Source of the DNA: Lewinella cohaerens DSM 23179
GTDB taxonomy: Bacteria > Bacteroidota > Bacteroidia > Chitinophagales > Saprospiraceae
DNA: 64,000 bases
Assembly (NCBI RefSeq): GCF_000379805.1
Contig: NZ_KB903539.1
Coordinates: 6,372 to 70,371 of the forward strand
Direction of reading: 5' to 3'
The notes below the pieces were generated by a model, which worked only from the letters and a program-made list of their open reading frames with translations, ran no database searches and was not told the origin of the DNA. This document shows positions 1 through 64,000 of this stretch, piece after piece; within the stretch, counting starts at the first letter, position 1, and every line of letters begins with the position of its first letter. Both the position numbers and the translations under genes were made by a program.

Positions 1-572
1 TCATCGGCTTTATTAATGGTGGTATTAAAAACAGAAAGGAAGGCAAAACCACCACCAAGAGGAGAGACTTCGATAATTTGCTGCTCCCAAAGCACCATGT
101 CTTCGGTGAGCATTACAAAATCCGCGTGGCGCTTTTCATTAACAATCAAAAAATGCTTGGCCTCTAGCTGATCATCTTCTTTGGGGTCAAGTTGAAAAAC
201 CATCCGCCCTTTACCCGTTGAGAAAGTGATGCTTTCTCCTTTTTCGTTTTCCAATCGGGAGCAATGCCGCAACAAGGCCAGTAGATAGGGATGCTCGTGA
301 AGGAAAATACTATTACTCGGTTGTGCCCAATCAATTACAAAATCCTGCTGCTGCTTTAATTGATGCAGGGTACTGAGCAGTTGCCTTTCATAGCCGACGC
401 TCTCATTATAATCTATCTCTACTTCCGCCCCGTTGGCATTCACGACTCGTAGCGCGATTCCTTGCTCTTCTTTACATAACCGAAAATGGAAATCAGCAGA
501 AGCCTGTGTCGCTTTCTTTTTTCTTTTTATCGCTTGTTCTTGCCTGAGGGCACTCAACCACTTGGGATCCAT
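1..572 (-). CDS. N-terminal part of a probable SNF2/DEAD-DEAH helicase (runs off the window)
   Basis: An open frame reads leftward from ATG at 572 to the window edge with no stop, about 190 codons. It opens MDPKWLSALRQEQ and continues with a lysine-rich stretch, followed by a mixed alpha/beta region containing LLALLRHCSRL and, near the edge, LGGGFAFLSVFNTTINKAD. Large Bacteroidota SNF2-type helicases carry a similar poorly conserved N-terminal region before the helicase core, including a segment of the kind 'PLG..F..L..FNTTI'. The helicase motifs themselves would lie outside the window, so the assignment rests on resemblance from memory. It is divergent from the HlyD-like gene. It could also be an unrelated large protein. 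Confidence 0.5.
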   Translation of the reverse strand, partial: MDPKWLSALRQEQAIKRKKKATQASADFHFRLCKEEQGIALRVVNANGAEVEIDYNESVGYERQLLSTLHQLKQQQDFVIDWAQPSNSIFLHEHPYLLALLRHCSRLENEKGESITFSTGKGRMVFQLDPKEDDQLEAKHFLIVNEKRHADFVMLTEDMVLWEQQIIEVSPLGGGFAFLSVFNTTINKAD

Positions 573-629
573 TCTTTGGGTAACTGGTTTACATGTGGCG
601 CAAAAATAACGTAAAAAAACAGGGTAGGA

Positions 630-747
630 AACAGCACAAAAACAAATTGAGCATTCGTTTTCCGAGTAGAAGGTTAAGTGTTTCATTTTGAGCGAGTTAG
701 GTGTTTTGGAAACCTAAAGAAGGTTCAATTTGTTTTTTACGCAATAC
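630..747. repeat. Palindromic element, copy 1 of the core family
   Basis: The left end AACAGCAC is followed by an arm AAAAACAAATTGA (638-650). The matching arm TCAATTTGTTTTT lies at 725-737 and is followed by ACGCAATAC (739-747). Between them, 671-700 is nearly identical to the loop of the element at 5372-5491 (core pattern TTCATTTTrAGCGrGTTA). The outer landmarks AACAGCAC and CGCAATAC are shared by both copies, while the stem arms differ in sequence but remain self-complementary. No clear target duplication is visible around this copy. Confidence 0.6.
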
Positions 748-759
748 AATTGACTTATC

Positions 760-843
760 TTTAGAGTATGTTTGGGACGGTTTCGTCACGAGAACCAAGG
801 AGTTGCGATTCGCAGCAGGAACAAGTCCCAAACACACTCTAAA
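760..843. repeat. 84-bp MITE-like element with 19-nt inverted ends
   Basis: The left arm TTTAGAGTATGTTTGGGAC (760-778) pairs with the right arm GTCCCAAACACACTCTAAA (825-843) with a single mismatch. The interior contains further short complementarity. The termini resemble those of IS5-group elements that insert at TNA targets, but there is no transposase. The right end is 20 nt upstream of the HlyD-like start codon, and the left arm carries a perfect TAnnTTTG box, so the element may contribute to transcription of that gene. This last point is inference. Confidence 0.6.
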
Positions 844-863
844 AAGGACTAAAAATATTCCTT

Positions 864-2171
864 ATGCCCGCTCGCCCCTCTTTGCCTCCGCTTGAACCAG
901 CCGAGGATACACTGGCCATTTTCGGCCGCCCTTCCGGCTGGATGCTGTATTGGGGGAGTGGGGTGATTGTAGTGTTCTTTGCTTTGCTGCTGCTGTTTAT
1001 CAGTTGGGTCAATTATCCAGATAAGATTACCACGGAAGTGGTCATCACGGCAGGGGCTCCTCCGGTGCCGGTGGTTACGCGCACAGAAGGTGTTGTTGCT
1101 CAAGTTTTCGTAACAGAAGGAGAATTTGTCGAAACCAATGCGCCGTTAATCGTTCTCGACAATCCTGCCGATTTGCAAGATGTCTTAAAAATGGAGGAAT
1201 TGATCGCAAATCTAAGGCCCTTTTCCAGCCCTTTGGATATCCCTTCCGTTAGTCTTCCTTCCTCCCTTAAGCTGGGGACCATGGGGCGTACTTATACCCA
1301 ATTGCAAAACCTTAGTACAGAAATCGACTATTGGCTGCAGCGGCAGAGTAGTAGTCCACGCGCCCAAGAGATAACAAAACAATTGGAAGAGATAAAAAAG
1401 CTACAAGCCAGTCTTCAGGAGCAACTGGAAACCCAGGAGTTAGAAACAGCAATTGCCCGAAACCAATTGAATCAATACGAGGAGCTTTTCATTAAAGAAG
1501 CAGCCAGTCAACTGGAGGTGGATCAAGCTGCAACCAATTATTTACGTTCGGAAAGGCAAATAAAACAGCAAGAAAATCGGCTGACCGAAAGCCGGAACAG
1601 AGAAGCTGAACTCCGCGAAAGCCGCCTCGCGCTGGGTGAAAATGTCAGCGACCAAATCATGGAACGCTGGCTAAAGTGGCAGGCTTCGTTGCGCCTTTTA
1701 CAGCAAGAGCTTTACGAATGGCAAGAACTTTACGTGCTACGGGCAACACAAAGTGGCAGTATTTCTTTCTACGAAAACATCTATCCCGGCCTTTTTGTGC
1801 CCCCCCACCAGGTCGTCATGGGTATTGTTCCTGCCGACACTACTGGCGTATACCTTGCTGAGGGGCTGCTCCCACAAACAGCCAGTGGTAAAATTCTTCC
1901 CGGAGCCAAAGCCTACCTGGAGTTGGATGCTTATCCTAGTCGCGAATTTGGACAGATCCGTGCAGAAGTACAACAAATAGCATTAGCTGCAAATGCAGAA
2001 GGAGGAAGCTACCGCTTGGTCTTGGGGCTCCCAGACAGTTTACGTACTTCTTATGGTATAACATTACAAGCTCGGCAACAAATGCGCGCTCAAGCCGTCT
2101 TGCTTAGCGAGAACAAAAGCCTACTCAGGCGGCTGCTCGATCATTTATGGGAAGTGGGAAGAAATGAATAA
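864..2171 (+). CDS. HlyD-family membrane fusion (periplasmic adaptor) protein
   Basis: This 435-aa protein has a short cytoplasmic N-terminus, one transmembrane segment at about residues 27-48 (ending LLFISW), a biotinyl-lipoyl-like half motif near residues 80-100 (GVVAQVFVTEGEFVETNAPL), a long coiled-coil hairpin at about 170-280 and a C-terminal beta-rich region (GSISFYENIYPGLFV). This is the architecture of adaptors that link an inner-membrane ABC exporter to an outer-membrane channel in type I or bacteriocin export. No ATP-binding exporter or TolC-like gene is adjacent, since a helicase-like gene lies upstream and rplU downstream. The cognate exporter must therefore be elsewhere, or the gene is a stray. 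Family confidence is high and cargo is unknown. Confidence 0.85.
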   Translation: MPARPSLPPLEPAEDTLAIFGRPSGWMLYWGSGVIVVFFALLLLFISWVNYPDKITTEVVITAGAPPVPVVTRTEGVVAQVFVTEGEFVETNAPLIVLDNPADLQDVLKMEELIANLRPFSSPLDIPSVSLPSSLKLGTMGRTYTQLQNLSTEIDYWLQRQSSSPRAQEITKQLEEIKKLQASLQEQLETQELETAIARNQLNQYEELFIKEAASQLEVDQAATNYLRSERQIKQQENRLTESRNREAELRESRLALGENVSDQIMERWLKWQASLRLLQQELYEWQELYVLRATQSGSISFYENIYPGLFVPPHQVVMGIVPADTTGVYLAEGLLPQTASGKILPGAKAYLELDAYPSREFGQIRAEVQQIALAANAEGGSYRLVLGLPDSLRTSYGITLQARQQMRAQAVLLSENKSLLRRLLDHLWEVGRNE

Positions 2172-2290
2172 GTTGGACTTTTGCCCAAAGTCCGAGAGTC
2201 CAGCCCAAAAGATCAGGAGAAGGGGAATAAGCGGCACCTGCCCACTAACAAAAAAAGTAACGGAAACGCTAATAATTTCAAAGTAAAGCT

Positions 2291-2298
2291 TATCTTTG
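2291..2298 (+). promoter_or_regulatory. Bacteroidota -7 box upstream of rplU
   Basis: TATCTTTG is a perfect match to TAnnTTTG, 38 nt before the L21 start codon. No convincing TTG was seen at the expected -33 distance, so this is a single-box call. Confidence 0.5.
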
Positions 2299-2335
2299 CA
2301 GCCCGTTAGGAAATTTTTCAAACAAACAACTACTA

Positions 2336-2644
2336 ATGTTCGCAATCGTAACCATAGCTGGTCAACAGTTCAAAGTTGAGGAAGGTCAGGAGATCTTCGT
2401 CCACCAGCTAGAAGCAAGCGAAGGTGATAAAATGTCGTTTGATCAGGTTTTAATGATCAACAACGACGGTAACACCTCGATTGGCACGCCGGTTTTGGAC
2501 GCCAAGGTTAATGCTACGGTATTAGGCCACCAGAAAGGCGACAAAGTGATCGTATTCAAGAAGAAGCGCCGTAAAGGATACCGCGTCAAGAATGGTCACC
2601 GCCAGCATTTTACCAAAATTAAAATAGACAGCATTGCCGGCTAA
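2336..2644 (+). CDS. rplU: 50S ribosomal protein L21
   Basis: This 102-aa protein is the usual length for L21. It starts MFAIVTIAGQQFKVEEGQ, has the conserved central part DKVIVFKKKRRKGYRVKNGHRQ, and ends in KIKIDSIAG. L21 binds 23S rRNA in the large subunit near L20 and is normally encoded next to L27, as here. The gap to rpmA is 38 nt, which suggests one transcript ending at the terminator at 3413. Confidence 0.98.
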   Translation: MFAIVTIAGQQFKVEEGQEIFVHQLEASEGDKMSFDQVLMINNDGNTSIGTPVLDAKVNATVLGHQKGDKVIVFKKKRRKGYRVKNGHRQHFTKIKIDSIAG

Positions 2645-2682
2645 GTCGGTTGCATCATTGTTCATCTAAAAAGCATTAAACC

Positions 2683-3381
2683 ATGGCACATAAAAAAGGT
2701 GTAGGTAGTACCGACAATGGACGCGACAGTCAGAGTAAACGACTTGGCGTTAAGCTATTCGGAGGCCAAAACGCTATCGCAGGTAACATTATCGTTCGTC
2801 AGCGTGGTACCAAGTACCATCCTGGTGATAACGTATACATGGGGAAAGATTTCACCCTACACGCTAAGATCGACGGTACGGTAACTTTCCGCAAGCGTCG
2901 TTCTAACCGTACTTACGTAAGCATTCTTCCTGCTGATGCAGTAGCTGAAGCACCTGCTGCTCCAGTAAAGAAAGCTCCAGCTAAAAAAGCTGCTCCAGCT
3001 CCTGTAGCTGAAGCACGTTCTGTAGCTGCAGAAGCACCTAAGGCAGAAGCACCAAAGAAAGCTGCTCCTAAACAGAAAGCTGCTAAGATTGAATTACCAA
3101 ATGGTAAGAGCATCAAGCAGGATGACCTCAAGATGGTAGAAGGTGTCGGTCCTAAGATCGAAGGTCTACTACACGACGGTGGCATCATGACTTGGGAAGA
3201 CTTAGCTAATGCACCTACGGAAAAAGTACAAGGCATCCTCGACGAAGCCGGACCACGCTACCGTATGCACCAGCCTACCACATGGGCCAAGCAGGCACGC
3301 CTTGCTGCCGATGGCAAATGGGACGAGCTGGTAACTTACCAGGATTACCTTGATGGTGGTCGTGAACCAGAAGACAAGTAA
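2683..3381 (+). CDS. rpmA: 50S ribosomal protein L27 with C-terminal helix-hairpin-helix extension
   Basis: Residues 1-85 are a normal bacterial L27 ([22 protein letters not shown], then [23 protein letters not shown] and [13 protein letters not shown]). They are followed by an Ala/Lys/Pro-rich linker (about 86-145) reminiscent of histone H1-like tails, and a folded-looking domain at about 146-232. The last domain contains [21 protein letters not shown], a helix-hairpin-helix of the kind found as an extra domain on some Bacteroidota ribosomal proteins. Ordinary L27 is about 85-90 aa, so this protein is roughly 2.7 times longer. The frame is continuous and codons are similar throughout, so a real fusion is more likely than a read-through artefact. 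The extension's role is unknown; added nucleic-acid binding is a guess. Confidence 0.93.
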
Positions 3382-3412
3382 GTTAGCCTAGCGCTAGTTG
3401 CTACTATAAAAA

Positions 3413-3444
3413 AGCCCCGCTGCCATTTGGTAGCGGGGCTTTTG
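3413..3444 (+). terminator. Rho-independent terminator after rpmA
   Basis: The stem AGCCCCGCT / AGCGGGGCT has a 10-nt loop and is followed by TTTT. It lies 31 nt after the L27 stop codon. Confidence 0.9.
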
Positions 3445-3449
3445 TGTTT

Positions 3450-3585
3450 GGCGCTAGATGAAATCGTTTGGTTGTAAAAGTGTAGGCTGGACTTCAGTCC
3501 GGCCACAATCGCAATATCTTCCCGCTCGGACTGAAGTCCAAGCCACGTCTTAAGCATTCAACCCCAAACGATTTCATCTAGCGCC
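3450..3585. repeat. 136-bp MITE-like element with perfect 22-bp terminal inverted repeats
   Basis: Positions 3450-3471 and 3564-3585 are perfect reverse complements (22 of 22). Inside are two opposed copies of a smaller palindrome, GGACTTCAGTCC at 3489-3500 and GGACTGAAGTCC at 3528-3539, so the whole element is a nested double palindrome. It sits directly behind the rpmA terminator. A single end of the same element (16-nt match CGATTTCATCTAGC plus flanks) recurs at 35503-35525. No coding capacity. Confidence 0.8.
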
Positions 3586-3704
3586 CACCTTTTATTAGCG
3601 CAAGCGAGCACTAAACCCCACGGCCAGCATACTGAGATAATGTTGGGCATCGCTACTAGAAGCTACGGATGGCTTGATCAGGTTTAATTTAATAAGAAGA
3701 ATTC

Positions 3705-4340
3705 CTAATACCGCTCGATAACATCGGGGTATAAGGTTCGCCGGTCACGTTTTCGTTTCTGGCTTTCAAGAACCGGGGCTGAAAGTTTATCATCCAATAA
3801 ACTTGGCAGCAATGGTATCGTCATGTTCCCTTTTAAAGGAAACGTAAGGTAAGCAGCACTTCTGTCAGGTAAAGATTGTTCCTCTTCCTCTTCTATTGGT
3901 GTGCTGTCGTTTATTTCTGTAGATAAAAAGTTTGTAGCCTCTGGCGCCGCTTCCACAAACTCAGTGGTATTGGCAGGAAGCTGACGGTACTCGGGATTCG
4001 TCGTGCTTCCTACCTCCACTTTAAAGGGCGCGTTCTCAGTGTGTAATGGGTTTTCTGTAGTCGTTGTAATATTAAAACTACTCAGAGTAACAGTGTTTTT
4101 ATTTGGATCATTAAGCACCCACCAGCACAAGGCTCCAATAATGATCAAAATCAAGCCTCTAAATATCCATGCTGTCAAGCGGCCGCCGGCTGGCGGAGTC
4201 TCTTCTTTGGGGGCCATTGTACCACCGCCTTGGTCCAGGAGTTCATCCATCTGCTCCCAGGCCGAGGCATCAAAGGCAAATTCGTGTGCTTCTACTTTAG
4301 ACCGAAGCTCGTCTTCCCATTTGTTGTAGTCGAAACTCAT
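3705..4340 (-). CDS. Probable anti-sigma factor, single-pass membrane protein
   Basis: This 211-aa protein has a cytoplasmic N-terminus rich in charged residues (MSFDYNKWEDELRSKVEAHE, then FDASAWEQMDELLDQ), one transmembrane segment at about residues 68-89 (WIFRGLILIIIGALCWWVL) and a low-complexity, presumably periplasmic C-terminal half. Its start overlaps the stop of the upstream ECF sigma factor gene in an ATGA, indicating translational coupling. In Bacteroidota, a membrane protein with a DxxAWexMdeLLD-type N-terminus behind an ECF sigma gene is commonly an anti-sigma factor. No ZAS zinc motif is visible, so the assignment rests on position and topology. Confidence 0.65.
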   Translation of the reverse strand: MSFDYNKWEDELRSKVEAHEFAFDASAWEQMDELLDQGGGTMAPKEETPPAGGRLTAWIFRGLILIIIGALCWWVLNDPNKNTVTLSSFNITTTTENPLHTENAPFKVEVGSTTNPEYRQLPANTTEFVEAAPEATNFLSTEINDSTPIEEEEEQSLPDRSAAYLTFPLKGNMTIPLLPSLLDDKLSAPVLESQKRKRDRRTLYPDVIERY

Positions 4341-4900
4341 GCCGATCTGCCTTTTTGGTTATACAATTGCCCCAGCCAAGACTGTAAGGTCTCGCGAGCT
4401 TTAGCTAGTCTCCATTTACTCGTACTGAGGGTGATGCCCAACAGGTTGGTAATTTCCTCATGTTTGTATCCTTCGATCACATACAAGCTGAAAACAACAC
4501 GTAAATGATCAGGTAAGCGCTGAATAATCTGAATGAGTTCTTCGACCGCCAGGTTTTCCTCGGCCTTGCTTCTCATAATGGGTACGTCTTTGGCTTCCAG
4601 GCTAATACGTTCCCGATAGCGCTGCTCGTAACGTAAGTGATCCATCGTTGTTCTGAAAGTAATGGTTGCCATCCATCCCTGGAATGACCCTACTTCCCGG
4701 TATTTTCCCAGCCCATTAAAAATGGTTAGAAATGCCTGATTCAATATTGCGGTAGCTTCCTCCTTATCGCGGGTATAGCGCATCGGAATACCTAGAAGTT
4801 TACCGTAAAAGCGACGGTAAAGCTCCTTTTGCGCCAACCGATCCCCCGCCAGGCATCCCTGTCGCAAGTTCTCTTCGGTGCTATGTTTTCCGTATGACAT
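4337..4900 (-). CDS. ECF-type RNA polymerase sigma-70 factor
   Basis: This 187-aa protein has a region 2 at about residues 25-95 (LYRRFYGKLLGIPMRY, AILNQAFLTIFNGLGKYR, FQGWMATITFRTTMDHLR) and a region 4 at about 125-180 (IQRLPDHLRVVFSLYVIEGYKHEEITNLLGI, then STSKWRLAKARETL). It directs transcription of an unknown regulon. The coupled downstream membrane protein is the likely antagonist. The upstream region to 5191 shows no evident TAnnTTTG site on this strand, so autoregulation cannot be judged. Confidence 0.93.
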   Translation of the reverse strand: MSYGKHSTEENLRQGCLAGDRLAQKELYRRFYGKLLGIPMRYTRDKEEATAILNQAFLTIFNGLGKYREVGSFQGWMATITFRTTMDHLRYEQRYRERISLEAKDVPIMRSKAEENLAVEELIQIIQRLPDHLRVVFSLYVIEGYKHEEITNLLGITLSTSKWRLAKARETLQSWLGQLYNQKGRSA

Positions 4901-5200
4901 ATACGTTGATAATGTTTTTTATAGAAGGATTTTATAAAGAGTGCTGTTTAATATAGCCGTCTCAATCATGCCTTCTATCCCTACTATCGTTGGAAAAATT
5001 AAAAAGGTTAGTGAAGCAGCCATCTTTTTTTATTTTTTTTGAACTCGGTTGATCGCTGAGGCTTATTTGGTTATATCTACATCACTTCAAAACACATCTT
5101 ACAAACTTGTTCTTTAATACACAATTATTTACATAATTGATATTCAACCCAAGCATCTTTCCAGGTGGACAAACGAGCTTTAATCTAATACATGATAGCT

Positions 5201-5401
5201 ATGAGCGATACTCCTTTCCGTTTAGATCGGACGAAATTCAAGATGCAGACCTTTAATGAAGCTAGCCACCAGTTAAGCTACTGGCAAACTAAAACACCTG
5301 TTGAAAGATTACAGGCTGCCTATTTTTTGATAAGTCAAGCCTATAATTTCGACTTGAATAATCCTCCTAAGGAACAGCACGAAAATAAAACACGATTTTG
5401 A
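5201..5401 (+). pseudogene. Small Bacteroidota protein of an apparent two-gene module, C-terminus replaced by an insertion
   Basis: The 66-aa frame from ATG 5201 (an in-frame ATG at 5192 is the alternative) reads MSDTPFRLDRTKFKMQTFNE, then ISQAYNFDLNNPPK and a foreign tail EQHENKTRF. A widespread family of small Bacteroidota proteins has the pattern LDRT.F..QTF.EA followed by A.ayNF...NPP and ends with a second DRT.F..R element. That last part is missing here but lies downstream at 5497-5538 (IDRQKFFIRKHAH, stop). Removing 5372-5496 joins the two in frame. The family often sits before a nucleotidyltransferase-type gene; a toxin-antitoxin role is plausible but unproven. The product may still be made in altered form. 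Confidence 0.7.
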
Positions 5402-5491
5402 CTTTCACAATAGTTGGCCAAGCGGTTCATTTTAAGCGGGTTAACTATTTGAAAGTCTTATAAAAAATCGTGTTTTATTTTCTGCGCAATA
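5372..5491. mobile_element. 120-bp palindromic insertion with 5-bp target duplication (copy 2 of the core family)
   Basis: The insertion is bounded by direct repeats CTAAG (5367-5371 and 5492-5496). It has a 19-nt arm at 5381-5399 perfectly complementary to 5464-5482, then GACTTTCA (5400-5407) with TGAAAGTC (5450-5457), and AATAGTT (5409-5415) with AACTATT (5443-5449), enclosing a loop core at 5416-5442. Removing the element plus one CTAAG restores the interrupted ORF exactly. The loop core, the left AACAGCAC and the right CGCAATAC match the element at 630-747. No transposase is encoded, so it would depend on an enzyme supplied in trans. Confidence 0.75.
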
Positions 5492-5496
5492 CTAAG

Positions 5497-5538
5497 ATAG
5501 ATCGGCAGAAATTTTTCATACGTAAACATGCCCATTGA
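5497..5538 (+). pseudogene. Separated C-terminal codons of the interrupted small protein
   Basis: In the frame ATA GAT CGG this reads IDRQKFFIRKHAH followed by TGA (5536-5538). This is the expected second DRxxFxxRK element of the family. The TGA overlaps the next ATG as TGATG. Confidence 0.65.
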
Positions 5539-5630
5539 TGAGTAATATTTTTAACGAGCTTCTAGAAGCAAAAAGAGCCGTATTACGCCCTAAAGATCAA
5601 GACGATATTGAAAACCTAACAAAACGATAG
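5538..5630 (+). pseudogene. 30-codon remnant of the partner gene (nucleotidyltransferase-like)
   Basis: The frame starts at the TGATG junction and reads MSNIFNELLEAKRAVLRPKD followed by QDDIENLTKR and a stop. Nucleotidyltransferase-fold genes behind this small-protein family commonly begin with a short 'M.n.F...f..f...L' segment and end with a 'l..NK.a.gR.KDl.DIe.L' segment. Here only about seven start codons and about 23 end codons seem to remain, as if the middle was lost by an in-frame deletion. Family recognition is from memory. Alternatively it is a genuine micro-ORF. Confidence 0.5.
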
Positions 5631-5710
5631 CTTCGATTTCATCCCTCCCTTTTCCTCTTTCATCGAATATTTTTCGGTTTTTTCCGCACAATTCCCACCT
5701 TAGAGTGTAA

Positions 5711-5718
5711 TATTTTTG
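5711..5718 (+). promoter_or_regulatory. -7 box upstream of the 5818 gene
   Basis: TATTTTTG matches TAnnTTTG and predicts a 5' untranslated leader of about 95 nt that includes the hairpin at 5739-5773. Confidence 0.4.
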
Positions 5719-5738
5719 AGTCCGGTGTTACTAATAGA

Positions 5739-5773
5739 TCGCAGTTTGTTTTTCACCAAACAATCCACTGCGA
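5739..5773 (+). promoter_or_regulatory. Leader hairpin before the 5818 gene
   Basis: TCGCAGT and TTGTTT pair with AAACAA and ACTGCGA, with a 3-nt bulge (TCC) and a 6-nt loop (TTCACC). It lies between the -7 box and the start codon, so it would be part of the mRNA leader. A role in stability or translation is inference. Confidence 0.45.
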
Positions 5774-5817
5774 ACAACCAGACTCAATACAATCATTTTC
5801 GTAAAAAATAAACCAGA

Positions 5818-6570
5818 ATGAAACACATTTTCTTGCTTTGCGCATTGTCACTAGGATTTTTCATGGGTAACGCGCAAGAGAAAGCCGTTACGGATATTAC
5901 TGCTGACGAGATCATAGAGGCTTACCTCGAAAACATTGGTGGTAAAGACAACTGGAAAGCCCTCACTTCTATACGAATGGAAGCCAAAATGGCTCAGATG
6001 GGTATGGAATTCCCTGGCGTAATCATGCAAATGCCACCTAACAAGCAGCGCATGGAAATCAATATTCAAGGTCAGGAGATGATCCAGGCTTATGATGGAG
6101 AAACAGCTTGGTGGATCAACCCATTTATGGGAGCAGCTGATGCACAGCCGATGCCTGCCGAAATGGCCAATGAATTTACCAAAGAAACCTTTGAGGATGA
6201 TTTTATCGACTACGCTGACAAAGGTCACATGATTGAGCTACTAGGTGAAGCCGAAGTGGACGGAGTGATGACTTATGAAGTAAAATTGACTAAAAAAGAC
6301 GGTACGGAGGAATTCCATTATTTTGACCCAGAATACATGGTGCCTATCATGCAAAAAACCATTGTGGAAGAAGGACAGATGGCCGGCCAAGCTGTAGAGA
6401 CCTACCTAAGTGATTACGAAGAGTATGAAGGATTAATGATCCCGATGTACATCGAATCAAAAGTAGGCGGTGCTACTCAATTTTCATTGACGGTAACCAA
6501 GATTGAACTAAATTTAGAGTTAGATGAAACGATCTTCGTCTATCCTAAAGCTGCAGACAAAGGCAAGTAA
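5818..6570 (+). CDS. Secreted outer-membrane lipoprotein-sorting (LolA-like) family protein
   Basis: This 250-aa protein has a Sec signal peptide (MKHIFLLCALSLGFFMGNAQ). The mature part begins DEIIEAYLENIGGKDNWKAL, followed by the curved-sheet pattern typical of LolA-like proteins (MPPNKQRMEI, IQAYDGETAWWINPF, FHYFDPEYMVPIM). Many Bacteroidota encode such soluble periplasmic proteins, annotated as outer membrane lipoprotein-sorting proteins but not shown to be the true LolA. No lipobox is present. The large sortilin-like gene starts 87 nt downstream behind a strong hairpin. Confidence 0.75.
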   Translation: MKHIFLLCALSLGFFMGNAQEKAVTDITADEIIEAYLENIGGKDNWKALTSIRMEAKMAQMGMEFPGVIMQMPPNKQRMEINIQGQEMIQAYDGETAWWINPFMGAADAQPMPAEMANEFTKETFEDDFIDYADKGHMIELLGEAEVDGVMTYEVKLTKKDGTEEFHYFDPEYMVPIMQKTIVEEGQMAGQAVETYLSDYEEYEGLMIPMYIESKVGGATQFSLTVTKIELNLELDETIFVYPKAADKGK

Positions 6571-6595
6571 TTCTTCTGCTTGCCAGCAACTAATT

Positions 6596-6630
6596 CACTG
6601 GCCCTACGGCAAACGTCGTCAGGGCCAGTG
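6596..6630. terminator. Intergenic hairpin between the 5818 gene and the sortilin-like gene
   Basis: CACTGGCCCT pairs perfectly with AGGGCCAGTG over a 15-nt loop. There is no T-run, so it may be a weak terminator or an mRNA-processing and stability element. It lies upstream of the preferred start at 6658, and an ORF start at 6580 would put it inside the coding region. Confidence 0.6.
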
Positions 6631-6657
6631 TTCGTTAAACGAGAAATTCAACCTATT

Positions 6658-9600
6658 ATGCGAATTCTTTTTACCTCTTGCACCCTTCTTTTCAGTCTTT
6701 TATTTTTCCAGCAAGCCCAAGCCCAGGATAGCCAAATTACGACCAGCTCTATACTGATCGACGGCCTTCGTGCCCGACAGATCGGCCCAGCAGTAATGAG
6801 TGGCCGCGTGAGTAGCATTGCGGTACACCCGGATGACCCCACCACTATTTATCTAGGTTCTGCTGGTGGAGGCGTTTGGAAAACCGTTACCGGAGGTACT
6901 GTACTCCGCCCCGTTTTTGATGACCACACCCAGTCCATTGGCAAAGTGGCTATTGCTCCCAGTGAGCCGGAAACGGTGTACGTAGGTACTGGTGAACAAT
7001 GGACACGTAATAGCGTCTCTGTCGGAACCGGCATGTACAAAAGTACCAACGGCGGCACAAGCTGGAAGGCTATCGGCTTAGAGAATACCGAGCGTATTTC
7101 CGACATCATCATCCACCCTACTGATCCTAATACAGCCTATGTGGCCGCTCTCGGCCATTTGTGGAACGCCAACGAAGAAAGAGGTGTTTTTAAAACTACC
7201 GATGGTGGGGCAACTTGGGAGAAAGTACTTTACATCGACGAAAACACCGGCGCGACCGACCTTGATTTCGACCCAGAAAACCCTGAGGTTGTCTACGCTG
7301 TCACCTGGAGTTTTCGGCGTTACCCATGGTCATTTGACTCTGGATTTACTGGAGGTAGCGGTGTTTACAAAAGTACCGATGGGGGAGGTAATTGGACGCC
7401 AATTCAAAATGGTCTCCCTGATGAAAAACTCGGTCGTATGGCTATTGGTGTAGCCCCCACTAATGGCGACGTCATTTACCTTTCGGTAGAATGTAAAAGT
7501 GCTGATAAGAAAGGTTTATACCTTAGCACCGATGCTGGTGCCAACTGGGAAATGGCCAGCAATGACTTTGGTACCACTGTGCGCCCTTTTTACTTTAGTA
7601 ACCTGACTGTTGATCCTACCAATGATAGTATTGTTGCAAAGTGTGGATTGAACGCTATTATCAGTGAAGACCGGGGCCGCGTTTTTCGGGCAATAGGAAA
7701 CAGTGTCCACTCCGATATTCACGATATATGGATCGACCCTGCCAACCCCAAGCACATTCTGGTAGCAACTGATGGGGGTATCTACGAAAGTATCGACCGG
7801 GGCCGGACCACCAAGATGTGGATGAACCTACCTGTTTCTCAATTTTACCACGTAAGTGTAGATAACGCTAAACCTTTCAACGTCTATGGTGGCTTACAAG
7901 ATAATGGCTCTTGGGTTGGCCCCTCACGCCGAGCCGGTGGTATTAGTAATAATGACTGGACCAACGTCTACGGTGGCGATGGCTTCTACACCTTTCCTCA
8001 CCCTATACACGAGGATATCATTTTTGCTGAATACCAGGGCGGTAACCTCGTTCGCTACAATAAAACAACAGGGCAAGCCAAGTCAATAGCCCCTTACCGT
8101 GGAGAAGGAGAGGAGGAACTACGCTACAATTGGAACTCACCAGTTCATATCAGCACTTTGCGCCCGGAACGGATGTATTTTGCCAGTCAGTATCTTTACC
8201 GCAGTGAAGATATGGGTGAAAGCTGGGACCGTATTTCTCCAGACCTTACCACAGACAACCCAGACAAGCAGCAGCAGTTTGCCTCTGGCGGATTGAGTAT
8301 TGACAACTCTACAGCAGAGAACAACTGTACCATCTATACCATTGCAGAGTCGCCAGTAGCCGATCAAACCATTTGGGTGGGTACTGATGATGGTCATCTA
8401 CAGGTCACCAGTGATGGTGGCAAAAACTGGCAAAACGTCATTGCTAATGTTCCCGATCTTCCGGAAAACACCTGGATCACTTTCGTTGATCCCAGCCCAC
8501 ATGACGCGAAGACTGCGTACGTGACATTCGACCACCACCGTATGGGCGATATGACGACCTATCTCTATAAAACTACCGACCTGGGGGCTACCTGGATTTG
8601 CCTGACCAACACAGAAGATGTATCAGGCTATGCATTGAGTGTTCGCCAAGACTTGGTACAACCCAACCTCTTGTTTTTGGGCACCGAATTTGGTCTATAC
8701 ATTTCACTAGACGATGGTACGACCTGGGCACGTTTCACCAACAATATGCCGAAGGTAGGCGTACGTGACATGGTGATCCATCCTCGTGACAACGCACTGG
8801 TAATGGCCACCCACGGCCGGGGTATTATCCTACTGGATGACTTGAGCCCATTGCGGCAAATTACCGCAGAAATGCTCACCGAAAAAGTAGCTTTCTTTGA
8901 ACTCCCTCCAACACTACTGCGTGACCCTGGTGCAGGCGGAAGCTGGTTTGGTGGTTCTGGTAACTTTACGGCAGGCAACCCCAGCTCGGCAGCCCCAGTG
9001 ATGTACTACAGCCAGAAACGCCATACTTTTGGTAAGATGTATATCGAAATTTACAAGGATGGTGAAAAGATAAAGGAAATTCAAGCGAGCAAATCTGCGG
9101 GAATCAATGTGGTGCGAATGCCTACCAGCCTGCCACAACCCAAAGCAGCACCTACCCGCAACCGGAGTGCCCTCTTTGGTTCCATTTTTGGCCCTAACCT
9201 GGAAGCTGGGGAATACGAAGTAAAGCTGATCAAAGGCAGGGACACTTATACCACCAGCTTTACTCTGGCTTTTGATCCTGATGCCCCTTATACCCTTGAG
9301 GAACGTGCTTTGCAACGCAAGGTCACCCAACAGCTTTATGACATGAGTGAAGACCTGGCCTACATTTACCAGGTATATGACCAACTTGCAGGTCAGTTAG
9401 AAGCCTTGGACGGATTAAAGAAGAAGCGACAGTTAGCGGTAGATCGTTTGGCTCAGGACATTCGCACAACCATGAATTCCCTGGTAGCTCTGGAAGGTGA
9501 CTTCTATGTAGATGAAGGCGAGCAGATTCGGGAACGTATCTCGAACCTTTACATGAAGGTGAGCCAATACCCCGGCAAACCTTCTGATTCGCAAGTAGGA

Positions 9601-9861
9601 GAAGCAGATCGGCTAAGCCTTGCCATGCAGCAAATCAATGTTCAATTCGCCCAACGCCTTAGTAATGAGGTAATGGCTATCAATGCCTTGCTGGTAAAAG
9701 AAGACCTGGAGCCTTTGAGCTATGATAGCAAAGAGACTTTCTTTGCAACCGAAAGCGATAGCGGCAGCAACGAAGGCGGGCAACTAGATTGGAAAGGAAA
9801 TGAAATGTACCGCGCTATGAACAGCACTGCCTTGGGGTGGCGCTGGATCATGATGTGGTAA
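6658..9861 (+). CDS. Giant sortilin/VPS10-like beta-propeller secreted protein
   Basis: I chose ATG 6658, giving 1067 aa, because it begins a clean Sec signal peptide (MRILFTSCTLLFSLLFFQQ, AQA cleavage). The rest consists of BNR/Asp-box type repeats (STDGGGNW, TTDGGATWEKV, SEDMGESWDRI, TSDGGKNW, SLDDGTTWARF) and segments such as HPDDPTTIYLGSAGGGVWKT, as in sortilin/VPS10-domain proteins annotated as glycosyl hydrolases in Bacteroidota. After about residue 760 the propeller gives way to a helical C-terminal region (about 880-1040). No T9SS sorting domain is present. The substrate is unknown and true glycosidase activity is doubtful. A paralogue lies at 24455-27487. Confidence 0.85.
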   Translation: MRILFTSCTLLFSLLFFQQAQAQDSQITTSSILIDGLRARQIGPAVMSGRVSSIAVHPDDPTTIYLGSAGGGVWKTVTGGTVLRPVFDDHTQSIGKVAIAPSEPETVYVGTGEQWTRNSVSVGTGMYKSTNGGTSWKAIGLENTERISDIIIHPTDPNTAYVAALGHLWNANEERGVFKTTDGGATWEKVLYIDENTGATDLDFDPENPEVVYAVTWSFRRYPWSFDSGFTGGSGVYKSTDGGGNWTPIQNGLPDEKLGRMAIGVAPTNGDVIYLSVECKSADKKGLYLSTDAGANWEMASNDFGTTVRPFYFSNLTVDPTNDSIVAKCGLNAIISEDRGRVFRAIGNSVHSDIHDIWIDPANPKHILVATDGGIYESIDRGRTTKMWMNLPVSQFYHVSVDNAKPFNVYGGLQDNGSWVGPSRRAGGISNNDWTNVYGGDGFYTFPHPIHEDIIFAEYQGGNLVRYNKTTGQAKSIAPYRGEGEEELRYNWNSPVHISTLRPERMYFASQYLYRSEDMGESWDRISPDLTTDNPDKQQQFASGGLSIDNSTAENNCTIYTIAESPVADQTIWVGTDDGHLQVTSDGGKNWQNVIANVPDLPENTWITFVDPSPHDAKTAYVTFDHHRMGDMTTYLYKTTDLGATWICLTNTEDVSGYALSVRQDLVQPNLLFLGTEFGLYISLDDGTTWARFTNNMPKVGVRDMVIHPRDNALVMATHGRGIILLDDLSPLRQITAEMLTEKVAFFELPPTLLRDPGAGGSWFGGSGNFTAGNPSSAAPVMYYSQKRHTFGKMYIEIYKDGEKIKEIQASKSAGINVVRMPTSLPQPKAAPTRNRSALFGSIFGPNLEAGEYEVKLIKGRDTYTTSFTLAFDPDAPYTLEERALQRKVTQQLYDMSEDLAYIYQVYDQLAGQLEALDGLKKKRQLAVDRLAQDIRTTMNSLVALEGDFYVDEGEQIRERISNLYMKVSQYPGKPSDSQVGEADRLSLAMQQINVQFAQRLSNEVMAINALLVKEDLEPLSYDSKETFFATESDSGSNEGGQLDWKGNEMYRAMNSTALGWRWIMMW

Positions 9862-9901
9862 CTTTTTAGGTACTTGGTACGAAGTATTAGGTTTAAATAT
9901 T

Positions 9902-9942
9902 AGTCATCCCGAATTTTGATTGTCATCAAAATCCGTGCTGAC
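9902..9942 (+). repeat. 41-nt palindromic repeat, copy A
   Basis: It begins AGTCATCCCGAATTTTG, contains a CAAAAT arm making a short hairpin, and ends in CTGAC. It matches the reverse complement of 10067-10107 except in the loop and a few positions near the end. Confidence 0.7.
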
Positions 9943-9968
9943 CAATCGCAAAACCTATAGTTAAAGAA

Positions 9969-10007
9969 GAAACCCCATGATTTCACTAATAGAAATCGTG
10001 GGGTTTC
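9969..10007. terminator. Bidirectional terminator hairpin
   Basis: GAAACCCCA...ATTTC pairs with GAAAT...TGGGGTTTC around a short loop, with A/T-rich flanks on both sides. It is placed between the convergent sortilin-like and TonB-domain genes. Confidence 0.7.
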
Positions 10008-10066
10008 CTACAAAAAGTCAGATAAATCACTCTTTTCAGGTATTTACGGACTCTTTCTAAGTTAAC

Positions 10067-10107
10067 GTCAGGCTGGATTTTGGCTAAGGCCAAAATTCGG
10101 GATGACT
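10067..10107 (-). repeat. 41-nt palindromic repeat, copy B (inverted)
   Basis: This is the inverted partner of copy A. Read on the minus strand it begins AGTCATCCCGAATTTTG, then a different 8-nt loop, then CAAAATCC and CTGAC. The stem is kept while the loop differs, as in REP-type repeats. Confidence 0.7.
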
Positions 10108-10237
10108 CATGTTTTTGGGCAAACCTCTCAGCGTTTCCACGGCCTATTTTAAGAAAAATCTGTGTTGATCAGTCTGATCCGTTCAATCCGTGGTCTATCC
10201 TATCCTAGTTGCCTCGGTCGGATCCCCAACCATTATA

Positions 10238-11362
10238 CTAATCGTCTAGACGAAACTTGACCGGAAGGTTGAACTGTACCTTCACCGCGCGGCCTCGCTG
10301 CTTTCCTGGCACCCATTTACCCGGCGCACTCATTTGCTCTACAAGGCGTACAGCTTCCTGGCCACAGCCTGCTCCAATATCACGAATAAGGCGAATATTA
10401 CTTAGGCTGCCATCTTTTTCTACAACGAAAGTTACGACGGTCGTTCCTTCTACGCCATTTTCTTTAGCGATGGCCGGATATTGTAGATTATCATAAATAG
10501 CAGACAACATTGCCTCTTGGGCACATTCCTTTTTTTCGCTTCTAGTGGCCAAGCTTTCGCAATCAGCTTGCATATAGCGTGGCATATTCTCCACTACTTT
10601 GAATATTTCGGCAGCTTGCTCTCTTGCTGGTGGCGGCGGTGGTGGAGGGTAGTTCTTATCTGCTTCTACTACAGGAAGGTCTTCTTCTATTTCTGCCTCT
10701 ACTACAGGTAGTGGCGGCGGCGGTGGCGCATCTTCCGTGACCTCTTCATCTCTCCATTCTCGAGCGACTGGACTTTGTTGCAACATCTCCCGTGATGGCG
10801 CTATATCTGCTACCGTGATTTCCATTTCTTCCTCAACGGCTTCCTCTTCTTCTTCAGGAGTAGGAATTTCCTCTTTATCGAGTTTAAACCTAACAGGAAG
10901 ATTGAACCTTACAGCAACGGATCTACCCCGTTGTGTCCCAGGATTCCAACGGATGTTTTCCTTATTCATCTTGTGGATGACCATAGCGGCGGCGTCTCCT
11001 AAGCCCGCGCCTGGATCACGTACTACTTTAATGTTTTCTAAAGAGCCGTCTTTTGCAACAATAAAAGTTACGACTGCCATGCCTTCCTGGCGATTTTCTC
11101 TTGCTTTTTCAGGGTACACCAAGTTGGAATAGACATAGGCTAACAAAGCTTCCTGCGAGCATTGCTTGCGTTCTTGTTTGTCAGTCATCTCTTCGCAGCC
11201 TGGAAATTCCGGCATCTGCTCTACGACCATAAATATTTCTTCCGATGGTGCTGACGCTCTAGGGGGCGGCGGAGGGGGGGCTGGTTCGTCAATGACTTGT
11301 CCGATGGCCATTACGGATACCATTGAAAATAGTATCGTCAAGAAGCTTAGTTTTAAGCGCAT
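10238..11362 (-). CDS. Secreted protein with two TonB C-terminal domains
   Basis: From ATG 11362 the protein is 374 aa with a signal peptide (MRLKLSFLTILFSMVSVMA). It has two tandem modules of about 115 aa, each with a cysteine-containing lead (EFPGCEEM... / MQADCESL...), an ALLAYVYSNLVYPEKAREN / AMLSAIYDNLQYPAIAKEN segment, 'G..VVTFVV.KDGSL.ni.vvRD.GaG' and 'PGKQRGRaV.V.FNLPV.F.L'. This is the TonB_C fold duplicated. Proline runs and acidic linkers separate the modules. True TonB has an N-terminal membrane anchor and one such domain. This secreted double form more likely acts in the periplasm, in an unknown role, than as an energy transducer. Confidence 0.85.
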   Translation of the reverse strand: MRLKLSFLTILFSMVSVMAIGQVIDEPAPPPPPPRASAPSEEIFMVVEQMPEFPGCEEMTDKQERKQCSQEALLAYVYSNLVYPEKARENRQEGMAVVTFIVAKDGSLENIKVVRDPGAGLGDAAAMVIHKMNKENIRWNPGTQRGRSVAVRFNLPVRFKLDKEEIPTPEEEEEAVEEEMEITVADIAPSREMLQQSPVAREWRDEEVTEDAPPPPPLPVVEAEIEEDLPVVEADKNYPPPPPPPAREQAAEIFKVVENMPRYMQADCESLATRSEKKECAQEAMLSAIYDNLQYPAIAKENGVEGTTVVTFVVEKDGSLSNIRLIRDIGAGCGQEAVRLVEQMSAPGKWVPGKQRGRAVKVQFNLPVKFRLDD

Positions 11363-11453
11363 AGTTTCTTTTTTGTATGAATAAATCAACCTTTTTGAAA
11401 AACTTGATTGCTAAAGGTCGGGTTTAGTAACCAATTTTGGAAAAAAAATGCCG

Positions 11454-11891
11454 CTAAACGCCTTCTAGCCAGTCTCGTTCTTTGCGGGATAGCGATGCTG
11501 CATCTATTAAAACCACTTTTGTATTGGGAGAAGGCATAGTTAACATTCCATCCATTTCACCTCCTGGACTTATAATTAGTTTCTCGCACGTCATGTCACC
11601 TGAAATTATACTTTCCGCTTTTATCTGAAGAAGGCCACGGGTATACAACTGCCCTTTAAATGTACCATAAATGATAACCTTGCCTCCTTTGGAAACGAGG
11701 GTGCCTTTGATGTTGCCTTTATTCACAAACACGGCCTTTTCATCTATCAAGATAGACACGCCTTCAAGGTTCGCAGTGCATACGGTAGATTCCGTGATGA
11801 TAATTTCTTTTGTGCCAGCATCCACTTGGGTTAATAGCGCAAAGGAGGCGTACTTGCCTTCATTGAGGCGTTTCCAGAGGCGGCGTAGCAT
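11454..11891 (-). CDS. Bactofilin-family polymer-forming protein
   Basis: This 145-aa protein consists of a right-handed beta-helix-like core with repeating short hydrophobic strands (VSILIDEKAVFVNKGNIKGT, LVSKGGKVIIYGTFKGQLYT, LLQIKAESIISGDMTCEKL, IISPGGEMDGML), the DUF583/bactofilin pattern. Bactofilins polymerise without nucleotide and scaffold cell-envelope processes. The N-terminal MLRRLWKRLNEGK could be a membrane-binding amphipathic helix. It follows the T9SS cargo gene by 3 nt, so the two are probably cotranscribed. Confidence 0.8.
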   Translation of the reverse strand: MLRRLWKRLNEGKYASFALLTQVDAGTKEIIITESTVCTANLEGVSILIDEKAVFVNKGNIKGTLVSKGGKVIIYGTFKGQLYTRGLLQIKAESIISGDMTCEKLIISPGGEMDGMLTMPSPNTKVVLIDAASLSRKERDWLEGV

Positions 11892-11894
11892 AGA

Positions 11895-12809
11895 CTATTG
11901 TTTAAGGAAGGATTTCAGAAATACCTCTCCGTTGGCTAGGTTTGCTTTTAGATAAAATACCCCTTTCGGTAAAGTGCTTATATCAATTGTACTAATATCC
12001 TCACCCACTAGTAGCAAACGCCCAGCTGTATCAAGGATCACATAACCGATAATGGATATAGAGGATGGCACATCCAGGTGAAGGAGATCACTAGCCGGAT
12101 TGGGGTAAATTTTGACCTCGTCTTTGAGCGGAATATCCCCCACATTGGTCAACGAATCACAGGACAAGAAACCGGATTCGTAACTCACAGTTCCATTATT
12201 GTAGCAGACAAATTGTCCAGAGCACCCCATGGTCACCAAAAAACACGTTTCGCCAGTAAGCCCCATGCCAGTGCTTCCTATATCCTCGATAATGATGCTT
12301 TTAGTGGTACAACTTTCTATTCCTTCTTCGGGGGTAACAAAGGTCTTGTACATTACGCCATTGATCTCTATTTCTCCCACTGTGATGACATAATAGGGAA
12401 TTAGATGAGGCAGCATTTCATCCTCCATATAGCCAGTAATGGAAAAAAGCCTGCGATCTACCGGATCGTAAGACATGACCGTATCGCCGGCCTCTGCCTC
12501 AAAATCGTACATCAGGTAAAAGGAAGGATCCTCGTAAAAATAGACTTTGTGGTCGTTTTCCCAGACCAAGAGCGAGTCTTGTGTTAGCCAGTCCATTTCT
12601 TCATCGCTCCATTGATAACCGGTAATCCATGAGCAGTCCTTATCGTCAATAAATTGCTCGCTGGTGACGGTGTATTTGATGTGGTTGCCCTCGCAATAGA
12701 CATCAAAACCCTCGTACTTCCACTCGGCGTGTAGTGGGGCGTAGGTCTTCTGGCTGTAGGTTATATTGAGTAATAAAAAGAGTGTAGCAAAGGTCAGAGA
12801 TGGTTTCAT
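11895..12809 (-). CDS. Secreted protein with type IX secretion C-terminal sorting domain
   Basis: I chose ATG 12809 (304 aa) because it begins a signal peptide (MKPSLTFATLFLLLNITYSQ); the longer frame adds 22 unlikely residues. The middle portion has no domain I recognise. It is rich in aromatic residues and cysteines (CSWITGYQWSDEEMDWL, ETCFLVTMGCSGQFVCYN). The last 75 or so residues are a Por secretion-system sorting domain: VKIYPNPASDLLHLDVP, then LDTAGRLLL, IDISTLPKGVFYLKA and a terminal KSFLKQ. The protein should be exported through T9SS and attached to or released from the cell surface. Confidence 0.8.
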   Translation of the reverse strand: MKPSLTFATLFLLLNITYSQKTYAPLHAEWKYEGFDVYCEGNHIKYTVTSEQFIDDKDCSWITGYQWSDEEMDWLTQDSLLVWENDHKVYFYEDPSFYLMYDFEAEAGDTVMSYDPVDRRLFSITGYMEDEMLPHLIPYYVITVGEIEINGVMYKTFVTPEEGIESCTTKSIIIEDIGSTGMGLTGETCFLVTMGCSGQFVCYNNGTVSYESGFLSCDSLTNVGDIPLKDEVKIYPNPASDLLHLDVPSSISIIGYVILDTAGRLLLVGEDISTIDISTLPKGVFYLKANLANGEVFLKSFLKQ

Positions 12810-13036
12810 AAAGCACGTTAGTTTTTCAAAAAAGAGCGTTAATAAATCGCATTTATTCAAAATAAGGAATTTCACAAATTACTGAACCATGTAAGAAACG
12901 TAAGGTCATCCAAGTTACTAAATAAGAGATACTTGCGTGTTCCTATATGCCCCTAATATGTTTCAGACCTCATTTCTTGACTAAAGTCAATGGATCGCGG
13001 ATGATTACAGCTGACCTTTGAAGAAAATTACTTCTT

Positions 13037-13654
13037 ATGAGACAGCATTTCATTTTTTCAATCGCATTATGTTTTCTGATTCTTACAACGGCTTCCGCCC
13101 AAACAGCTGACGAGAACACGTTTACACCAAAACATTTCATTGGCAGCACCTTTTTTGTATTAGCTACGCCAATCCTTTCGCCATCGCCCGAATATTATCA
13201 ACTCAATTACGGTTACCGATTCAGCCCTAAAGATGTGATTTCCATCGAGGCCATCACCTGGGCGTACCGAGGACCACTGGGCATACCTTACGGGCCTGAT
13301 TATGACAATGAGAGCTCCAACTTTCCCGGCAAGGTAAAAGCCTATGGCCTCGGGCTGGCTTACAAGCGGTTCTTATGGAAAGGCATTTACGGGCAAGTAC
13401 ACGCTACGGCCTTTCGGCAAAACTACCTGGATGAAGGAGGGGATAAGATTCAACACGGGTTTCAACTTTTTACGACCCTCCGGTTTGGTTATCACTTTGA
13501 GTTGTTTAATAACCGCCTATTTATAGAGCCTTCCATCGCCGCTACCAGTTGGCCCATCAACACCAATCTGCCTGCCTCTTTTCAGGCTGAGGAAGATAAG
13601 TGGAATAAGTACTTTTTATTCGAACCAGGATTGCACTTTGGGGTGAATTTTTAA
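13037..13654 (+). CDS. Small outer-membrane beta-barrel protein, unknown function
   Basis: This 205-aa protein has a signal peptide (MRQHFIFSIALCFLILTTASA) followed by alternating hydrophobic strands typical of 8-stranded barrels (YYQLNYGYRFSPKDVISIEAI, VKAYGLGLAYKRFLWKGIYG, LRFGYHFELFNNRLFIEPSIA) and a C-terminal FLFEPGLHFGVNF ending in phenylalanine. A TATGTTTC sequence about 80 nt upstream approximates the -7 box. It converges on the Crp-type gene with 2 nt between stops, and no function is apparent. Confidence 0.65.
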   Translation: MRQHFIFSIALCFLILTTASAQTADENTFTPKHFIGSTFFVLATPILSPSPEYYQLNYGYRFSPKDVISIEAITWAYRGPLGIPYGPDYDNESSNFPGKVKAYGLGLAYKRFLWKGIYGQVHATAFRQNYLDEGGDKIQHGFQLFTTLRFGYHFELFNNRLFIEPSIAATSWPINTNLPASFQAEEDKWNKYFLFEPGLHFGVNF

Positions 13655-13656
13655 GT

Positions 13657-14232
13657 TCACTTAACCGCGAGACGCTTTCTTATTCTGGAAAGCGTCTCCG
13701 GTTTTACTCCCAGATAACTAGCGATTTGATGCTGCGGCACCCGCTGGAGTAAGTCTGGCCGAGTGGCTTGCAACGAAAGGTATTTATCTTCTGGCGTTTT
13801 TCTGGCAAAGGCTTCCGTTTCCTCGTTTTTTTGGCCCACCATCTTCTCGAATTCTACCCGGCAGATCGCTTCAAACCGAGGAAACCTTTTGTATAAAGCG
13901 GCTTCCTTTTCTGTATTGATAACCGCTACCGTCGCCTTTTCTGAACAAACGAAAAAATACTTCGACGGACTTTGGTTGGCCAAGCTATTAAAATCAGCAA
14001 CAGAATCACCCTCGGTGTAAAGCCCCGAAGTAACTTCCTCTCCGTCTTCAATATGGTACCTTCTGATGCAGCCTTCAATGACCAAAAATGCATCTCTGGC
14101 AATTTGCCCTTCCTTTAGCAAGAAAGTGCCTTTCCCGAATATTTTGATTGGAAAACTTTGCTCGATGGCCTGCTTCTCTTCCGTGGAGAGCCCGGTCATT
14201 TGAGACAATTGTTCTACGAGTATGTGGCTCAT
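13657..14232 (-). CDS. Crp/Fnr-family transcriptional regulator
   Basis: The protein is 191 aa. A cyclic-nucleotide-binding-like beta roll spans about residues 20-115 (FGKGTFLLKEGQIARDAFLVIEGCIRRYHIEDGEE). It is followed by a dimerisation helix and a C-terminal helix-turn-helix (PQHQIASYLGVKPETLSRIRKRL, about 160-187). This short form is common in Bacteroidota and often responds to redox or other small-molecule signals rather than cAMP. It begins 20 nt after the molybdenum hydroxylase large subunit gene on the same strand, so it may be the last gene of that operon and regulate it; the regulation is inference. Confidence 0.85.
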   Translation of the reverse strand: MSHILVEQLSQMTGLSTEEKQAIEQSFPIKIFGKGTFLLKEGQIARDAFLVIEGCIRRYHIEDGEEVTSGLYTEGDSVADFNSLANQSPSKYFFVCSEKATVAVINTEKEAALYKRFPRFEAICRVEFEKMVGQKNEETEAFARKTPEDKYLSLQATRPDLLQRVPQHQIASYLGVKPETLSRIRKRLAVK

Positions 14233-14252
14233 CTATTATTCGTCTTTTACGC

Positions 14253-16505
14253 CTATCCCAAAACCTGTTTATCTCCAAGGAAAGGTTGGTCATATTGTCT
14301 TTCGCCTGTGGCTTTGAAAATAGCATTGGCTACGGCTCCAAAAATAGGGGGAAATGGTGGTTCTCCCATGCCTGTCGGAGCGATTTCGTTTTGCACAAAA
14401 TGCACGTCAATTTCTTTAGGAGCTTCACCCATCCTGATCATGCGGTATTTATCAAAATTACTCTTCTCCGGCACACCATCCTTGAAGGTCAGCTCTCCGT
14501 AAAAAGCATTCCCGATACCATCTGTGATAGCGCCTTCGGCCATGTTTTTAGCAGCATCCGGGTTCACGACGATGCCGCAATCAATAGCGCAACATACTTT
14601 TTGCACCACAGGCTTGCCCTTTTCTATCGTCAAATCCAGAACATGAGCAGCATAGGTGTTATGGCAAAAATACGCCGACACGCCTCTATGGACATTCCCT
14701 TGGTTTTGCCCCCAGGCCGCTTTTTCGCGAACGAGCTCCAATACTCCGGCATAACGCTCGGCATCATAGTCATTTTCTTCCCCAACCGGGTTATCTTTCG
14801 CTTGTTTCAGTAAGTCGAGTCGGAATTGAATCGGATCCTTACCCGCAGCCTCGGCCACTTCATCCAGAAACGACTGTTCGGCCCCAGCCATAAAATTGGA
14901 GCGTGGCGCACGATAAGCCCCGATGGTAATATTGGAGTCAATCGACCATTCCTCTGCCAAATAATTGGCTACCGCACCGGCAGGGAAACGATTGGCAAAC
15001 AAGGGGCTTTCTGGAATACCACCCGCTTTCACATGTAGTGCTACCAGGTTGTTGTTTTCATCCAAAGCAGCCCGGTAAGTAGCTTGGTAGGTGGGGCGAT
15101 AAATACCGTTGGTCATATCGTCTTCACGCGTATAGATCAGCTTTACAGGAGCATGTACTTTTTGCGAGATCAACGCCGCTTCCACCACGTAGTGAGCATA
15201 CGCTTTACGACCAAAACCACCGCCCATTCGTGGCATTTCCATTTCGATATTTTCCGCCGGAATTCCCAGGCCAGCAGCAATGGTAGGGATGATAAAGCCC
15301 GGGATTTGGATCGGCGCGGCAATCGTTGCTTTATCTCCTTCTACATGCGCAAAAGCGTTGATCGGCTCCATGGAGTTGTGCGCTAGATAGGGCGCGGAAT
15401 AGCTTCTTTCAATAACCTTTGCGGCATTCTCAAAAGCCGCCTGCGGGTCGCCGTCCTGGCGGACGATCTTCCCTGGCTTGCTCGCTACTTCCGCTATTTG
15501 CGCCTTATGGCTATCCGTAGATTCCAGGCCAGCGGGAGTATGCTTGGTTTCTTTTCCTCTAAATCCATTGATCGTTTCGGTAGTTGCTGTAATGGGTTTC
15601 CAGCTAGCTTTCAGTTCCTTTTTTGCCTGCATCACTTCCCAGGTAGAGTTGCCGACAATAGCGACCAGCTCAGGGAATGCATTGGTGTCAAACCCTCCCT
15701 TTTCATATCCGTCGGGGAAGCTTTTTATCGTAACGATCTCCTTGATCCCGGGCATTGCTTTCGCGGCTGCATCATCTACCGATTCCAGGGTCAGACCAAA
15801 AGCGGGTGGATGCACGATCATGGCAATCAACATTCCTTTCTTATGGTAATCCATCCCAAATAGGGACTGGCCTTGAACGATACTTTTGGCATCTACATTC
15901 TTGCGGGAGGTGCTAATGATCCTAAAATCCTTCACCTCTTTCAAGGTCACTTCTTCCGGGATGGGCAACTTTGCTGCCGCCGAAGCCATTTCTCCATACC
16001 CCGCTGAGCGGTCGCTGGCTTGATGGTGCAACATGCCAGTGGTGGTGGTCACTTCTTCCAAGGGTACTTGCCAAGCTTGAGCCGCCGCTTGCCGTAGCAG
16101 GTGCTTGGCCGATGCTCCAGCCATCCGTAGCGGTTCCCATCTCGACATGATGCCCCGACTACCGCCCGTAAACTGAAAACCGAAATTTTCAGGATGATAA
16201 GGCGCTTGCTCCACCAGCACTTTGTCCCAATTCACATCCAATTCTTCGGCCACCAGCATCGGCATCGAGGTACGAACATTCTGCCCAAATTCAGGGTTGG
16301 GCGTATAGATCGTCACCACACCGTTGTCTCCAATTTTCAGGTAAGCATTGATCTCAAACCAGGCCTCTGGCATCGCCATCACCTCTTCTTCCGTCTTCGA
16401 CTGGCAAGAACTCAACCAGCTAAATCCAAGCATCATACCGCCTCCTGTCAAAGCAGCGGATTTCAAAAAAGAACGGCGACCAATGGATGTTTTAAGGGTA
16501 GTCAT
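14253..16505 (-). CDS. Molybdopterin-binding large subunit of an isoquinoline 1-oxidoreductase-type hydroxylase (paralogue 1)
   Basis: This 750-aa protein has a twin-arginine export motif RRSFLK at residues 10-15, a hydrophobic stretch and a possible lipobox cysteine (WLSSC). Conserved cofactor motifs include MGGGFGRKAYAH (about 430) and GMGEPPFPP near the C-terminus, whose glutamate is the catalytic base in the xanthine oxidase family. It is organised like IorB/nicotine-dehydrogenase large subunits, with two aldehyde-oxidase-type domains. It would hydroxylate a heterocycle or aldehyde in the periplasm, taking electrons through the 2Fe-2S subunit at 16678. The substrate is unknown. A second large subunit with the same design lies on the other side of that subunit. 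Confidence 0.88.
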   Translation of the reverse strand: MTTLKTSIGRRSFLKSAALTGGGMMLGFSWLSSCQSKTEEEVMAMPEAWFEINAYLKIGDNGVVTIYTPNPEFGQNVRTSMPMLVAEELDVNWDKVLVEQAPYHPENFGFQFTGGSRGIMSRWEPLRMAGASAKHLLRQAAAQAWQVPLEEVTTTTGMLHHQASDRSAGYGEMASAAAKLPIPEEVTLKEVKDFRIISTSRKNVDAKSIVQGQSLFGMDYHKKGMLIAMIVHPPAFGLTLESVDDAAAKAMPGIKEIVTIKSFPDGYEKGGFDTNAFPELVAIVGNSTWEVMQAKKELKASWKPITATTETINGFRGKETKHTPAGLESTDSHKAQIAEVASKPGKIVRQDGDPQAAFENAAKVIERSYSAPYLAHNSMEPINAFAHVEGDKATIAAPIQIPGFIIPTIAAGLGIPAENIEMEMPRMGGGFGRKAYAHYVVEAALISQKVHAPVKLIYTREDDMTNGIYRPTYQATYRAALDENNNLVALHVKAGGIPESPLFANRFPAGAVANYLAEEWSIDSNITIGAYRAPRSNFMAGAEQSFLDEVAEAAGKDPIQFRLDLLKQAKDNPVGEENDYDAERYAGVLELVREKAAWGQNQGNVHRGVSAYFCHNTYAAHVLDLTIEKGKPVVQKVCCAIDCGIVVNPDAAKNMAEGAITDGIGNAFYGELTFKDGVPEKSNFDKYRMIRMGEAPKEIDVHFVQNEIAPTGMGEPPFPPIFGAVANAIFKATGERQYDQPFLGDKQVLG

Positions 16506-16539
16506 CTTATATTAGTTTAATCTTTGTATTAATAATCCG

Positions 16540-16665
16540 GGGCCTCCCTTCGGGCGCTACGTTCTGTAGCTCTCTCTCTTCGCTCGGCCCCCAGGAAAAC
16601 CTGGGGTCTGGCCTAACCGGCCACTACGTCACATCGCTAGGCCAGGGTTTCCACCTGCTTTGCAG
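16540..16665. repeat. GC-rich multi-hairpin repeat between hydroxylase genes
   Basis: The spacer contains consecutive palindromes: CCCTTCGGG, CTACGTTCTGTAG, CCCCAGG/CCTGGGG with an AAAA loop, a TGGCCTA...TAGGCCA pair enclosing GGCCTAACCGGCC, and CACC...GGTG. It is markedly more GC-rich than the flanking genes and has no credible ORF. Being inside a same-strand gene cluster, it could act as an mRNA-processing or attenuation element, or simply be an intergenic repeat. Confidence 0.6.
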
Positions 16666-16677
16666 GGGTGTTTACAA

Positions 16678-17136
16678 CTATCCTACTTTCGCTGCCGTTT
16701 TTATGGCTGCTTTTATTCGGGTATAGGTGCCACAGCGGCAGATATTGCCGTGCATAGCCATGTCAATATCCTCATCGCTGGGCTTGGTGTTGTCACTCAA
16801 CAGCGCAGCAGCACTCATAATTTGCCCTGCTTGGCAATAGCCGCATTGTGGCACATCATGCTCCAGCCAAGCTTGCTGAACAGGATGATCTCCCTGCTCA
16901 GAAAGCCCCTCAATAGTAGTTATCGCCTGATCGCGCACCGCAGAAACAGGAATGATACACGAACGCATCGCAACCCCATCAAGGTGAATGGTGCAAGCTC
17001 CGCACTGCGCAATCCCGCAGCCATATTTTGTTCCCACCAGATGGAGGTGATCCCGCAATACCCATAGTACCGGCGTCGCAGGGTCGACGTCTAGTTGGTG
17101 ATTTTTGCCGTTAATTTTCAAATTAAAATTTGCCAT
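16678..17136 (-). CDS. 2Fe-2S small subunit of isoquinoline 1-oxidoreductase-type hydroxylase
   Basis: This 152-aa protein is the normal length for the family. The N-terminal plant-type ferredoxin cluster motif is [17 protein letters not shown] (about 40-56) with a later C. The C-terminal four-helix cluster motif is [10 protein letters not shown] plus [12 protein letters not shown]. It passes electrons from the molybdopterin subunit through two [2Fe-2S] centres. There is no export signal; it is probably carried out folded with a Tat-exported large subunit. It lies 11 nt after the second large subunit gene. Confidence 0.95.
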
Positions 17137-17147
17137 GGTTTAATTTT

Positions 17148-19388
17148 TTAGTCTAGGTTAAACGGTTGATCGTACAACCGCTTTCCGGTTGCCTGGTACA
17201 TTGCATTTGCTAATGCGCCAAAAACGGGTGGGAAAGCTGGTTCGCCCAAGCCTGTGGGGTCAATATCGTTTTGTACAAAGTGAATCGCTATTTTTTTCGG
17301 TGCTTCCGACATCCTGATCATTCGGTACTGATGGAAGTTATTTTTCTCGGGCACGCCATCTTTGAAGGTTAATTCACCGTACAGGGCGTTTCCTATCCCA
17401 TCTACGATAGCTCCTTCCGATAAGTTGATCGCCGCATCCAGGTTGATCACGATGCCACAATCAATGGCGCAGGACACCCGTTCCACAATAGGTTTATTGT
17501 CCTCGACCTTTACCTCCAAAACCTGTGCCGAATAGGAATTATGACAGTAGTAAGCCGCTACGCCTCGATGCGTATTTGCGGGAGTATTGCCCCAGTCTGA
17601 TTGATCCCGCACCAGTTCCAAAACGCCTGCATAGCGCTCTGCATCGTAGTCATTGTTTTCGCCCACGGGCTTGTCCTTTGCCCGTTGGAGTAATGCTAAG
17701 CGGAAATCAATAGGGTCTGTCCCCACCGCCTCGGCAACTTCATCCAGGAAGGATTGTTCGGCACAAGCGATAAAATTGGAGCGAGGTGCCCGAAAGGAAC
17801 CAATGGTGATATTGGAATTCACGATCCAGCTTTCCGCGAGGTAGTTGTCGACGGCTCCGGCAGGAAAACGGTTGGCGTACAGCGGGCTTTCGGGGATACC
17901 TCCTGCATTAATGTGTAGGCCCGTCAAGTTGTTATCTGCATCAATAGCGGCGCGATAGGTGGCCTGGTAGGCCGGGCGATAAATCCCCCCCGTCATATCA
18001 TCTTCCCGGGTGTAAATCAATTTTACGGGGGCGTTCATTTTTTGCGAAATGAGTGCGGCCTCCACGACCCAATGGGCATAAGAGCGCCTGCCGTATCCAC
18101 CTCCCAGCCGTGCCAATTGGATGTTGATCGCTTCGACGGGTAGCCCCAAGCGGGCGGAGAGGGTTTTTTCGGTCAATTCTGCTTTTTGTAAAGGCCCGAT
18201 CAATTCTGCTTTTTCTGCGGTTACGTGCGCAAAGAAATTCATCGGCTCCATGCAGTTGTGAGCCAGAAAGGGAGCCGTGTAGGTCCGTTCAATAATTTTT
18301 GCCGCATTTTTAAAGGCCGCTTCCGGATCGCCATCTTTGCGGACTACCTGCCTTGGTAGGGCTGCGCTTTCTACCATCCTCGCCAGGTGATCAGCGGAGT
18401 TCTCCAAGCCAGCAGGGATGGTAAACGTTTGCTTTTCGCTGCCGTAGGGCGTCCGCTCTTCCGTATAGGCCGCGAAAGGTTCCCATTCAATGGTAATGGC
18501 CTTTTTCGCGTTCATCACTTCCCAGGTGGTATTGCCCACAATAGCCACCACTTCGAGAAAAGTACAAGTATCAAAATGCTGCCTTTCGAAGTCGTCCTCC
18601 AACACCTTCACCGTGAAAACATCCTGAATTCCGGGCATGGCTCGAACAGCGGTATCGTCTACGGACTTTAGTTTCACACCAAAGGCTGGTGGGTGAACAA
18701 TCATGGCAATGAGCATACCTTCCTGCCGGGTATCTATCCCAAACAAGGGTTGGCCGGTTACAATTTTTTTTCCGTCAACGTTTTTCTGAGAAGAGCCGAT
18801 GATATTAAAAGCTTTGACCTCCTTCATTTGCACTTCTTCGGGGATGGGGAGTTTAGCGGCCGCTGCGGCCATTTCTCCGTAGCTCGTTGATTGGCCACTT
18901 GCCTGGTGGTGCAATACGCCTGCTCGGGTAGTCACTTCAACTACGGGGACCTGCCAGGTCTGGGCCGCTGCTTCCCTGAGCATTTGCCGGGCCGTTGCTC
19001 CAGCCATTCTCAGGCCATTCCAGCCGTGTCGAATCGCTTGGCTGCCGCCAATAAACTGACGGCTGTACAATTCGGTATTCAAAGGGGCTTGTTCTACGAT
19101 GACATCCTTCCAGTCTACATCCAGCTCCTCAGCCACAATCATGGGCATGGAGGTCTTGACATTTTGCCCGCCTTCCGGGTTGGGAGACATGATGGTGACC
19201 TGTCCGTTATCTCCAATTTTTAGATAACCATTGAAATCGAACCACGCTTTAGCAGGGGGCGCAGCATCTTTGTCGGAGGAGGACTCGCAAGCGGTAAACC
19301 AACAAAAATTAAGCATCATTCCTCCTCCGGCGATGGCGGTGGTTTTAAGAAAAGACCGTCTGTTGAAGGAAGTTTTTACGCTGGGCAT
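17148..19388 (-). CDS. Molybdopterin-binding large subunit of an isoquinoline 1-oxidoreductase-type hydroxylase (paralogue 2)
   Basis: From ATG 19388 the protein is 746 aa with a Tat motif at residues 10-15 (RRSFLK) and a lipobox-like FTACESS. The cofactor motif is LGGGYGRRSYAH where paralogue 1 has MGGGFGRKAYAH, and the catalytic segment is GLGEPAFPP. Sequence similarity to paralogue 1 is clear along the whole length (SPLYANRFPAGAVDNYLAE, FRAPRSNFIACAEQSFLDE). Two large subunits appear to share one 2Fe-2S subunit, possibly with different substrates. No molybdenum-cofactor maturation gene or electron-accepting cytochrome is adjacent. Confidence 0.88.
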   Translation of the reverse strand: MPSVKTSFNRRSFLKTTAIAGGGMMLNFCWFTACESSSDKDAAPPAKAWFDFNGYLKIGDNGQVTIMSPNPEGGQNVKTSMPMIVAEELDVDWKDVIVEQAPLNTELYSRQFIGGSQAIRHGWNGLRMAGATARQMLREAAAQTWQVPVVEVTTRAGVLHHQASGQSTSYGEMAAAAAKLPIPEEVQMKEVKAFNIIGSSQKNVDGKKIVTGQPLFGIDTRQEGMLIAMIVHPPAFGVKLKSVDDTAVRAMPGIQDVFTVKVLEDDFERQHFDTCTFLEVVAIVGNTTWEVMNAKKAITIEWEPFAAYTEERTPYGSEKQTFTIPAGLENSADHLARMVESAALPRQVVRKDGDPEAAFKNAAKIIERTYTAPFLAHNCMEPMNFFAHVTAEKAELIGPLQKAELTEKTLSARLGLPVEAINIQLARLGGGYGRRSYAHWVVEAALISQKMNAPVKLIYTREDDMTGGIYRPAYQATYRAAIDADNNLTGLHINAGGIPESPLYANRFPAGAVDNYLAESWIVNSNITIGSFRAPRSNFIACAEQSFLDEVAEAVGTDPIDFRLALLQRAKDKPVGENNDYDAERYAGVLELVRDQSDWGNTPANTHRGVAAYYCHNSYSAQVLEVKVEDNKPIVERVSCAIDCGIVINLDAAINLSEGAIVDGIGNALYGELTFKDGVPEKNNFHQYRMIRMSEAPKKIAIHFVQNDIDPTGLGEPAFPPVFGALANAMYQATGKRLYDQPFNLD

Positions 19389-19466
19389 TGGCTGCTCTTT
19401 TTCTGCAAGAAACAAATTACGAAAATCTTTGTGGAATGAATAAAGCTCAAGGCTGCTTAGTGCATC

Positions 19467-20297
19467 TCAATTCAACAACTTCGTAAAGGACAAAGCAGCT
19501 AATTTCCATTCACCTTCTTGTCTTTTGTACACTTCTGTCACCATAAATGGATTCGTGACTTCGTTACCTCCAACAACGGCCAGTAGGGTTATGCGGTTCA
19601 GTAAGATGGCGGTATCATCAATGATGTTTACCGATACTTCATGGATGTCCGCCTGCTTGTAGTGAATGCCTCCGCTCTGGATGATCTCGAGTTCTTTTTC
19701 TTTTCCCCAACTTCCTCCCATGTGAACGAAGACGGCATTTTCATGGAAAAGATCAGCAAGGATATCCACTTTTTTTTTCGCCATCCACTGCCATTTCTCT
19801 TTGGAGAGCTCAATGATTTCCTTTCCTACTGCACTGTTGTTCATTCCGTCCGTTTTGATACTATTGTATGCTTCATCTGTCAATTTTTCTAGCCATTGGG
19901 TGGGTTGGTTTCCGGTAATTGCGAGGTAAGCGAAATCACTGTCCGGAGTTGCAGCATGCCAATGTTCCACACCAGGGAGACATTTGATGACGTCTCCTTT
20001 CTGAACAACTTGCACTGGCTTGTCTCTTTCCTGATAGTAGCCAATACCATCAGTGATGAGCAGTTGCTGTCCGGCAGGGTGAAGATGCCAATCTAATTTG
20101 GCACCAGGAGCAAAAGTTGCAAGCGTAAGATTATAATCGAAAGGAGCATCAGCGTCACTTACATGATAGAGCCAAACATCTCCGGTATGGTGAACGTTGG
20201 GTGCTTTTTCTCCTTTCGGGAAAAGAGGTGTTTCTTGAGCTACTAGCGGAGCGTAAAATGCGGCAAGCAATAAAAAGGAATAGTATATCAGTTTCAT
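19467..20297 (-). CDS. Secreted cupin / SnoaL-like (DUF4440) two-domain protein
   Basis: This 276-aa protein has a signal peptide (MKLIYYSFLLLAAFYAPLVAQ). The first domain is a cupin (about 30-140) with the metal-binding pattern LDWHLHPAGQQLLITDG and LPGVEHWHAATPD. The second (about 160-275) is an NTF2/SnoaL-like domain (KEKWQWMAKKKVDILADLFHENAVFVHMGG, TEVYKRQEGEWKLAALSFTKLL). Fusion of a carboxymuconolactone-type cupin with a DUF4440 domain suggests a small-molecule isomerase or detoxifying role, but the substrate is unknown. It is divergent from the AraC regulator, which may control it. Confidence 0.78.
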   Translation of the reverse strand: MKLIYYSFLLLAAFYAPLVAQETPLFPKGEKAPNVHHTGDVWLYHVSDADAPFDYNLTLATFAPGAKLDWHLHPAGQQLLITDGIGYYQERDKPVQVVQKGDVIKCLPGVEHWHAATPDSDFAYLAITGNQPTQWLEKLTDEAYNSIKTDGMNNSAVGKEIIELSKEKWQWMAKKKVDILADLFHENAVFVHMGGSWGKEKELEIIQSGGIHYKQADIHEVSVNIIDDTAILLNRITLLAVVGGNEVTNPFMVTEVYKRQEGEWKLAALSFTKLLN

Positions 20298-20422
20298 CGA
20301 TCTTTGTTTATTGCTACAAAGATCATTGGAAAAACCTGTACCTGTGTTATACAGATTACTGTAAGACCTACCAATATTGCTGATTACGGGCAGCCTTTGT
20401 GTTTAATGGGCTAATAAAGCGG

Positions 20423-20430
20423 TAAATTTG
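20423..20430 (+). promoter_or_regulatory. -7 box before the AraC-type gene
   Basis: TAAATTTG is a perfect TAnnTTTG, 22 nt before the start codon. A TTTG at 20396-20399 is 23 nt upstream, slightly further than usual for the -33 box. Confidence 0.5.
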
Positions 20431-20452
20431 AAATAGATAACTAACTAAGATT

Positions 20453-21349
20453 ATGGATAACTTAATTCGGTTTGAAACCGTCAGTGATTATAATGTCTTC
20501 AACAATGCAGAGACCCTGCACCCGATGGTGAGTGTGATTGACATGGCGAAGGCCAACCCAAGACATGCTTACAATATGTATTTTGGCTTCTACACCGTCT
20601 TTCTAAAAGAAGTAAACTGTGGTGATCTGCGCTACGGGAAAAACACTTACGACTACCAGGAAGGAACCTTGGTATTCATCGCGCCCGGACAAGTAGTGCG
20701 GGTAGAGAACACGGGCGAAACTTACCAGCCGAAAGGCTATGCCCTTGTTTTTCATCCCGATTTAATTCGAGGCACCTCACTGGGGGGGAGCATCCAGGAT
20801 TATACCTTCTTCAGTTATCACTCCAATGAGGCACTCCACATTTCAGAGCGAGAAAGAAAGATTGTACTGGATTGCTTCACCAAGATTGCCTATGAATTGG
20901 AGCACGCCATTGACAAGCATAGTAGAACACTCATCGTTTCAAATGTTGAAATGTTGTTGAATTACTGTATTCGTTTTTACGACCGTCAATTCATTACCCG
21001 TGATGAGGTGCACAAAGGCGTTTTAGAAAGGTTTGAGCATTTATTGAATAATTATTTCCAAACCAATCGACCGCAGTCTCTTGGCTTACCATCAGTAGCT
21101 TGGTGCGCCAACGAATTAAATTTTTCCGCCAGCTACTTTGGTGATCTCGTAAAAAAAGAAACCGGTAGAACAGCTCAGGAATACATACAGGCTAAAGTGA
21201 TTGATATGGCCAAGGAAAGAATCTTTGACCAAAGTAAATCCATTAGTGAAATTGCTTACGAATTGGGCTTTAAGTACCCACAGCATTTTACCCGGCTTTT
21301 CAAGCAAAAAACAGGAATAGCCCCAACGGAGTATCGGGCGTTGAATTAA
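20453..21349 (+). CDS. AraC-family transcriptional regulator
   Basis: This 298-aa protein has an N-terminal cupin-like sensing domain (about 20-170, including GTLVFIAPGQVVRVENTG) and a C-terminal double helix-turn-helix (about 195-295: CANELNFSASYFGDLVKKETGRTAQEYIQ and KSISEIAYELGFKYPQHFTRLFKQKTGIAPTEYR). The signature FKYPQHFTRLFKQKTGIAP is diagnostic. Divergent transcription from the cupin/SnoaL gene makes that gene a likely target. The ligand is unknown. Confidence 0.9.
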   Translation: MDNLIRFETVSDYNVFNNAETLHPMVSVIDMAKANPRHAYNMYFGFYTVFLKEVNCGDLRYGKNTYDYQEGTLVFIAPGQVVRVENTGETYQPKGYALVFHPDLIRGTSLGGSIQDYTFFSYHSNEALHISERERKIVLDCFTKIAYELEHAIDKHSRTLIVSNVEMLLNYCIRFYDRQFITRDEVHKGVLERFEHLLNNYFQTNRPQSLGLPSVAWCANELNFSASYFGDLVKKETGRTAQEYIQAKVIDMAKERIFDQSKSISEIAYELGFKYPQHFTRLFKQKTGIAPTEYRALN

Positions 21350-21391
21350 CTTAACGTGTGGTTTGCTCGCCCTGAAAAACGAGTAACTATT

Positions 21392-21904
21392 TTATGTTCG
21401 CTTTACGATTATTTGCTCTTCTCTAAACGCTTCAATAAGCGTGTTTAGGATGTCTTCCTCCTCTGTTTTTGTCTCTAAACCTTTAAAGGAAATATAGTAG
21501 TATTCGGTCAAGGAAATTTTAAAAAGTATACCGGTTTCGGAAACTAAACACTTTCGCATACTACTAAATGCATGCGATTTAGATACTTTATCATAGGTGA
21601 TTTTTAAAGTATCCTTTGAAATCTCAAAGACCATATTCTTGTTAAAGATGGTCTCTTTTTCCTTTTTCTTGACCCAGCGCTTCTCTCTACCTGGGTATTT
21701 GATTATTTCAAACAAGCCAATTGCCACCATAGGCAGACCAATTAATTTGTTTTCCTCATTCAACAGGTAAATAAGTGTGCCAACTATAAGGAATATAATA
21801 GCTAGAAGGAATTCATTTCTACCTAGGAATGTAAAATTGAAAGAAGACTTTGCGTGTTCTTCCAATAAGCTTCGGCTTTGTTTTTGATTAATTACGAATT
21901 TCAT
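21392..21904 (-). CDS. Small two-TM membrane protein, unknown function
   Basis: This 170-aa protein has two hydrophobic segments near residues 32-65 (FLLAIIFLIVGTLIYLL and LIGLPMVAIGLFEII), followed by a soluble C-terminal region with beta-strand character (MVFEISKDTLKITYDKVSKS, ILFKISLTEYYYISFKGL). The layout resembles YcxB-like proteins. It overlaps the acetyltransferase gene by 17 nt and is probably cotranscribed with it. I can give no specific function. Confidence 0.6.
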   Translation of the reverse strand: MKFVINQKQSRSLLEEHAKSSFNFTFLGRNEFLLAIIFLIVGTLIYLLNEENKLIGLPMVAIGLFEIIKYPGREKRWVKKKEKETIFNKNMVFEISKDTLKITYDKVSKSHAFSSMRKCLVSETGILFKISLTEYYYISFKGLETKTEEEDILNTLIEAFREEQIIVKRT

Positions 21905-22346
21905 TATTGTTTAGTTGCATGTGAAATATGGGATATGGCTTACCAGTACCGTCCAGTGCCGAGCGGCTATAGATCTTGAAGCCAAATCTTTCGTAAAACC
22001 CAAGTGCCTGCTTATTGTCTTCATTGACATCCACCTTCGTGACGCCTTGCTCTTTGATCGCGTATGCTAGGAGTAGTTTTCCTATACCATTCCCTCGCTC
22101 ATCAGGGTGAATAAACAGCATTTCCAAGTTGGTTTCTGCTACACCACTGAATCCAATGATTTCCCCATCCGCGTTTTTCACACACCTTAATTCCACGGCA
22201 TCCAGATAGGTATTCAAAATCAAAGGCTTAAAGTACGCAATGTCCTCTTCTTTCAGAAAATGATGGGTGGCCCTAACGGATAGCTCCCACACATCAACGA
22301 CTTCTTGATATTCCGATTCTTTTATTTCTTCGACTTGGTAATTCAT
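21888..22346 (-). CDS. GNAT-family N-acetyltransferase
   Basis: This 152-aa protein has the acetyl-CoA-binding motif A near residues 75-100 (MLFIHPDERGNGIGKLLLAYAIK, with the RGNGIG loop) and a C-terminal motif B (VDVNEDNKQALGFYERFGFKIYSRS). It transfers an acetyl group to an amine; the substrate is unknown. Its end overlaps the next gene, and 12 nt separate it from the 22359 gene upstream. Confidence 0.88.
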   Translation of the reverse strand: MNYQVEEIKESEYQEVVDVWELSVRATHHFLKEEDIAYFKPLILNTYLDAVELRCVKNADGEIIGFSGVAETNLEMLFIHPDERGNGIGKLLLAYAIKEQGVTKVDVNEDNKQALGFYERFGFKIYSRSALDGTGKPYPIFHMQLNNNEIRN

Positions 22347-22358
22347 TTCAGACAGTTT

Positions 22359-23465
22359 CTACAACCAATTATTGACCACCCAGAACAAGATCAGAAAAAA
22401 AATAGTACAAACGATCAATTGCATATATGCCTCCTGGCTGAGTGGTGTTTTATTTAAGATCACTACTCCACTTAAAAATGTGATAAAGCAAATAAGCGCT
22501 GCGTATTTGCCTAGCAAATTCAAATCATTATCAAGTCGATCAGTATAATCCATTCTATACGTTTTAAGGGCTGTAATGGATTTAAAAACAGGGCTATAAT
22601 CGAAAACTACTTCGCTTTCGTCTCCATCAAAAGAGTATACATTATCGGTACTAAAACGGAATCCTTTTTGTGTGTAATGGGTAGCTCCTGTATTAAACCC
22701 CAACCGCGTCTTCCAAACCGTTTCTATTACAAAATCTGTTGTCGTTCTCTTTGGTAATAAATAGAAGTCGACTACGTACAAGACAGAGATAAAAAGTAAC
22801 AATTGATATATCTTCCTCGAAACACGTACAACGTTTTCCTTCATCATCGGATAATGATATTGAAGCGGAGCTAGTTTGTTGTCTTTGATTAGATCCGTAA
22901 TTAGTTCCAGTACCTCTTTACCATCTGCGATCCTCTCAAAGGAGGTATGGTCTCTTCTTTTTCCGGTTACAAAATCAATGGTCTTGATCCTCTTTTTATT
23001 GTGATTTGGAAACAACAAGGTCGTCGTATCGTCTTGATAGCTGATTGGTGATATTGATATCACTTTTGAAAGAGGAATCGCCGCTATTTTCTTAAAAACG
23101 AGGTAGTCAAATCTGATGAGCAGGTAGTTAGAAGTGACGGCGTACCTGATCCGTTTGTTCGACTTGTTTCTTAATAATTCAAAAACAAAGACCAAACAGA
23201 CTCCTACTAGACTAAAGGGCAAAGCGGCCACTAATCCATCTTCTCCATAGATCACTCTTGCGAGGACAAACAGTACCATTAAATAAATGATAAAATTAGA
23301 GGACGCTCCTATCATCACATCATGATAGGGCCTACTTTCTAAAAGACGAATAGACATATCTACTTGAGGGTTACCCTCCCAGAAGATTTTTTCATTGCTT
23401 CTAACATATTTACCCCACACCGGGTGGGTTTCTTCGTCTAAAATATGGTCATATCTACTACCCAT
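22359..23465 (-). CDS. Membrane protein with a bacterial PH-like domain
   Basis: This 368-aa protein has an opening motif SNEKIFWEGNPQ, two transmembrane segments (about 53-100), then a bPH2-like strand-rich segment (RYAVTSNYLLIRFDYLVF, KKIAAIPLSKVISIS). After this comes another TM near 220, an extracytoplasmic portion, and two C-terminal TMs (about 310-330 and 345-365). Proteins starting 'E.i.W.G.P' before a bacterial PH domain are widespread membrane proteins of unknown role. It is the probable first gene of a three-gene operon (22359, 21888, 21392). Confidence 0.55.
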   Translation of the reverse strand: MGSRYDHILDEETHPVWGKYVRSNEKIFWEGNPQVDMSIRLLESRPYHDVMIGASSNFIIYLMVLFVLARVIYGEDGLVAALPFSLVGVCLVFVFELLRNKSNKRIRYAVTSNYLLIRFDYLVFKKIAAIPLSKVISISPISYQDDTTTLLFPNHNKKRIKTIDFVTGKRRDHTSFERIADGKEVLELITDLIKDNKLAPLQYHYPMMKENVVRVSRKIYQLLLFISVLYVVDFYLLPKRTTTDFVIETVWKTRLGFNTGATHYTQKGFRFSTDNVYSFDGDESEVVFDYSPVFKSITALKTYRMDYTDRLDNDLNLLGKYAALICFITFLSGVVILNKTPLSQEAYMQLIVCTIFFLILFWVVNNWL

Positions 23466-23527
23466 ATTTAAGTCGCATTAAGCATATTGAATGTAGTTTG
23501 GAATCTGATTTTCAAAGTTCTTAACGC

Positions 23528-24409
23528 TCACTTTGAAGATGGTTTTATTTCGTCTTTTTCTCTTTCGAGAAATTCAGCCAAAGAAGTAGGCTTCTTGCCC
23601 GTAATACTATAAAAATCATTTGTAATTTCAGGTTCTTCTTGTATTCTTGGCAAAAAATGAAGCATGGTCATCACCAAAGCGAAACCAGACTTCCTACCTT
23701 CTTTTCTCTTTTTGAAGTAGAAGCTCAGCGGATTCCTACTTTTAAACGTAATATCTTCCCCTGTAACCTTGCTCATTAGATCCGCGACCTCTTGAAAATG
23801 TTTGTTTTCTTCCCCTGTTATGATGTAAGCATTGTTATGATATTCCTCAAATGATTTAATCAGTACAGCAGTGGCTTCTCCAATATTTTTTACGTCAATC
23901 CAGTTGAATTTAGCTTGCGCCGAAGGCAGGGTAATCGTTTGGTCTTTCCGTATTTCAGGAAGTAGGGTGGTTGTCAGGTTTTGCATAAAATAGCTAGGGC
24001 GTACAAAAATGTATTTGAACCCCAACGATTTAATAAGCCTTTCGATCTTGTTATGAGGAATCACAGTGCTTTTTTCTGCCCCCTGCACCGATAGGAATAC
24101 AACCTTATCGACGCCATTTTCTTTAGCGGATAACAAAAGAGGTCGAAAAATCACTTCCACCTGTGAAATAGGAGGCGGGCGAAGTAAAAAAAGGATATCA
24201 ATATCTTCAAATGCTGTATCAAATAACTCCTCGTTTTCAAAATCAAACTGCCTATAGCTTAAGTTTTGAACGGCAGGAAGCTTTTCTTTAGCAGTTTCAA
24301 CATTTCGGACAGCAGCAATTATTTCAGATGCTTGATCCAATTCACATAGATAGTGAATTACTTCTCTACCTATGTTGCCTGTTGCTCCTGTTATGAGTGT
24401 CCTTTTCAT
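23528..24409 (-). CDS. NmrA-like NAD(P)-binding protein (atypical short-chain dehydrogenase)
   Basis: This 293-aa protein has an N-terminal Rossmann motif TGATGNIGREVIHYL (about 6-20), followed by typical NmrA-family segments (DIDILFLLRPP, VDKVVFLSVQGAEKS, YIFVRPSYFMQNL, FNWIDVKNIGEATA). It lacks a Tyr-x-x-x-Lys catalytic pair, consistent with redox-sensing or quinone-reductase-like NmrA proteins. The gene is monocistronic in appearance, and the substrate is unknown. Confidence 0.82.
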   Translation of the reverse strand: MKRTLITGATGNIGREVIHYLCELDQASEIIAAVRNVETAKEKLPAVQNLSYRQFDFENEELFDTAFEDIDILFLLRPPPISQVEVIFRPLLLSAKENGVDKVVFLSVQGAEKSTVIPHNKIERLIKSLGFKYIFVRPSYFMQNLTTTLLPEIRKDQTITLPSAQAKFNWIDVKNIGEATAVLIKSFEEYHNNAYIITGEENKHFQEVADLMSKVTGEDITFKSRNPLSFYFKKRKEGRKSGFALVMTMLHFLPRIQEEPEITNDFYSITGKKPTSLAEFLEREKDEIKPSSK

Positions 24410-24454
24410 TACCTCTTCCTGTCAATTAAAAGCTAGTGGCCTGTCGAATATGCA

Positions 24455-27400
24455 TTATCTCGCCCCTTCCACACTTTCTTCCAACTCATTGAGCTGCTTG
24501 GTCAGTTCGGCCAGCCGAGCGTAGGCATCATCTCCGGGGTGTTGGTCGGCACCGCGTAGCATATACCCCAGGTACCCGATTTGGCCGAGTAATTTTGGCT
24601 GGGGATAGATCATATCTTCCTCCGTCTGTAACTGTGGTAAAGCCCTGCTCAATGCTTCCGCATAGGCTTTCTGAGTGCTATCCTCATTGGCTGTTTTTAG
24701 TGCTTTCTCCCATGACTGCTCCAGCTTACGGGCACGTGTAAGAAGGTTGGTAATTTCTGTCGTCAATGCGTATTGCGCCTTCATGTCAGCAACCGAGACA
24801 CCTGTCGCTATGACCCTGGGATCAGGTAATAGATAAAACTGCTGACTCGCCTCCCATGTTCCTACTTTCATGGTAAGGGTATACTCGCCGGGATTTACCA
24901 GCGCGCCATTGCGATATGACCTGTTTTTGTTGGCCGACCATGGGCCGCGTGCCTGCATGTCCCAGCGGTAGCGCTGCAAGCCAGGTTTGGCACTCAAAGC
25001 CCTGGTGATCAAATACTCTTGCTGGTTGAGGCCCATGTTTTCGACCAACTCTCGACTAGCTTTGATGCTATCACTGGCCAAAGTTGTTATCCAAGCACCA
25101 TCCGGGCCGGAAATTTGTAGTTCAACCGGAGCTTTGTTTCCTTTTGGCACAAAATAATCCACCCATACCCCCGGGCTTGTATACTCCAAGTCCTCATTGT
25201 TACTGCGCCCCATTGGAGAACGATGACGAATAGTGGCGGGAATGGTAAATAGATGTGGCTCGTCGGCCAAATCAGCCAAAGCTTCATCATGGAGAATACG
25301 CACATTATCCATGATCCAGAAGCCCCGTCCCATCGTTGATAAAACCAAATCTCCCTGATGGATTTTGATATCCGTGATTGGCGTCACCGGCAGGTTCTGT
25401 TGGAAGGATTGCCAGGTCTGGCCATCGTCCATAGACAGGAACATCCCAAATTCTGTGCCTGCATACAAAACACCTGCACGTTCAGGGTCTTCTCTGACGA
25501 CTCTCGTGGGAAAATCCTGCGGGATACCACTCTTTGGGCCACTCAGCAGTGTCCATGATTTTCCGTAATCATTGGTACGATAAAGGTACGGTCGCCAGTC
25601 GCCCAATTGATAGCGTAGCACAGCAATATAAGCCTTGGCTGCATCGTGTGGCGAAGGCTCTACGGCGTCTACCCGCCCGCCTTTGGGCAAGGAAGCTGGT
25701 GTCACGTTTTGCCAACTGCCACCGTTGTCGCGTGTAACATGGACGGGGCCATCATTAGCACCCACCCAAATGATACCTGCCGTAATCGGCGATTCCCGAA
25801 TAGCATAGATGGTGCTGTAGAATTCCTCTCCTGTAATGTCTCTCGTAATCGGGCTGCCTGAAATCACTTGCTTATCGGCCTCAAAAGCCGTCAAGTCAGG
25901 AGAAATAATTTCCCAAGTCTGCCCATCATTCTTGGTGCGGTGTACGTACTGCGAAGTGTGATAAATCACATCGGGGTTGTGAGGAGAGACATGAATAGGT
26001 GACACCCTCTGGAAGCGAAACTCCAGGTCTTTGGGATTGTGTCCATACATATTGGAGGCTCCCACATAGTAGGAGCGCTCTACGCCGGTACGCTTGTCGA
26101 ATACGCCGAAGCGGCCTTTACAATTACTGTAAACGATGTTATGATTGCCGGGTTTCGGTACCGCAGGGCCCGTTTCACAACCACCGGTGTTAATAACCCA
26201 ACCCATACCAGCCGCTTGCCGCGAATCTGGCGGAAGGCTAGGCACGGCAATGGTCGTATAATTATCTTGCTGCCCACCATAAAGCCAGTAAGGGAACTGA
26301 TCATCTACTTCGACTTGGTAAATCTCGGCAGTGGGCTGATTAAACTGCGTCGACCAGGTTTTTCCACCATTATGGGTAACGTTGGCACCACCGTCATTGG
26401 CCTGAATAAACAACTGAGGGTTATCAGGATTGATCCACATATCGTGGCTATCTCCGTGCGGAGGATTCATGCGCTGCCAATCTTTTCCGCTATTATCTGA
26501 ACGATAATACCCCGTAGCCAGGGAGTAAACCACCTCACAATCTTGAGGGTTGACCCGAATATTGGTATAATAAAAAGGACGCGACCGAAGGCCACCAAAA
26601 TCCGATACTTGCGTAAAAGAAGCCCCTTGATCGACGGACTTATACAGTCCTCCTTCTTTATTTGGTGCCTCTACCAATGCGTAAACAATGCGAGAATCGG
26701 CAGGACAGACTGCTACATCAATTTTACCAATTAGGTTACTGGGCAAGCCTTTGGTGACTTTATCCCAAGTGTCTCCACCATCGACCGATTTATAGACGCC
26801 ACCTTCCTCTGCTGTTCCACCGCTGATGATTGTCCAAGGCTTACGGATGGCTTTCCAGGCGGCGGCAAAGAGGATATTCGGATTACCCGGCAGCATTTCC
26901 ACATCAGAAAAACCTATTTCATCAGAAAGGAAAAGCACCTTTTCCCAGCTACGTCCGCCATTACGGGTACGAAATATACCACGTTCGCTGTTTGCCTGAA
27001 AAGGCTGTCCAATGCCTGCTACGAAAACCGTATTGTGATCTTCCGGGTGAAGGATGAGGGCACCAATTTGGCCAACCCTTTCTAGTCCGACTGGCGACCA
27101 GGAATTACCCGCATCAATAGATTTGTAAACGCCCTTGCCTACAATCACATTGCTACGCAAACCATCAGAACCAGTACCGGTATAGACAATATTAGGATCT
27201 TTTTGCGCAACGGAAATAGCACCTATAGAAGGTGTGGGCAGGAAGCCATCACTGACATTATGCCAAGAAGTCCCGTAATCGGTCGTTTTCCAAATACCTC
27301 CTCCTGTGGCTCCGAGATAGAAGGTGCCGGGCTCCATGGCTGTGCCTGCAACCGCCGTTACTCTGCCACCACGAGTAGGGCCTACTGCACGGTATTGCAG

Positions 27401-27487
27401 TACGTCCAGCGAGGGTTGTGCATAAACAAAAGCTATCTCAAAAAAAGAAATGACTATCGTGAATAAGAAGGTCGATAATAATCGCAT
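24455..27487 (-). CDS. Second giant sortilin/VPS10-like beta-propeller secreted protein
   Basis: This 1010-aa protein has a signal peptide (MRLLSTFLFTIVISFFEIAFVYAQ) and many Asp-box repeats (TTDYGTSWHNV, SIDAGNSWSPV, TRNGGRSWEKV, SVDGGDTWDKV, SVDQGASFTQV, TRDNGGSWQNV, SMDDGQTWQSF). The same framework segments as in the protein at 6658 appear (HPEDHNTVFVAG, WINPDNPQLFIQANDGG). The C-terminal 200 residues are helical and linker-like. There is no T9SS sorting domain. It is a paralogue of 6658-9861 in a different neighbourhood. Confidence 0.85.
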   Translation of the reverse strand: MRLLSTFLFTIVISFFEIAFVYAQPSLDVLQYRAVGPTRGGRVTAVAGTAMEPGTFYLGATGGGIWKTTDYGTSWHNVSDGFLPTPSIGAISVAQKDPNIVYTGTGSDGLRSNVIVGKGVYKSIDAGNSWSPVGLERVGQIGALILHPEDHNTVFVAGIGQPFQANSERGIFRTRNGGRSWEKVLFLSDEIGFSDVEMLPGNPNILFAAAWKAIRKPWTIISGGTAEEGGVYKSVDGGDTWDKVTKGLPSNLIGKIDVAVCPADSRIVYALVEAPNKEGGLYKSVDQGASFTQVSDFGGLRSRPFYYTNIRVNPQDCEVVYSLATGYYRSDNSGKDWQRMNPPHGDSHDMWINPDNPQLFIQANDGGANVTHNGGKTWSTQFNQPTAEIYQVEVDDQFPYWLYGGQQDNYTTIAVPSLPPDSRQAAGMGWVINTGGCETGPAVPKPGNHNIVYSNCKGRFGVFDKRTGVERSYYVGASNMYGHNPKDLEFRFQRVSPIHVSPHNPDVIYHTSQYVHRTKNDGQTWEIISPDLTAFEADKQVISGSPITRDITGEEFYSTIYAIRESPITAGIIWVGANDGPVHVTRDNGGSWQNVTPASLPKGGRVDAVEPSPHDAAKAYIAVLRYQLGDWRPYLYRTNDYGKSWTLLSGPKSGIPQDFPTRVVREDPERAGVLYAGTEFGMFLSMDDGQTWQSFQQNLPVTPITDIKIHQGDLVLSTMGRGFWIMDNVRILHDEALADLADEPHLFTIPATIRHRSPMGRSNNEDLEYTSPGVWVDYFVPKGNKAPVELQISGPDGAWITTLASDSIKASRELVENMGLNQQEYLITRALSAKPGLQRYRWDMQARGPWSANKNRSYRNGALVNPGEYTLTMKVGTWEASQQFYLLPDPRVIATGVSVADMKAQYALTTEITNLLTRARKLEQSWEKALKTANEDSTQKAYAEALSRALPQLQTEEDMIYPQPKLLGQIGYLGYMLRGADQHPGDDAYARLAELTKQLNELEESVEGAR

Positions 27488-27585
27488 GCGAATTTGGTAT
27501 ATGGTGAACAGATGGGATGGGAAGATAAGAAGAAATCAAAATTTACCAGTACCTTTATTCTCTATTATGTACCAACTTGCTTTCT

Positions 27586-28413
27586 ATGTCTTTTCCTCCG
27601 GAGCCTTCCGAAAGTAATATCAGCGGCATTTATAATTATTGTTTTCGCTGGTGTGAACGCTGTCCTTTTACGGATCGTTGCGGCAATTATCAGCTCCTGG
27701 ATGAACTGGATGAAGATCACCATAGAAAGAAGGTTCAACGCGTATTTCGGCAAGTACCTCTACTTTTTACCGACGTATTAAATGCGCTAAAAAAATCGTG
27801 CGAACGAGCAAATTACGATTGGGAAGATATTAAATGTGACGTAGACCAAGAGATCGTTGCTACTTCGGAAACATCCCTGCGAGAGCTGGATCAGCTTTCC
27901 CGACAATTTACCATTGCGCTCTTGCGCTGGTTTGGCGAATACCGCAGCCAGGAAAAACCCACCAGCTGGCACGATGCTCAGGAAATATTACAATGGTATG
28001 GTGCCCTTCTTTCGTCAAAGACCCACCGAGCCGTCAATTCCCTGGAAGAACCCTGGCCTGACATGCCGCCCGACAATAGCGCCGAAGGCATAACCAGTGA
28101 CGGCAATGGCAGTGCCAAGATTGCGTTACTGGCCATGGCTCGCTGTTTGGCAGCGATATCCGTGATGCTTCAAGAGCCCGCAGGTTTTGAAGAAGAACTC
28201 CTCACCTTCACACTCGATATCTTGCGCATGCAACAAGCACTGCGTCACTTTTACCCTTATGTGAATGCCTTTGAAAGAGTCGCCTTTGATGAAGAAGAAT
28301 ACCAGGAAGAGATAGAGGCATTTTATGAAGGTTACCTCCCGCTTGACCCCTTCCGTGATGGGCCCTGGGCGGCAGTAGGTAGTCGCGCGCCACAGGAGGA
28401 GGTGAGGAGGTGA
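27586..28413 (+). CDS. Conserved hypothetical protein with N-terminal cysteine cluster
   Basis: ATG 27586 (275 aa) is preferred over an in-frame TTG at 27577. Residues 12-32 hold YNYCFRWCERCPFTDRC, a C-x3-C-x2-C-x5-C arrangement that could bind zinc or an iron-sulfur cluster. The remainder is largely helical and acidic (ALKKSCERANYDWEDIKCDVDQ, EEYQEEIEAFYEGYLPLDPF). The NYCxRWCERCxFTxRC signature recurs in uncharacterised Bacteroidota proteins as I remember them. It is not a secreted protein, is divergent from the sortilin-like gene, and its function is unknown. Confidence 0.7.
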   Translation: MSFPPEPSESNISGIYNYCFRWCERCPFTDRCGNYQLLDELDEDHHRKKVQRVFRQVPLLFTDVLNALKKSCERANYDWEDIKCDVDQEIVATSETSLRELDQLSRQFTIALLRWFGEYRSQEKPTSWHDAQEILQWYGALLSSKTHRAVNSLEEPWPDMPPDNSAEGITSDGNGSAKIALLAMARCLAAISVMLQEPAGFEEELLTFTLDILRMQQALRHFYPYVNAFERVAFDEEEYQEEIEAFYEGYLPLDPFRDGPWAAVGSRAPQEEVRR

Positions 28414-28519
28414 AGGTGTAGACCGAACGTTAATCGTACCAATACGATCTACGGTTAGGCTACGGAGTTCAGTTACAAACCTGCTTACCCCGCGAAGCGA
28501 GGTAGAGTGAATCCTCGCC

Positions 28520-30592
28520 TTATCTAATAACAAGCTTGACAGCTTCTTGGTATTTAGTATCACTACAGCGGACGAAATAGACACCAGGAGCAAGGCTAAG
28601 ACTCAGGAGCAATGATTGTTGCTGAAAATCGTGAGACTGTAGCCAAACAGACTGACCGTTGCTGTCAAATATTTCGACGATTGTCTGGTGTAAATGAGCA
28701 CTTTTTAGTTCAAAAGTACCGTCACTGGGGTTAGGGAATACCGCTAAAGGAGACTCCGCTGTTGGTAAGCTCGCTTCCCTAATGACCGAATAACTATAGC
28801 GGTCATCCCAGTCCATTTGCTTGAGGCGATAGAAATATTTTTGATTATTAAACGGCCCTTGATCGGTGTATTGGTAATTTCCATCACCTGATTGCTCACT
28901 ATCTACCCAGCCAATATCAGCAAAATCTCGGCCGTTGGTACTGCGCTCTATTTGAAAACCTTGGTTGTTTTCTTCTGCACTCACCTTCCAATAAAGCTTG
29001 ATTGCCTTGTCGGTTGAGGCAACACTGAAGTTTAGCCAGGTAACTGGCAGTGGAGAGCTAATGCTAAAAGTAGTGGAACCAGCACAAGCCGATCCTGTGG
29101 CAGTATTGTTTACAGTAATGGTATGCCCAAGCTGGTTGAAACCAGTATTGCTCTCCCATACATCGTCGGAGTTCGGGAGTGTATTTGCAAGGCGGATGGA
29201 ATAGTTGGGGTTGCCATAAAGCGTCGGTTCAGGGTCAGGCAGATGAAGCAAGAGTTCGTATTGCCCAAATGGGATGTTATTGGGTAAACAAAACGTCTGA
29301 TTCAGGTTGGTCGTCGTTCCGGGCTGCCATTGTTGGGGGTTACTGTTAGGAGCCGCATAATATAGATCATTTGTAGTGGTATTTCGTAGGATGTACTCCA
29401 CTCCACGCGGGTTAAAAGGGGCAGCGTAGCCTTCATTGGTGATGCTAAGGTCGAGCGTTACCTGCTGACCAGGTTGGGCTTCCGCTGGGAAACTGCCGGA
29501 TTGTAGTACAAATCGATAGCCTAGTTTGAGTTTAATATCATCCAGGCAAACCCCAATCCACTGGTTATTGACATCAGCATTGTTGTAATCGGAGTTGAGA
29601 AACGAATAATGAAAAAGCGCGAGGTCACTATCTGCTCGGCCACCATCAGCGCTACATTGCTCATCACCACTCATATCTACATTGGCCGCACAGGTTTCTC
29701 CACCCACCACGACCGTTTGTGAATCCTGAGCTTTGTAATTCCTAAGATCAGTAACCATTGTTGTGTGCGCAGGCGACCATTCGTCGTAATTGGTAAAGGT
29801 GCCAAAATCTGCATTGCTTGCCAGAAAACAATCATTGTGAAAACCGATCCTGCCACCACTTGGTGCACTGGTTGTTGGTGCAGCATTGCCGTAGACGAAT
29901 TTTTGCTTTTGTTGTGGATAGCGCACCTGAATCATACGATTTTCAGGGAGTGCTGCCAGTAGTGCGGTAATTACTTCGTTTCGGTCATCCCAGTTCTGGG
30001 CGGTCAGATAACCAGTACCACCATCTTCAGGTAGAGCGGCAAATCCGAAATGGTCAGTGTAGTAGCCTTCGCCGTATACTCCAATAAAGCCAGACTGGAC
30101 GGCAGCGATTACATCAGCATTAGCTTGTAAGATGGGGGCTATTTGTTGGATATGACTCAAAACCTGACTCTTAGTTGCATCTCCGTAAGGAGGAGGGTCA
30201 TCATCTCCTTCGTTAATGTAAGAAAATCGCACAATCAGCTTTGCACCTGCATTTCGAATGGTGTTGAAATCGGTCTGCATATCCTCCAGGAAGGCTTCGG
30301 AAATCGGGCCATTTATAAAATTCGTAAGCATAAAATACCGGTAGACCAGGGTACTGTGAACCTGATAATTGGCCTGCCAGGGCATAAAGTCGTTTCGCAA
30401 ACCTGCTATGCCTCCTTCATCGAGCAACCCGTCATTCGAATTCGTAGGGTAGTAGAAACCGCGTTCCGGATTAGGGAAGTCAATCGACGAATTGGTGTAA
30501 TTGACATTGGTTTGTGCTACGAGTAGAAAGGGGAAAAGAAAAACGAATAGGATAATGTAGGAAGAGGTTCTGAGAAGGGGGTGAGGGGCCAT
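28520..30592 (-). CDS. Secreted DUF4874/DUF4832-like protein with T9SS sorting domain
   Basis: From ATG 30592 the protein is 690 aa with a signal peptide (ILFVFLFPFLLVAQ). Residues about 20-480 match the layout of DUF4874 followed by DUF4832, predicted barrel-like carbohydrate-active or cell-surface proteins (NPERGFYYPTNSND, GAKLIVRFSYINEGDDDPP, GVYGEGYYTDHFG, MIQVRYPQQKQKF). Then comes a fibronectin-like domain (LPVTWLNFSVASTDKAIKLY) and a C-terminal type IX sorting domain (LAVFPNPSDGTFELKS, ending YQEAVKLVIR). It should be exported to the cell surface. Enzymatic activity is unproven. Confidence 0.8.
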   Translation of the reverse strand: MAPHPLLRTSSYIILFVFLFPFLLVAQTNVNYTNSSIDFPNPERGFYYPTNSNDGLLDEGGIAGLRNDFMPWQANYQVHSTLVYRYFMLTNFINGPISEAFLEDMQTDFNTIRNAGAKLIVRFSYINEGDDDPPPYGDATKSQVLSHIQQIAPILQANADVIAAVQSGFIGVYGEGYYTDHFGFAALPEDGGTGYLTAQNWDDRNEVITALLAALPENRMIQVRYPQQKQKFVYGNAAPTTSAPSGGRIGFHNDCFLASNADFGTFTNYDEWSPAHTTMVTDLRNYKAQDSQTVVVGGETCAANVDMSGDEQCSADGGRADSDLALFHYSFLNSDYNNADVNNQWIGVCLDDIKLKLGYRFVLQSGSFPAEAQPGQQVTLDLSITNEGYAAPFNPRGVEYILRNTTTNDLYYAAPNSNPQQWQPGTTTNLNQTFCLPNNIPFGQYELLLHLPDPEPTLYGNPNYSIRLANTLPNSDDVWESNTGFNQLGHTITVNNTATGSACAGSTTFSISSPLPVTWLNFSVASTDKAIKLYWKVSAEENNQGFQIERSTNGRDFADIGWVDSEQSGDGNYQYTDQGPFNNQKYFYRLKQMDWDDRYSYSVIREASLPTAESPLAVFPNPSDGTFELKSAHLHQTIVEIFDSNGQSVWLQSHDFQQQSLLLSLSLAPGVYFVRCSDTKYQEAVKLVIR

Positions 30593-30770
30593 TATTGTTG
30601 GTCTTTGGGAGGTAAGCATATAAATAAATAGAGCGTTTTGTGCCGCTAAATTTACAGAATAGTAGGGAGTGTATGCAGCACATTTTGGCGGTAGCTGATT
30701 CTTTTAATACATATAATTATCACATAAGTGATTGATTTTGTTTGATTCATCACTTACAAAACGCGCGATC

Positions 30771-32561
30771 ATGAAAAATTTATTGCTCTTGTTTTTTAGC
30801 TTTCTCCTGTTGTTTGGATGCCAAAAAGAAGACCTCCCTTCTGTTTCTGGTGGGTTAACAGTGCTTCCTTCCGAACCCGTCACAGCCCTGTTGGGTGGGC
30901 AGATTAGCACAGAGGAAAGTCTACCCGTAGCTGGGGCTAAAGTTATCGTAGGCACGCAAGAAGTTACGACGGATGCCAATGGCTTCTTTCTGTTTCCTTC
31001 CTTACAAATGAACCAGAATGGTACGGCTGTTCAGGTACAAAAAGAAGGCTTTTTTAATTACGTTACCTGGATTTATCCCTCCGCAGCATCCCAGAATTTT
31101 GTGAATGTAAACTTGTTACGTCGAGAGACCGTCGCCAGTTTTATGGCTTCAGAAGGGATTATCTTCGATCTTGAAGAGGCGCGCATTGAACTACCCACCG
31201 CAGGTTATGTCGATGCTACAGGGCAACCGTACACCGGTAGGGTAGAGGTCGCAGCCCGCTGGCTGGATGCTGCGGACCCGACCCACTTGAACAGCCAGGC
31301 GGGAAGTAGTATGGGGTTGACAGAAGAGGGCGATTATCAGAGTATCCTACAAACGGGTACCTTGATACTGGAACTTTTGACCCCTACGGGAGAAGAACTA
31401 GCCTTGGCCGAGAACGTGACAGCGAAACTACGGTTACCTGTAGCCGAGCAATGGAGGGGAGGCGTAACCTCTGAACGTCCGATGTGGTACCTTGATGAGG
31501 AGCAAGGAATATGGATAGAAGATGGCAAAGCAAGCTGGAAAGGCGATTATTACGAAGCCGAAGTAAGCCACTTTACCTTCTGGTGCTGCTGTCCGCCTTT
31601 TCCTCCTGTAAATCTTTATGGACGGTTGATTACTGCCGATAACGAGCCTATTGTACAACGCATTGTTAGTATGGAGGTCATCAATACAGGACTATTACAA
31701 GGCGGTGTGCGTACCAATGGATTAGGCCGATTTAGCGGCTTTGCGCCGGAAGACGAGGAGCTTCGTATGGTTGTCTGGAATGCTTGTGGCGAAGAAGCAT
31801 ACAGTGAAAATATCGGAAGTCATACGACCACGACCGATCTGGGGACTTTTGTGCTCACCAATGAATATTATTTTCGGTTTGCGGGGCAGGTACTTGATTG
31901 TAATTTTGAACCGCTCCCCAATGCTTTTGTCACTGTTCGCCATAATGGTTACAACCGCACCTATATTGCCGATGGGGCAGGAAACTACACAATGGGTCTC
32001 TACCTATGCGCTCAAAGTGGTAGTGCTGTACCATTTGAACTACGCCTTGCTGATATCAATACCGGTTTTGTATCGCCTTGGTTAGAGCAGGAGCTCATGC
32101 ATGATATGGACTTCAGTGTGCAGTTGGCCTGTACAACGCCGGAAGAGGATTTTATTGAAGTGAATTGTGCTGGCGAAACAAGGGTCTTCCTTACGCCCGA
32201 TGCAGGCATGTACTACGGTGGCACCCAATTGGCTATTTGGGATTCTTTGAATGTTGTTGGCCAAGGTGGAGGCGTTACCGAAGTGAAGATTTTTGGAGAA
32301 GGAAATGTTTTTCCTTCTGCTGGATCAATCCTGAATTCTATAGAGGTGGAGTATCAATTTATAGCGATCAATGGCGATCAGTTTAGGATGGCTTGTTACG
32401 AAGGCAGTAACATTCCTTGTAATAACTTTAGTGTTACGATCACCGAAAATGAAGGCCCTGGTGGCTATGTGGCAGGGGTGTTTAGTGGATCATTGATCAA
32501 TAGTCAAAACAACAATCAAGAGACGTCGTTAAATGGCAGATTCCGCGTTAGGCAACCTTGA
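30771..32561 (+). CDS. Large lipoprotein with carboxypeptidase-regulatory-like repeats
   Basis: ATG 30771 gives 596 aa beginning with a lipoprotein signal (MKNLLLLFFSFLLLFGC, lipobox cysteine 17). Near residues 40-110 is a CarboxypepD_reg-like fold (GGQISTEESLPVAGAKVIVG, VTTDANGFFLFPSL), repeated around 280-340 and 370-430 (GRLITADNEPIVQRIVSME; GQVLDCNFEPLPNAFVTVRH). The middle section (WYLDEEQGIWIEDGKASWKG, EVSHFTFWCCCPPFPPVNLYG) is typical of surface lipoproteins of unknown function in Saprospiraceae. It is probably anchored in the outer membrane, and its partner is unknown. Confidence 0.7.
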   Translation: MKNLLLLFFSFLLLFGCQKEDLPSVSGGLTVLPSEPVTALLGGQISTEESLPVAGAKVIVGTQEVTTDANGFFLFPSLQMNQNGTAVQVQKEGFFNYVTWIYPSAASQNFVNVNLLRRETVASFMASEGIIFDLEEARIELPTAGYVDATGQPYTGRVEVAARWLDAADPTHLNSQAGSSMGLTEEGDYQSILQTGTLILELLTPTGEELALAENVTAKLRLPVAEQWRGGVTSERPMWYLDEEQGIWIEDGKASWKGDYYEAEVSHFTFWCCCPPFPPVNLYGRLITADNEPIVQRIVSMEVINTGLLQGGVRTNGLGRFSGFAPEDEELRMVVWNACGEEAYSENIGSHTTTTDLGTFVLTNEYYFRFAGQVLDCNFEPLPNAFVTVRHNGYNRTYIADGAGNYTMGLYLCAQSGSAVPFELRLADINTGFVSPWLEQELMHDMDFSVQLACTTPEEDFIEVNCAGETRVFLTPDAGMYYGGTQLAIWDSLNVVGQGGGVTEVKIFGEGNVFPSAGSILNSIEVEYQFIAINGDQFRMACYEGSNIPCNNFSVTITENEGPGGYVAGVFSGSLINSQNNNQETSLNGRFRVRQP

Positions 32562-32593
32562 TAAAACATTATGGTTGTTAAATATCCTGAAAG

Positions 32594-32631
32594 AAAAAGT
32601 GGCTACGCGATGCATCGCGTAGCCACTTTTT
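32594..32631. terminator. Bidirectional terminator, perfect palindrome
   Basis: A 38-nt perfect palindrome centred on TGCA. AAAAAGTGGCTACGCGA pairs with TCGCGTAGCCACTTTTT, so the A-run on one strand is the T-run on the other. It serves the convergent lipoprotein and transketolase genes. Confidence 0.9.
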
Positions 32632-32661
32632 TAAAAGTATGGTGTCTCTACAGAAACATAA

Positions 32662-33615
32662 TTATTTCCGTGCTAGTGCACGCTTGGCGGCTTTCACCAC
32701 ATCGGCGACACTGAGGCCATATTTGTCTAGTAGTTCCGCAGGAGTACCACTTTCTCCAAAGGAGTCGTTCACTGCTACAAATTCTTGTGGGACAGGGTGA
32801 TTACCGGTGAGCACTTGCGCAATGGCATCACCGAGGCCGCCCATGCGGTTGTGTTCTTCACAACTGACGGCACAGCCCGTTTTCTTAACGGAAGCAAGGA
32901 TAGCTTCTTCATCCAAAGGCTTAATGGTATGGATATTGACCAAGTCTACGCTGATCCCTTCTTTAGCCAGTTCTTTAGCAGCCTCAACGGCTTGCCAAAC
33001 CATGTGGCCGGTAGCAAAAATGGATATATCCGTACCTTCTGCCATGTGCAATGCCTTGCCAATTTCGAAAGGCATATCTTCCGTAAACATCGGCCAGCTT
33101 GGGCGACCAAAACGGAGGTAGACAGGTCCATCGTGATGCGCAATAGCAATAGCGGCAGCTTTGGTCTGGTGGTAATCACAAGGATTAATCACGGTCATGC
33201 CAGGTAGCATCCGCATCATTCCTAAGTCTTCCAGAATCTGGTGAGTAGCACCGTCTTCGCCTAGCGTAAGGCCAGCGTGGCTTGCACAAATTTTTACGTT
33301 TTTGTGGCTGTAGGCAATCGACTGACGAATCTGGTCATAAACACGACCTGTCGAAAAGTTAGCGAAAGTAGTGGTGTAAGGAATCTTACCACCATTGGCT
33401 AGCCCTGCTGCAATCCCCATCATGTTCGCCTCGGCGATACCAATCTGGAAATAGCGTTCCGGGTAGTTGTCAATGAAGTTTTGAATTTTTAGCGAACCTG
33501 CCAAGTCAGCAGTCAGGACAACCACCTGGTCGTTTTCCGCAGAAATAGCATCAATACCGGCACCAAACCCGTCGCGGGTTGCTTTCTTGCCAGTGCTTTT
33601 TATATTATCGAGCAT
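32662..33615 (-). CDS. Transketolase, C-terminal subunit (pyrimidine-binding and C domains)
   Basis: This 317-aa protein has a start typical of split transketolases (DGFGAGIDAISAENDQVVVL, TADLAGSLKIQNF) and the conserved FQIGIAEANMMGIAAGLANGG, whose glutamate activates thiamine diphosphate. Later segments include FANFSTGRVYDQIRQSIAYS, SHAGLTLGEDGATHQ and a C-terminal domain (SCEEHNRMGGLGDAIAQVL). It works with the protein at 33673 in the non-oxidative pentose phosphate pathway. The gap between the two genes is 57 nt, same strand. Confidence 0.93.
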   Translation of the reverse strand: MLDNIKSTGKKATRDGFGAGIDAISAENDQVVVLTADLAGSLKIQNFIDNYPERYFQIGIAEANMMGIAAGLANGGKIPYTTTFANFSTGRVYDQIRQSIAYSHKNVKICASHAGLTLGEDGATHQILEDLGMMRMLPGMTVINPCDYHQTKAAAIAIAHHDGPVYLRFGRPSWPMFTEDMPFEIGKALHMAEGTDISIFATGHMVWQAVEAAKELAKEGISVDLVNIHTIKPLDEEAILASVKKTGCAVSCEEHNRMGGLGDAIAQVLTGNHPVPQEFVAVNDSFGESGTPAELLDKYGLSVADVVKAAKRALARK

Positions 33616-33672
33616 GATTGTTTGATATTATTATGGCTAACGCGCCTGAGCGCGTAGTCTCTTGAGAATGAA

Positions 33673-34515
33673 TTAATAGTCACCTAAGGTTTCTTCCAAT
33701 TGGGCCATTGCCTTGGCGGTCAGTTCTGCATCAGGTGCTTTACCGTGCCATTTGTGGGTGCCTTCCATGTAATCCACTCCTTTACCCATTTCGGTTTTCA
33801 TGTCGATAAAGATGGGTTTGCCTTTACCGGTGAGCGATTTTGCTTTTGCGAGGGTCGCTACCACTTCCTCCATGTTGTTGCCGTCCATGCGGAGAACTTC
33901 CCAGCCAAAAGCGGCATATTTCTCGCCTAGATCACCAATGTCGAGTACCTCGTCAAGGCTGCCATCGATCTGTTGGTTATTACGATCAACAATGGCAATG
34001 AGGTTGTCTACTTTGTTATGTGGTGCAAACATTACAGCTTCCCATACTTGCCCTTCTTCCTGCTCACCATCTCCCATCAGGCAGAAAACTAGCTGTGGGT
34101 CGTTGTTGAGTTTCTTGGCCAGCGCAGCACCAATGGCTACACTAAGGCCCTGGCCTAAAGAACCAGAAGCTGTACGAACACCAGGAAGACCTTCGTGGGT
34201 CGTTGGGTGTCCTTGTAGGCGAGTATTCAACTGACGAAAGGTAGCCAGCTCTTTCACTGGAAAGTAACCGCTACGTGCGAGTACGCTGTACCAAACCGGA
34301 GAGATGTGGCCATTAGATAGGTAGAACATATCCTCCTGATCGCCACTCATGCTGAAGCTGGTATCGTGCTTCATGGTCTCAAAATAGAGCGCTACCAATA
34401 GATCTGCGCAGCCAAGGGATCCCCCTGGGTGCCCGGATTGGGCGTCAGCTACTTGCCGGACAATGTCACGTCGTACCTGTGAGGCGATCGACTTTAATTC
34501 TGCAATATTTGCCAT
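33673..34515 (-). CDS. Transketolase, N-terminal subunit (thiamine diphosphate-binding)
   Basis: This 280-aa protein has conserved features HPGGSLGCADLL, FYLSNGHISPVWYSVLARSG, LGQGLSVAIGAALA, the ThDP/Mg-binding MGDGEQEEGQVWEAVMFA...NLIAIVDRNNQQIDG, and WHGKAPDAE. It is the amino half of a transketolase encoded as two polypeptides, a common arrangement in Bacteroidota and archaea. It is the first gene of the two-gene unit. Upstream to 34668 no regulatory motif was recognised. Confidence 0.94.
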   Translation of the reverse strand: MANIAELKSIASQVRRDIVRQVADAQSGHPGGSLGCADLLVALYFETMKHDTSFSMSGDQEDMFYLSNGHISPVWYSVLARSGYFPVKELATFRQLNTRLQGHPTTHEGLPGVRTASGSLGQGLSVAIGAALAKKLNNDPQLVFCLMGDGEQEEGQVWEAVMFAPHNKVDNLIAIVDRNNQQIDGSLDEVLDIGDLGEKYAAFGWEVLRMDGNNMEEVVATLAKAKSLTGKGKPIFIDMKTEMGKGVDYMEGTHKWHGKAPDAELTAKAMAQLEETLGDY

Positions 34516-34668
34516 AATAGGTATTTGTTATAGCGGATTAACCACTACTTTTTCAGTTGATTGATCTGGAATGCTTTGCTGGAACGAAGTTAAGGCAAAG
34601 ATTTGGCCGAAAAAAATAATGCCAGTTTAGAAACCAAAAGAAGTAATTAATCAATGCTTTGCCAAAGC

Positions 34669-34702
34669 AAAAGGGCAACCCAGTTTCCTGGATTGCCCTT
34701 TT
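34669..34702 (-). terminator. Terminator of the HU gene
   Basis: AAAAGGGCAAcCC pairs with GGaTTGCCCTTTT, a hairpin with a T-rich flank. It lies 24 nt after the HU stop codon. Confidence 0.8.
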
Positions 34703-34725
34703 AGTTATATAACGAACCAACTGAA

Positions 34726-34998
34726 TTAGTTCAGGGCGTCCGTTAATTTTTTACCAGCTTTGAACTTAGCTAAGTTCTTAGCGGCGATCTGGATAGTTTC
34801 ACCCGTTTGTGGGTTACGGCCAGCACGTGCAGCACGGTGGCTTACGCTGAAAGTACCAAATCCGATCAAAGTAACAGAGTCATCATTCTTGAGGGCCTCG
34901 GTGATTCCGTCTAATACGGCATTCAGAGCGTCGTCTGCTTGTCCTTTGGTAATGCTCGCTGATTCAGCGATCTTGCTAATCAAATCTCCCTTATTCAT
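34726..34998 (-). CDS. HU-family DNA-binding protein
   Basis: This 90-aa protein is the standard HU length. It begins MNKGDLISKIAESASITKGQ and contains the family signature GFGTFSVSHRAARAGRNPQTGE, the DNA-contacting beta-arm with an intact RNP core. It compacts and bends DNA as a dimer. The promoter at 35033-35062 and terminator at 34669 make it monocistronic. Integration host factor subunits have the same fold, but the sequence fits HU better. Confidence 0.96.
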   Translation of the reverse strand: MNKGDLISKIAESASITKGQADDALNAVLDGITEALKNDDSVTLIGFGTFSVSHRAARAGRNPQTGETIQIAAKNLAKFKAGKKLTDALN

Positions 34999-35032
34999 TA
35001 ATAATAGTTTTGGTTTAGGAAAATTGTGGAGG

Positions 35033-35062
35033 CAAATTTAAGCTTACGTTTGAATTACACAA
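35033..35062 (-). promoter_or_regulatory. Promoter of the HU gene
   Basis: On the minus strand TTG, a 19-nt spacer and TAAATTTG match the Bacteroidota primary sigma consensus (TTG-N19-TAnnTTTG). The -7 box ends 34 nt before the HU start codon. Confidence 0.75.
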
Positions 35063-35113
35063 CCCCTAAGCCCCTATTTTCTTGAAAAAAATGGAAGTTA
35101 GGGGTGATTTTTC

Positions 35114-35144
35114 TTGGCTTATAATCCTTTTGCGTATACTTTTG
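35114..35144 (+). promoter_or_regulatory. Promoter for the small lipoprotein gene
   Basis: TTG (35114-35116), a 20-nt spacer and TACTTTTG (35137-35144) match the Bacteroidota consensus, predicting a leader of about 70 nt before ATG 35224. Confidence 0.65.
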
Positions 35145-35223
35145 AACCTTGGTTGTACTTTTTCGACGCCAAATTGCGTTCAAACACTGCTTCCTTGGCG
35201 AAGTAAAATTGAAAAATATCTTT

Positions 35224-35418
35224 ATGAAACGTTTCCTATATCTGTTTTTGGCCTTTTTTCTGGTAGTTGGTACCAGTAGCTTGCAAAGCTGTAGCCGCAA
35301 ATCGGGCTGCCCTGCCTATGAAACGACTAAGGTCAAAACCAAGCGCAACGGTAATCTTTCGAAGCGCAAAGGGAAAAGTGAACTATTCCCCAAAAAGATG
35401 CGGCGTAAAGGAAAATAG
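35224..35418 (+). CDS. Very small basic lipoprotein
   Basis: This 64-aa protein starts MKRFLYLFLAFFLVVGTSS with a lipobox-like LQSC (C23), then a short basic tail rich in Lys/Arg (CPAYETTKVKTKRNGN, SKRKGKSELFPKKMRRKGK). Small lipoproteins of this form with a KxKxxRxGxLSKRKGKSxLF tail occur in Bacteroidota genomes as unannotated genes. The basic tail could bind peptidoglycan, LPS or nucleic acid. A good promoter (35114-35144) supports that it is real. Confidence 0.6.
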   Translation: MKRFLYLFLAFFLVVGTSSLQSCSRKSGCPAYETTKVKTKRNGNLSKRKGKSELFPKKMRRKGK

Positions 35419-35502
35419 TGGTTGCGTAAAGTTTCGTTACTGATGTTTTTGTAGCCCCAAAACATCCCCGAGTTATATGGAATCGTTGGATTGAAAAGCG
35501 TA

Positions 35503-35560
35503 CCCCAAAAACGATTTCATCTAGCTCAACGATCCAACGATCCAACGATCAACCATCTAA
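35503..35560. repeat. Orphan end of the 3450 element next to a CAACGATC tandem
   Basis: CGATTTCATCTAGC (35512-35525) and the preceding ACCCCAAA match the right terminal repeat of the element at 3450-3585. It runs into three tandem CAACGATC units (35528 onward), with the complement CGTTGGAT at 35483-35490 making a second, smaller inverted arrangement. It looks like the remnant of one or two overlapping intergenic repeats. Confidence 0.6.
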
Positions 35561-35570
35561 CCAACAACCA

Positions 35571-36812
35571 TTACCCATTCTCCCCCTCACTAATAGCCTC
35601 CCCTAAAAGGTTGAAAATAGTAACGGTAAGGAAAATAGCCATACCTGGAAATATAGCTAGCCACCAAGCACTTGGTGCTGAACGCGCAAAACGTAGCAAT
35701 TTACCCCAGCTTGCTGTGTCAGCTGGCATTCCAATGCCTAGAAAAGATAGGCCCGCTTCGATGAGAATAGCTCCTGAAATACCAAAAGCCAGTGCTATGT
35801 AAACAGGCCCTAGTGCATTAGGCAGCGCATGTCGCCAAAGACTCCTCATCGGTGACACGCCTAGCACCTTAGCTGCTTGTATATATTCTAATGACCGAAT
35901 TTGCAGCATCTCACCCCGAACAAAGCGGGCAACACCTGTCCAGCCTAGTAGCCCCAAAATCATAATGATAGAAAAGATACTGGGCTTAGGAACGATAGCA
36001 ACAATGGATAGCAAGAGGAGAAGCCCAGGAATGGAGTTGATAGTCTCAATCACTCGCATGACGATGGTATCAATAGGTATAGTTACTTGCTTTTTACTAC
36101 TGAAGGTTTTTTCAGCCAGCCAGCTACATAAAATACTGCCAGCGGCTATAAAAAATACACCGCCAGCAAAATAACTGATCTCCTGATCGGTGTCCAATAA
36201 TGGGCGGCGTACCAAAAATCCCCAGTAAAGGCCCAAAAATGCACCAAAGAACCCTCCCAGTACCCGAGAGCGTTGAAGCCGTAGATCGTGGTTTCCAAAA
36301 TAACCGGCGAGGCTCCCAAGGAGTATCCCAATAATTCCAGCCAGCAGCATCGATAGAATACCGATAATTAATGCAATGCGGGTGCCCCAGATCATGCCTG
36401 CCATTACATCTCGCCCCAAATCATCAGTACCCAACCAATGGCGATGACGCCAGTTTTTGACCTTCTGAGAACTGAAAGGACTGGTGTAACGATTATTATA
36501 AAGGTCAATCTGATTAGGAGCGTAGGGGATAGGTGGCCAGATATCCCATTGGTACTTGTCTTCTTTCCAGCGTTTGTTGGCCTGATCAGGAGGCCATTGG
36601 CTTATTCCTAAATCAACAGCTACTGCTTTGAATACAGGTGCGTACCACTGGTTGTCGTATTTGCAAAAATAGGGCTTGTCGTTGGCCAGGAAATTAGCGA
36701 ATATGGCGATAAATACTAGAAACAATAATCCCCTTTTAGCCCAACGCCATGACCGGCGACGATTGATTCGCTCCAGGATTTTATATCTTATTTTATGAAC
36801 TGAATTACCCAT
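35571..36812 (-). CDS. ABC transporter permease, oligopeptide type (OppC/DppC-like), enlarged
   Basis: ATG 36812 gives 413 aa and overlaps the preceding permease stop by 8 nt; the longer frame is antisense to nothing but lacks support. The N-terminal region is basic, then TM1 (LLFLVFIAIFANFLAN), a periplasmic stretch and the segment HWLGTDDLGRDVMAGMIWGTRIAL typical of OppC. Extra hydrophobic segments precede the EAA loop region (GWTGVARFVRGEMLQIRSLEYIQAAKVLGVSPMRSLWRHALPN). It is about 120 residues longer than usual. No ATPase or binding protein gene is close by. Confidence 0.88.
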   Translation of the reverse strand: MGNSVHKIRYKILERINRRRSWRWAKRGLLFLVFIAIFANFLANDKPYFCKYDNQWYAPVFKAVAVDLGISQWPPDQANKRWKEDKYQWDIWPPIPYAPNQIDLYNNRYTSPFSSQKVKNWRHRHWLGTDDLGRDVMAGMIWGTRIALIIGILSMLLAGIIGILLGSLAGYFGNHDLRLQRSRVLGGFFGAFLGLYWGFLVRRPLLDTDQEISYFAGGVFFIAAGSILCSWLAEKTFSSKKQVTIPIDTIVMRVIETINSIPGLLLLLSIVAIVPKPSIFSIIMILGLLGWTGVARFVRGEMLQIRSLEYIQAAKVLGVSPMRSLWRHALPNALGPVYIALAFGISGAILIEAGLSFLGIGMPADTASWGKLLRFARSAPSAWWLAIFPGMAIFLTVTIFNLLGEAISEGENG

Positions 36813-38241
36813 GAGCTCCCTGTTTTTGTTGATTGAGCTGAACACGAGGATCGGCCCAGGCATAAAGGAGGTCGGCGAGCAGTATGCCCACAATGGTCAG
36901 GATAGAAGTAAGTAATAAGAGCGCATAAACGACAGGCCAGTCTTTGCTAACAATAGAATTGATGGTCAATAATCCTATACCAGGAATATTGAAAATTTGC
37001 TCAATAATAATTGATCCGGCAATAGCGCGAGGTAGCAAGCTGCCAAACATAGTGATGAGTGGAAATAGCGCATTGGGGAAGGCATGTTTCCATAGTACTT
37101 GCCTTTGCGAAAGCCCTTTTGCTTTGGCGGTTCGAATAAAATCCGATTGTAGAATAGCGACCATGGAGGCCCTTACTTGGCGGGTGACAAAGGCCAGTGT
37201 GCCATAAACCATACAAAAGACAGGGAGAAAGAAGTGGTGTACCCTAACACCGAACCCTTCTAGCCAACTGGCCTCGGGGCCAATCTCGCCTACGCCCATG
37301 CTGGGGAAAAGATTTATCCACTCAGGGTTGGTCAGGAATTGGCAGAGCATTGTAGCGATCCAAAAACTAGGCAGAGCATAAAGAAAAAACAAAGCAAGGT
37401 TTAGCTGCCGTTCAAAGCCAGTACCCGCCTTAAGTGCAGCGTAGACGCCGAGAGGAATAGCTAACAAATAAGCAATCAAGATAGCACTGAGGTTGAGCCG
37501 AAGCGTCCAGCTAATAGCATTACCGATTTTCTCTGAAACATCTTGTGAGGTGATGGTGCTTACGCCTAAATCACCACTTGCGATTTTGCTTAACCAGCGA
37601 TGGTACTGATTTTGTACGCCGTTCCAATGAAAGTCGGGCAGGTATTTCTTTCGAGAAAATGGAGCTTCTTGTAGTTCGGTGAAGTTTTGGCCTAGTTGAG
37701 TTACCCCTTTACCGCCGAAAGCGAAAAGGGCACTGTCTAAAAGAAGTTGTTCTTCCAGTAAGTTTAAACTGTTAGCAATTTCCGCTGGCTGATACTGAGT
37801 ACTAAGGCGTTCTAGCTGGTTACGAACTTCAATGAGCGCATCACTGTGGAAGGAGAGGTCTGTACGGTTAAATTGAATACGTAAAGTCCGCAGTTGTTGG
37901 TAGTAGGCTTGCGTATGGTTCCAGTCATGGGGGAACTGTCCAATGAGGCGGCGAACATTGGCCTGGTCGGCCAGGGGAAGTATCCGATGGAGGGTATCGG
38001 GATATGCCGCCGTATGGATACTAAAATAGAAGAAGGGCAAATCCTGCCCTTCTTCTTTTGCCAGTCGCCAATAAGTTTCCAGGTATTCCTCGTAAGATTG
38101 AACACCATTTAGCGGCGGAGGCATCTTTTGATCTATTGGGTCACCTGGTGTACACTGGTTGAGCCCAAATACCAGCAGCGAAACTACTAGTAGGGTCGGG
38201 ATCAATAGTGCAATTCTTTTCAGGGAGTACCTTAGCATCAA
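36805..38241 (-). CDS. ABC transporter permease, oligopeptide type (OppB/DppB-like), with large periplasmic insert
   Basis: This 478-aa protein has TM1 (MLRYSLKRIALLIPTLLVVSLLVFGL), then about 200 soluble residues (PPPLNGVQSYEEYLETYWRL, FPHDWNHTQAYYQQLRTLRI) before the standard permease core (SWTLRLNLSAILIAYLLAIPLGVYAAL, ALPSFWIATMLCQFL, FIRTAKAKGLSQRQVLWKHAFPNALFPLITMFG, PRAIAGSIIIEQIFNIPGIG). Usual OppB proteins are 305-340 aa, so the insert between TM1 and TM2 is about 150 residues extra. It pairs with the permease at 35571 and follows the YbjN-like gene by 8 nt. Confidence 0.88.
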   Translation of the reverse strand: MMLRYSLKRIALLIPTLLVVSLLVFGLNQCTPGDPIDQKMPPPLNGVQSYEEYLETYWRLAKEEGQDLPFFYFSIHTAAYPDTLHRILPLADQANVRRLIGQFPHDWNHTQAYYQQLRTLRIQFNRTDLSFHSDALIEVRNQLERLSTQYQPAEIANSLNLLEEQLLLDSALFAFGGKGVTQLGQNFTELQEAPFSRKKYLPDFHWNGVQNQYHRWLSKIASGDLGVSTITSQDVSEKIGNAISWTLRLNLSAILIAYLLAIPLGVYAALKAGTGFERQLNLALFFLYALPSFWIATMLCQFLTNPEWINLFPSMGVGEIGPEASWLEGFGVRVHHFFLPVFCMVYGTLAFVTRQVRASMVAILQSDFIRTAKAKGLSQRQVLWKHAFPNALFPLITMFGSLLPRAIAGSIIIEQIFNIPGIGLLTINSIVSKDWPVVYALLLLTSILTIVGILLADLLYAWADPRVQLNQQKQGAHG

Positions 38242-38249
38242 AAGAGGGG

Positions 38250-38711
38250 TTACATTTCGTCAACGAACGTGGTGACTCCAAGCTCAATAGCGTTTAGGCA
38301 GCGCTCAAAGACATCTTTAAAAATATCAGGTTCACCAACAAATAACTCAACAGCAACCCAGACATTGTCATTGGTCGTATAAGCTTTGGTACACTTCATG
38401 GTCCGGTTAACCTCGTCACAAGCTTGTACCACCTGAAGACCTTCAGATACGCTCTCAATAGGCCAGATGTTGGCAAGAACAACTCTGAAAAACTCCGTGT
38501 CACCTTCATTTACTTCAATGAAAAAAGTACGGTCATTGTATATAAACTGAACATCACCGTCCCCGTCAATACTGTTTTCATAACCTTTGCCATCCAGGAA
38601 ATTGGAGTACATAGCTTGTAGTTTAGCTTCAGACCACTGTGCTTGTAATGTGGTGCTAAACAGACTAGTCATCAATAAGACTGCGCTAAAAAGAAGAAAT
38701 TGTTTTCTCAT
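38250..38711 (-). CDS. Secreted YbjN-like protein
   Basis: This 153-aa protein has a signal peptide (MRKQFLLFSAVLLMTSLFSTTLQAQ) followed by a compact alpha/beta domain (VQFIYNDRTFFIEVNEGD, FFRVVLANIWPIESVSEGL, AYTTNDNVWVAVELFV, FKDVFERCLNAIELGVTTFVDEM). Spacing and pattern resemble YbjN, a tetratricopeptide-binding-type fold. It lies between the dipeptidase and the permease genes with 50-nt and 8-nt gaps, suggesting a common transcript. Its function in the operon is unknown. Confidence 0.6.
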   Translation of the reverse strand: MRKQFLLFSAVLLMTSLFSTTLQAQWSEAKLQAMYSNFLDGKGYENSIDGDGDVQFIYNDRTFFIEVNEGDTEFFRVVLANIWPIESVSEGLQVVQACDEVNRTMKCTKAYTTNDNVWVAVELFVGEPDIFKDVFERCLNAIELGVTTFVDEM

Positions 38712-38761
38712 GTTTAAAATAGAATTAATTATAGAGATGTGTTTATTTTTTTGAGCAATAC

Positions 38762-40000
38762 CTATTGCTGAAATTCAGCCACCAGGGCTACCTGACGCCA
38801 AACCCGGAAGACATTACTGTAACAAATTTTTGCTATTTCATCCTCCTGATAACCCCGACGAAGAAGCTCCATGATTAAGTTTGGATACATACTTACATCT
38901 TTAAGGCCAGTGGGTAAACTGTCGCCAACACCATCAAAATCACTACCAAAAGCGACATAGTCGACCCCACTGAGTGCGACGACGTGGTCGATATGATCGG
39001 CCACCGTATTTACGTCAGCAAATAGGGCAGGGTGCTCTTGTTGAAACTTTTCAATGATTGGTTCAGCTGCATCATCGCGGAAAGATAAATCTTTTTCTGC
39101 TAAGATATCTTGCAGCAATGCACGAAGACTATCGCGTTGGGCGGCTACCTTGCCATCCAGAAAAGTACTGCCAAAATTGATTTGGATAACGCCGCCTTTT
39201 CGTGCCAAAGCCTTGATCATGTCATCGTTCATGTTGCGCTCGAAGCCAGGCGTGAATTTTCGTGCAGAGCTGTGGCTGGCAATGCACGGTGCCTGAGAGA
39301 GCTCCATCACCTGCCAAAAGGTGCTGTCGCTTACATGGCTGATGTCTACCATAATGCCTACCCGGTTCATCTCGGCAACTACTTCCCGACCAAAGGGACT
39401 AAGCCCGTTCCAGGTGCGGGTGGTATCGTAGCTGCTGTCACAGATAAGGTTGTCCTTTGAATGAGTGAGGGTGATATAATCAATCCCACGCTTGCGGAAG
39501 TAGGCGACGTTGCTGAGGTCATCTCCGATAGGGGCACCGTTCTCCATACCCATGGGCAGGGCAATTTTTCCAGCCTCAAAAGCTACGCGTACATCTGCCG
39601 GGCTATTGGCGAGCATAAACTTATCCGGATGAGCTACCGTGATGGCGCTGACCATGTCAATAAGAGAGTCGGCAAGTTCTTTGGCTCCGCCTTCTGTTTG
39701 GTAAGAAGCAGGGATGTAAATGGACATAAAAGGGGCATCTAGCCCGCCTTTTTTAGAACGCTCATAATCAAAATCACCGTCCTTGGTGCTAATAGGAATG
39801 CCCAGATATTCCTTGGTTGGGCGAAAGTTCTGAATCCGCAGTCGGTAGGGAAGATCTACGTGCCCATCGGTGATAATGTAACGCTCTGCCAATTGCTGAG
39901 CTTTGGCGCGTAAAGCAGCATCTATTGATTGCCCCGAAAGGGTAGAAGAGGTTATTATAATGAAGCTAAAACAGAGGGTAAGGAGCATTTTTTGAGACAT
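38762..40000 (-). CDS. Membrane dipeptidase, peptidase family M19
   Basis: From ATG 40000 (412 aa) there is a signal peptide (MLLTLCFSFIIITSSTLSGQ). The metal-binding motifs of renal-dipeptidase-like enzymes are present: DGHVDLPYRL (first His/Asp pair), MGMENGAPIGDDL (bridging Glu region), HVSDSTFWQVMELSQAPCIASHSSARKF (two later His sites) and GSDFDGVGDSLP. It hydrolyses dipeptides, including D-amino-acid-containing or beta-lactam substrates. It is secreted and heads the same-strand cluster with the YbjN-like and permease genes, suggesting peptide uptake and cleavage. Confidence 0.92.
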   Translation of the reverse strand: MSQKMLLTLCFSFIIITSSTLSGQSIDAALRAKAQQLAERYIITDGHVDLPYRLRIQNFRPTKEYLGIPISTKDGDFDYERSKKGGLDAPFMSIYIPASYQTEGGAKELADSLIDMVSAITVAHPDKFMLANSPADVRVAFEAGKIALPMGMENGAPIGDDLSNVAYFRKRGIDYITLTHSKDNLICDSSYDTTRTWNGLSPFGREVVAEMNRVGIMVDISHVSDSTFWQVMELSQAPCIASHSSARKFTPGFERNMNDDMIKALARKGGVIQINFGSTFLDGKVAAQRDSLRALLQDILAEKDLSFRDDAAEPIIEKFQQEHPALFADVNTVADHIDHVVALSGVDYVAFGSDFDGVGDSLPTGLKDVSMYPNLIMELLRRGYQEDEIAKICYSNVFRVWRQVALVAEFQQ

Positions 40001-40120
40001 ACGGAGGAATGTTTTTTCGAGGAGGATCATTTATTCTAAGAGTAAAGGTAAAATAAACACAACTATTTTCCGGGGTTTTGTTGTTATAGAAATAGAAGAT
40101 CCTAACCACTTCATTGCTCC

Positions 40121-40972
40121 ATGCAACAGCAAACCATTTTGATCACCGGAGGTAACGATGGCATTGGCCGTGCTACCGCTCAAGTCCTGCTTGAACGGGG
40201 ACACCGCGTAATTATTGCTGGCCGCTCGAAGGAGAAATTAGCGGCAGCGGTAGCTACACTTAGGTATCGTACGAATAAAGAAGCCATTGATTGGCTCTAC
40301 TGTGATTTGGCTAGTTTAGAAACAGTTAGAGAGGCTGCAAGTACTTTTACGACGCAGTTTGGTAAGCTAGATGTCTTGATTAACAATGCTGGTGTTTTTA
40401 CCAATGAACTTCAGTATTCCGAAGACGGGATTGAATTACAATTTGCAGTTAATCACTTGGGGCATTTTCTTCTCACCAAGTTGTTATTACCATTATTAAA
40501 GGCTGCTCCGGCAGGCAGGATTGTGAATCTAGCTTCGGTGGCACATTTTCACGGCAAGCTGGATTTTGAAAGCCTGACAGGAGAAGATGGCCCCGAATGT
40601 TACAATGGCCTTGAGGCTTATGCACGTAGCAAGCTGGCCAATGTCCTTTTTACACGTGAATTGGCCCGCCGGTACCCGGAAATTGAAAGCAATTGCCTGC
40701 ACCCAGGGGTTATTCGTACCCGAATTGCAAACAAGGAGACCCGCTGGTTTATCTCGCTATTCTGGAATCTATATAAGCCTTTTATGCGTTCTACGCGTTG
40801 TGGTGCCCGCACCCCACTTTACCTGGCGATGAGCCCCGAAGTACGGAATGTCACTGGGCGGTATTTTGACGAACGACAATGTTGTCGCAAGCCATCGATG
40901 TTGGCCCGTGACCCCGAACTTGCCCATGAATTATGGGAATGGAGTGATGTAATGACGCAAGAGATGGCTTAA
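40121..40972 (+). CDS. Short-chain dehydrogenase/reductase
   Basis: This 283-aa protein has the cofactor motif TGGNDGIGRATAQVL (residues 7-21), NNAGVFTNE, the catalytic serine region LASVAHFHG and the YARSKLAN YxxxK dyad, then HPGVIRTRI. This is the retinol dehydrogenase-like classical SDR subset. The substrate is unknown. Its stop overlaps the opposing gene's stop, with the two stops sharing TTAA at 40969-40972. Confidence 0.93.
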   Translation: MQQQTILITGGNDGIGRATAQVLLERGHRVIIAGRSKEKLAAAVATLRYRTNKEAIDWLYCDLASLETVREAASTFTTQFGKLDVLINNAGVFTNELQYSEDGIELQFAVNHLGHFLLTKLLLPLLKAAPAGRIVNLASVAHFHGKLDFESLTGEDGPECYNGLEAYARSKLANVLFTRELARRYPEIESNCLHPGVIRTRIANKETRWFISLFWNLYKPFMRSTRCGARTPLYLAMSPEVRNVTGRYFDERQCCRKPSMLARDPELAHELWEWSDVMTQEMA

Positions 40973-42210
40973 ATCAAATCACGAAGCCTAATTTCTTTCT
41001 GAATTCTTTCGTCTCCTCTCTTTATGAGCAGCCGTACCCTTTTGCCGGGTTTTTTTCGTAAAAATCGAAGAATGTTTTCCAGCCCACGTAGATTGGCAGG
41101 AACACCATTTAGAACTCTGATTTCGTCTCCTTTACGGATATCTACTTCGCCCGCCGGGCTATCCTTAATAACATTGAGGACGATATATTTATTCAACTGT
41201 TCTCCGGTGACGATGACACTCATGCCACTGCGGTCGAACTTGAAGGCTTCGGTGAAATATTTGTTAGGTTTTAAATAGACCTCCTCTCGTACGTAATCAA
41301 TGATAATGTTGAAACGCTGTAGGATAATATTGCCCATTATTCCATTACGATTATTTAGAAAAGTACTGTCTACAACGTACTGTTCGGCGACATCTTGAAA
41401 GTTGGTGACAATGTTATTGAGTTCCAATTGGCCTATACTCAGTTTGGATGTTCGCCCGACGTAACCATCAATGCTCCCTCCCAAGCCATGCCCAATGGTG
41501 GTGCGGATGAGTTCAGGAGGTAACTGCAAAAGGCTATCAGAATGGGTGTAAAGGAGAAGAGCGAGGCTGGCCCCAGTATCCATAAGCAATTTTATCTCCG
41601 TCGATTGGTCGGCTCGAATACTGGCTGGAAGGTTGAAGTATGGCTTGTGTCGACTAAATTCAGAAGGAATATTAGGGAAATTTCTAGCTCTTGGAGCCGA
41701 AAACTTGCTAGGATCCTGAAAAATGATTTTTTGCCGACGGTAATCAATATGAATGACAAAACGCCGCAAGATATCGGCTCCTAAAATACCGTGTACTTCA
41801 ATACCGGCATATTCCTCAAAACGGAAATAATCTTCTTTCATAACCAATACTGCTTGACTGGAAACTTGAAGGTGTTCTCCAAATTCCATCGAAATGCCAG
41901 GGGCAACATAGGCAGTCAACTCTGTGGTTAAATCGGAACCGAAAATGCTAATTTCTCGCTGATAATTGATGTTGAGAAGATCAGTGATTTCTTTTCTGGT
42001 GAGAATGGTATTCTCTGCACCTGTATCAAAGATGAATTTTAAGGGGAAAATCTTATTGAATACAACGCTTACAACAATGAAATTATTAACGTACTCAAAT
42101 GGGATTTCTACCTTCCCGCTACCTCGTGGGATAGAGATCAATTCTTGTTGCGTGTTGGCACTCAACGTGCCCAAACAGAGGCAGAGGAACAACAACAGTT
42201 TTGGATACAT
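40969..42210 (-). CDS. Secreted two-domain retropepsin-like aspartic protease with C-terminal PDZ
   Basis: This 413-aa protein has a signal peptide (MYPKLLLFLCLCLGTLSANTQ). Two aspartic-protease half-motifs are present, FDTGAENTILT (about 62-72) and LMDTGASLALLL (about 208-219). Further GILGADIL and GIMGNIILQRFNIIIDYV segments are typical of the pepsin/retropepsin fold. The last 90 residues are a PDZ domain (SPAGEVDIRKGDEIRVLNGV). Both catalytic Asp-Thr-Gly triads are intact, so the enzyme could be active as a single chain. It is probably periplasmic, and its target is unknown. Confidence 0.85.
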   Translation of the reverse strand: MYPKLLLFLCLCLGTLSANTQQELISIPRGSGKVEIPFEYVNNFIVVSVVFNKIFPLKFIFDTGAENTILTRKEITDLLNINYQREISIFGSDLTTELTAYVAPGISMEFGEHLQVSSQAVLVMKEDYFRFEEYAGIEVHGILGADILRRFVIHIDYRRQKIIFQDPSKFSAPRARNFPNIPSEFSRHKPYFNLPASIRADQSTEIKLLMDTGASLALLLYTHSDSLLQLPPELIRTTIGHGLGGSIDGYVGRTSKLSIGQLELNNIVTNFQDVAEQYVVDSTFLNNRNGIMGNIILQRFNIIIDYVREEVYLKPNKYFTEAFKFDRSGMSVIVTGEQLNKYIVLNVIKDSPAGEVDIRKGDEIRVLNGVPANLRGLENILRFLRKKPGKRVRLLIKRGDERIQKEIRLRDLI

Positions 42211-42672
42211 GACAGAAGGGTTTGGATATTTGGGTTGATTCCTTTCACCTAAGTAAGGTGACCGTTGTTACGTAATGTCCGAAAAAAAAAGGAAAGCTTT
42301 AGATTATCGTAGATAAAAAAAGAGTAAGCAGCGTAACCAAGTTTGGTTGCGTTTAGACTTCGTATGGTCTTGAGAAGCGTAATATAATTTTGTTTGACTT
42401 GTGTTGAGAAAAATCTTTTTTAGTATCCTTGGTTATTTCATACTTTATTCTGACTTTTACGGCAGTTAGTGTAGATATAACACCAAAGACCTGAGCCCAA
42501 TGACCTGGGCCATAGCGTAACAACTAGTTTGCTTCTAATCCCACGACAACCAAAAAACGAAAACAAAGAGTTTGTAGAGAACTACCCCTTATTGCACTTA
42601 AAGTGAAATAACTAGTAGTGTGCTCTATTATTTTTATGGTAATTGTTTTTTTAAATTAAACCAAAGTAGTGT
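42211..42672. other. Intergenic leader region upstream of susC
   Basis: This 462-nt stretch has no ORF I can support. A perfect -7 box TAATTTTG occurs at 42385-42392, but without a well-spaced TTG. If used, it gives a 5' leader of about 280 nt. Hairpins are possible at ACCAA...TTGGT (42336-42347) and GCCCA...TGGGC (42498-42513). Long leaders are not unusual for Bacteroidota transporter genes. No known riboswitch was recognised. Confidence 0.5.
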
Positions 42673-45633
42673 ATGAAGCTTAAAGTCGACAAAGTATCGC
42701 GGTGGATGCTGTTACTGCTGGCAGTTGCATTTTGCAATTTTGCAGTAGCGCAGACCATCACGGGTACAGTTACCGACGCTGAGAGTGGCGAACCATTAAT
42801 TGGTGCCAATGTCTTAGTTGTAGGAACAGCTACCGGTACCGTTACAGATTTTGACGGTACGTATTCTCTTAATGTTCCAGCTGATGCCAAGCAGTTGGAA
42901 TTCTCCTACACCGGCTTTGCTGCTCAGGTCATTGATCTCAACGGACGGACAACTATTAACGTAGAAATGTCTTCTGGTGAATTATTGGATGAAGTAGTAG
43001 TCATTGGTTACGGAACTGTCAAGAAATCAGATTTGACAGGATCTGTAGCTTCGTTGAAAGCCGACGATTTTAACCAGGGTGTTGTTGTTGCTCCTGATCA
43101 GTTGATCCAGGGTAAGATTCCTGGTGTACAGGTGGTAAACAATTCTGGTGCACCGGGTGGTGCAACTACGGTACGTATCCGTGGTAGTGCGTCTATTCGT
43201 GCAGGCAACGAGCCTTTGTACGTAGTAGATGGTATTCCTCTTGATGGTCGTGCTGCTTTACCAAGCGGTATCCTTGTAGACGGAGCTAGCACAGAAGGGG
43301 TAAACCCATTGGCATTTATCAACCCTAGCGACATTGAGTCGATTCAGGTATTGAAAGATGCATCTGCAACAGCTATCTACGGTTCGCGTGGTGCAAACGG
43401 TGTAATCATCGTTACCACTCGTAAAGGACGTGCTGGCGAACCTACCTTAGGTTTCTCTGCTAGTGTTGCTACTTCTTCTGTATTGAAGGAATACGAAACG
43501 CTTGATGCTGATGCTTACCGCTCTGCCTTGGACCAGTACGGTTTGACCGGTGGTGATTTTGGTGGTAGCGAAAATGCATTTGATGCAATCACGCGTAATG
43601 CTTTTACTCAGAACTACAACCTTTCTATAGGTGGTGGTGATGACAAAGGCAGCTACCGGGTATCTATGGGTTACCAAGATATTCAAGGTGTTATTCAGCA
43701 GAGTAACCTAGAGCGTTATACTGCCAATATTTCTGGTAAGTACAACCTTTTGAATAACGAACGCCTGAATCTTGATTTCAATTTGATCTTTGCTCGTAAC
43801 AACTACGAGATTGCTCCTATTACTACTGATGCTGGTTTTACCGGTAACTTGGTTGCTCAGGCGCTACAGTGGAACCCAACGCGTCCGTTGGTTAACCCTG
43901 ACGGTAGCTATGACATTGAGCTAGGTTCTACAACGATCAACCCTGCTGCTAATAATGATGCTTATATTGATGAAGCGGTAGTTAACACTACGATCATCTC
44001 TATTGCTCCTTCTTACAAAATCACTGATAACCTTACCTATAAGTTTCAGTATTCTGTAAACTCTGGTGTTGGTGAGCGTCGTGCACAGATCAAGAGCTTT
44101 ATCAATGTTCAAGGTGTTGAAGGTCGTGGTGTAGCTGCGATCAACAACCGTACCCTTACAGGTCAGCAGTTTACGCACATATTGAACTGGGATTACGATC
44201 TAAGTTCTGACATCAGCTTGAACCTTCTAGGTGGTTACGAATACCTGAAGTATGAGAACGCGGAAACTGGCCTATTTGGTCAGGATTTCCTTGAAGATGG
44301 CATCGACTACACAGATATCATCCAGAGCACTTCTCCTGGTTCTCGTGTTATTGGATCATTCACTGATCCTGTAAACGAGTTGCAGTCTTACTTCGGTCGT
44401 GCTAACTTGAGTTTCTACGACAAGTACTTGATTACAGCTACTGTACGTGCAGATGGTTCTTCTAAGTTTGGTGCAAACAACCGCTACGGTGTATTCCCAT
44501 CTGTTGGTCTAGCTTGGAACCTTGCTAAGGAAGACTTCATTTCTAGCGGTGGTACTTTCAATGATTTGAAGCTACGTGCTAGTTGGGGTATTACTGGTAA
44601 CCAGGAATTCCCTGCAGGTGCTTCTCAGGCGCAGTATCGCTTCCGTGGCGGTGGCGGTCTACAGCGTGCCTTTGCTGAAAACCCTGATCTGAAGTGGGAA
44701 ACTTCTACGATGATCAACGTTGGTTTGGATTTTGCTATCCTTGACTACCGCGTAAGTGGTAGTGTTGATTACTTCGTGAAAACAACGGAAGACTTGTTAT
44801 TCAACTCTCCTGTAGTTGCTCCTGCACCACCTGATAACACCACCCAGTGGAAAAATATCGCTGGTGAAGTAGTAAACTCTGGTGTTGAACTTGGTTTGAG
44901 CACCTTCTTGGTGAACAACGATAACCTTACTTGGGACTTGACCGTTAATGCGGCATTCCTGAAGAACGAACTACAGAACTACGAAGGAGCGCCAATTACA
45001 ACTGGTGCACTATTCGGTCAGGGTATCTCTGGTTCACGGGTTCAGCGTTTGGAAAATGGCCAGCCATTGAACGCTTTCTACACACGTGAGTTTATCGAGT
45101 TGGGTGATGATGGTGTTGCTATCTACGCTAACGATGAAGCATTTGCTTACGTTGGTGATCCTAACCCAGATATCTTACTTGGTCTTTCTACGACCTTGTC
45201 TGCTGGAAACCTAAGTGTAGGTTTGAACTTCAACGGTGCCTTTGGCCACCAGATTTACAACAATACAGCTAACACTGTGTTACCGATTGGTAACCTGGGT
45301 TCTCGTAATATTGATGCTAACCTGATTGGTAAAGACCCACAAGAAAGCCAGGCTAACCCAATTAAATCTTCTTCTCGTTACATCGAGGATGCTGATTACT
45401 TGAAGTTGGCTAACGCTACAATTACCTACAATTTGGGTGATTTAGGCAATGGTGTACGCAATGTTAAGATTGGTTTGACGGGACAAAATGTATTTGTTTT
45501 GACAAACTACTCAGGTTTTGACCCCGAGGTTAATACCTTGAACGTAACTGATGGTGTACCTTCGTTCGGAATTGAGTATATTCCTTACCCAAGTGCCAGA
45601 ACCATCTTGCTAAGCTTGAGTGCAACATTTTAA
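42673..45633 (+). CDS. SusC/RagA-family TonB-linked outer-membrane transporter
   Basis: This 986-aa protein has a signal peptide (ending FCNFAVAQ), a carboxypeptidase-regulatory-like domain (ITGTVTDAESGEPLIGANVL), a TonB-box/plug entry (LDEVVVIGYGTVKKSDLTGS), a plug (IRGSASIRAGNEPLYVVDGIP) and a 22-strand barrel ending SARTILLSLSATF. It forms a SusCD complex with the next gene product to import an oligosaccharide or peptide-like nutrient. Codons strongly favour GGT, CGT, GTT and GCT compared with neighbours, a sign of high expression. The substrate cannot be read from the sequence. Confidence 0.96.
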   Translation: MKLKVDKVSRWMLLLLAVAFCNFAVAQTITGTVTDAESGEPLIGANVLVVGTATGTVTDFDGTYSLNVPADAKQLEFSYTGFAAQVIDLNGRTTINVEMSSGELLDEVVVIGYGTVKKSDLTGSVASLKADDFNQGVVVAPDQLIQGKIPGVQVVNNSGAPGGATTVRIRGSASIRAGNEPLYVVDGIPLDGRAALPSGILVDGASTEGVNPLAFINPSDIESIQVLKDASATAIYGSRGANGVIIVTTRKGRAGEPTLGFSASVATSSVLKEYETLDADAYRSALDQYGLTGGDFGGSENAFDAITRNAFTQNYNLSIGGGDDKGSYRVSMGYQDIQGVIQQSNLERYTANISGKYNLLNNERLNLDFNLIFARNNYEIAPITTDAGFTGNLVAQALQWNPTRPLVNPDGSYDIELGSTTINPAANNDAYIDEAVVNTTIISIAPSYKITDNLTYKFQYSVNSGVGERRAQIKSFINVQGVEGRGVAAINNRTLTGQQFTHILNWDYDLSSDISLNLLGGYEYLKYENAETGLFGQDFLEDGIDYTDIIQSTSPGSRVIGSFTDPVNELQSYFGRANLSFYDKYLITATVRADGSSKFGANNRYGVFPSVGLAWNLAKEDFISSGGTFNDLKLRASWGITGNQEFPAGASQAQYRFRGGGGLQRAFAENPDLKWETSTMINVGLDFAILDYRVSGSVDYFVKTTEDLLFNSPVVAPAPPDNTTQWKNIAGEVVNSGVELGLSTFLVNNDNLTWDLTVNAAFLKNELQNYEGAPITTGALFGQGISGSRVQRLENGQPLNAFYTREFIELGDDGVAIYANDEAFAYVGDPNPDILLGLSTTLSAGNLSVGLNFNGAFGHQIYNNTANTVLPIGNLGSRNIDANLIGKDPQESQANPIKSSSRYIEDADYLKLANATITYNLGDLGNGVRNVKIGLTGQNVFVLTNYSGFDPEVNTLNVTDGVPSFGIEYIPYPSARTILLSLSATF

Positions 45634-45657
45634 TTCAAAGACAAAAAGTTTTTTAGA

Positions 45658-47187
45658 ATGAAACTTCGTAACCTATTTTTCGGGCTGTTGGCTTTTTCTG
45701 CCTTCGCTTGTACCGATCTCGAAGAGGAGCTGCAAAGCACCCTTTCCGGTGATGCTGGTGATGCGATCTTGCAGGACAATGCTGACGTTGACGCCCTTTT
45801 GCTCGGAGCCTATGAGTCGCTCCGCACGCCAATGCAGGACCAATCTCGGCTCTGGGCGGCACAAGAACACACTACTGATGAAGTAATCGGGCCAACTCGC
45901 GGTGGCGACTGGGACGATAACGGTATCTGGCGTGTACTTCACAACCACACCTGGGATGCAGACCATGCATTCCTAAGTGATACTTACCGGGAGCTTTTGG
46001 CTACCCAGTTTGCATCAACGGATATCCTTACTTTCAACCCTACTGCTGAACAGGCTGCCCAGGCACGTTTCTTACGCGCTTTCTCGGTATTCCTCGTAGC
46101 AGATGCTTGGAACCAGGTACCTTTCCGTAACATTAATGCGGATGGTGTAATTGACCTTTCTTCTGATCCAGAAGTACTGGTAGGTGATGAAGCCATCGCT
46201 TACGTTATTTCTGAAGTAGAAGCGATCCAGAATGACCTTCCTGACGGACCTGCCTACTTGGCTAACAAGGACGCAGCGAAAGTACTGTTGATGAAAGCTC
46301 ACTTGAACCGTGGTACGATCAAAGATCGTGCGAATCCTAGCTTCCCTTCGGAAGATATGGCTAAGGTGATTGATTTGGGTAACCAAATCATCAACAGTGG
46401 TTCTTACAGCTTGTCTGACAACATGTTTGACAACTTTGCACCTAACAATGATGCGATCTCTACGGAGAACATCTTTACTGCGGAAAACCGTGGTGGTGTA
46501 AGTTCTGGTAACGTTCGTGCTCGTTGGTTCTGTACCCTGCACTACAACCAGAATCCTTCTGGTTGGAATGGTTTCACGACCATTTCTGACTTCTACAACA
46601 AGTTTGACGCAGCAGATCAGCGTATCGGTGGAGCTTATCCAAGCATGACTGATGTTTCTGGTATCAATGCAGGTTTCCTTGTAGGCCAGCAGTTTGATCA
46701 GGATGGCAATGCTTTGGAAGATCGTAAAGGAAATCCTTTAGCGTTTACTCCTGAAGTTGCACTGGTTGAGTCTGGTGATAACCTGGAGGTAACTGGTATC
46801 CGTGTTATCAAGTACCCTATCGACTACGCAAGTGGCGATAATGTTGATAACGACTACGTATACTACCGTTTGTCTGATGTAATGTTGATGGTTGCAGAAG
46901 CTGCTCACCGTATTGGTGATGATGCTACCGCTTTGGATCTGGTAAATCAGATTCGTACCAAGCGTGGTGTTGCTGCGCTTACCTCTATTGATCCTGATGC
47001 ATTGATCGACGAGCGTGGCCGTGAATTGTACTGGGAAGGTCACCGTCGTACGGACTTGATCCGCTTCGGTAAATTCTTGGGCACTTGGAACGAGAAGCCT
47101 GCTTCTGGTAACGAGCGTCTGCTGTTCCCAATTCCTACCATCCAGCTTTCTGTTAACCCTAATTTGGTGCAGAATCCTGGTTACTAG
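45658..47187 (+). CDS. SusD/RagB-family surface lipoprotein
   Basis: This 509-aa protein has a lipoprotein signal (MKLRNLFFGLLAFSAFAC, cysteine 18) followed by TPR-like helical SusD features (RFLRAFSVFLVADAWNQVPF, AIAYVISEVEAIQNDLP, AAKVLLMKAHLNRG). It has the conserved C-terminal block YYRLSDVMLMVAEAAHRIG, RTKRGVA, ERGRELYWEGHRRTDLIRFGKF and LLFPIPTIQLSVNPNLVQNPGY. It binds ligand outside and caps the SusC barrel. It starts 24 nt after susC and shares its biased codon use. A hairpin terminator follows at 47246. Confidence 0.96.
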   Translation: MKLRNLFFGLLAFSAFACTDLEEELQSTLSGDAGDAILQDNADVDALLLGAYESLRTPMQDQSRLWAAQEHTTDEVIGPTRGGDWDDNGIWRVLHNHTWDADHAFLSDTYRELLATQFASTDILTFNPTAEQAAQARFLRAFSVFLVADAWNQVPFRNINADGVIDLSSDPEVLVGDEAIAYVISEVEAIQNDLPDGPAYLANKDAAKVLLMKAHLNRGTIKDRANPSFPSEDMAKVIDLGNQIINSGSYSLSDNMFDNFAPNNDAISTENIFTAENRGGVSSGNVRARWFCTLHYNQNPSGWNGFTTISDFYNKFDAADQRIGGAYPSMTDVSGINAGFLVGQQFDQDGNALEDRKGNPLAFTPEVALVESGDNLEVTGIRVIKYPIDYASGDNVDNDYVYYRLSDVMLMVAEAAHRIGDDATALDLVNQIRTKRGVAALTSIDPDALIDERGRELYWEGHRRTDLIRFGKFLGTWNEKPASGNERLLFPIPTIQLSVNPNLVQNPGY

Positions 47188-47245
47188 GCTTTAGGTAATT
47201 AATCAACAGTGTACTTGGGTACCTGATGTTTAGATAAAGCAAATG

Positions 47246-47284
47246 AGAATAGGTCAACCAGCAATGGGGGGCCTATTCTTATTT
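47246..47284 (+). terminator. Terminator after the susC-susD pair
   Basis: AGAATAGG pairs with CCTATTCT over an 18-nt loop and is followed by TATTT. It separates susCD from the FG-GAP genes. Confidence 0.7.
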
Positions 47285-47326
47285 AAGATGTAAAGATTTA
47301 AAATCTGAAATATCCTATCATTCTCT

Positions 47327-50300
47327 ATGAATAAACTACTATACCTCCTCTTTATCGTTCCCTTCTTTTTTATTCAATGTACTTCTTCTGAGGATAATAC
47401 TGCTACGAGTGTTTATTCACCGCCAGCTGATGCACGATTCGTAGAAATGCCGACTGCCGAAACGGGCATTGATTTCGTGAATGAGGTGGAAAATACCCGC
47501 GATTTCAATATTTTTAGTTACCGAAATTTCTATAACGGTGGCGGCGTTGCCATCGGAGATATTAATAATGATGGTTTGCCGGATATTTATTTTACCAATA
47601 ACAAAGGCAAGAACAAGCTTTTTCTCAATAAAGGTGATTTTAAGTTTGAAGATATTAGTCAACCCGCCGGTGTGGCTGGAGAACGGGGGTGGAGTACGGG
47701 AGTTGTAATGGTGGACATTAACGCTGACGGCCTTCTGGATATTTACGTTTGTAATGCAGGCTATGTAGAAGGCGACGATCAAGCCAACGAATTGTTTATC
47801 AATAATGGCGACCTAACCTTCACAGAAAAGGCAGCGGAATATGGGCTCAACCAGGGTGGTTATACGACCCACGCTGCCTTTTTTGATTATGACCTCGACG
47901 GTGATCTGGATGTCTACATTCTGAATAACAGTTTCATGCCCGTCAATACGCTCAACTATAGCAACAAGCGGGAACTCTATGCGGAAGACTGGCCAGTACG
48001 CGACTTTCTCAAAGGAGGTGGCGATAAACTATTGCGTAACGAAGACGGCAAATTTATAGATGTCACCAAGGAAGCCAACATTTTTGGTAGCCTCATTGGT
48101 TTTGGTTTAGGGGTTACTGTGGGAGATGTTAACGGCGATTTATGGCCGGATCTCTACATCTCCAATGACTTTTTTGAACGCGACTACCTCTACATCAATC
48201 AACAAGACGGCACCTTTCAGGAAGAAGTCAAAGACTGGATGGAACACCTGAGCCTGTTTTCGATGGGCGCCGATATGGCGGACATCAACAACGATGGTTA
48301 TCCCGAAATTTTTGCTACGGATATGCTGCCGGATGAAGATTACCGCTTGAAAACTACCACTACCTTTGAAAATTACAACATCTATCAACTCAAGCAGCAG
48401 CGTGATTTCTATCACCAGTATATGCAAAACACGCTACAGCTGAATAATCAGGATAATTCCTTTAGTGAGATTGCTTATTTCAGCGGTGTCTCTTCCTCCG
48501 ATTGGAGTTGGGGAGCCCTTATGTTTGATGCTGATAACGATGGATTAAGAGATATCTATGTTTGTAACGGCGTTTACCAGGATGTCACCAACCAGGATTT
48601 TATCAACTTCTTTGCGAATGAGATTATTCAAAAAATGGCGCTCACCGGTAAAAAGGAAGAGATCGAAAAAATCCTGGAAGAAATGCCTTCCACACCTGTT
48701 CGCAACCGCTTTTTTCACAACAATGGTGATTTGACTTTTGACGAAAGTAGTGAGGCCTGGGGCTTTGGCGAGAAAACCTTTAGCAACGGTGCCGCTTATG
48801 GCGACCTCGATAATGATGGCGATTTGGACTTGGTGGTGAATAACCTCAACCAGCAAGCTTTGGTCTACCAGAATAAAACGGATAGCCAGGACGAAAACCA
48901 TTACTTAAGTGTGAAGCTAAGCGCACCAGCGCCCAATACGTATGCCTTAGGCGCGAAAGTATTTGTTTACCAAAATGATCGCCAGCTCAATTTTCAGTTG
49001 GTGCCTAGCCGGGGCTTTCAATCTTCTGTGGATTACAAGATGGTATTTGGGTTGGGGGAAAGCGGCCAGGTAGATTCCGTTCAGGTAATCTGGCCAGACC
49101 GCACCAGCACGATGCTTCATGGTGTGAAAAGTGACCAGGTGTTAAATATTGACTACGCCACGGTAGAAAAACAACCTTACACCCCTGCCAAGGCTGGTAT
49201 GGATGCTAAAAAACTGCTGCTACAAGAAGCTTCTTTGGACGTTACCCCTCATACCGAAGATCGCTTTATCGATTTCTTCCAGGAAGGCCTGACCATGAGG
49301 ATGATTTCCCGCGAAGGGCCTAAGACTGCTGTTGGTGATGTCAATGGTGATGGCCGCGATGATATCTACTTGGGTGGTGCTTCTGGCTGGCCAGGACAAA
49401 TGCTTATTCAAAAAGGAAATAGTTGGCAAGCCACCAATATCAAAACCTTTGAGCGGACCAACAATTACGAAGACACTGCTGCCGCCCTCTTTGATGCTGA
49501 TGGTGATGGTGACCTGGATTTGTTTGTGGGCTCAGGCGGTAACAATATGCCAGTGGGGCATCGCTATATGCAAGACCGGTTGTACATCAACGATGGCAGA
49601 GGCAACTTTGAAATGAACCCTCGCGCCCTGACGGCCAGTGGTTTCAATACCTCCGTTGCTGTACCCCTGGATGTTGATCAGGATGGCGACTTAGACCTTT
49701 TTGTCGGTAGCCGGAGCATACCTTCTCAGTATGGTAGCAACCCACCTAGCTTTATGTATATCAATGACGGTAAGGGGACTTTCCGTGATGAGATAGAAAC
49801 CTATGCACCGGAATTGGCCAGCCTGGGCATGATCACCGACGCTGTAAGCGCCAACCTTATGGGGGATGAAACCCCTGAACTGATTGTGACCGGAGAATGG
49901 ATGGCCCCTGCTGTTTTTCAGTGGGATGGCGAAAAATATGCCAGAACAAAGACCAATCTCGATGATAAATCTGGCTGGTGGTATGCCGTAGAAACAGCCG
50001 ATTTGGATGGTGATGGTGATCTTGATTTGGTGCTGGGTAATCGGGGAGAGAACTTTTATTTTACCGGTACACCGGAAGCGCCTGCCAAGTTGTGGCTCTC
50101 CGATTTTGATGACAATGGAACCACCGAGAAAATTATTACCCGTAGTATTGATGGGCGTGATATGCCTATCCCAATGAAGGATGAGTTGACGGGCCAGATT
50201 GTGAGCCTGAAAAAACAAAACCTGAAACACGCTGAATACGCTCAACGTAGCATCGACGAGTTGTTTAGTGCCGAAGTAATGGCCAAGGTGAAGGTTAAAG

Positions 50301-50680
50301 AAGGCAACTTCTTCCGCTCCATCATCGCGCTAAACGATGGTAATGGACAATTTACGATACAGGAATTGCCTGCCGAAGTACAGTTTTCCTGTGTTTGCGA
50401 TATTTACTGTGGCGATTTGAATGGAGACCAACTGCCTGATCTAATGCTAGGTGGTAATGATGGTGGATTTACGCCGCAGTTTTCCAAGTTGGATGCCAGT
50501 TTTGGCCACGTTTTAATCAATAGCGGCAATGGGCAGTTCAATAGAATTCCGCAAAGTGAATCCGGCTTTTTTGTTAGGGGAGATATCCGACAGTTGGTGC
50601 CAGTAGCCAAAGGGGGGCAACCTTACGTATTGGTAGGTATCAACAATGAGGCTGCCCAGTTATGGAAGATTAATAAATAA
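47327..50680 (+). CDS. FG-GAP/VCBS repeat lipoprotein with ASPIC/UnbV domain (first of tandem pair)
   Basis: This 1117-aa protein has a lipoprotein signal (MNKLLYLLFIVPFFFIQC, C18). It contains more than ten calcium-binding-like loops of the DxNxDGxxD type (DINNDGLPDIYF, DYDLDGDLDVYI, DLDNDGDLDLVV, DADGDGDLDLFV, DVDQDGDLDLFV) forming beta-propellers, and an ASPIC/UnbV segment (VQVIWPDRTSTMLHGV). The family occurs beside SusCD genes across Bacteroidota and is expected at the cell surface. A role in binding or processing the SusCD substrate is inferred. The next gene encodes a close homologue. Confidence 0.9.
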   Translation: MNKLLYLLFIVPFFFIQCTSSEDNTATSVYSPPADARFVEMPTAETGIDFVNEVENTRDFNIFSYRNFYNGGGVAIGDINNDGLPDIYFTNNKGKNKLFLNKGDFKFEDISQPAGVAGERGWSTGVVMVDINADGLLDIYVCNAGYVEGDDQANELFINNGDLTFTEKAAEYGLNQGGYTTHAAFFDYDLDGDLDVYILNNSFMPVNTLNYSNKRELYAEDWPVRDFLKGGGDKLLRNEDGKFIDVTKEANIFGSLIGFGLGVTVGDVNGDLWPDLYISNDFFERDYLYINQQDGTFQEEVKDWMEHLSLFSMGADMADINNDGYPEIFATDMLPDEDYRLKTTTTFENYNIYQLKQQRDFYHQYMQNTLQLNNQDNSFSEIAYFSGVSSSDWSWGALMFDADNDGLRDIYVCNGVYQDVTNQDFINFFANEIIQKMALTGKKEEIEKILEEMPSTPVRNRFFHNNGDLTFDESSEAWGFGEKTFSNGAAYGDLDNDGDLDLVVNNLNQQALVYQNKTDSQDENHYLSVKLSAPAPNTYALGAKVFVYQNDRQLNFQLVPSRGFQSSVDYKMVFGLGESGQVDSVQVIWPDRTSTMLHGVKSDQVLNIDYATVEKQPYTPAKAGMDAKKLLLQEASLDVTPHTEDRFIDFFQEGLTMRMISREGPKTAVGDVNGDGRDDIYLGGASGWPGQMLIQKGNSWQATNIKTFERTNNYEDTAAALFDADGDGDLDLFVGSGGNNMPVGHRYMQDRLYINDGRGNFEMNPRALTASGFNTSVAVPLDVDQDGDLDLFVGSRSIPSQYGSNPPSFMYINDGKGTFRDEIETYAPELASLGMITDAVSANLMGDETPELIVTGEWMAPAVFQWDGEKYARTKTNLDDKSGWWYAVETADLDGDGDLDLVLGNRGENFYFTGTPEAPAKLWLSDFDDNGTTEKIITRSIDGRDMPIPMKDELTGQIVSLKKQNLKHAEYAQRSIDELFSAEVMAKVKVKEGNFFRSIIALNDGNGQFTIQELPAEVQFSCVCDIYCGDLNGDQLPDLMLGGNDGGFTPQFSKLDASFGHVLINSGNGQFNRIPQSESGFFVRGDIRQLVPVAKGGQPYVLVGINNEAAQLWKINK

Positions 50681-50699
50681 AGAAACAGTACACGAAAAT

Positions 50700-53600
50700 A
50701 TGAGGAGTACGATCATCTTAATTGTAGGGGTTTTAGCCCTCGTTTTTACAGCTTGTAACCCTTCAAGCAACAGCGTAGAGGGACCTCAGCGCTCAGAAGA
50801 CCCGAGCTTTCGGCTGCTTACCAAAGCAGCTACAGGTCTGGATTTTACCAATGAGTTGCGCCAGTCCAGCGAGTTTAATGTATTTAATTACATGTATTTT
50901 TTCAACGGTGGTGGTTTGGCTGCTGGCGACTTCAATCAAGATGGTAAGGTAGACCTTTACTTTACCAATAACATGGGCCCTAATAAACTCTTCTTGAATG
51001 AAGGAGGAATGAAATTCCGTGATGTAACCGACGAAGCCAAAGTAGCTGGTATGAACGGCTGGACAGCGGGCGCTACCGTGGTGGACATCAACAACGATGG
51101 CAAGCTGGATATTTACGTTTCCCAAATGGGCGAATACAAAACCATTCAGGGGCGCAACCAACTCTATGTTTGTCAGGAGATCAAAGATGGTGTTCCCATC
51201 TTTGCAGAAGAGGCTATTCCTTACGGACTCGATCTGGCTGGTTTTGGTACACAGGCTGCCTTCTTCGACTATGATCTGGATGGTGACCTGGATATGTACC
51301 AGCTCAATGCTTCGTTGCACGCCAATGGCACCTTTGGGCAAAAGGAGACTTTCGTAGGCACCCAGCACCCAATGGCAGGCGATAAGCTGATGCGTAATGA
51401 TGGCGATACCTTCACGGAAGTAACCATAGAAGCGGGTATCAATAGTACTGTAATTGGCTATGGTCTCGGCATTGCCACGGCAGATATTAACCTTGATGGT
51501 TGGCCCGATATTTACATTGCCAATGACTTTCACGAAAATGATTACCTCTACTTAAACCAGCAGGATGGTACCTTCAAGGAGGTGATGCGTGAGCAAATTC
51601 AGCACACCAGCAGATTCTCTATGGGTGTTGATGTAGCGGATATCAACAATGATGCCCAATTGGACATCATTACCTTGGACATGTTGCCGGAAGATCCTTT
51701 TATTTTAAAGAGCTCACTGGCGGAAGATGCCTACGATATTTTCCAATTTAAACTCCGATATGGCTATCACCCTCAGTATGCACGCAACAACTTGCAGCTT
51801 AATAATGGTAATGGAACCTTTAGCGAAATTGGCCTCTACGCCGGAGTTGAAGCGAGTGATTGGTCATGGGCGCCGCTGTTTTTTGATTTTGAGAATGATG
51901 GCTATCGCGATCTTTTTATCAGTAACGGCATACCTCGTCGTATGAATGATATTGATTACATCAACTTCCGTGCGAATGGTGAACTACGTTGGAAATCCAG
52001 TACCAATAATCTGGAAGAAGATGACTTGGTATTGGTCGATAGTATGCCTCAGATTAAACTGCCAAACAAGTTTTACCACAACAATGGCAACCTGCGCTTT
52101 GATGACTTGAAAGCGGAGATCGACGGCGCTTTACCGACCTATTCCAACGGTGCGATCTACGCTGATCTTGACGGTGATGGTGATCTGGATGTAGTCGTAA
52201 ACAACCATGAGGACGAGCCTTTTGTTTACGAAAACCTTAATGCGGATAAAGAAGCATTAGGTGATTATCTGCATTTGAATTTTGAGGGAACTCCTGAAAA
52301 CATTCACAGCATCGGTGCAACCGTTGTGGCCTACAAAGGCACCGAAAAGCTATTGATGCAGCACTTCTCGGCTCGGGGATACCAATCGGCGCAGCCACTA
52401 GGAATTTATTTGGGAGTAGGGGATGCCGCATCGGTGGATTCTGTTCAGGTAATCTGGCCTGATCGTACGTACCAAAGCTATACGGATTTGGCATTTAACG
52501 AGGAGGTTACCGTTCGTTGGCAAGAAGGCCTTCCGGCGTATAATTACCAGCAATTGCACTTCGTAAACCCTTCAAAAGTAGCTTTTGCTGATCGTACTCA
52601 AGCGGTAAGATTAGATTACCTGCACAAAGAAAACCCTTATGTCGACTTCAACCGGGAGGCTTTGATGCCAAATATGGTGTCGGCAGAAGGCCCGGCCGTA
52701 GCCGTAGGTGATGTAAATGGTGATGGATTAGACGACGTATTCCTTGGTGGCGCGAAGCGTGAAATCAGCAGGTTGTACCTCCAGCAAGCCAATGGCACCC
52801 TGCTGGCTGCACCCAAAGACCTGTTTTCTTCAAGCTCCCTCCAGGAGGATGTGGACGCCGTATTTGCCGATCTTGATCAGGATGGTGACCTTGACTTAGT
52901 AGTCGCTAACGGTGGAAACGAATTTAGAGAAAAAAATGCCGCCCGCACTCAGCGCGCTTACCTTAATGATGGACAAGGCAACCTGACGCTAGTGCCGGAC
53001 TTTTTCCCAAATTCCTACTTAACCGCTTCTTTTGTAGATGTGGCTGACTACGATGGTGATGGTGACCTGGATGTATTTTTTGGTGGCCGAGCAGTGCCTT
53101 GGCACTATGCCACATCGCCTCGTTCGTTGCTGTATCGCAACGATGGCAATGGCAAATTTACAGATGTTGGCCAAGAAGTAGCGCCCATACTTTCTGAGAT
53201 AGGAATGGTCACCAGGGGCGAATGGACAGATATGGATCAAGATGGCGATCCCGACTTGGTACTCTCGCTGGAATGGGGTGACATTCAACTGTTGCGTAAT
53301 GACAAAGGCAAGTTTACCGCTCAGTCTATTACCGATCAACAATCGTGGTGGAACACCGTCTTGGTGCGCGACTTTGACGGTGATGGCGATATGGACATAC
53401 TAGCTGGTAGCTATGGTGAAAACTCGAAGTTGAGTCCTACGCCAGAGGAGCCTCTGCGCTTATACATCAATGACTATGACGATAACGACCAGGAGGAGCA
53501 TATTCTGACCTACTATCTGGATGGTAAAGAATATCCCTTTGCTACCTTTATGGAACTGACCAAGCAGATGTCTTACCTCAAGAAGAAGTACCTCTTTGCC

Positions 53601-54041
53601 AAAGATTTTGCCCGTGCCAGCTTAACAGAACTCTTCACGGAAGAAAAGCTAGCGGAAGCGAAGTTGATGGAAATCACTTCCCTGTCGAACACCTATTTTG
53701 AGAATACCGGCAACGCGACCTTCAAGGCGCATCGCTTGCCTGATCAGGTTCAATTCTCTACGGTAAACGCCCTCACAGCAATAGACCTTGATGGCGATGG
53801 CCGAGAGGAAGTGCTGGTAGGTGGCAACTTTCATGAGTGCAATATTGAGATGGGCCGTTACGATGCCAGCTACGGGCAGTACCTACGCTGGGAAGATGGC
53901 CAATGGGCCGCCTACCCACTCGGAGACGTCAACCTGACCGGTAAAATCAAACACTGGGTACCGATAACAATTGGAGGCCAGCAGCACGTGGTGGTAGGCC
54001 GTAACGATGGGCCAGCGGTGGTATTGCGGGTAGGGGAGTAG
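50700..54041 (+). CDS. FG-GAP/VCBS repeat lipoprotein with ASPIC/UnbV domain (second of tandem pair)
   Basis: ATG 50700 (1113 aa) begins a lipoprotein signal (MRSTIILIVGVLALVFTAC), while an ORF start at 50646 would overlap the previous gene. Its layout is the same as the preceding protein: NGGGLAAGDFNQDGKVDLYF, DYDLDGDLDMYQL, DLDGDGDLDVVV, VQVIWPDRTYQSYTDL, DLDQDGDLDLVVANGG and DFDGDGDMDILAG. The gap to the upstream stop is 19 nt, so both are likely on one mRNA. The pair probably arose by tandem duplication. Confidence 0.9.
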   Translation: MRSTIILIVGVLALVFTACNPSSNSVEGPQRSEDPSFRLLTKAATGLDFTNELRQSSEFNVFNYMYFFNGGGLAAGDFNQDGKVDLYFTNNMGPNKLFLNEGGMKFRDVTDEAKVAGMNGWTAGATVVDINNDGKLDIYVSQMGEYKTIQGRNQLYVCQEIKDGVPIFAEEAIPYGLDLAGFGTQAAFFDYDLDGDLDMYQLNASLHANGTFGQKETFVGTQHPMAGDKLMRNDGDTFTEVTIEAGINSTVIGYGLGIATADINLDGWPDIYIANDFHENDYLYLNQQDGTFKEVMREQIQHTSRFSMGVDVADINNDAQLDIITLDMLPEDPFILKSSLAEDAYDIFQFKLRYGYHPQYARNNLQLNNGNGTFSEIGLYAGVEASDWSWAPLFFDFENDGYRDLFISNGIPRRMNDIDYINFRANGELRWKSSTNNLEEDDLVLVDSMPQIKLPNKFYHNNGNLRFDDLKAEIDGALPTYSNGAIYADLDGDGDLDVVVNNHEDEPFVYENLNADKEALGDYLHLNFEGTPENIHSIGATVVAYKGTEKLLMQHFSARGYQSAQPLGIYLGVGDAASVDSVQVIWPDRTYQSYTDLAFNEEVTVRWQEGLPAYNYQQLHFVNPSKVAFADRTQAVRLDYLHKENPYVDFNREALMPNMVSAEGPAVAVGDVNGDGLDDVFLGGAKREISRLYLQQANGTLLAAPKDLFSSSSLQEDVDAVFADLDQDGDLDLVVANGGNEFREKNAARTQRAYLNDGQGNLTLVPDFFPNSYLTASFVDVADYDGDGDLDVFFGGRAVPWHYATSPRSLLYRNDGNGKFTDVGQEVAPILSEIGMVTRGEWTDMDQDGDPDLVLSLEWGDIQLLRNDKGKFTAQSITDQQSWWNTVLVRDFDGDGDMDILAGSYGENSKLSPTPEEPLRLYINDYDDNDQEEHILTYYLDGKEYPFATFMELTKQMSYLKKKYLFAKDFARASLTELFTEEKLAEAKLMEITSLSNTYFENTGNATFKAHRLPDQVQFSTVNALTAIDLDGDGREEVLVGGNFHECNIEMGRYDASYGQYLRWEDGQWAAYPLGDVNLTGKIKHWVPITIGGQQHVVVGRNDGPAVVLRVGE

Positions 54042-54374
54042 ATAGCTGAAAATAATTATCCCCGCACCATCGCTCATGTTAGTTCCCAAACTAACATGTG
54101 ATATCCGGCTGGTCTCCCGACCAGCAGACAGCATCTAGTGGTTTAGGCCGTTTAAGCCGTACCTGGGCTTCAGCCCGAGCGTATAATCCACGCTCGGGCT
54201 GAAGCCCAGGTTACGTGCACTGTGAATAGCAAAGCAGGGCGTACGTAGCAGCAGTCAGTTGTCCGGGAAGTATTATCATTGTTTTTCCTGCCCAACAAGC
54301 TCTAAGCTCCTATATTTAAGGATGAAGACAAAGCCAGTGATTGAAAAGCTCCTCTTGTAACAAAAAGTGCCATT
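54042..54374. other. Intergenic region with a strong palindrome
   Basis: This 333-nt gap is dominated by the perfect 22-bp inverted repeat at 54161-54211. A TATATTTA at 54311-54318 is a weak -7-like sequence for the orphan SusC gene. I see no ORF or other motif. Confidence 0.55.
54161..54211. repeat. Perfect 22-bp inverted repeat with 7-nt loop (GGCTTCAGCCC type)
   Basis: 54161-54182 and 54190-54211 are perfect reverse complements around ATAATCC. The arm contains the palindrome GGGCTTCAGCCC, corresponding to GGACTTCAGTCC inside the element at 3450-3585, so the two are probably members of one loosely related repeat class. It may also act as a terminator for the FG-GAP genes. Confidence 0.75.
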
Positions 54375-57300
54375 ATGAAAAATGTGACGCAGCCTTTATG
54401 GATGAAAATAGGGCAAGTACCGGAATTGCAAAAGATGCTAATGGTCAGCGCCCTTTTACTGTTAGGTACTGTTTCGCCTTTAATGGCAACACAAAGTAGG
54501 GGAGAGGGAGCGCTTCAGGGGAAGGCCGTTCTCGGTGAAATACGAGGTGTCCAGTTGTCTTCCAGTGTTTGCCTCCCCAATACGACTCCCCAATTCACGT
54601 ATAAACCAGGCCCGCAGCGAACAGCGGAGGGCGACACCCGGCCAGGGTGGAGGACCAGGGGTGGGAGGACCGAAGGGACGGACGACCCGGCTGCCCTGCA
54701 AACGAAGAGCGCAGTGGCAGGGGCCCATAATCATATAGTACAGGACACCCTCCCGAATAAAATAATGCTAACGGGAACAGTAAAGTCAGCAGCTACGGGA
54801 GATGCGTTGATTGGCGTTTCTATTTTTATTAGAAGCACCGTAACAGGAACGGTGACGGATATTGATGGTGTGTTTGAAATACCAACCAGGGAATTAGATA
54901 CATTGTGGTTTTCTTACACTGGTTTTGAAACCCAAGAACTAATCGTTCTCCCTGGGCAAAAGAGAATAGATGTGCTCATGGCCGAGATCCCCTCGTCGGC
55001 CTTAGGCTGCGGTTACATTTTGCCAAGCCCTTTCAAGGACGAAAGGAATGGGATCTTGAATCTTAGTGAACTCCCCTCACTGCACTTTACCAATCCTTAT
55101 CAACTTCTACGCGGTCAATTTCCAGGTTTAGTGGTCAGTCAAGCAGGTAGTGACCCTTGGGCGGTTCCGGTGTTGCGGCAACAAGGGATACATAGCCTGA
55201 CCCAAAATGCTGCGCCACTGTGGGTGGTAGACGGGATGCCAGGAATGGAGCCACTGCTACTGGATCAGCAAAGTATCGCTTCTGTAAAGTTGCTGCGTCG
55301 GCCAGTGGATTTGGTACGTTATGGGTTGCAATCTGGGGCGGGAGTAATAGAAGTGGAAACGACAGACATTGTCCGTAAAAAACTAGAGGTCGTTTATCAA
55401 GGTCAGCTTACGATTGAGCGTGCTGCACGTTTGCCTGGGGTCGCTACTGCGGAGGAATATCGTCAATATCCAGGCGGCATATCGGATTTGGGTTACGGTA
55501 CCGATTGGTTAGATGAAGTAACCCGGACAGCCCTGAGTCATGGACATCAATTGGCGCTAAGCGGCCGCGATGGTGCAACGATCTGGCAGGTAGAGGGATC
55601 GCTGCGTGATGTGCAAGGGGTAGGGCAAAACAGCGAGTGGACACAATATACGGGCCGGGCGCAACTACAACAATCGTTTTGGCGGGAACGGCTGGTGATC
55701 AAAGCCCAAGTGGCCGGGCAACAACGCCAGGGCGAGCGTGATTATCAGCAGACTTTTTTCCAGGCGGCCAAGTATAACCCTACGGCTCCTATAAGCTTTA
55801 CCGAGCCACCTACCAATCCATTGTTAAATAGTTTTTATGATATCAGCACTAACCAGCTTCGCGATTATTTTGAGGTGGTCCCTTCGGTTGATTTTTACAA
55901 CCCTGTGGCGATACAGGTAGGCTCGAAACTGCTGGAAGAACGGTCGGCCCGCTGGCTCCGGGCAGAGGCAAATTTGCAAATAGCAGACCCGCTTCGGCTG
56001 CAACTGGCCGTTGGGCAACAGGCCAATGATCGCCGTAGTGGGGAAGAGAATCGTACCTACGCATTTTTTCGTGGCAATGGTCATACGACCCAACCAGGTA
56101 GAGCAGAAAGGACGGTTCGTGAACAGCGGCAGGAATGGCTACGAACACGCCTAAATTGGGAGCATCAATTCAGGGGAGCATTTTGGGAACTGCAAGGGAA
56201 CTATGGTTTTCAGCGATTGGAACGTGAAGACGAACGGGCCCAAGGTTTCAATTTTGGCAATGACGATTTCAGGTTCGATAATTTTGAAACCTTCCTGACC
56301 GACCTCAGCTTTTTGGAGCAATCGCGTTACGATGAGCGTACCCGTTTGATTGATTTTGGGCTGGAGAGTAAACTATATTGGCGCTGGCTGGAATGGGAGG
56401 TGGCCGCCAAATACCAAGGAGCAACCAACCTGGGCACCGCAGAACGCTGGCAACCAGTAGGAGGCACTCACCTGGAACTGGGACTGAACGAAATGTTTAA
56501 TATCAACAGCAGAACAAGCTGGAATGCCCATGGTGGATACGCGCAGGTAGGGCAACTGCCACGGGACTTTTCCTATGCGCGTGGCCAGTATGACCCTATA
56601 CGAGAAGATTATGTGAATGTAAACCCTGAGTTGAAACCCGAGCGACGGAGGATTGTAAACGCGGGTTTGAACTGGTATGATTACCAAGGTTTTTTGGGGA
56701 GTATTGATTATTTTGCGAGTATGACCAAAGACCCAATAGTAAAGCTGGAGCGGGAAGATTTGCCTGCTGCGTTGAATGAATTTGGTGTGAATTTAAGCCA
56801 AGTTGCTTTGCGCAACCGCTCGTTGGAACTGGCTATTGGTTGGCAAAAGGGAAGACAACTACAATGGACGACGACCCTGCGTTGGGCGCACATGAAAACC
56901 CAACTGGTGAGTACGGGGGACATAGGTCCGGACAGTTACTTTGATGCCAATGGTCAACGCGTAACTGCCAGGTCTGGTGCTGGTGGCTCTATCTGGCGCA
57001 ATGGGATCGGGTTGGTCGAACTGGATGCTCCTTTCGGGCAAATGATTGGCCGCCAGTTTGATCGAGAGACTACCTTGGCGACTGGTGAGATTAGCTTATA
57101 TGAGACTTTTCAGGGGAAGGCCTTGCCTGCACCCGATGGTGATTATGGAGTGATAGGGAATGGATTGCCAACCAACACTTACAGTTGGTCCAATACCTTG
57201 AGCTATCAAGGCTGGCAATTGGAGGTGCTGCTGCGGGGCGAACTGGGGCACGATTTGGCTCACTTGCGTCGAGGAGAGTTGGAAACGTTCATTGATCAAG

Positions 57301-57680
57301 AAGGTCTTTTCCCTCAGTCGAGAAATTATATGTCTACAGCATTTGACCTACCCGATAACGTAAGTGGTTTTGCCACTTTTTCAGACCGTTACATTGAGTC
57401 AGGAAATTACCTTTCCTTGGATTACCTGAGTATCAGTAGGGTGTTGTATTTGCCAAGTCAGCAATCTTTAAGCATTAGTCTTACCGGCCAAAATTTACTG
57501 TTGTGGACCAATTACACAGGTGTTGATCCCTCTCCGCGCTATGTTGATGAAGGCCCTGAAATTGCTGGTGCTTTGCCAACATTGCGCGAACGTGATGGCC
57601 AGTTGGCACCCGGTATTGACAGGCGTTACTTTTATCCTCGTTCCAGAGCATTGACCTTGGGATTGAAATGGGGCTTGTGA
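54375..57680 (+). CDS. Orphan SusC-like TonB-dependent receptor with N-terminal insert
   Basis: This 1101-aa protein has a signal-like hydrophobic segment at about residues 20-40 (MLMVSALLLLGTVSPLMATQ). Then comes an atypical, basic, low-complexity stretch of about 90 residues (for example QRTAEGDTRPGWRTRGGRTE) before the normal carboxypeptidase-like domain (MLTGTVKSAATGDALIGVSI), TonB plug (PLWVVDGMPGMEPLLLD) and barrel ending SRALTLGLKWGL. No SusD gene is next to it. The codon bias is weaker than in the susC at 42673. A GH97 gene follows by 66 nt, so it may import oligosaccharide for that enzyme. Confidence 0.88.
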   Translation: MKNVTQPLWMKIGQVPELQKMLMVSALLLLGTVSPLMATQSRGEGALQGKAVLGEIRGVQLSSSVCLPNTTPQFTYKPGPQRTAEGDTRPGWRTRGGRTEGTDDPAALQTKSAVAGAHNHIVQDTLPNKIMLTGTVKSAATGDALIGVSIFIRSTVTGTVTDIDGVFEIPTRELDTLWFSYTGFETQELIVLPGQKRIDVLMAEIPSSALGCGYILPSPFKDERNGILNLSELPSLHFTNPYQLLRGQFPGLVVSQAGSDPWAVPVLRQQGIHSLTQNAAPLWVVDGMPGMEPLLLDQQSIASVKLLRRPVDLVRYGLQSGAGVIEVETTDIVRKKLEVVYQGQLTIERAARLPGVATAEEYRQYPGGISDLGYGTDWLDEVTRTALSHGHQLALSGRDGATIWQVEGSLRDVQGVGQNSEWTQYTGRAQLQQSFWRERLVIKAQVAGQQRQGERDYQQTFFQAAKYNPTAPISFTEPPTNPLLNSFYDISTNQLRDYFEVVPSVDFYNPVAIQVGSKLLEERSARWLRAEANLQIADPLRLQLAVGQQANDRRSGEENRTYAFFRGNGHTTQPGRAERTVREQRQEWLRTRLNWEHQFRGAFWELQGNYGFQRLEREDERAQGFNFGNDDFRFDNFETFLTDLSFLEQSRYDERTRLIDFGLESKLYWRWLEWEVAAKYQGATNLGTAERWQPVGGTHLELGLNEMFNINSRTSWNAHGGYAQVGQLPRDFSYARGQYDPIREDYVNVNPELKPERRRIVNAGLNWYDYQGFLGSIDYFASMTKDPIVKLEREDLPAALNEFGVNLSQVALRNRSLELAIGWQKGRQLQWTTTLRWAHMKTQLVSTGDIGPDSYFDANGQRVTARSGAGGSIWRNGIGLVELDAPFGQMIGRQFDRETTLATGEISLYETFQGKALPAPDGDYGVIGNGLPTNTYSWSNTLSYQGWQLEVLLRGELGHDLAHLRRGELETFIDQEGLFPQSRNYMSTAFDLPDNVSGFATFSDRYIESGNYLSLDYLSISRVLYLPSQQSLSISLTGQNLLLWTNYTGVDPSPRYVDEGPEIAGALPTLRERDGQLAPGIDRRYFYPRSRALTLGLKWGL

Positions 57681-57746
57681 TTCTTTTAAAATGCTTGCAT
57701 GAAGCAAATTTGCCGTATTTTAGCAACCTATCTAAAAAGTCGATTT

Positions 57747-59828
57747 ATGCTACGTTTTTCCCTTTACAGTTTATTCTTATTGCTACTGGTTGCGGCCTGT
57801 ACACTTGCTGAGGATGGCCCATCGGTTGTCGATATCAAATCTCCTGATGGTCAACTGGCCCTAAGTTTCCAATTGGATGAGGCGGGTGTAGCAACTTATG
57901 CATTGAAGCGAGGTGAAACCGAGGTAATTCCGGCTTCCGGCCTGGGTTTTTCCTTCCAGGGTGCTCCAGACTTGAAGGCGGGCTGGAAAATCAGCAAGGC
58001 AGCTACCAGTTCTAAAAAAGAGCAATGGGAACAACCTTGGGGAGAGCAACGAATGGTAGAAAACAGCTACCAGGAGGCTCGTGTTGATATAGAAGAAACC
58101 ACCGCACCTATGCGGAAATTTACCCTTGTATTTCGATTGTATGATGATGGTTTGGGCTTTCGCTATGAATTTCCTGAACAGGAAGATATGGGCGAAGTGG
58201 TCATTACCGACGAGCATACCGAATTTTCGTTAACTGGTGACCCTACCTGTTGGTGGATACCTGGCGATTGGGATATTTACGAGCATTTGTATAACCAGAC
58301 GAGCTTTAGTGAGATTGATGCCCTGAGCAAGCGGGATCACCCTAACCTGGCGCAGACTTTCATTCCTGAAAATGCGGTGAATACCCCTGTTACCTTGAAA
58401 ACAGATAATGGTCTTTACCTGAGCTTTCACGAAGCCAACCTCACAGATTATGCGGGTATGACCTTACGGGTAAACAAAGAAGCTAACCGCTTTGAGAGCG
58501 CCCTGGTAGCCTGGGCAGATGGAGCTAAAGTAAAGCAAAAAACGCCTTTCAATACGCCATGGCGGACCATTCAGGTAGCTGAACAGGCGGGCGACCTTAT
58601 TGAAAGCCGTTTGATTGTGAATCTCAACGAGCCCAATGTGCTGGAAGGTGATCAAAGCTGGATCAAGCCGATGAAATACGCAGGAATATGGTGGGAAATG
58701 CATTTGAATAAATCGAGCTGGGACAAAGCCAGCGGCAAGCATGGTGCCACCACCGAAAATGCAAAACGATACATTGATTTTTGTGCCGAAAACGATATCA
58801 GCGGGCTATTGGTTGAAGGTTGGAATACGGGTTGGGAGCGCTGGATAGGCTTCCCTGATCGCGAAGGCGTTTTTGATTTTGTGACCCCTTACGATGATTA
58901 TGACTTGGAAGAAGTCGTGCGTTACGGCAAGGAAAAAGGAGTGAATATCATTATGCACCATGAAACTTCTGCTGCTCCGCGTACCTACGACCAGCAACTG
59001 GATACCGCTTATACATTGATGCAAAACTTGGGCATTCACGCAGTTAAGACAGGCTATGTAGGCCCCATTATTCCCGAAGGAGAACGCCATCACGGACAGT
59101 GGATGGTACAACACTATCGGAGGGTGGTAGAAATGGCTGCCAAGCACCAAGTGGCTATCGATGCGCACGAACCAATCAAAGCCACGGGGCTGCGGCGTAC
59201 TTATCCCAACATGATGACGCGCGAAGGGCTGCGTGGGCAGGAGTTCAACGCTTGGTCATCAGAGGGAGGAAACCCTACCGACCACCTCACGATGGTCGCC
59301 TTTACGCGAATGTTGGCAGGACCAATTGATTATACCCCTGGTATCTTCAACCTGACGATGGAACCGTACAAACCTGATAATCGAGTGAAGCATACGCTGG
59401 CCCACGAGCTGGCGCTTTATGTAGTTATCTACAGTCCTTTACAGATGATGTCTGACTTGCCGGAGCATGCTAGTGGCCAGCCTGGAATGCAATGGGTACG
59501 GGATGTAGCCGTTGATTGGGAGCAAACGAAGGTGCTTAATGGTGAGCCTGGCGACTATGTTACCATCGCCCGCCAGGAACGAGGTGGAAATCGTTGGTTT
59601 ATCGGTGCTATTACAGATGAAAATCCGCGCGCGCTCAGCATTGAACTCGACTTTCTTGATAGAGACAAGACCTATCGCTTAGTGGTTTATCAAGATGGCG
59701 AAGAAGCCCACTGGGAGACGAACCCCACAGCAATGGAAATCGAAGAACGCGAAGTCCGCGGAGGAGATATTCTCGATTTACAGTTGGTCGCTGGGGGTGG
59801 AGCAGCCTTGATGTTGGTACCAATGTAG
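57747..59828 (+). CDS. Glycoside hydrolase family 97 lipoprotein, inverting alpha-glucosidase type
   Basis: ATG 57747 (693 aa) gives a lipoprotein signal (FLLLLVAAC); an upstream in-frame ATG at 57699 is less likely. A beta-sandwich N-terminal domain precedes the barrel (SGLLVEGWNTGWERWIGF, GVNIIMHHETSA, HAVKTGYVGPIIPEGERHHG, AIDAHEPIKATG, MTREGLRGQEFNAWSSEGG). Glu406 (MHHET), Glu475 (DAHE) and Glu499 (RGQEF) keep the spacing (69 and 24) of the catalytic glutamates I recall for SusB (439, 508, 532), which mark the inverting alpha-glucoside-cleaving GH97 subgroup. It acts in the periplasm or at the outer membrane. Confidence 0.92.
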   Translation: MLRFSLYSLFLLLLVAACTLAEDGPSVVDIKSPDGQLALSFQLDEAGVATYALKRGETEVIPASGLGFSFQGAPDLKAGWKISKAATSSKKEQWEQPWGEQRMVENSYQEARVDIEETTAPMRKFTLVFRLYDDGLGFRYEFPEQEDMGEVVITDEHTEFSLTGDPTCWWIPGDWDIYEHLYNQTSFSEIDALSKRDHPNLAQTFIPENAVNTPVTLKTDNGLYLSFHEANLTDYAGMTLRVNKEANRFESALVAWADGAKVKQKTPFNTPWRTIQVAEQAGDLIESRLIVNLNEPNVLEGDQSWIKPMKYAGIWWEMHLNKSSWDKASGKHGATTENAKRYIDFCAENDISGLLVEGWNTGWERWIGFPDREGVFDFVTPYDDYDLEEVVRYGKEKGVNIIMHHETSAAPRTYDQQLDTAYTLMQNLGIHAVKTGYVGPIIPEGERHHGQWMVQHYRRVVEMAAKHQVAIDAHEPIKATGLRRTYPNMMTREGLRGQEFNAWSSEGGNPTDHLTMVAFTRMLAGPIDYTPGIFNLTMEPYKPDNRVKHTLAHELALYVVIYSPLQMMSDLPEHASGQPGMQWVRDVAVDWEQTKVLNGEPGDYVTIARQERGGNRWFIGAITDENPRALSIELDFLDRDKTYRLVVYQDGEEAHWETNPTAMEIEEREVRGGDILDLQLVAGGGAALMLVPM

Positions 59829-59837
59829 CAAATTGGC

Positions 59838-61052
59838 TTAGGCCAACTTCCCAGCAATAAACGCCGTCGTCCAGGCAGATTGAAAATTGTAACCGCCAGT
59901 GATACCATCAATGTCAAGTACTTCGCCAGCGAAGTAAAGATTTTTGCAAACCCTGCTTTGAAGGGTTTTGAAATCGACATCTTGGAGGCTCACGCCGCCG
60001 CAGGTGACAAACTCTTCCTTGAAGGTAGTTTTGCCTTGCACGGCGTATACGTCATTGGTGAGCAGGGAAACGAGCTTGTTGATGCCGTTTTTACCGATTT
60101 CTCCCCATACTTTATCTTCGGTTAGCTGCGCTTTAGTAAGCAAAAAACGCCAGAGTCGCTTGGGGAGGTCGTAGGGAGCAAGATTTCCTGCGTTCTTCTT
60201 AGGGTGCGAACGGGCAATACTTTTTAGGTCGTCACGGACAGTATCGTCATTTCTGCTGGCCGTCCAGTTGATCTGTACATTGAAACGGTAATCTTTTTCA
60301 CTGAGGATGCGGGCACCGTGGGCCGAAAGCTTTAGTATGGCCGGGCCACTCATGCCCCAGTGGGTGATCAACAGTGGGCCATCGGCTTTGAGTTTGGTGC
60401 CTTGAATATTGGCGAGTGCTGGCTCTACCACTACTCCCATGAGTTCGCGTACTGCTTCGCCAGGCATATTAAAAGTAAACAAGGAGGGAACGGGCTCTTC
60501 TATCTTATGGCCTAAATCTTCCAACCATGCCAGGCCGCTGCGTTTGGGTGAGCCGCCAGTGGCTACAATTACTTTATCAAATACCTCTGGTGCTTGGTCT
60601 TCTTTCAGAAAACTCAACAGCCATTGTTCTTCCTGCTGTTGTAGCTTTTTTACGCCATAGCTGGTTTTGATGTTCACCTCCAAGCGGCGAGCTTCTTTGA
60701 GGAAACAATCAATGATGCTTTGTGAACTTTGAGATTCTGGAAAAACGCAATTGTCCTCCTGTATGACGAGGGGCACCCCTCGTTGCTCAAACCAGTTCAT
60801 GGTATCCTGCGTACTGAATATCCGAAAGGCCTTTTTAAGTTGCCGGGTGCCTCGGGGATAAGCCTTGATGAGTTCAGAAATAGTACTGCAACCATTGGTA
60901 ACATTACAACGGCCACCTCCCGAGACTTTGACCTTGGCTAAGAGCTTCGATGATTTTTCGAAAACAGTAACCGTCGCTGTCGGATGATTTTCTTTGGCCG
61001 CCAGGGCCGCAAAGAAGCCCGCTGCTCCTCCTCCAATAATTGCAACCTTCAT
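59838..61052 (-). CDS. FAD-dependent oxidoreductase of the HI0933/YhiN family
   Basis: This 404-aa protein has an N-terminal dinucleotide-binding motif (VAIIGGGAAGFFAALAAKENHP) and a characteristic KVSGGGRCNVTN. A C-terminal FAD-binding segment (FAGEVLDIDGITGGYNFQSAWTTAFIAGKLA) is typical of the HI0933 family. The reaction is unknown; members bind FAD and some are implicated in nucleobase-related redox chemistry. It lies between GH97 and GH65 genes on the opposite strand, so it is probably unrelated to the sugar genes. Confidence 0.93.
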   Translation of the reverse strand: MKVAIIGGGAAGFFAALAAKENHPTATVTVFEKSSKLLAKVKVSGGGRCNVTNGCSTISELIKAYPRGTRQLKKAFRIFSTQDTMNWFEQRGVPLVIQEDNCVFPESQSSQSIIDCFLKEARRLEVNIKTSYGVKKLQQQEEQWLLSFLKEDQAPEVFDKVIVATGGSPKRSGLAWLEDLGHKIEEPVPSLFTFNMPGEAVRELMGVVVEPALANIQGTKLKADGPLLITHWGMSGPAILKLSAHGARILSEKDYRFNVQINWTASRNDDTVRDDLKSIARSHPKKNAGNLAPYDLPKRLWRFLLTKAQLTEDKVWGEIGKNGINKLVSLLTNDVYAVQGKTTFKEEFVTCGGVSLQDVDFKTLQSRVCKNLYFAGEVLDIDGITGGYNFQSAWTTAFIAGKLA

Positions 61053-61638
61053 GAATGCTGTTGAATCGGTATAATAAAAAGTAAAGGTCTGATTTTTCTA
61101 AAGAACCTACTACTTCTTAGCTGGATTTTCGGCATTTTACCGGAAATCGTAGCGGAATTATTAGTAAAAAATGCTTCTGAGAACCTTTAGAATCACCACT
61201 GTTCTGAGTACCATTTTAGAGGAGCCGGAAAGAATGGAAGAGGCTGTCTCGCTGCCCGAGTGGGCGACTTGTAGTGTTCAGTATTGGGCATAGCGCCCTC
61301 AAGTGGGAGGGCCCTCCCAGCTGTCCGGACCGCCGGAACACCCCTCGCCATTCTGACGAATGGGCACGCGAATATACCTGCTCTCAAGAGTGAGAACAGC
61401 CAAGCAATGCGAATTAAAAACCTCTGAATTCCTTTCGGACGAATGAAAGGGTAGTGACCTTCGATTTTTAGTAAAGTAGTCAACTTTACTGGAATACAAA
61501 TGTAAATAAAAAAAAACAATAATTTTTTAATTTATTGAAAAAGTATTTTTTGTTTATCTTTAAAGAGGTGATCCCAAATGAATGGCCTCTTCTTGATTGA
61601 TTTACTCAATTCTTCCTATTTTAAAGCAACAAAAAAGA
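61053..61638. other. Long intergenic region with GC-rich hairpin block
   Basis: This 586-nt gap contains a block of palindromes (61193-61500): GGGAGGGCCCTCCC, GTCCGGAC, CCATTC-TGAC-GAATGG, CTCTCAAGAG and CCTTTC...GAAAGG. Base composition is clearly unlike the A/T-rich flank. A minus-strand frame through it has no recognisable protein features. A promoter candidate for the GH65 gene is at 61535-61562, and no other motif was found. Confidence 0.6.
61535..61562 (+). promoter_or_regulatory. Promoter candidate of the GH65 gene
   Basis: TTG (61535-61537), a 17-nt spacer and TATCTTTA (61555-61562, one mismatch to TAnnTTTG), with a leader of about 75 nt to ATG 61639. Confidence 0.5.
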
Positions 61639-63681
61639 ATGATGAAAAAGCAAATCTACCTGATAATAAGCTGGATACTCCTGTGGAATGCGATCGGAGC
61701 ACAAGACCTTACCAACTCCCCCTGGCATATCCCCGCCACAGATATAGACCACAACCATTATTTTGGGATCACTGTAGCCAATGGTGTGGTTGGACTGGTA
61801 TCGTCGCCAGAGCCGATGAAGGTGCAGGATGTTGTACTCAATGGCGTTTACGATTACTACCAACGTGGCCGTGTGTCCAATATCCTCAAGACGTTCAATC
61901 ACATGAACTTGGACTTAGATATTGATGGCCGCCGTATCGGTAGAGCCGATATCAGCAATTTCGCCCAAGTATTAGATATGAAAAAAGCACAACTCGTGAC
62001 TACCTTCACGGTGGGCACCGATTTGGAAGTTACGCACCGCTTAATGTCTCTTCGGCATTTGCCTTATACTGCCATGAGTATCGTAGAGGTAAAGGCCAAA
62101 CGTAATTTGGAACTTACGGCGACCAGTACCATCGAAGCACCTGATCATTTGGGGGATGTCCGTAACTATTATGCCGAGATCGATCGGCCTCATGTGATGG
62201 TGCCGCTCATGACTTCTGTGGCGAATAGCCCTTCAGGGAAGCAAAAAGTGGCAGCGTCAGTGAGTTTTATCTTTGAAGAGGGCCATGGCCATGAGCCCGA
62301 CCTGATCCACGAAGATTGGGATTATAACCGGCACCTTACCAAATTTAGGAAACCACTCAAGGCTGGCGAAAGCTATTCTTTCAGTGTGGTAGGGTCTACC
62401 TGCGCCAGCCGTCAGTTTGAAGATCCCCACAACGAGGCCGAACGACTTACTATTTTTGCGATGCTTGAAGGCAAAGACCGCCTACTCATGCGTCATCAGC
62501 AAGCATGGGATAAACTATGGGAAAGTGACATCATCATCGAGGGAGACTTGCGCGCCCAGCGGGCCGTGCGTTCTGCCTTGTATCATTTGTACTCTTTTGC
62601 ACGCGCCGGTACCTCTTACAGCCTTTCACCGATGGGCTTGTCTGGTCTGGGGTACAATGGCCACGTATTCTGGGATACTGAAATTTGGATGTATCCTCCT
62701 ATCCTGGCGATGCAACCCGCTATGGCAGAATCACTGATGGAATACCGTTATGATCGACTAGGAGCAGCTCAACAAAACGCCTTTTCACATGGTTACGAAG
62801 GGGCTATGTATCCCTGGGAATCGGCTGATGATGGCACGGAAGACACCCCGGTTTGGGCACTTACCGGCCCTTTTCAGCACCATATTTCTGGCGATGTGTC
62901 CTGGGCTTGTTGGAAGTATTACCAAGTGACTGGCGATAAAGATTGGCTACGCAATCGTGGTTGGCCCATCATGAAATCTGTTGCTGATTTCTGGACCAGC
63001 CGGGTAGAACGTACTGGCCCCGGACAGTATGACATCAAAAATGTCATTGGTGCCAATGAGTGGCTGGAAAATATCGACAACAACGCCTACACCAATGGCA
63101 TGGCTATCACCGTTCTCCGCTATACGGTGCAGGCTGCTGTTGAATTAGGGCTTACGCCTGACCCCGATTGGTCACATGTCGCAGAAAATATCCCCATCGT
63201 TCAGTTCGCTGATGGGACGACGCGCGAGAATGCTACTTATGCTGGCGAAATTATCAAACAGGCTGACGCCAACTTGCTAGCCTACCCCATGGATATTGTT
63301 CAGGGCGAAAAGCGAATTCGCCAAGACCTGGCTTACTATGAACCCAAGATGGCACCAGGTGGCCCTGCAATGTCGGTAGCTGTTTTAGCAACGCTTTACG
63401 CACGCCTTGGCGAACCGGAAGAAGCTTACCGTTTATTCAATAAAAGCTATCAACCCAACGAGGTGCCTCCCTTTGGTGTACTGGCAGAAACAGCTGGTGG
63501 TACCAACCCCTATTTTGCTACGGGAGCAGGAGGGATGTTGCAAACGGTATTATTCGGTTTTGGTGGCCTAGAGATTACGGATCAAGGAATCATTCAGGGC
63601 AAAGGCCATTTGCCTAAGGCATGGAAGTCATTGACCATTACGGGAGTAGGTCGTGATCGAGAGACGTTTAAGGTCGAATAA
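61639..63681 (+). CDS. Secreted glycoside hydrolase family 65-like enzyme (candidate kojibiose/alpha-glucoside hydrolase)
   Basis: ATG 61639 or 61642 (680 or 679 aa) begins a signal peptide (KQIYLIISWILLWNAIGAQ). The N-terminal domain is beta-sandwich-like. The (alpha/alpha)6 barrel contains GHVFWDTEIWMYPPIL and the catalytic block IGANEWLENIDNNAYTNGMA with Glu474. A second conserved glutamate, Glu617, lies in VLAETAGGTNPYFATG. GH65 phosphorylases instead use a phosphate-binding site there. From memory, the kojibiose hydrolase of Flavobacterium johnsoniae uses a Glu pair at near-identical spacing. A hydrolase acting on alpha-1,2 or similar glucosides is therefore plausible. Confidence 0.85.
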   Translation: MMKKQIYLIISWILLWNAIGAQDLTNSPWHIPATDIDHNHYFGITVANGVVGLVSSPEPMKVQDVVLNGVYDYYQRGRVSNILKTFNHMNLDLDIDGRRIGRADISNFAQVLDMKKAQLVTTFTVGTDLEVTHRLMSLRHLPYTAMSIVEVKAKRNLELTATSTIEAPDHLGDVRNYYAEIDRPHVMVPLMTSVANSPSGKQKVAASVSFIFEEGHGHEPDLIHEDWDYNRHLTKFRKPLKAGESYSFSVVGSTCASRQFEDPHNEAERLTIFAMLEGKDRLLMRHQQAWDKLWESDIIIEGDLRAQRAVRSALYHLYSFARAGTSYSLSPMGLSGLGYNGHVFWDTEIWMYPPILAMQPAMAESLMEYRYDRLGAAQQNAFSHGYEGAMYPWESADDGTEDTPVWALTGPFQHHISGDVSWACWKYYQVTGDKDWLRNRGWPIMKSVADFWTSRVERTGPGQYDIKNVIGANEWLENIDNNAYTNGMAITVLRYTVQAAVELGLTPDPDWSHVAENIPIVQFADGTTRENATYAGEIIKQADANLLAYPMDIVQGEKRIRQDLAYYEPKMAPGGPAMSVAVLATLYARLGEPEEAYRLFNKSYQPNEVPPFGVLAETAGGTNPYFATGAGGMLQTVLFGFGGLEITDQGIIQGKGHLPKAWKSLTITGVGRDRETFKVE

Positions 63682-63705
63682 TTCTCTGTTTCTTCAAAGA
63701 AAAAA

Positions 63706-63741
63706 GAACGCCAACTCACGAAAGTATCGGAGTTGGCGTTC
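63706..63741. terminator. Bidirectional terminator hairpin
   Basis: GAACGCCAACTC pairs with GAGTTGGCGTTC over a 12-nt loop, with an A-run upstream. It lies between the GH65 gene and the convergent partial gene. Confidence 0.8.
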
Positions 63742-63776
63742 CACATCTAAACGTCTGGTATAAAATTCTTGAGCGT

Positions 63777-64000
63777 TTAGCCTTCAAAACCCAAGGCTCG
63801 CAAAGCATCTTCATCTTCTTCAGCGGCAATGACTTTAAGAATGTCACCTGTACGGGAGCAATTGCCACAAAAACCAGGGTGTTCAACTTCTATAAAGTCC
63901 AGCTCGAAACTAAGAATGGTAATGCCATCAGCAGTGACGAGGTCAACAATTCGTTGGCCCCAATCTTCGGCACTTTCGTCGCCAATGTCATAGGTACTGC
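63777..64000 (-). CDS. C-terminal part of an uncharacterised protein with a CxxC pair (runs off the window)
   Basis: The frame is open from the window edge to TAA at 63779-63777, with 74 codons visible. The tail reads IVDLVTADGITILSFELDFI, then EVEHPGFCGNCSRTGDILKV and IAAEEDEDALRALGFEG. The CGNC pair could bind metal or be redox-active. I do not recognise the family, and the N-terminal portion lies outside the window. Confidence 0.6.
   Translation of the reverse strand, partial: STYDIGDESAEDWGQRIVDLVTADGITILSFELDFIEVEHPGFCGNCSRTGDILKVIAAEEDEDALRALGFEG

Follow-up and report, generated by a model that had tools for sequence, protein, structure and literature searches.

The window analysed here is a stretch of 64,000 nucleotides of Lewinella cohaerens DSM 23179 (contig NZ_KB903539.1). 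Its right-hand part carries a SusC-SusD pair, two FG-GAP/UnbV lipoproteins, a second SusC-like protein and two glycoside hydrolases, arranged as follows:

40969-42210, minus strand: aspartyl-protease/PDZ protein, divergent from SusC (PF13650, PF13180)
42673-45633, plus strand: SusC1, a SusC (TIGR04056, 663 bits)
45658-47187, plus strand: SusD (PF07980, 9.6e-29), lipobox FAC-TD
47327-50680, plus strand: FG-GAP/UnbV_ASPIC lipoprotein a (PF13517, PF07593)
50646-54041, plus strand: FG-GAP/UnbV_ASPIC lipoprotein b (PF13517, PF07593), lipobox present, probable start at the ATG near 50700
54375-57680, plus strand: SusC2, a second SusC-like protein without its own SusD, intact ORF
57699-59828, plus strand: GH97, SusB-type alpha-glucosidase by prediction (PF10566, PF14508, PF14509), intact ORF
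59838-61052, minus strand: HI0933-type FAD protein (TIGR00275), intact ORF, convergent with GH97
61597-63681, plus strand: GH65, predicted kojibiose-hydrolase type with a signal peptide (NF053734, 7fe3), intact ORF
43013-57733, no strand: module that appears replaced (blastn of the window against a same-genus species)

SusC and SusD are adjacent (42673-47187), with GH97 and GH65 on the same strand, which makes the locus a PUL in the broad sense. A preliminary description of this DNA had taken SusD to be absent, which the PF07980 gene at 45658-47187, beside SusC1, rules out. The SusC that it called an orphan, SusC2, does lack a SusD of its own, but the locus does not: the cassette of SusC, SusD and two FG-GAP/UnbV lipoproteins (42673-54041) lies directly 5' of SusC2 on the same strand, with a gap of ~330 bp. 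SusC2 is a second, fast-evolving SusC copy with a long branch in the tree; it reaches 238.2 bits against TIGR04056, below the cut-off of 368.25, though the match spans residues 131-1097. No Pfam Plug match was found in it and no Pfam match at all in its N-terminal 132 residues, and ~90 residues after the signal peptide match no assigned domain. On plasmids it has only remote SusC relatives, with 21-24% identity among the matches listed (10 of 99). In FG-GAP lipoprotein a, Cys18 is invariant among 30 aligned homologues, and we infer a surface glycan-binding or SusCD partner protein. A literature search found no paper that assigns FG-GAP or UnbV proteins to SusCD loci; a marine single-cell study counts FG-GAP among adhesion domains. 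Pfam scans of 13 genes of the window, lying within 35571-63681 and exclusive of ORF 38250-38711, detected no linked regulator (SusR, HTCS, ECF sigma/anti-sigma). Rfam gave no matches across 40-64 kb, promoter and terminator scans gave results no better than shuffled sequence, and GC climbs gently to 0.51 across 54-57 kb without marking a boundary.

The GH97 product matches PDB 8wg0, which we take to be FjGH97A (8e-181), 5hq4 (2.5e-178) and SusB (2jka, 9.2e-176). It is nearer to SusB than to the retaining alpha-galactosidase 3a24 (6.4e-52), and this far weaker match, together with a score of 291 bits against NF053844 (retaining alpha-galactosidase, cut-off 800), rules out an alpha-galactosidase. 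Residues E422, E491, E509 and E515, presumably equivalent by motif position to SusB E439, E508, E526 and E532, are all glutamate in 21 of 21 compared sequences, in agreement with the earlier claim that the glutamates of the SusB-type inverting enzymes are kept. The protein is a predicted SusB/FjGH97A-type alpha-glucosidase, and is probably inverting.

The GH65 product scores 1111.6 bits against NF053734 (kojibiose hydrolase, EC 3.2.1.216), well above the cut-off of 800. Its closest solved structure is FjGH65A (PDB 7fe3, 1e-237), for which the accessible part of the published account gives E472 as general acid, E616 as base, W391/E392/T407 as +1 subsite, and a lost phosphate site (PMC8626586). 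E488 and E631 of the window enzyme correspond to this acid and base, the phosphate-site serines are absent, and the active-site residues E488, E631, W407, E408, T423, P590, A591, F640 and M346 are identical in 82 of 82 aligned rows. The two enzymes are alike in family model, in the acid and base, in the +1 subsite and in having lost the phosphate site; they differ in genomic context. With the phosphate-site residues gone and the hydrolase acid and base present, a phosphorylase is ruled out, as the preliminary description had correctly anticipated, and the enzyme is predicted to be a kojibiose-hydrolase-type alpha-1,2-glucosidase. The TTG start at 61597 is probably too early; in the translation the signal peptide opens at the ATG at 61639/61642.

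We consider it fairly probable that 42.7-63.7 kb constitutes one functional neighbourhood, in a rearranged locus, for uptake and hydrolysis of small alpha-linked glucosides, including those with alpha-1,2 bonds. At the cell surface the FG-GAP/UnbV lipoproteins and SusD would catch the sugar, its import with TonB would fall to SusC1 and perhaps also to SusC2, and the two hydrolases would free glucose, GH65 at terminal alpha-1,2 and GH97 at alpha-1,6, alpha-1,3 or alpha-1,4 bonds. The substrates of the cassette may differ from those that the neighbouring enzymes process.

The window genome has one match each to GH65 and GH97, 1.8 kb apart in 7.3 Mb, whereas by our own arithmetic two random single genes would be 20 kb or less apart ~0.5% of the time, so that their proximity is more than chance. 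The pairing is local, because none of 80 named GH65 loci, each spanning at most 10 kb per side, shows GH97 nearby; of the 18 genomes of the window's family that have both genes, only 3 place them less than 25 kb apart (G000, G062 and G033; a hand count at thresholds of 600 and 500 bits, in which contig breaks may hide some). This usual separation would fit SusC2, GH97, the FAD gene and GH65 being unrelated neighbours that share an address and not a pathway, as would the oppositely oriented FAD gene that sits between the two hydrolases and, in the same-genus species (G062), a spacer of ~20 kb between FAD and GH65 that contains three or more transposase genes. We nevertheless regard such a chance assembly as unlikely: numerous other genera have FG-GAP genes immediately 5' of GH65, accompanied by SusC/SusD if the locus extends that far, and in G033 the order SusC1-SusD-FG-FG-GH65 arises independently, with GH97, GH37 and a haloperoxidase within ~21 kb.

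Of the 80 GH65 loci, 29 have FG-GAP genes on the GH65 strand, and this linkage needs 7 changes on the GH65 tree, a count that omits 8 loci too short to judge; a figure of at least 5 forced changes scored those 8 as lacking FG-GAP. Fisher tests over the 80 loci give small p values for FG-GAP with the haloperoxidase (VHPO), GH37, GlpF and GlpK, and 0.055 for GlpD, the rows being related, and a tree-aware pair test with only 4 independent pairs gave no significance; the argument for linkage therefore rests on the number of changes and not on p. Related SusCD/FG-GAP cassettes often adjoin exo-alpha-glucosidases (GH65, GH37, GH13) and a vanadium-haloperoxidase-like enzyme. Among the 19 best SusD relatives outside the window genome, 8 have GH13, GH37 or GH65 near the cassette, and the other 11 loci, several of which end at contig ends, show none of these in the stretch covered. 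L067, the closest of the named relatives for which 10 kb upstream is covered, has no FG-GAP gene in that stretch, and L066 covers less than 1 kb there. In one locus (L131) GH65 is preceded by the gene of a protein that matches GH26 weakly (26.4 bits against a cut-off of 20.2), which does not fit the alpha-glucosidase theme.

The preliminary description had also likened the locus to dextran/branched alpha-glucan loci, which holds for the GH97 and GH65 families and not for GH66, GH31 or SusE/F, none of which is at the locus. FjDexUL of Flavobacterium johnsoniae, in the portion of the report available, runs dusR-C-D-E-GH66-GH31-GH97-GH65 (PMC10316084). It shares with the window SusC/SusD together with GH97 and a kojibiose hydrolase GH65; the window locus is without its GH66, GH31 and SusE/F and, among the genes scanned, without SusR, and has two FG-GAP/UnbV lipoproteins in place of SusE/F as well as a second SusC. 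The GH66 and GH31 dextranases that mark a branched-dextran locus of this type are missing here, GH66 having no match in the window genome and GH31 matching on contigs C8, C3 and C57 (weak) and not on the window's contig C9. Although both hydrolases have their closest solved structures in FjGH65A and the presumed FjGH97A (8wg0), a dextran locus that lost parts is quite unlikely, given these absences, the replacement of SusE/F, and the trehalase, oligo-1,6-glucosidase-type GH13 and glycerol genes that adjoin related cassettes. The dextran comparison is a weak one, and we retain uptake of small alpha-glucosides as the preferred reading.

Comparison with one same-genus species genome (G062), by blastn of the window and protein identities, supports a rearrangement of the locus. 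Flanking proteins are 76-96% identical, GH97 91%, the FAD protein 93% and GH65 95%, whereas SusD is 31% and the FG-GAP proteins 36-45% identical; at the DNA level, homology is unbroken up to 43013 and again from 57733 onward, with short scattered matches between. SusC1 itself is chimeric. Its residues 1-25 are 100% and 26-110 87% identical to the SusC of G062, whereas residues 301-986 are up to 57% identical to members of the SusC1 clade and no more than 30% identical to those of the SusCg clade. Trees of the segments place the N-terminal part beside G062 (support 0.97) and the remainder within the SusC1 clade, through nested branches of 0.90, 0.97 and 1.0, with one between of only 0.43; the N-terminal tree puts two SusC1-clade rows among those of SusCg, 110 residues separating the two clades poorly. 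Residues 1-110 would thus be resident and 111-986 derived from another SusC clade, and the direction of exchange between the lineages is one that we infer. The aspartyl-protease/PDZ gene type lies directly 5' of SusC in 13 of 18 assessable SusCg-type and, by hand count, 5 of 17 assessable SusC1-type loci.

Outer-membrane genes commonly evolve faster than periplasmic enzymes, and the module might accordingly have diverged fast by selection, for example under phage pressure on surface proteins, with no exchange at all. This is very improbable: in residues 111-986 the window SusC clusters with SusC1 proteins from other genera, apart from that of G062, the SusC of G062 itself matches other genera at 74-78%, and identity changes abruptly near residue 110. 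The outer-membrane import genes appear instead to have been replaced together, next to enzymes that are conserved, the SusC-SusD-FG-GAP block being swapped up to the start of GH97, with one junction within SusC near residue 110. Because this block differs in clade from that of the same-genus species, import specificity was probably altered while the enzymes stayed. The rearrangement suspected earlier is therefore upheld as a module replacement (43.0-57.7 kb) with a chimeric SusC, but the evidence first adduced, a missing SusD and an inserted FAD gene, does not bear it out. The FAD gene is no evidence of rearrangement because the same-genus species also has it: a 93% identical copy adjoins GH97 at the same place, and a 75% copy lies beside GH65 in L067, which rules out a recent insertion. 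It is a probable bystander. In the Bacteroides thetaiotaomicron fructan locus, according to the accessible part of the report, SusC/SusD alleles are exchanged between strains with a demonstrated change of diet (PMC5967196). There too the import pair varies between close relatives while the locus stays; in the window the apparent exchange is between species, includes the FG-GAP genes and has a junction inside SusC.

The partners of GH65 elsewhere raise a further possibility, compatible-solute scavenging, in which the real substrate of the GH65 group in such loci would be 2-O-alpha-glucosylglycerol (trehalose for the linked GH37) and the freed glycerol would pass through GlpF, GlpK and GlpD. Same-strand GlpF, GlpK, GlpD and GH37 occur in 11, 10, 5 and 11 of the 80 GH65 loci, respectively, and the glycerol-gene linkage takes 4 changes on the GH65 tree; the GH65 family already includes a glucosylglycerol phosphorylase, and in G087, a genome of the same family as the window, GlpK and GH37 are neighbours of a SusC1-type cassette (L209). 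Glucosylglycerol is an osmolyte in many cyanobacteria, according to the accessible text of one report (PMC11787520), and does not figure in the substrate lists for FjGH65A and MmGH in the parts of their accounts available. However, glycerol genes beside related cassettes occur mainly in Cytophagales/Chitinophaga, the names attached to 11 of the 12 glycerol-linked GH65 loci being those of Cytophagales, Chitinophaga or unplaced Bacteroidetes. A hand comparison within the window's family found GlpK no farther than 10 kb from GH65 in G088 alone, although contig breaks could conceal further cases; the window genome carries its GlpK and trehalase on contigs other than that of the window. With the kojibiose-holding +1-subsite residues of FjGH65A also unchanged in all 82 rows and the pair test without significance, this substrate is rather unlikely.

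The haloperoxidase-like proteins share the motifs of the Zobellia vanadium iodoperoxidase (PDB 4cit): the two PAP2 proteins compared with it, from G062 and from L104 (Fulvivirga marina), give 2.5e-159 and 4e-164, and those in GH65 loci carry SGH in 34 of 34, SR-YGGIH in 33 of 34 and DEK-S-RP in 30 of 34. The gene is absent from the window locus and present in the G062 version; the window genome has a solitary copy on contig C68. It is conceivable, though we put it forward only tentatively, that SusCD/FG-GAP-UnbV plus GH65 loci form an unnamed Bacteroidota uptake class for small alpha-glucosides or osmolytes, in which GH65 would cut 2-O-alpha-glucosylglycerol, trehalase and GH13 would take companion substrates, the haloperoxidase-like enzyme would be a regular partner, and the cassette would be exchanged between species by recombination inside SusC.

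As trehalase, glycerol uptake and kinase, and haloperoxidase are unlike the partners of a dextran pathway, and the available substrate lists of the two characterised enzymes are without glucosylglycerol, these observations suggest that the family name "kojibiose hydrolase" may conceal other natural substrates. The locus offers a clean case outside Bacteroides of a SusC spliced from two clades and of a surface module swapped beside conserved enzymes, a useful rather than revolutionary example of loci changing diet.

The SusC2, GH97 and GH65 genes that the preliminary description grouped as a split alpha-glucan locus are intact open reading frames that lie at the coordinates given, in the following setting:

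35571-40030, minus strand: two BPD_transp_1 permease genes and an M19 membrane dipeptidase gene, upstream of the locus
40969-42210, minus strand: aspartyl-protease/PDZ protein, divergent from SusC
42673-45633: first SusC
45658-47187: SusD
47327-50680 and 50646-54041: two FG-GAP/UnbV_ASPIC proteins with lipoprotein signals
54375-57680: SusC2
57699-59828: GH97
59838-61052, minus strand: FAD protein
61597-63681: GH65

The permease and dipeptidase genes suggest a peptide uptake set. The absence of SusD claimed earlier does not hold: as SusC, SusD and the FG-GAP genes lie directly upstream, the gene starting at 54375 encodes an additional SusC and is not the remnant of a SusD-less locus. SusC2, which ends 18 bp before GH97, scores below the SusC family cut-off, lies on a long branch adjoining one SusC clade and has best full-length relatives that are just 28-32% identical (120 family genomes, up to six candidates scored in each). 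The approximately 90 residues between its signal peptide and CarboxypepD-like domain (window 54375-54770) match no Pfam family.

The GH65 protein scores above the threshold set for NCBI's kojibiose hydrolase model and matches FjGH65A, from the branched-dextran locus of Flavobacterium johnsoniae, at 1e-237. In all 82 sequences compared (the window, the same-genus species G062 and 80 named loci) the acid, base and +1-subsite residues of FjGH65A are retained and the phosphate-binding residues are gone, the roles of these positions being those given in PMC8626586. This supports the earlier prediction of a hydrolase and not a phosphorylase. Likewise, the structures nearest to GH97 are 8wg0, 5hq4 and SusB, with retaining alpha-galactosidases remote, which agrees with its proposed SusB-type assignment. 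According to PMC10316084, FjGH97A cleaves alpha-1,6, 1,4, 1,3 and 1,2 glucobioses and does not cleave trehalose; therefore GH97 and GH65 together would cover mixed-linkage oligosaccharides.

The neighborhood is shared with G062, in which flanking proteins are 76-96% identical and the order is SusC, SusD, three FG-GAP genes, a PAP2-family protein, GH97 (91%), the FAD protein (93%), about 20 kb, and GH65 (95%). Eight proteins scanned in this 20 kb include at least three transposases; the block (L062:11380-20000, L063:1-11000) carries IS66, DDE_Tnp_1 and DDE_3 transposase genes together with glycosyltransferase-like genes. Continuous DNA homology to the window breaks off within the first SusC gene (43013) and returns in the opening part of GH97 (57733). 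In segment trees residues 1-110 of this SusC pair with the G062 protein (support 0.97), and the remainder falls in another clade, also represented in other genera, whose nested branches have support of 0.90, 0.97 and 1.0, with 0.43 for one between them. The short N-terminal tree places two rows of the latter clade (SusC1) among those of the G062-type clade (SusCg), so the two clades are not well resolved by this part; stronger evidence comes from its identity to G062, 100% over residues 1-25 and 87% over residues 26-110. We read the difference in the SusC-to-GH97 module as replacement by recombination, so that of the rearrangement suggested earlier a replaced block and a chimeric SusC stand, and loss of SusD, which is present upstream, falls away as its sign. 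The aspartyl-protease/PDZ gene adjoins SusC in other genera in both clades (SusCg 13/18, SusC1 5/17 assessable loci, counted by hand), and hence the neighborhood does not tell which species keeps the older state. Comparably, a SusC/SusD pair was exchanged inside a conserved locus of Bacteroides thetaiotaomicron, with a resulting change of diet, as reported in PMC5967196.

SusD matches occur in 67 of 120 family genomes, and GH13, GH37 or GH65 adjoin the cassette in 8 of the 19 loci examined around the best SusD relatives outside this genome. In G033, of another genus, SusC1-SusD-FG-FG-GH65, a LacI regulator, haloperoxidase, GH37 and GH97 all lie within about 21 kb.

Of 265 named loci that carry this GH65, the best 80 were used; the nearest GH65 relatives among them come from an uncultured Lewinella MAG (86%) and a Bacteroidetes MAG (L067, 84%), followed by Phaeodactylibacter and Saprospiraceae MAGs. 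In L067 (2-7218) a SusC-like fragment, SusD-like_2 and an arylsulfotransferase-like protein (weak T9SS-tail match) precede FAD-GH65, with no GH97 within its 10 kb. These loci, many from MAGs, end at 10 kb per side or at contig ends (upstream less than about 10 kb in 27/80), and families were assigned on cluster representatives and extended by BLAST.

Same-strand neighbors of GH65 in the 80 named loci (up to 10 kb per side)
FG-GAP 29; PAP2 32; SusD 10
GH37 trehalase 11; GH13 (representative of oligo-1,6-glucosidase type) 5; GH97 0
GlpF 11; GlpK 10; GlpD 5
PfkB 8; two MFS groups 7 and 4

The FG-GAP linkage requires 7 changes on the GH65 tree and is thus not one inherited event; much of it is carried by a single 18-row clade in which Cytophagales names predominate. 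In four loci (L106, L128, L133, L140) a further GH65 gene follows the hydrolase gene at a distance of several genes; its product, about 800 residues long, carries the Ser-Ser pair of a phosphorylase-type phosphate site. The PAP2 protein regularly stands beside GH65 or GH97 (also L104:12015-13352 of Fulvivirga marina, L062:5328-6698) and directly follows GH65 in 23 of 34 members; two tested are close relatives of Zobellia vanadium iodoperoxidase, whose active-site motifs are retained in 30 to 34 of the 34.

The glycosidases identified beside the cassettes are, as judged from sequence, exo-acting alpha-glucosidase types for different linkages. Endo-acting alpha-glucanases were absent among the representatives scanned, a minority of ORFs in these loci; a weak GH26 match in L131 is at odds with the alpha-glucosidase theme. 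The linked glycerol genes raise 2-O-alpha-glucosylglycerol as a candidate substrate in GH65 loci bearing them; it is not among the substrates listed for FjGH65A and MmGH, a second characterised GH65, in the source portions used. For the window locus (the window is G000:C9:6372-70371) this reading is weaker because GlpK is on contig C46 and trehalase on C15. The latter (G000:C15:21956-23494), the genome's sole match to the L104 trehalase, has one TGA and one TAG within the alignment and a 496-residue open frame. The earlier comparison with dextran loci is weak: given exo-type glycosidases, zero GH66 matches in the genome and GH31 genes located outside this locus, small alpha-glucosides fit better than a polysaccharide as its probable substrate.
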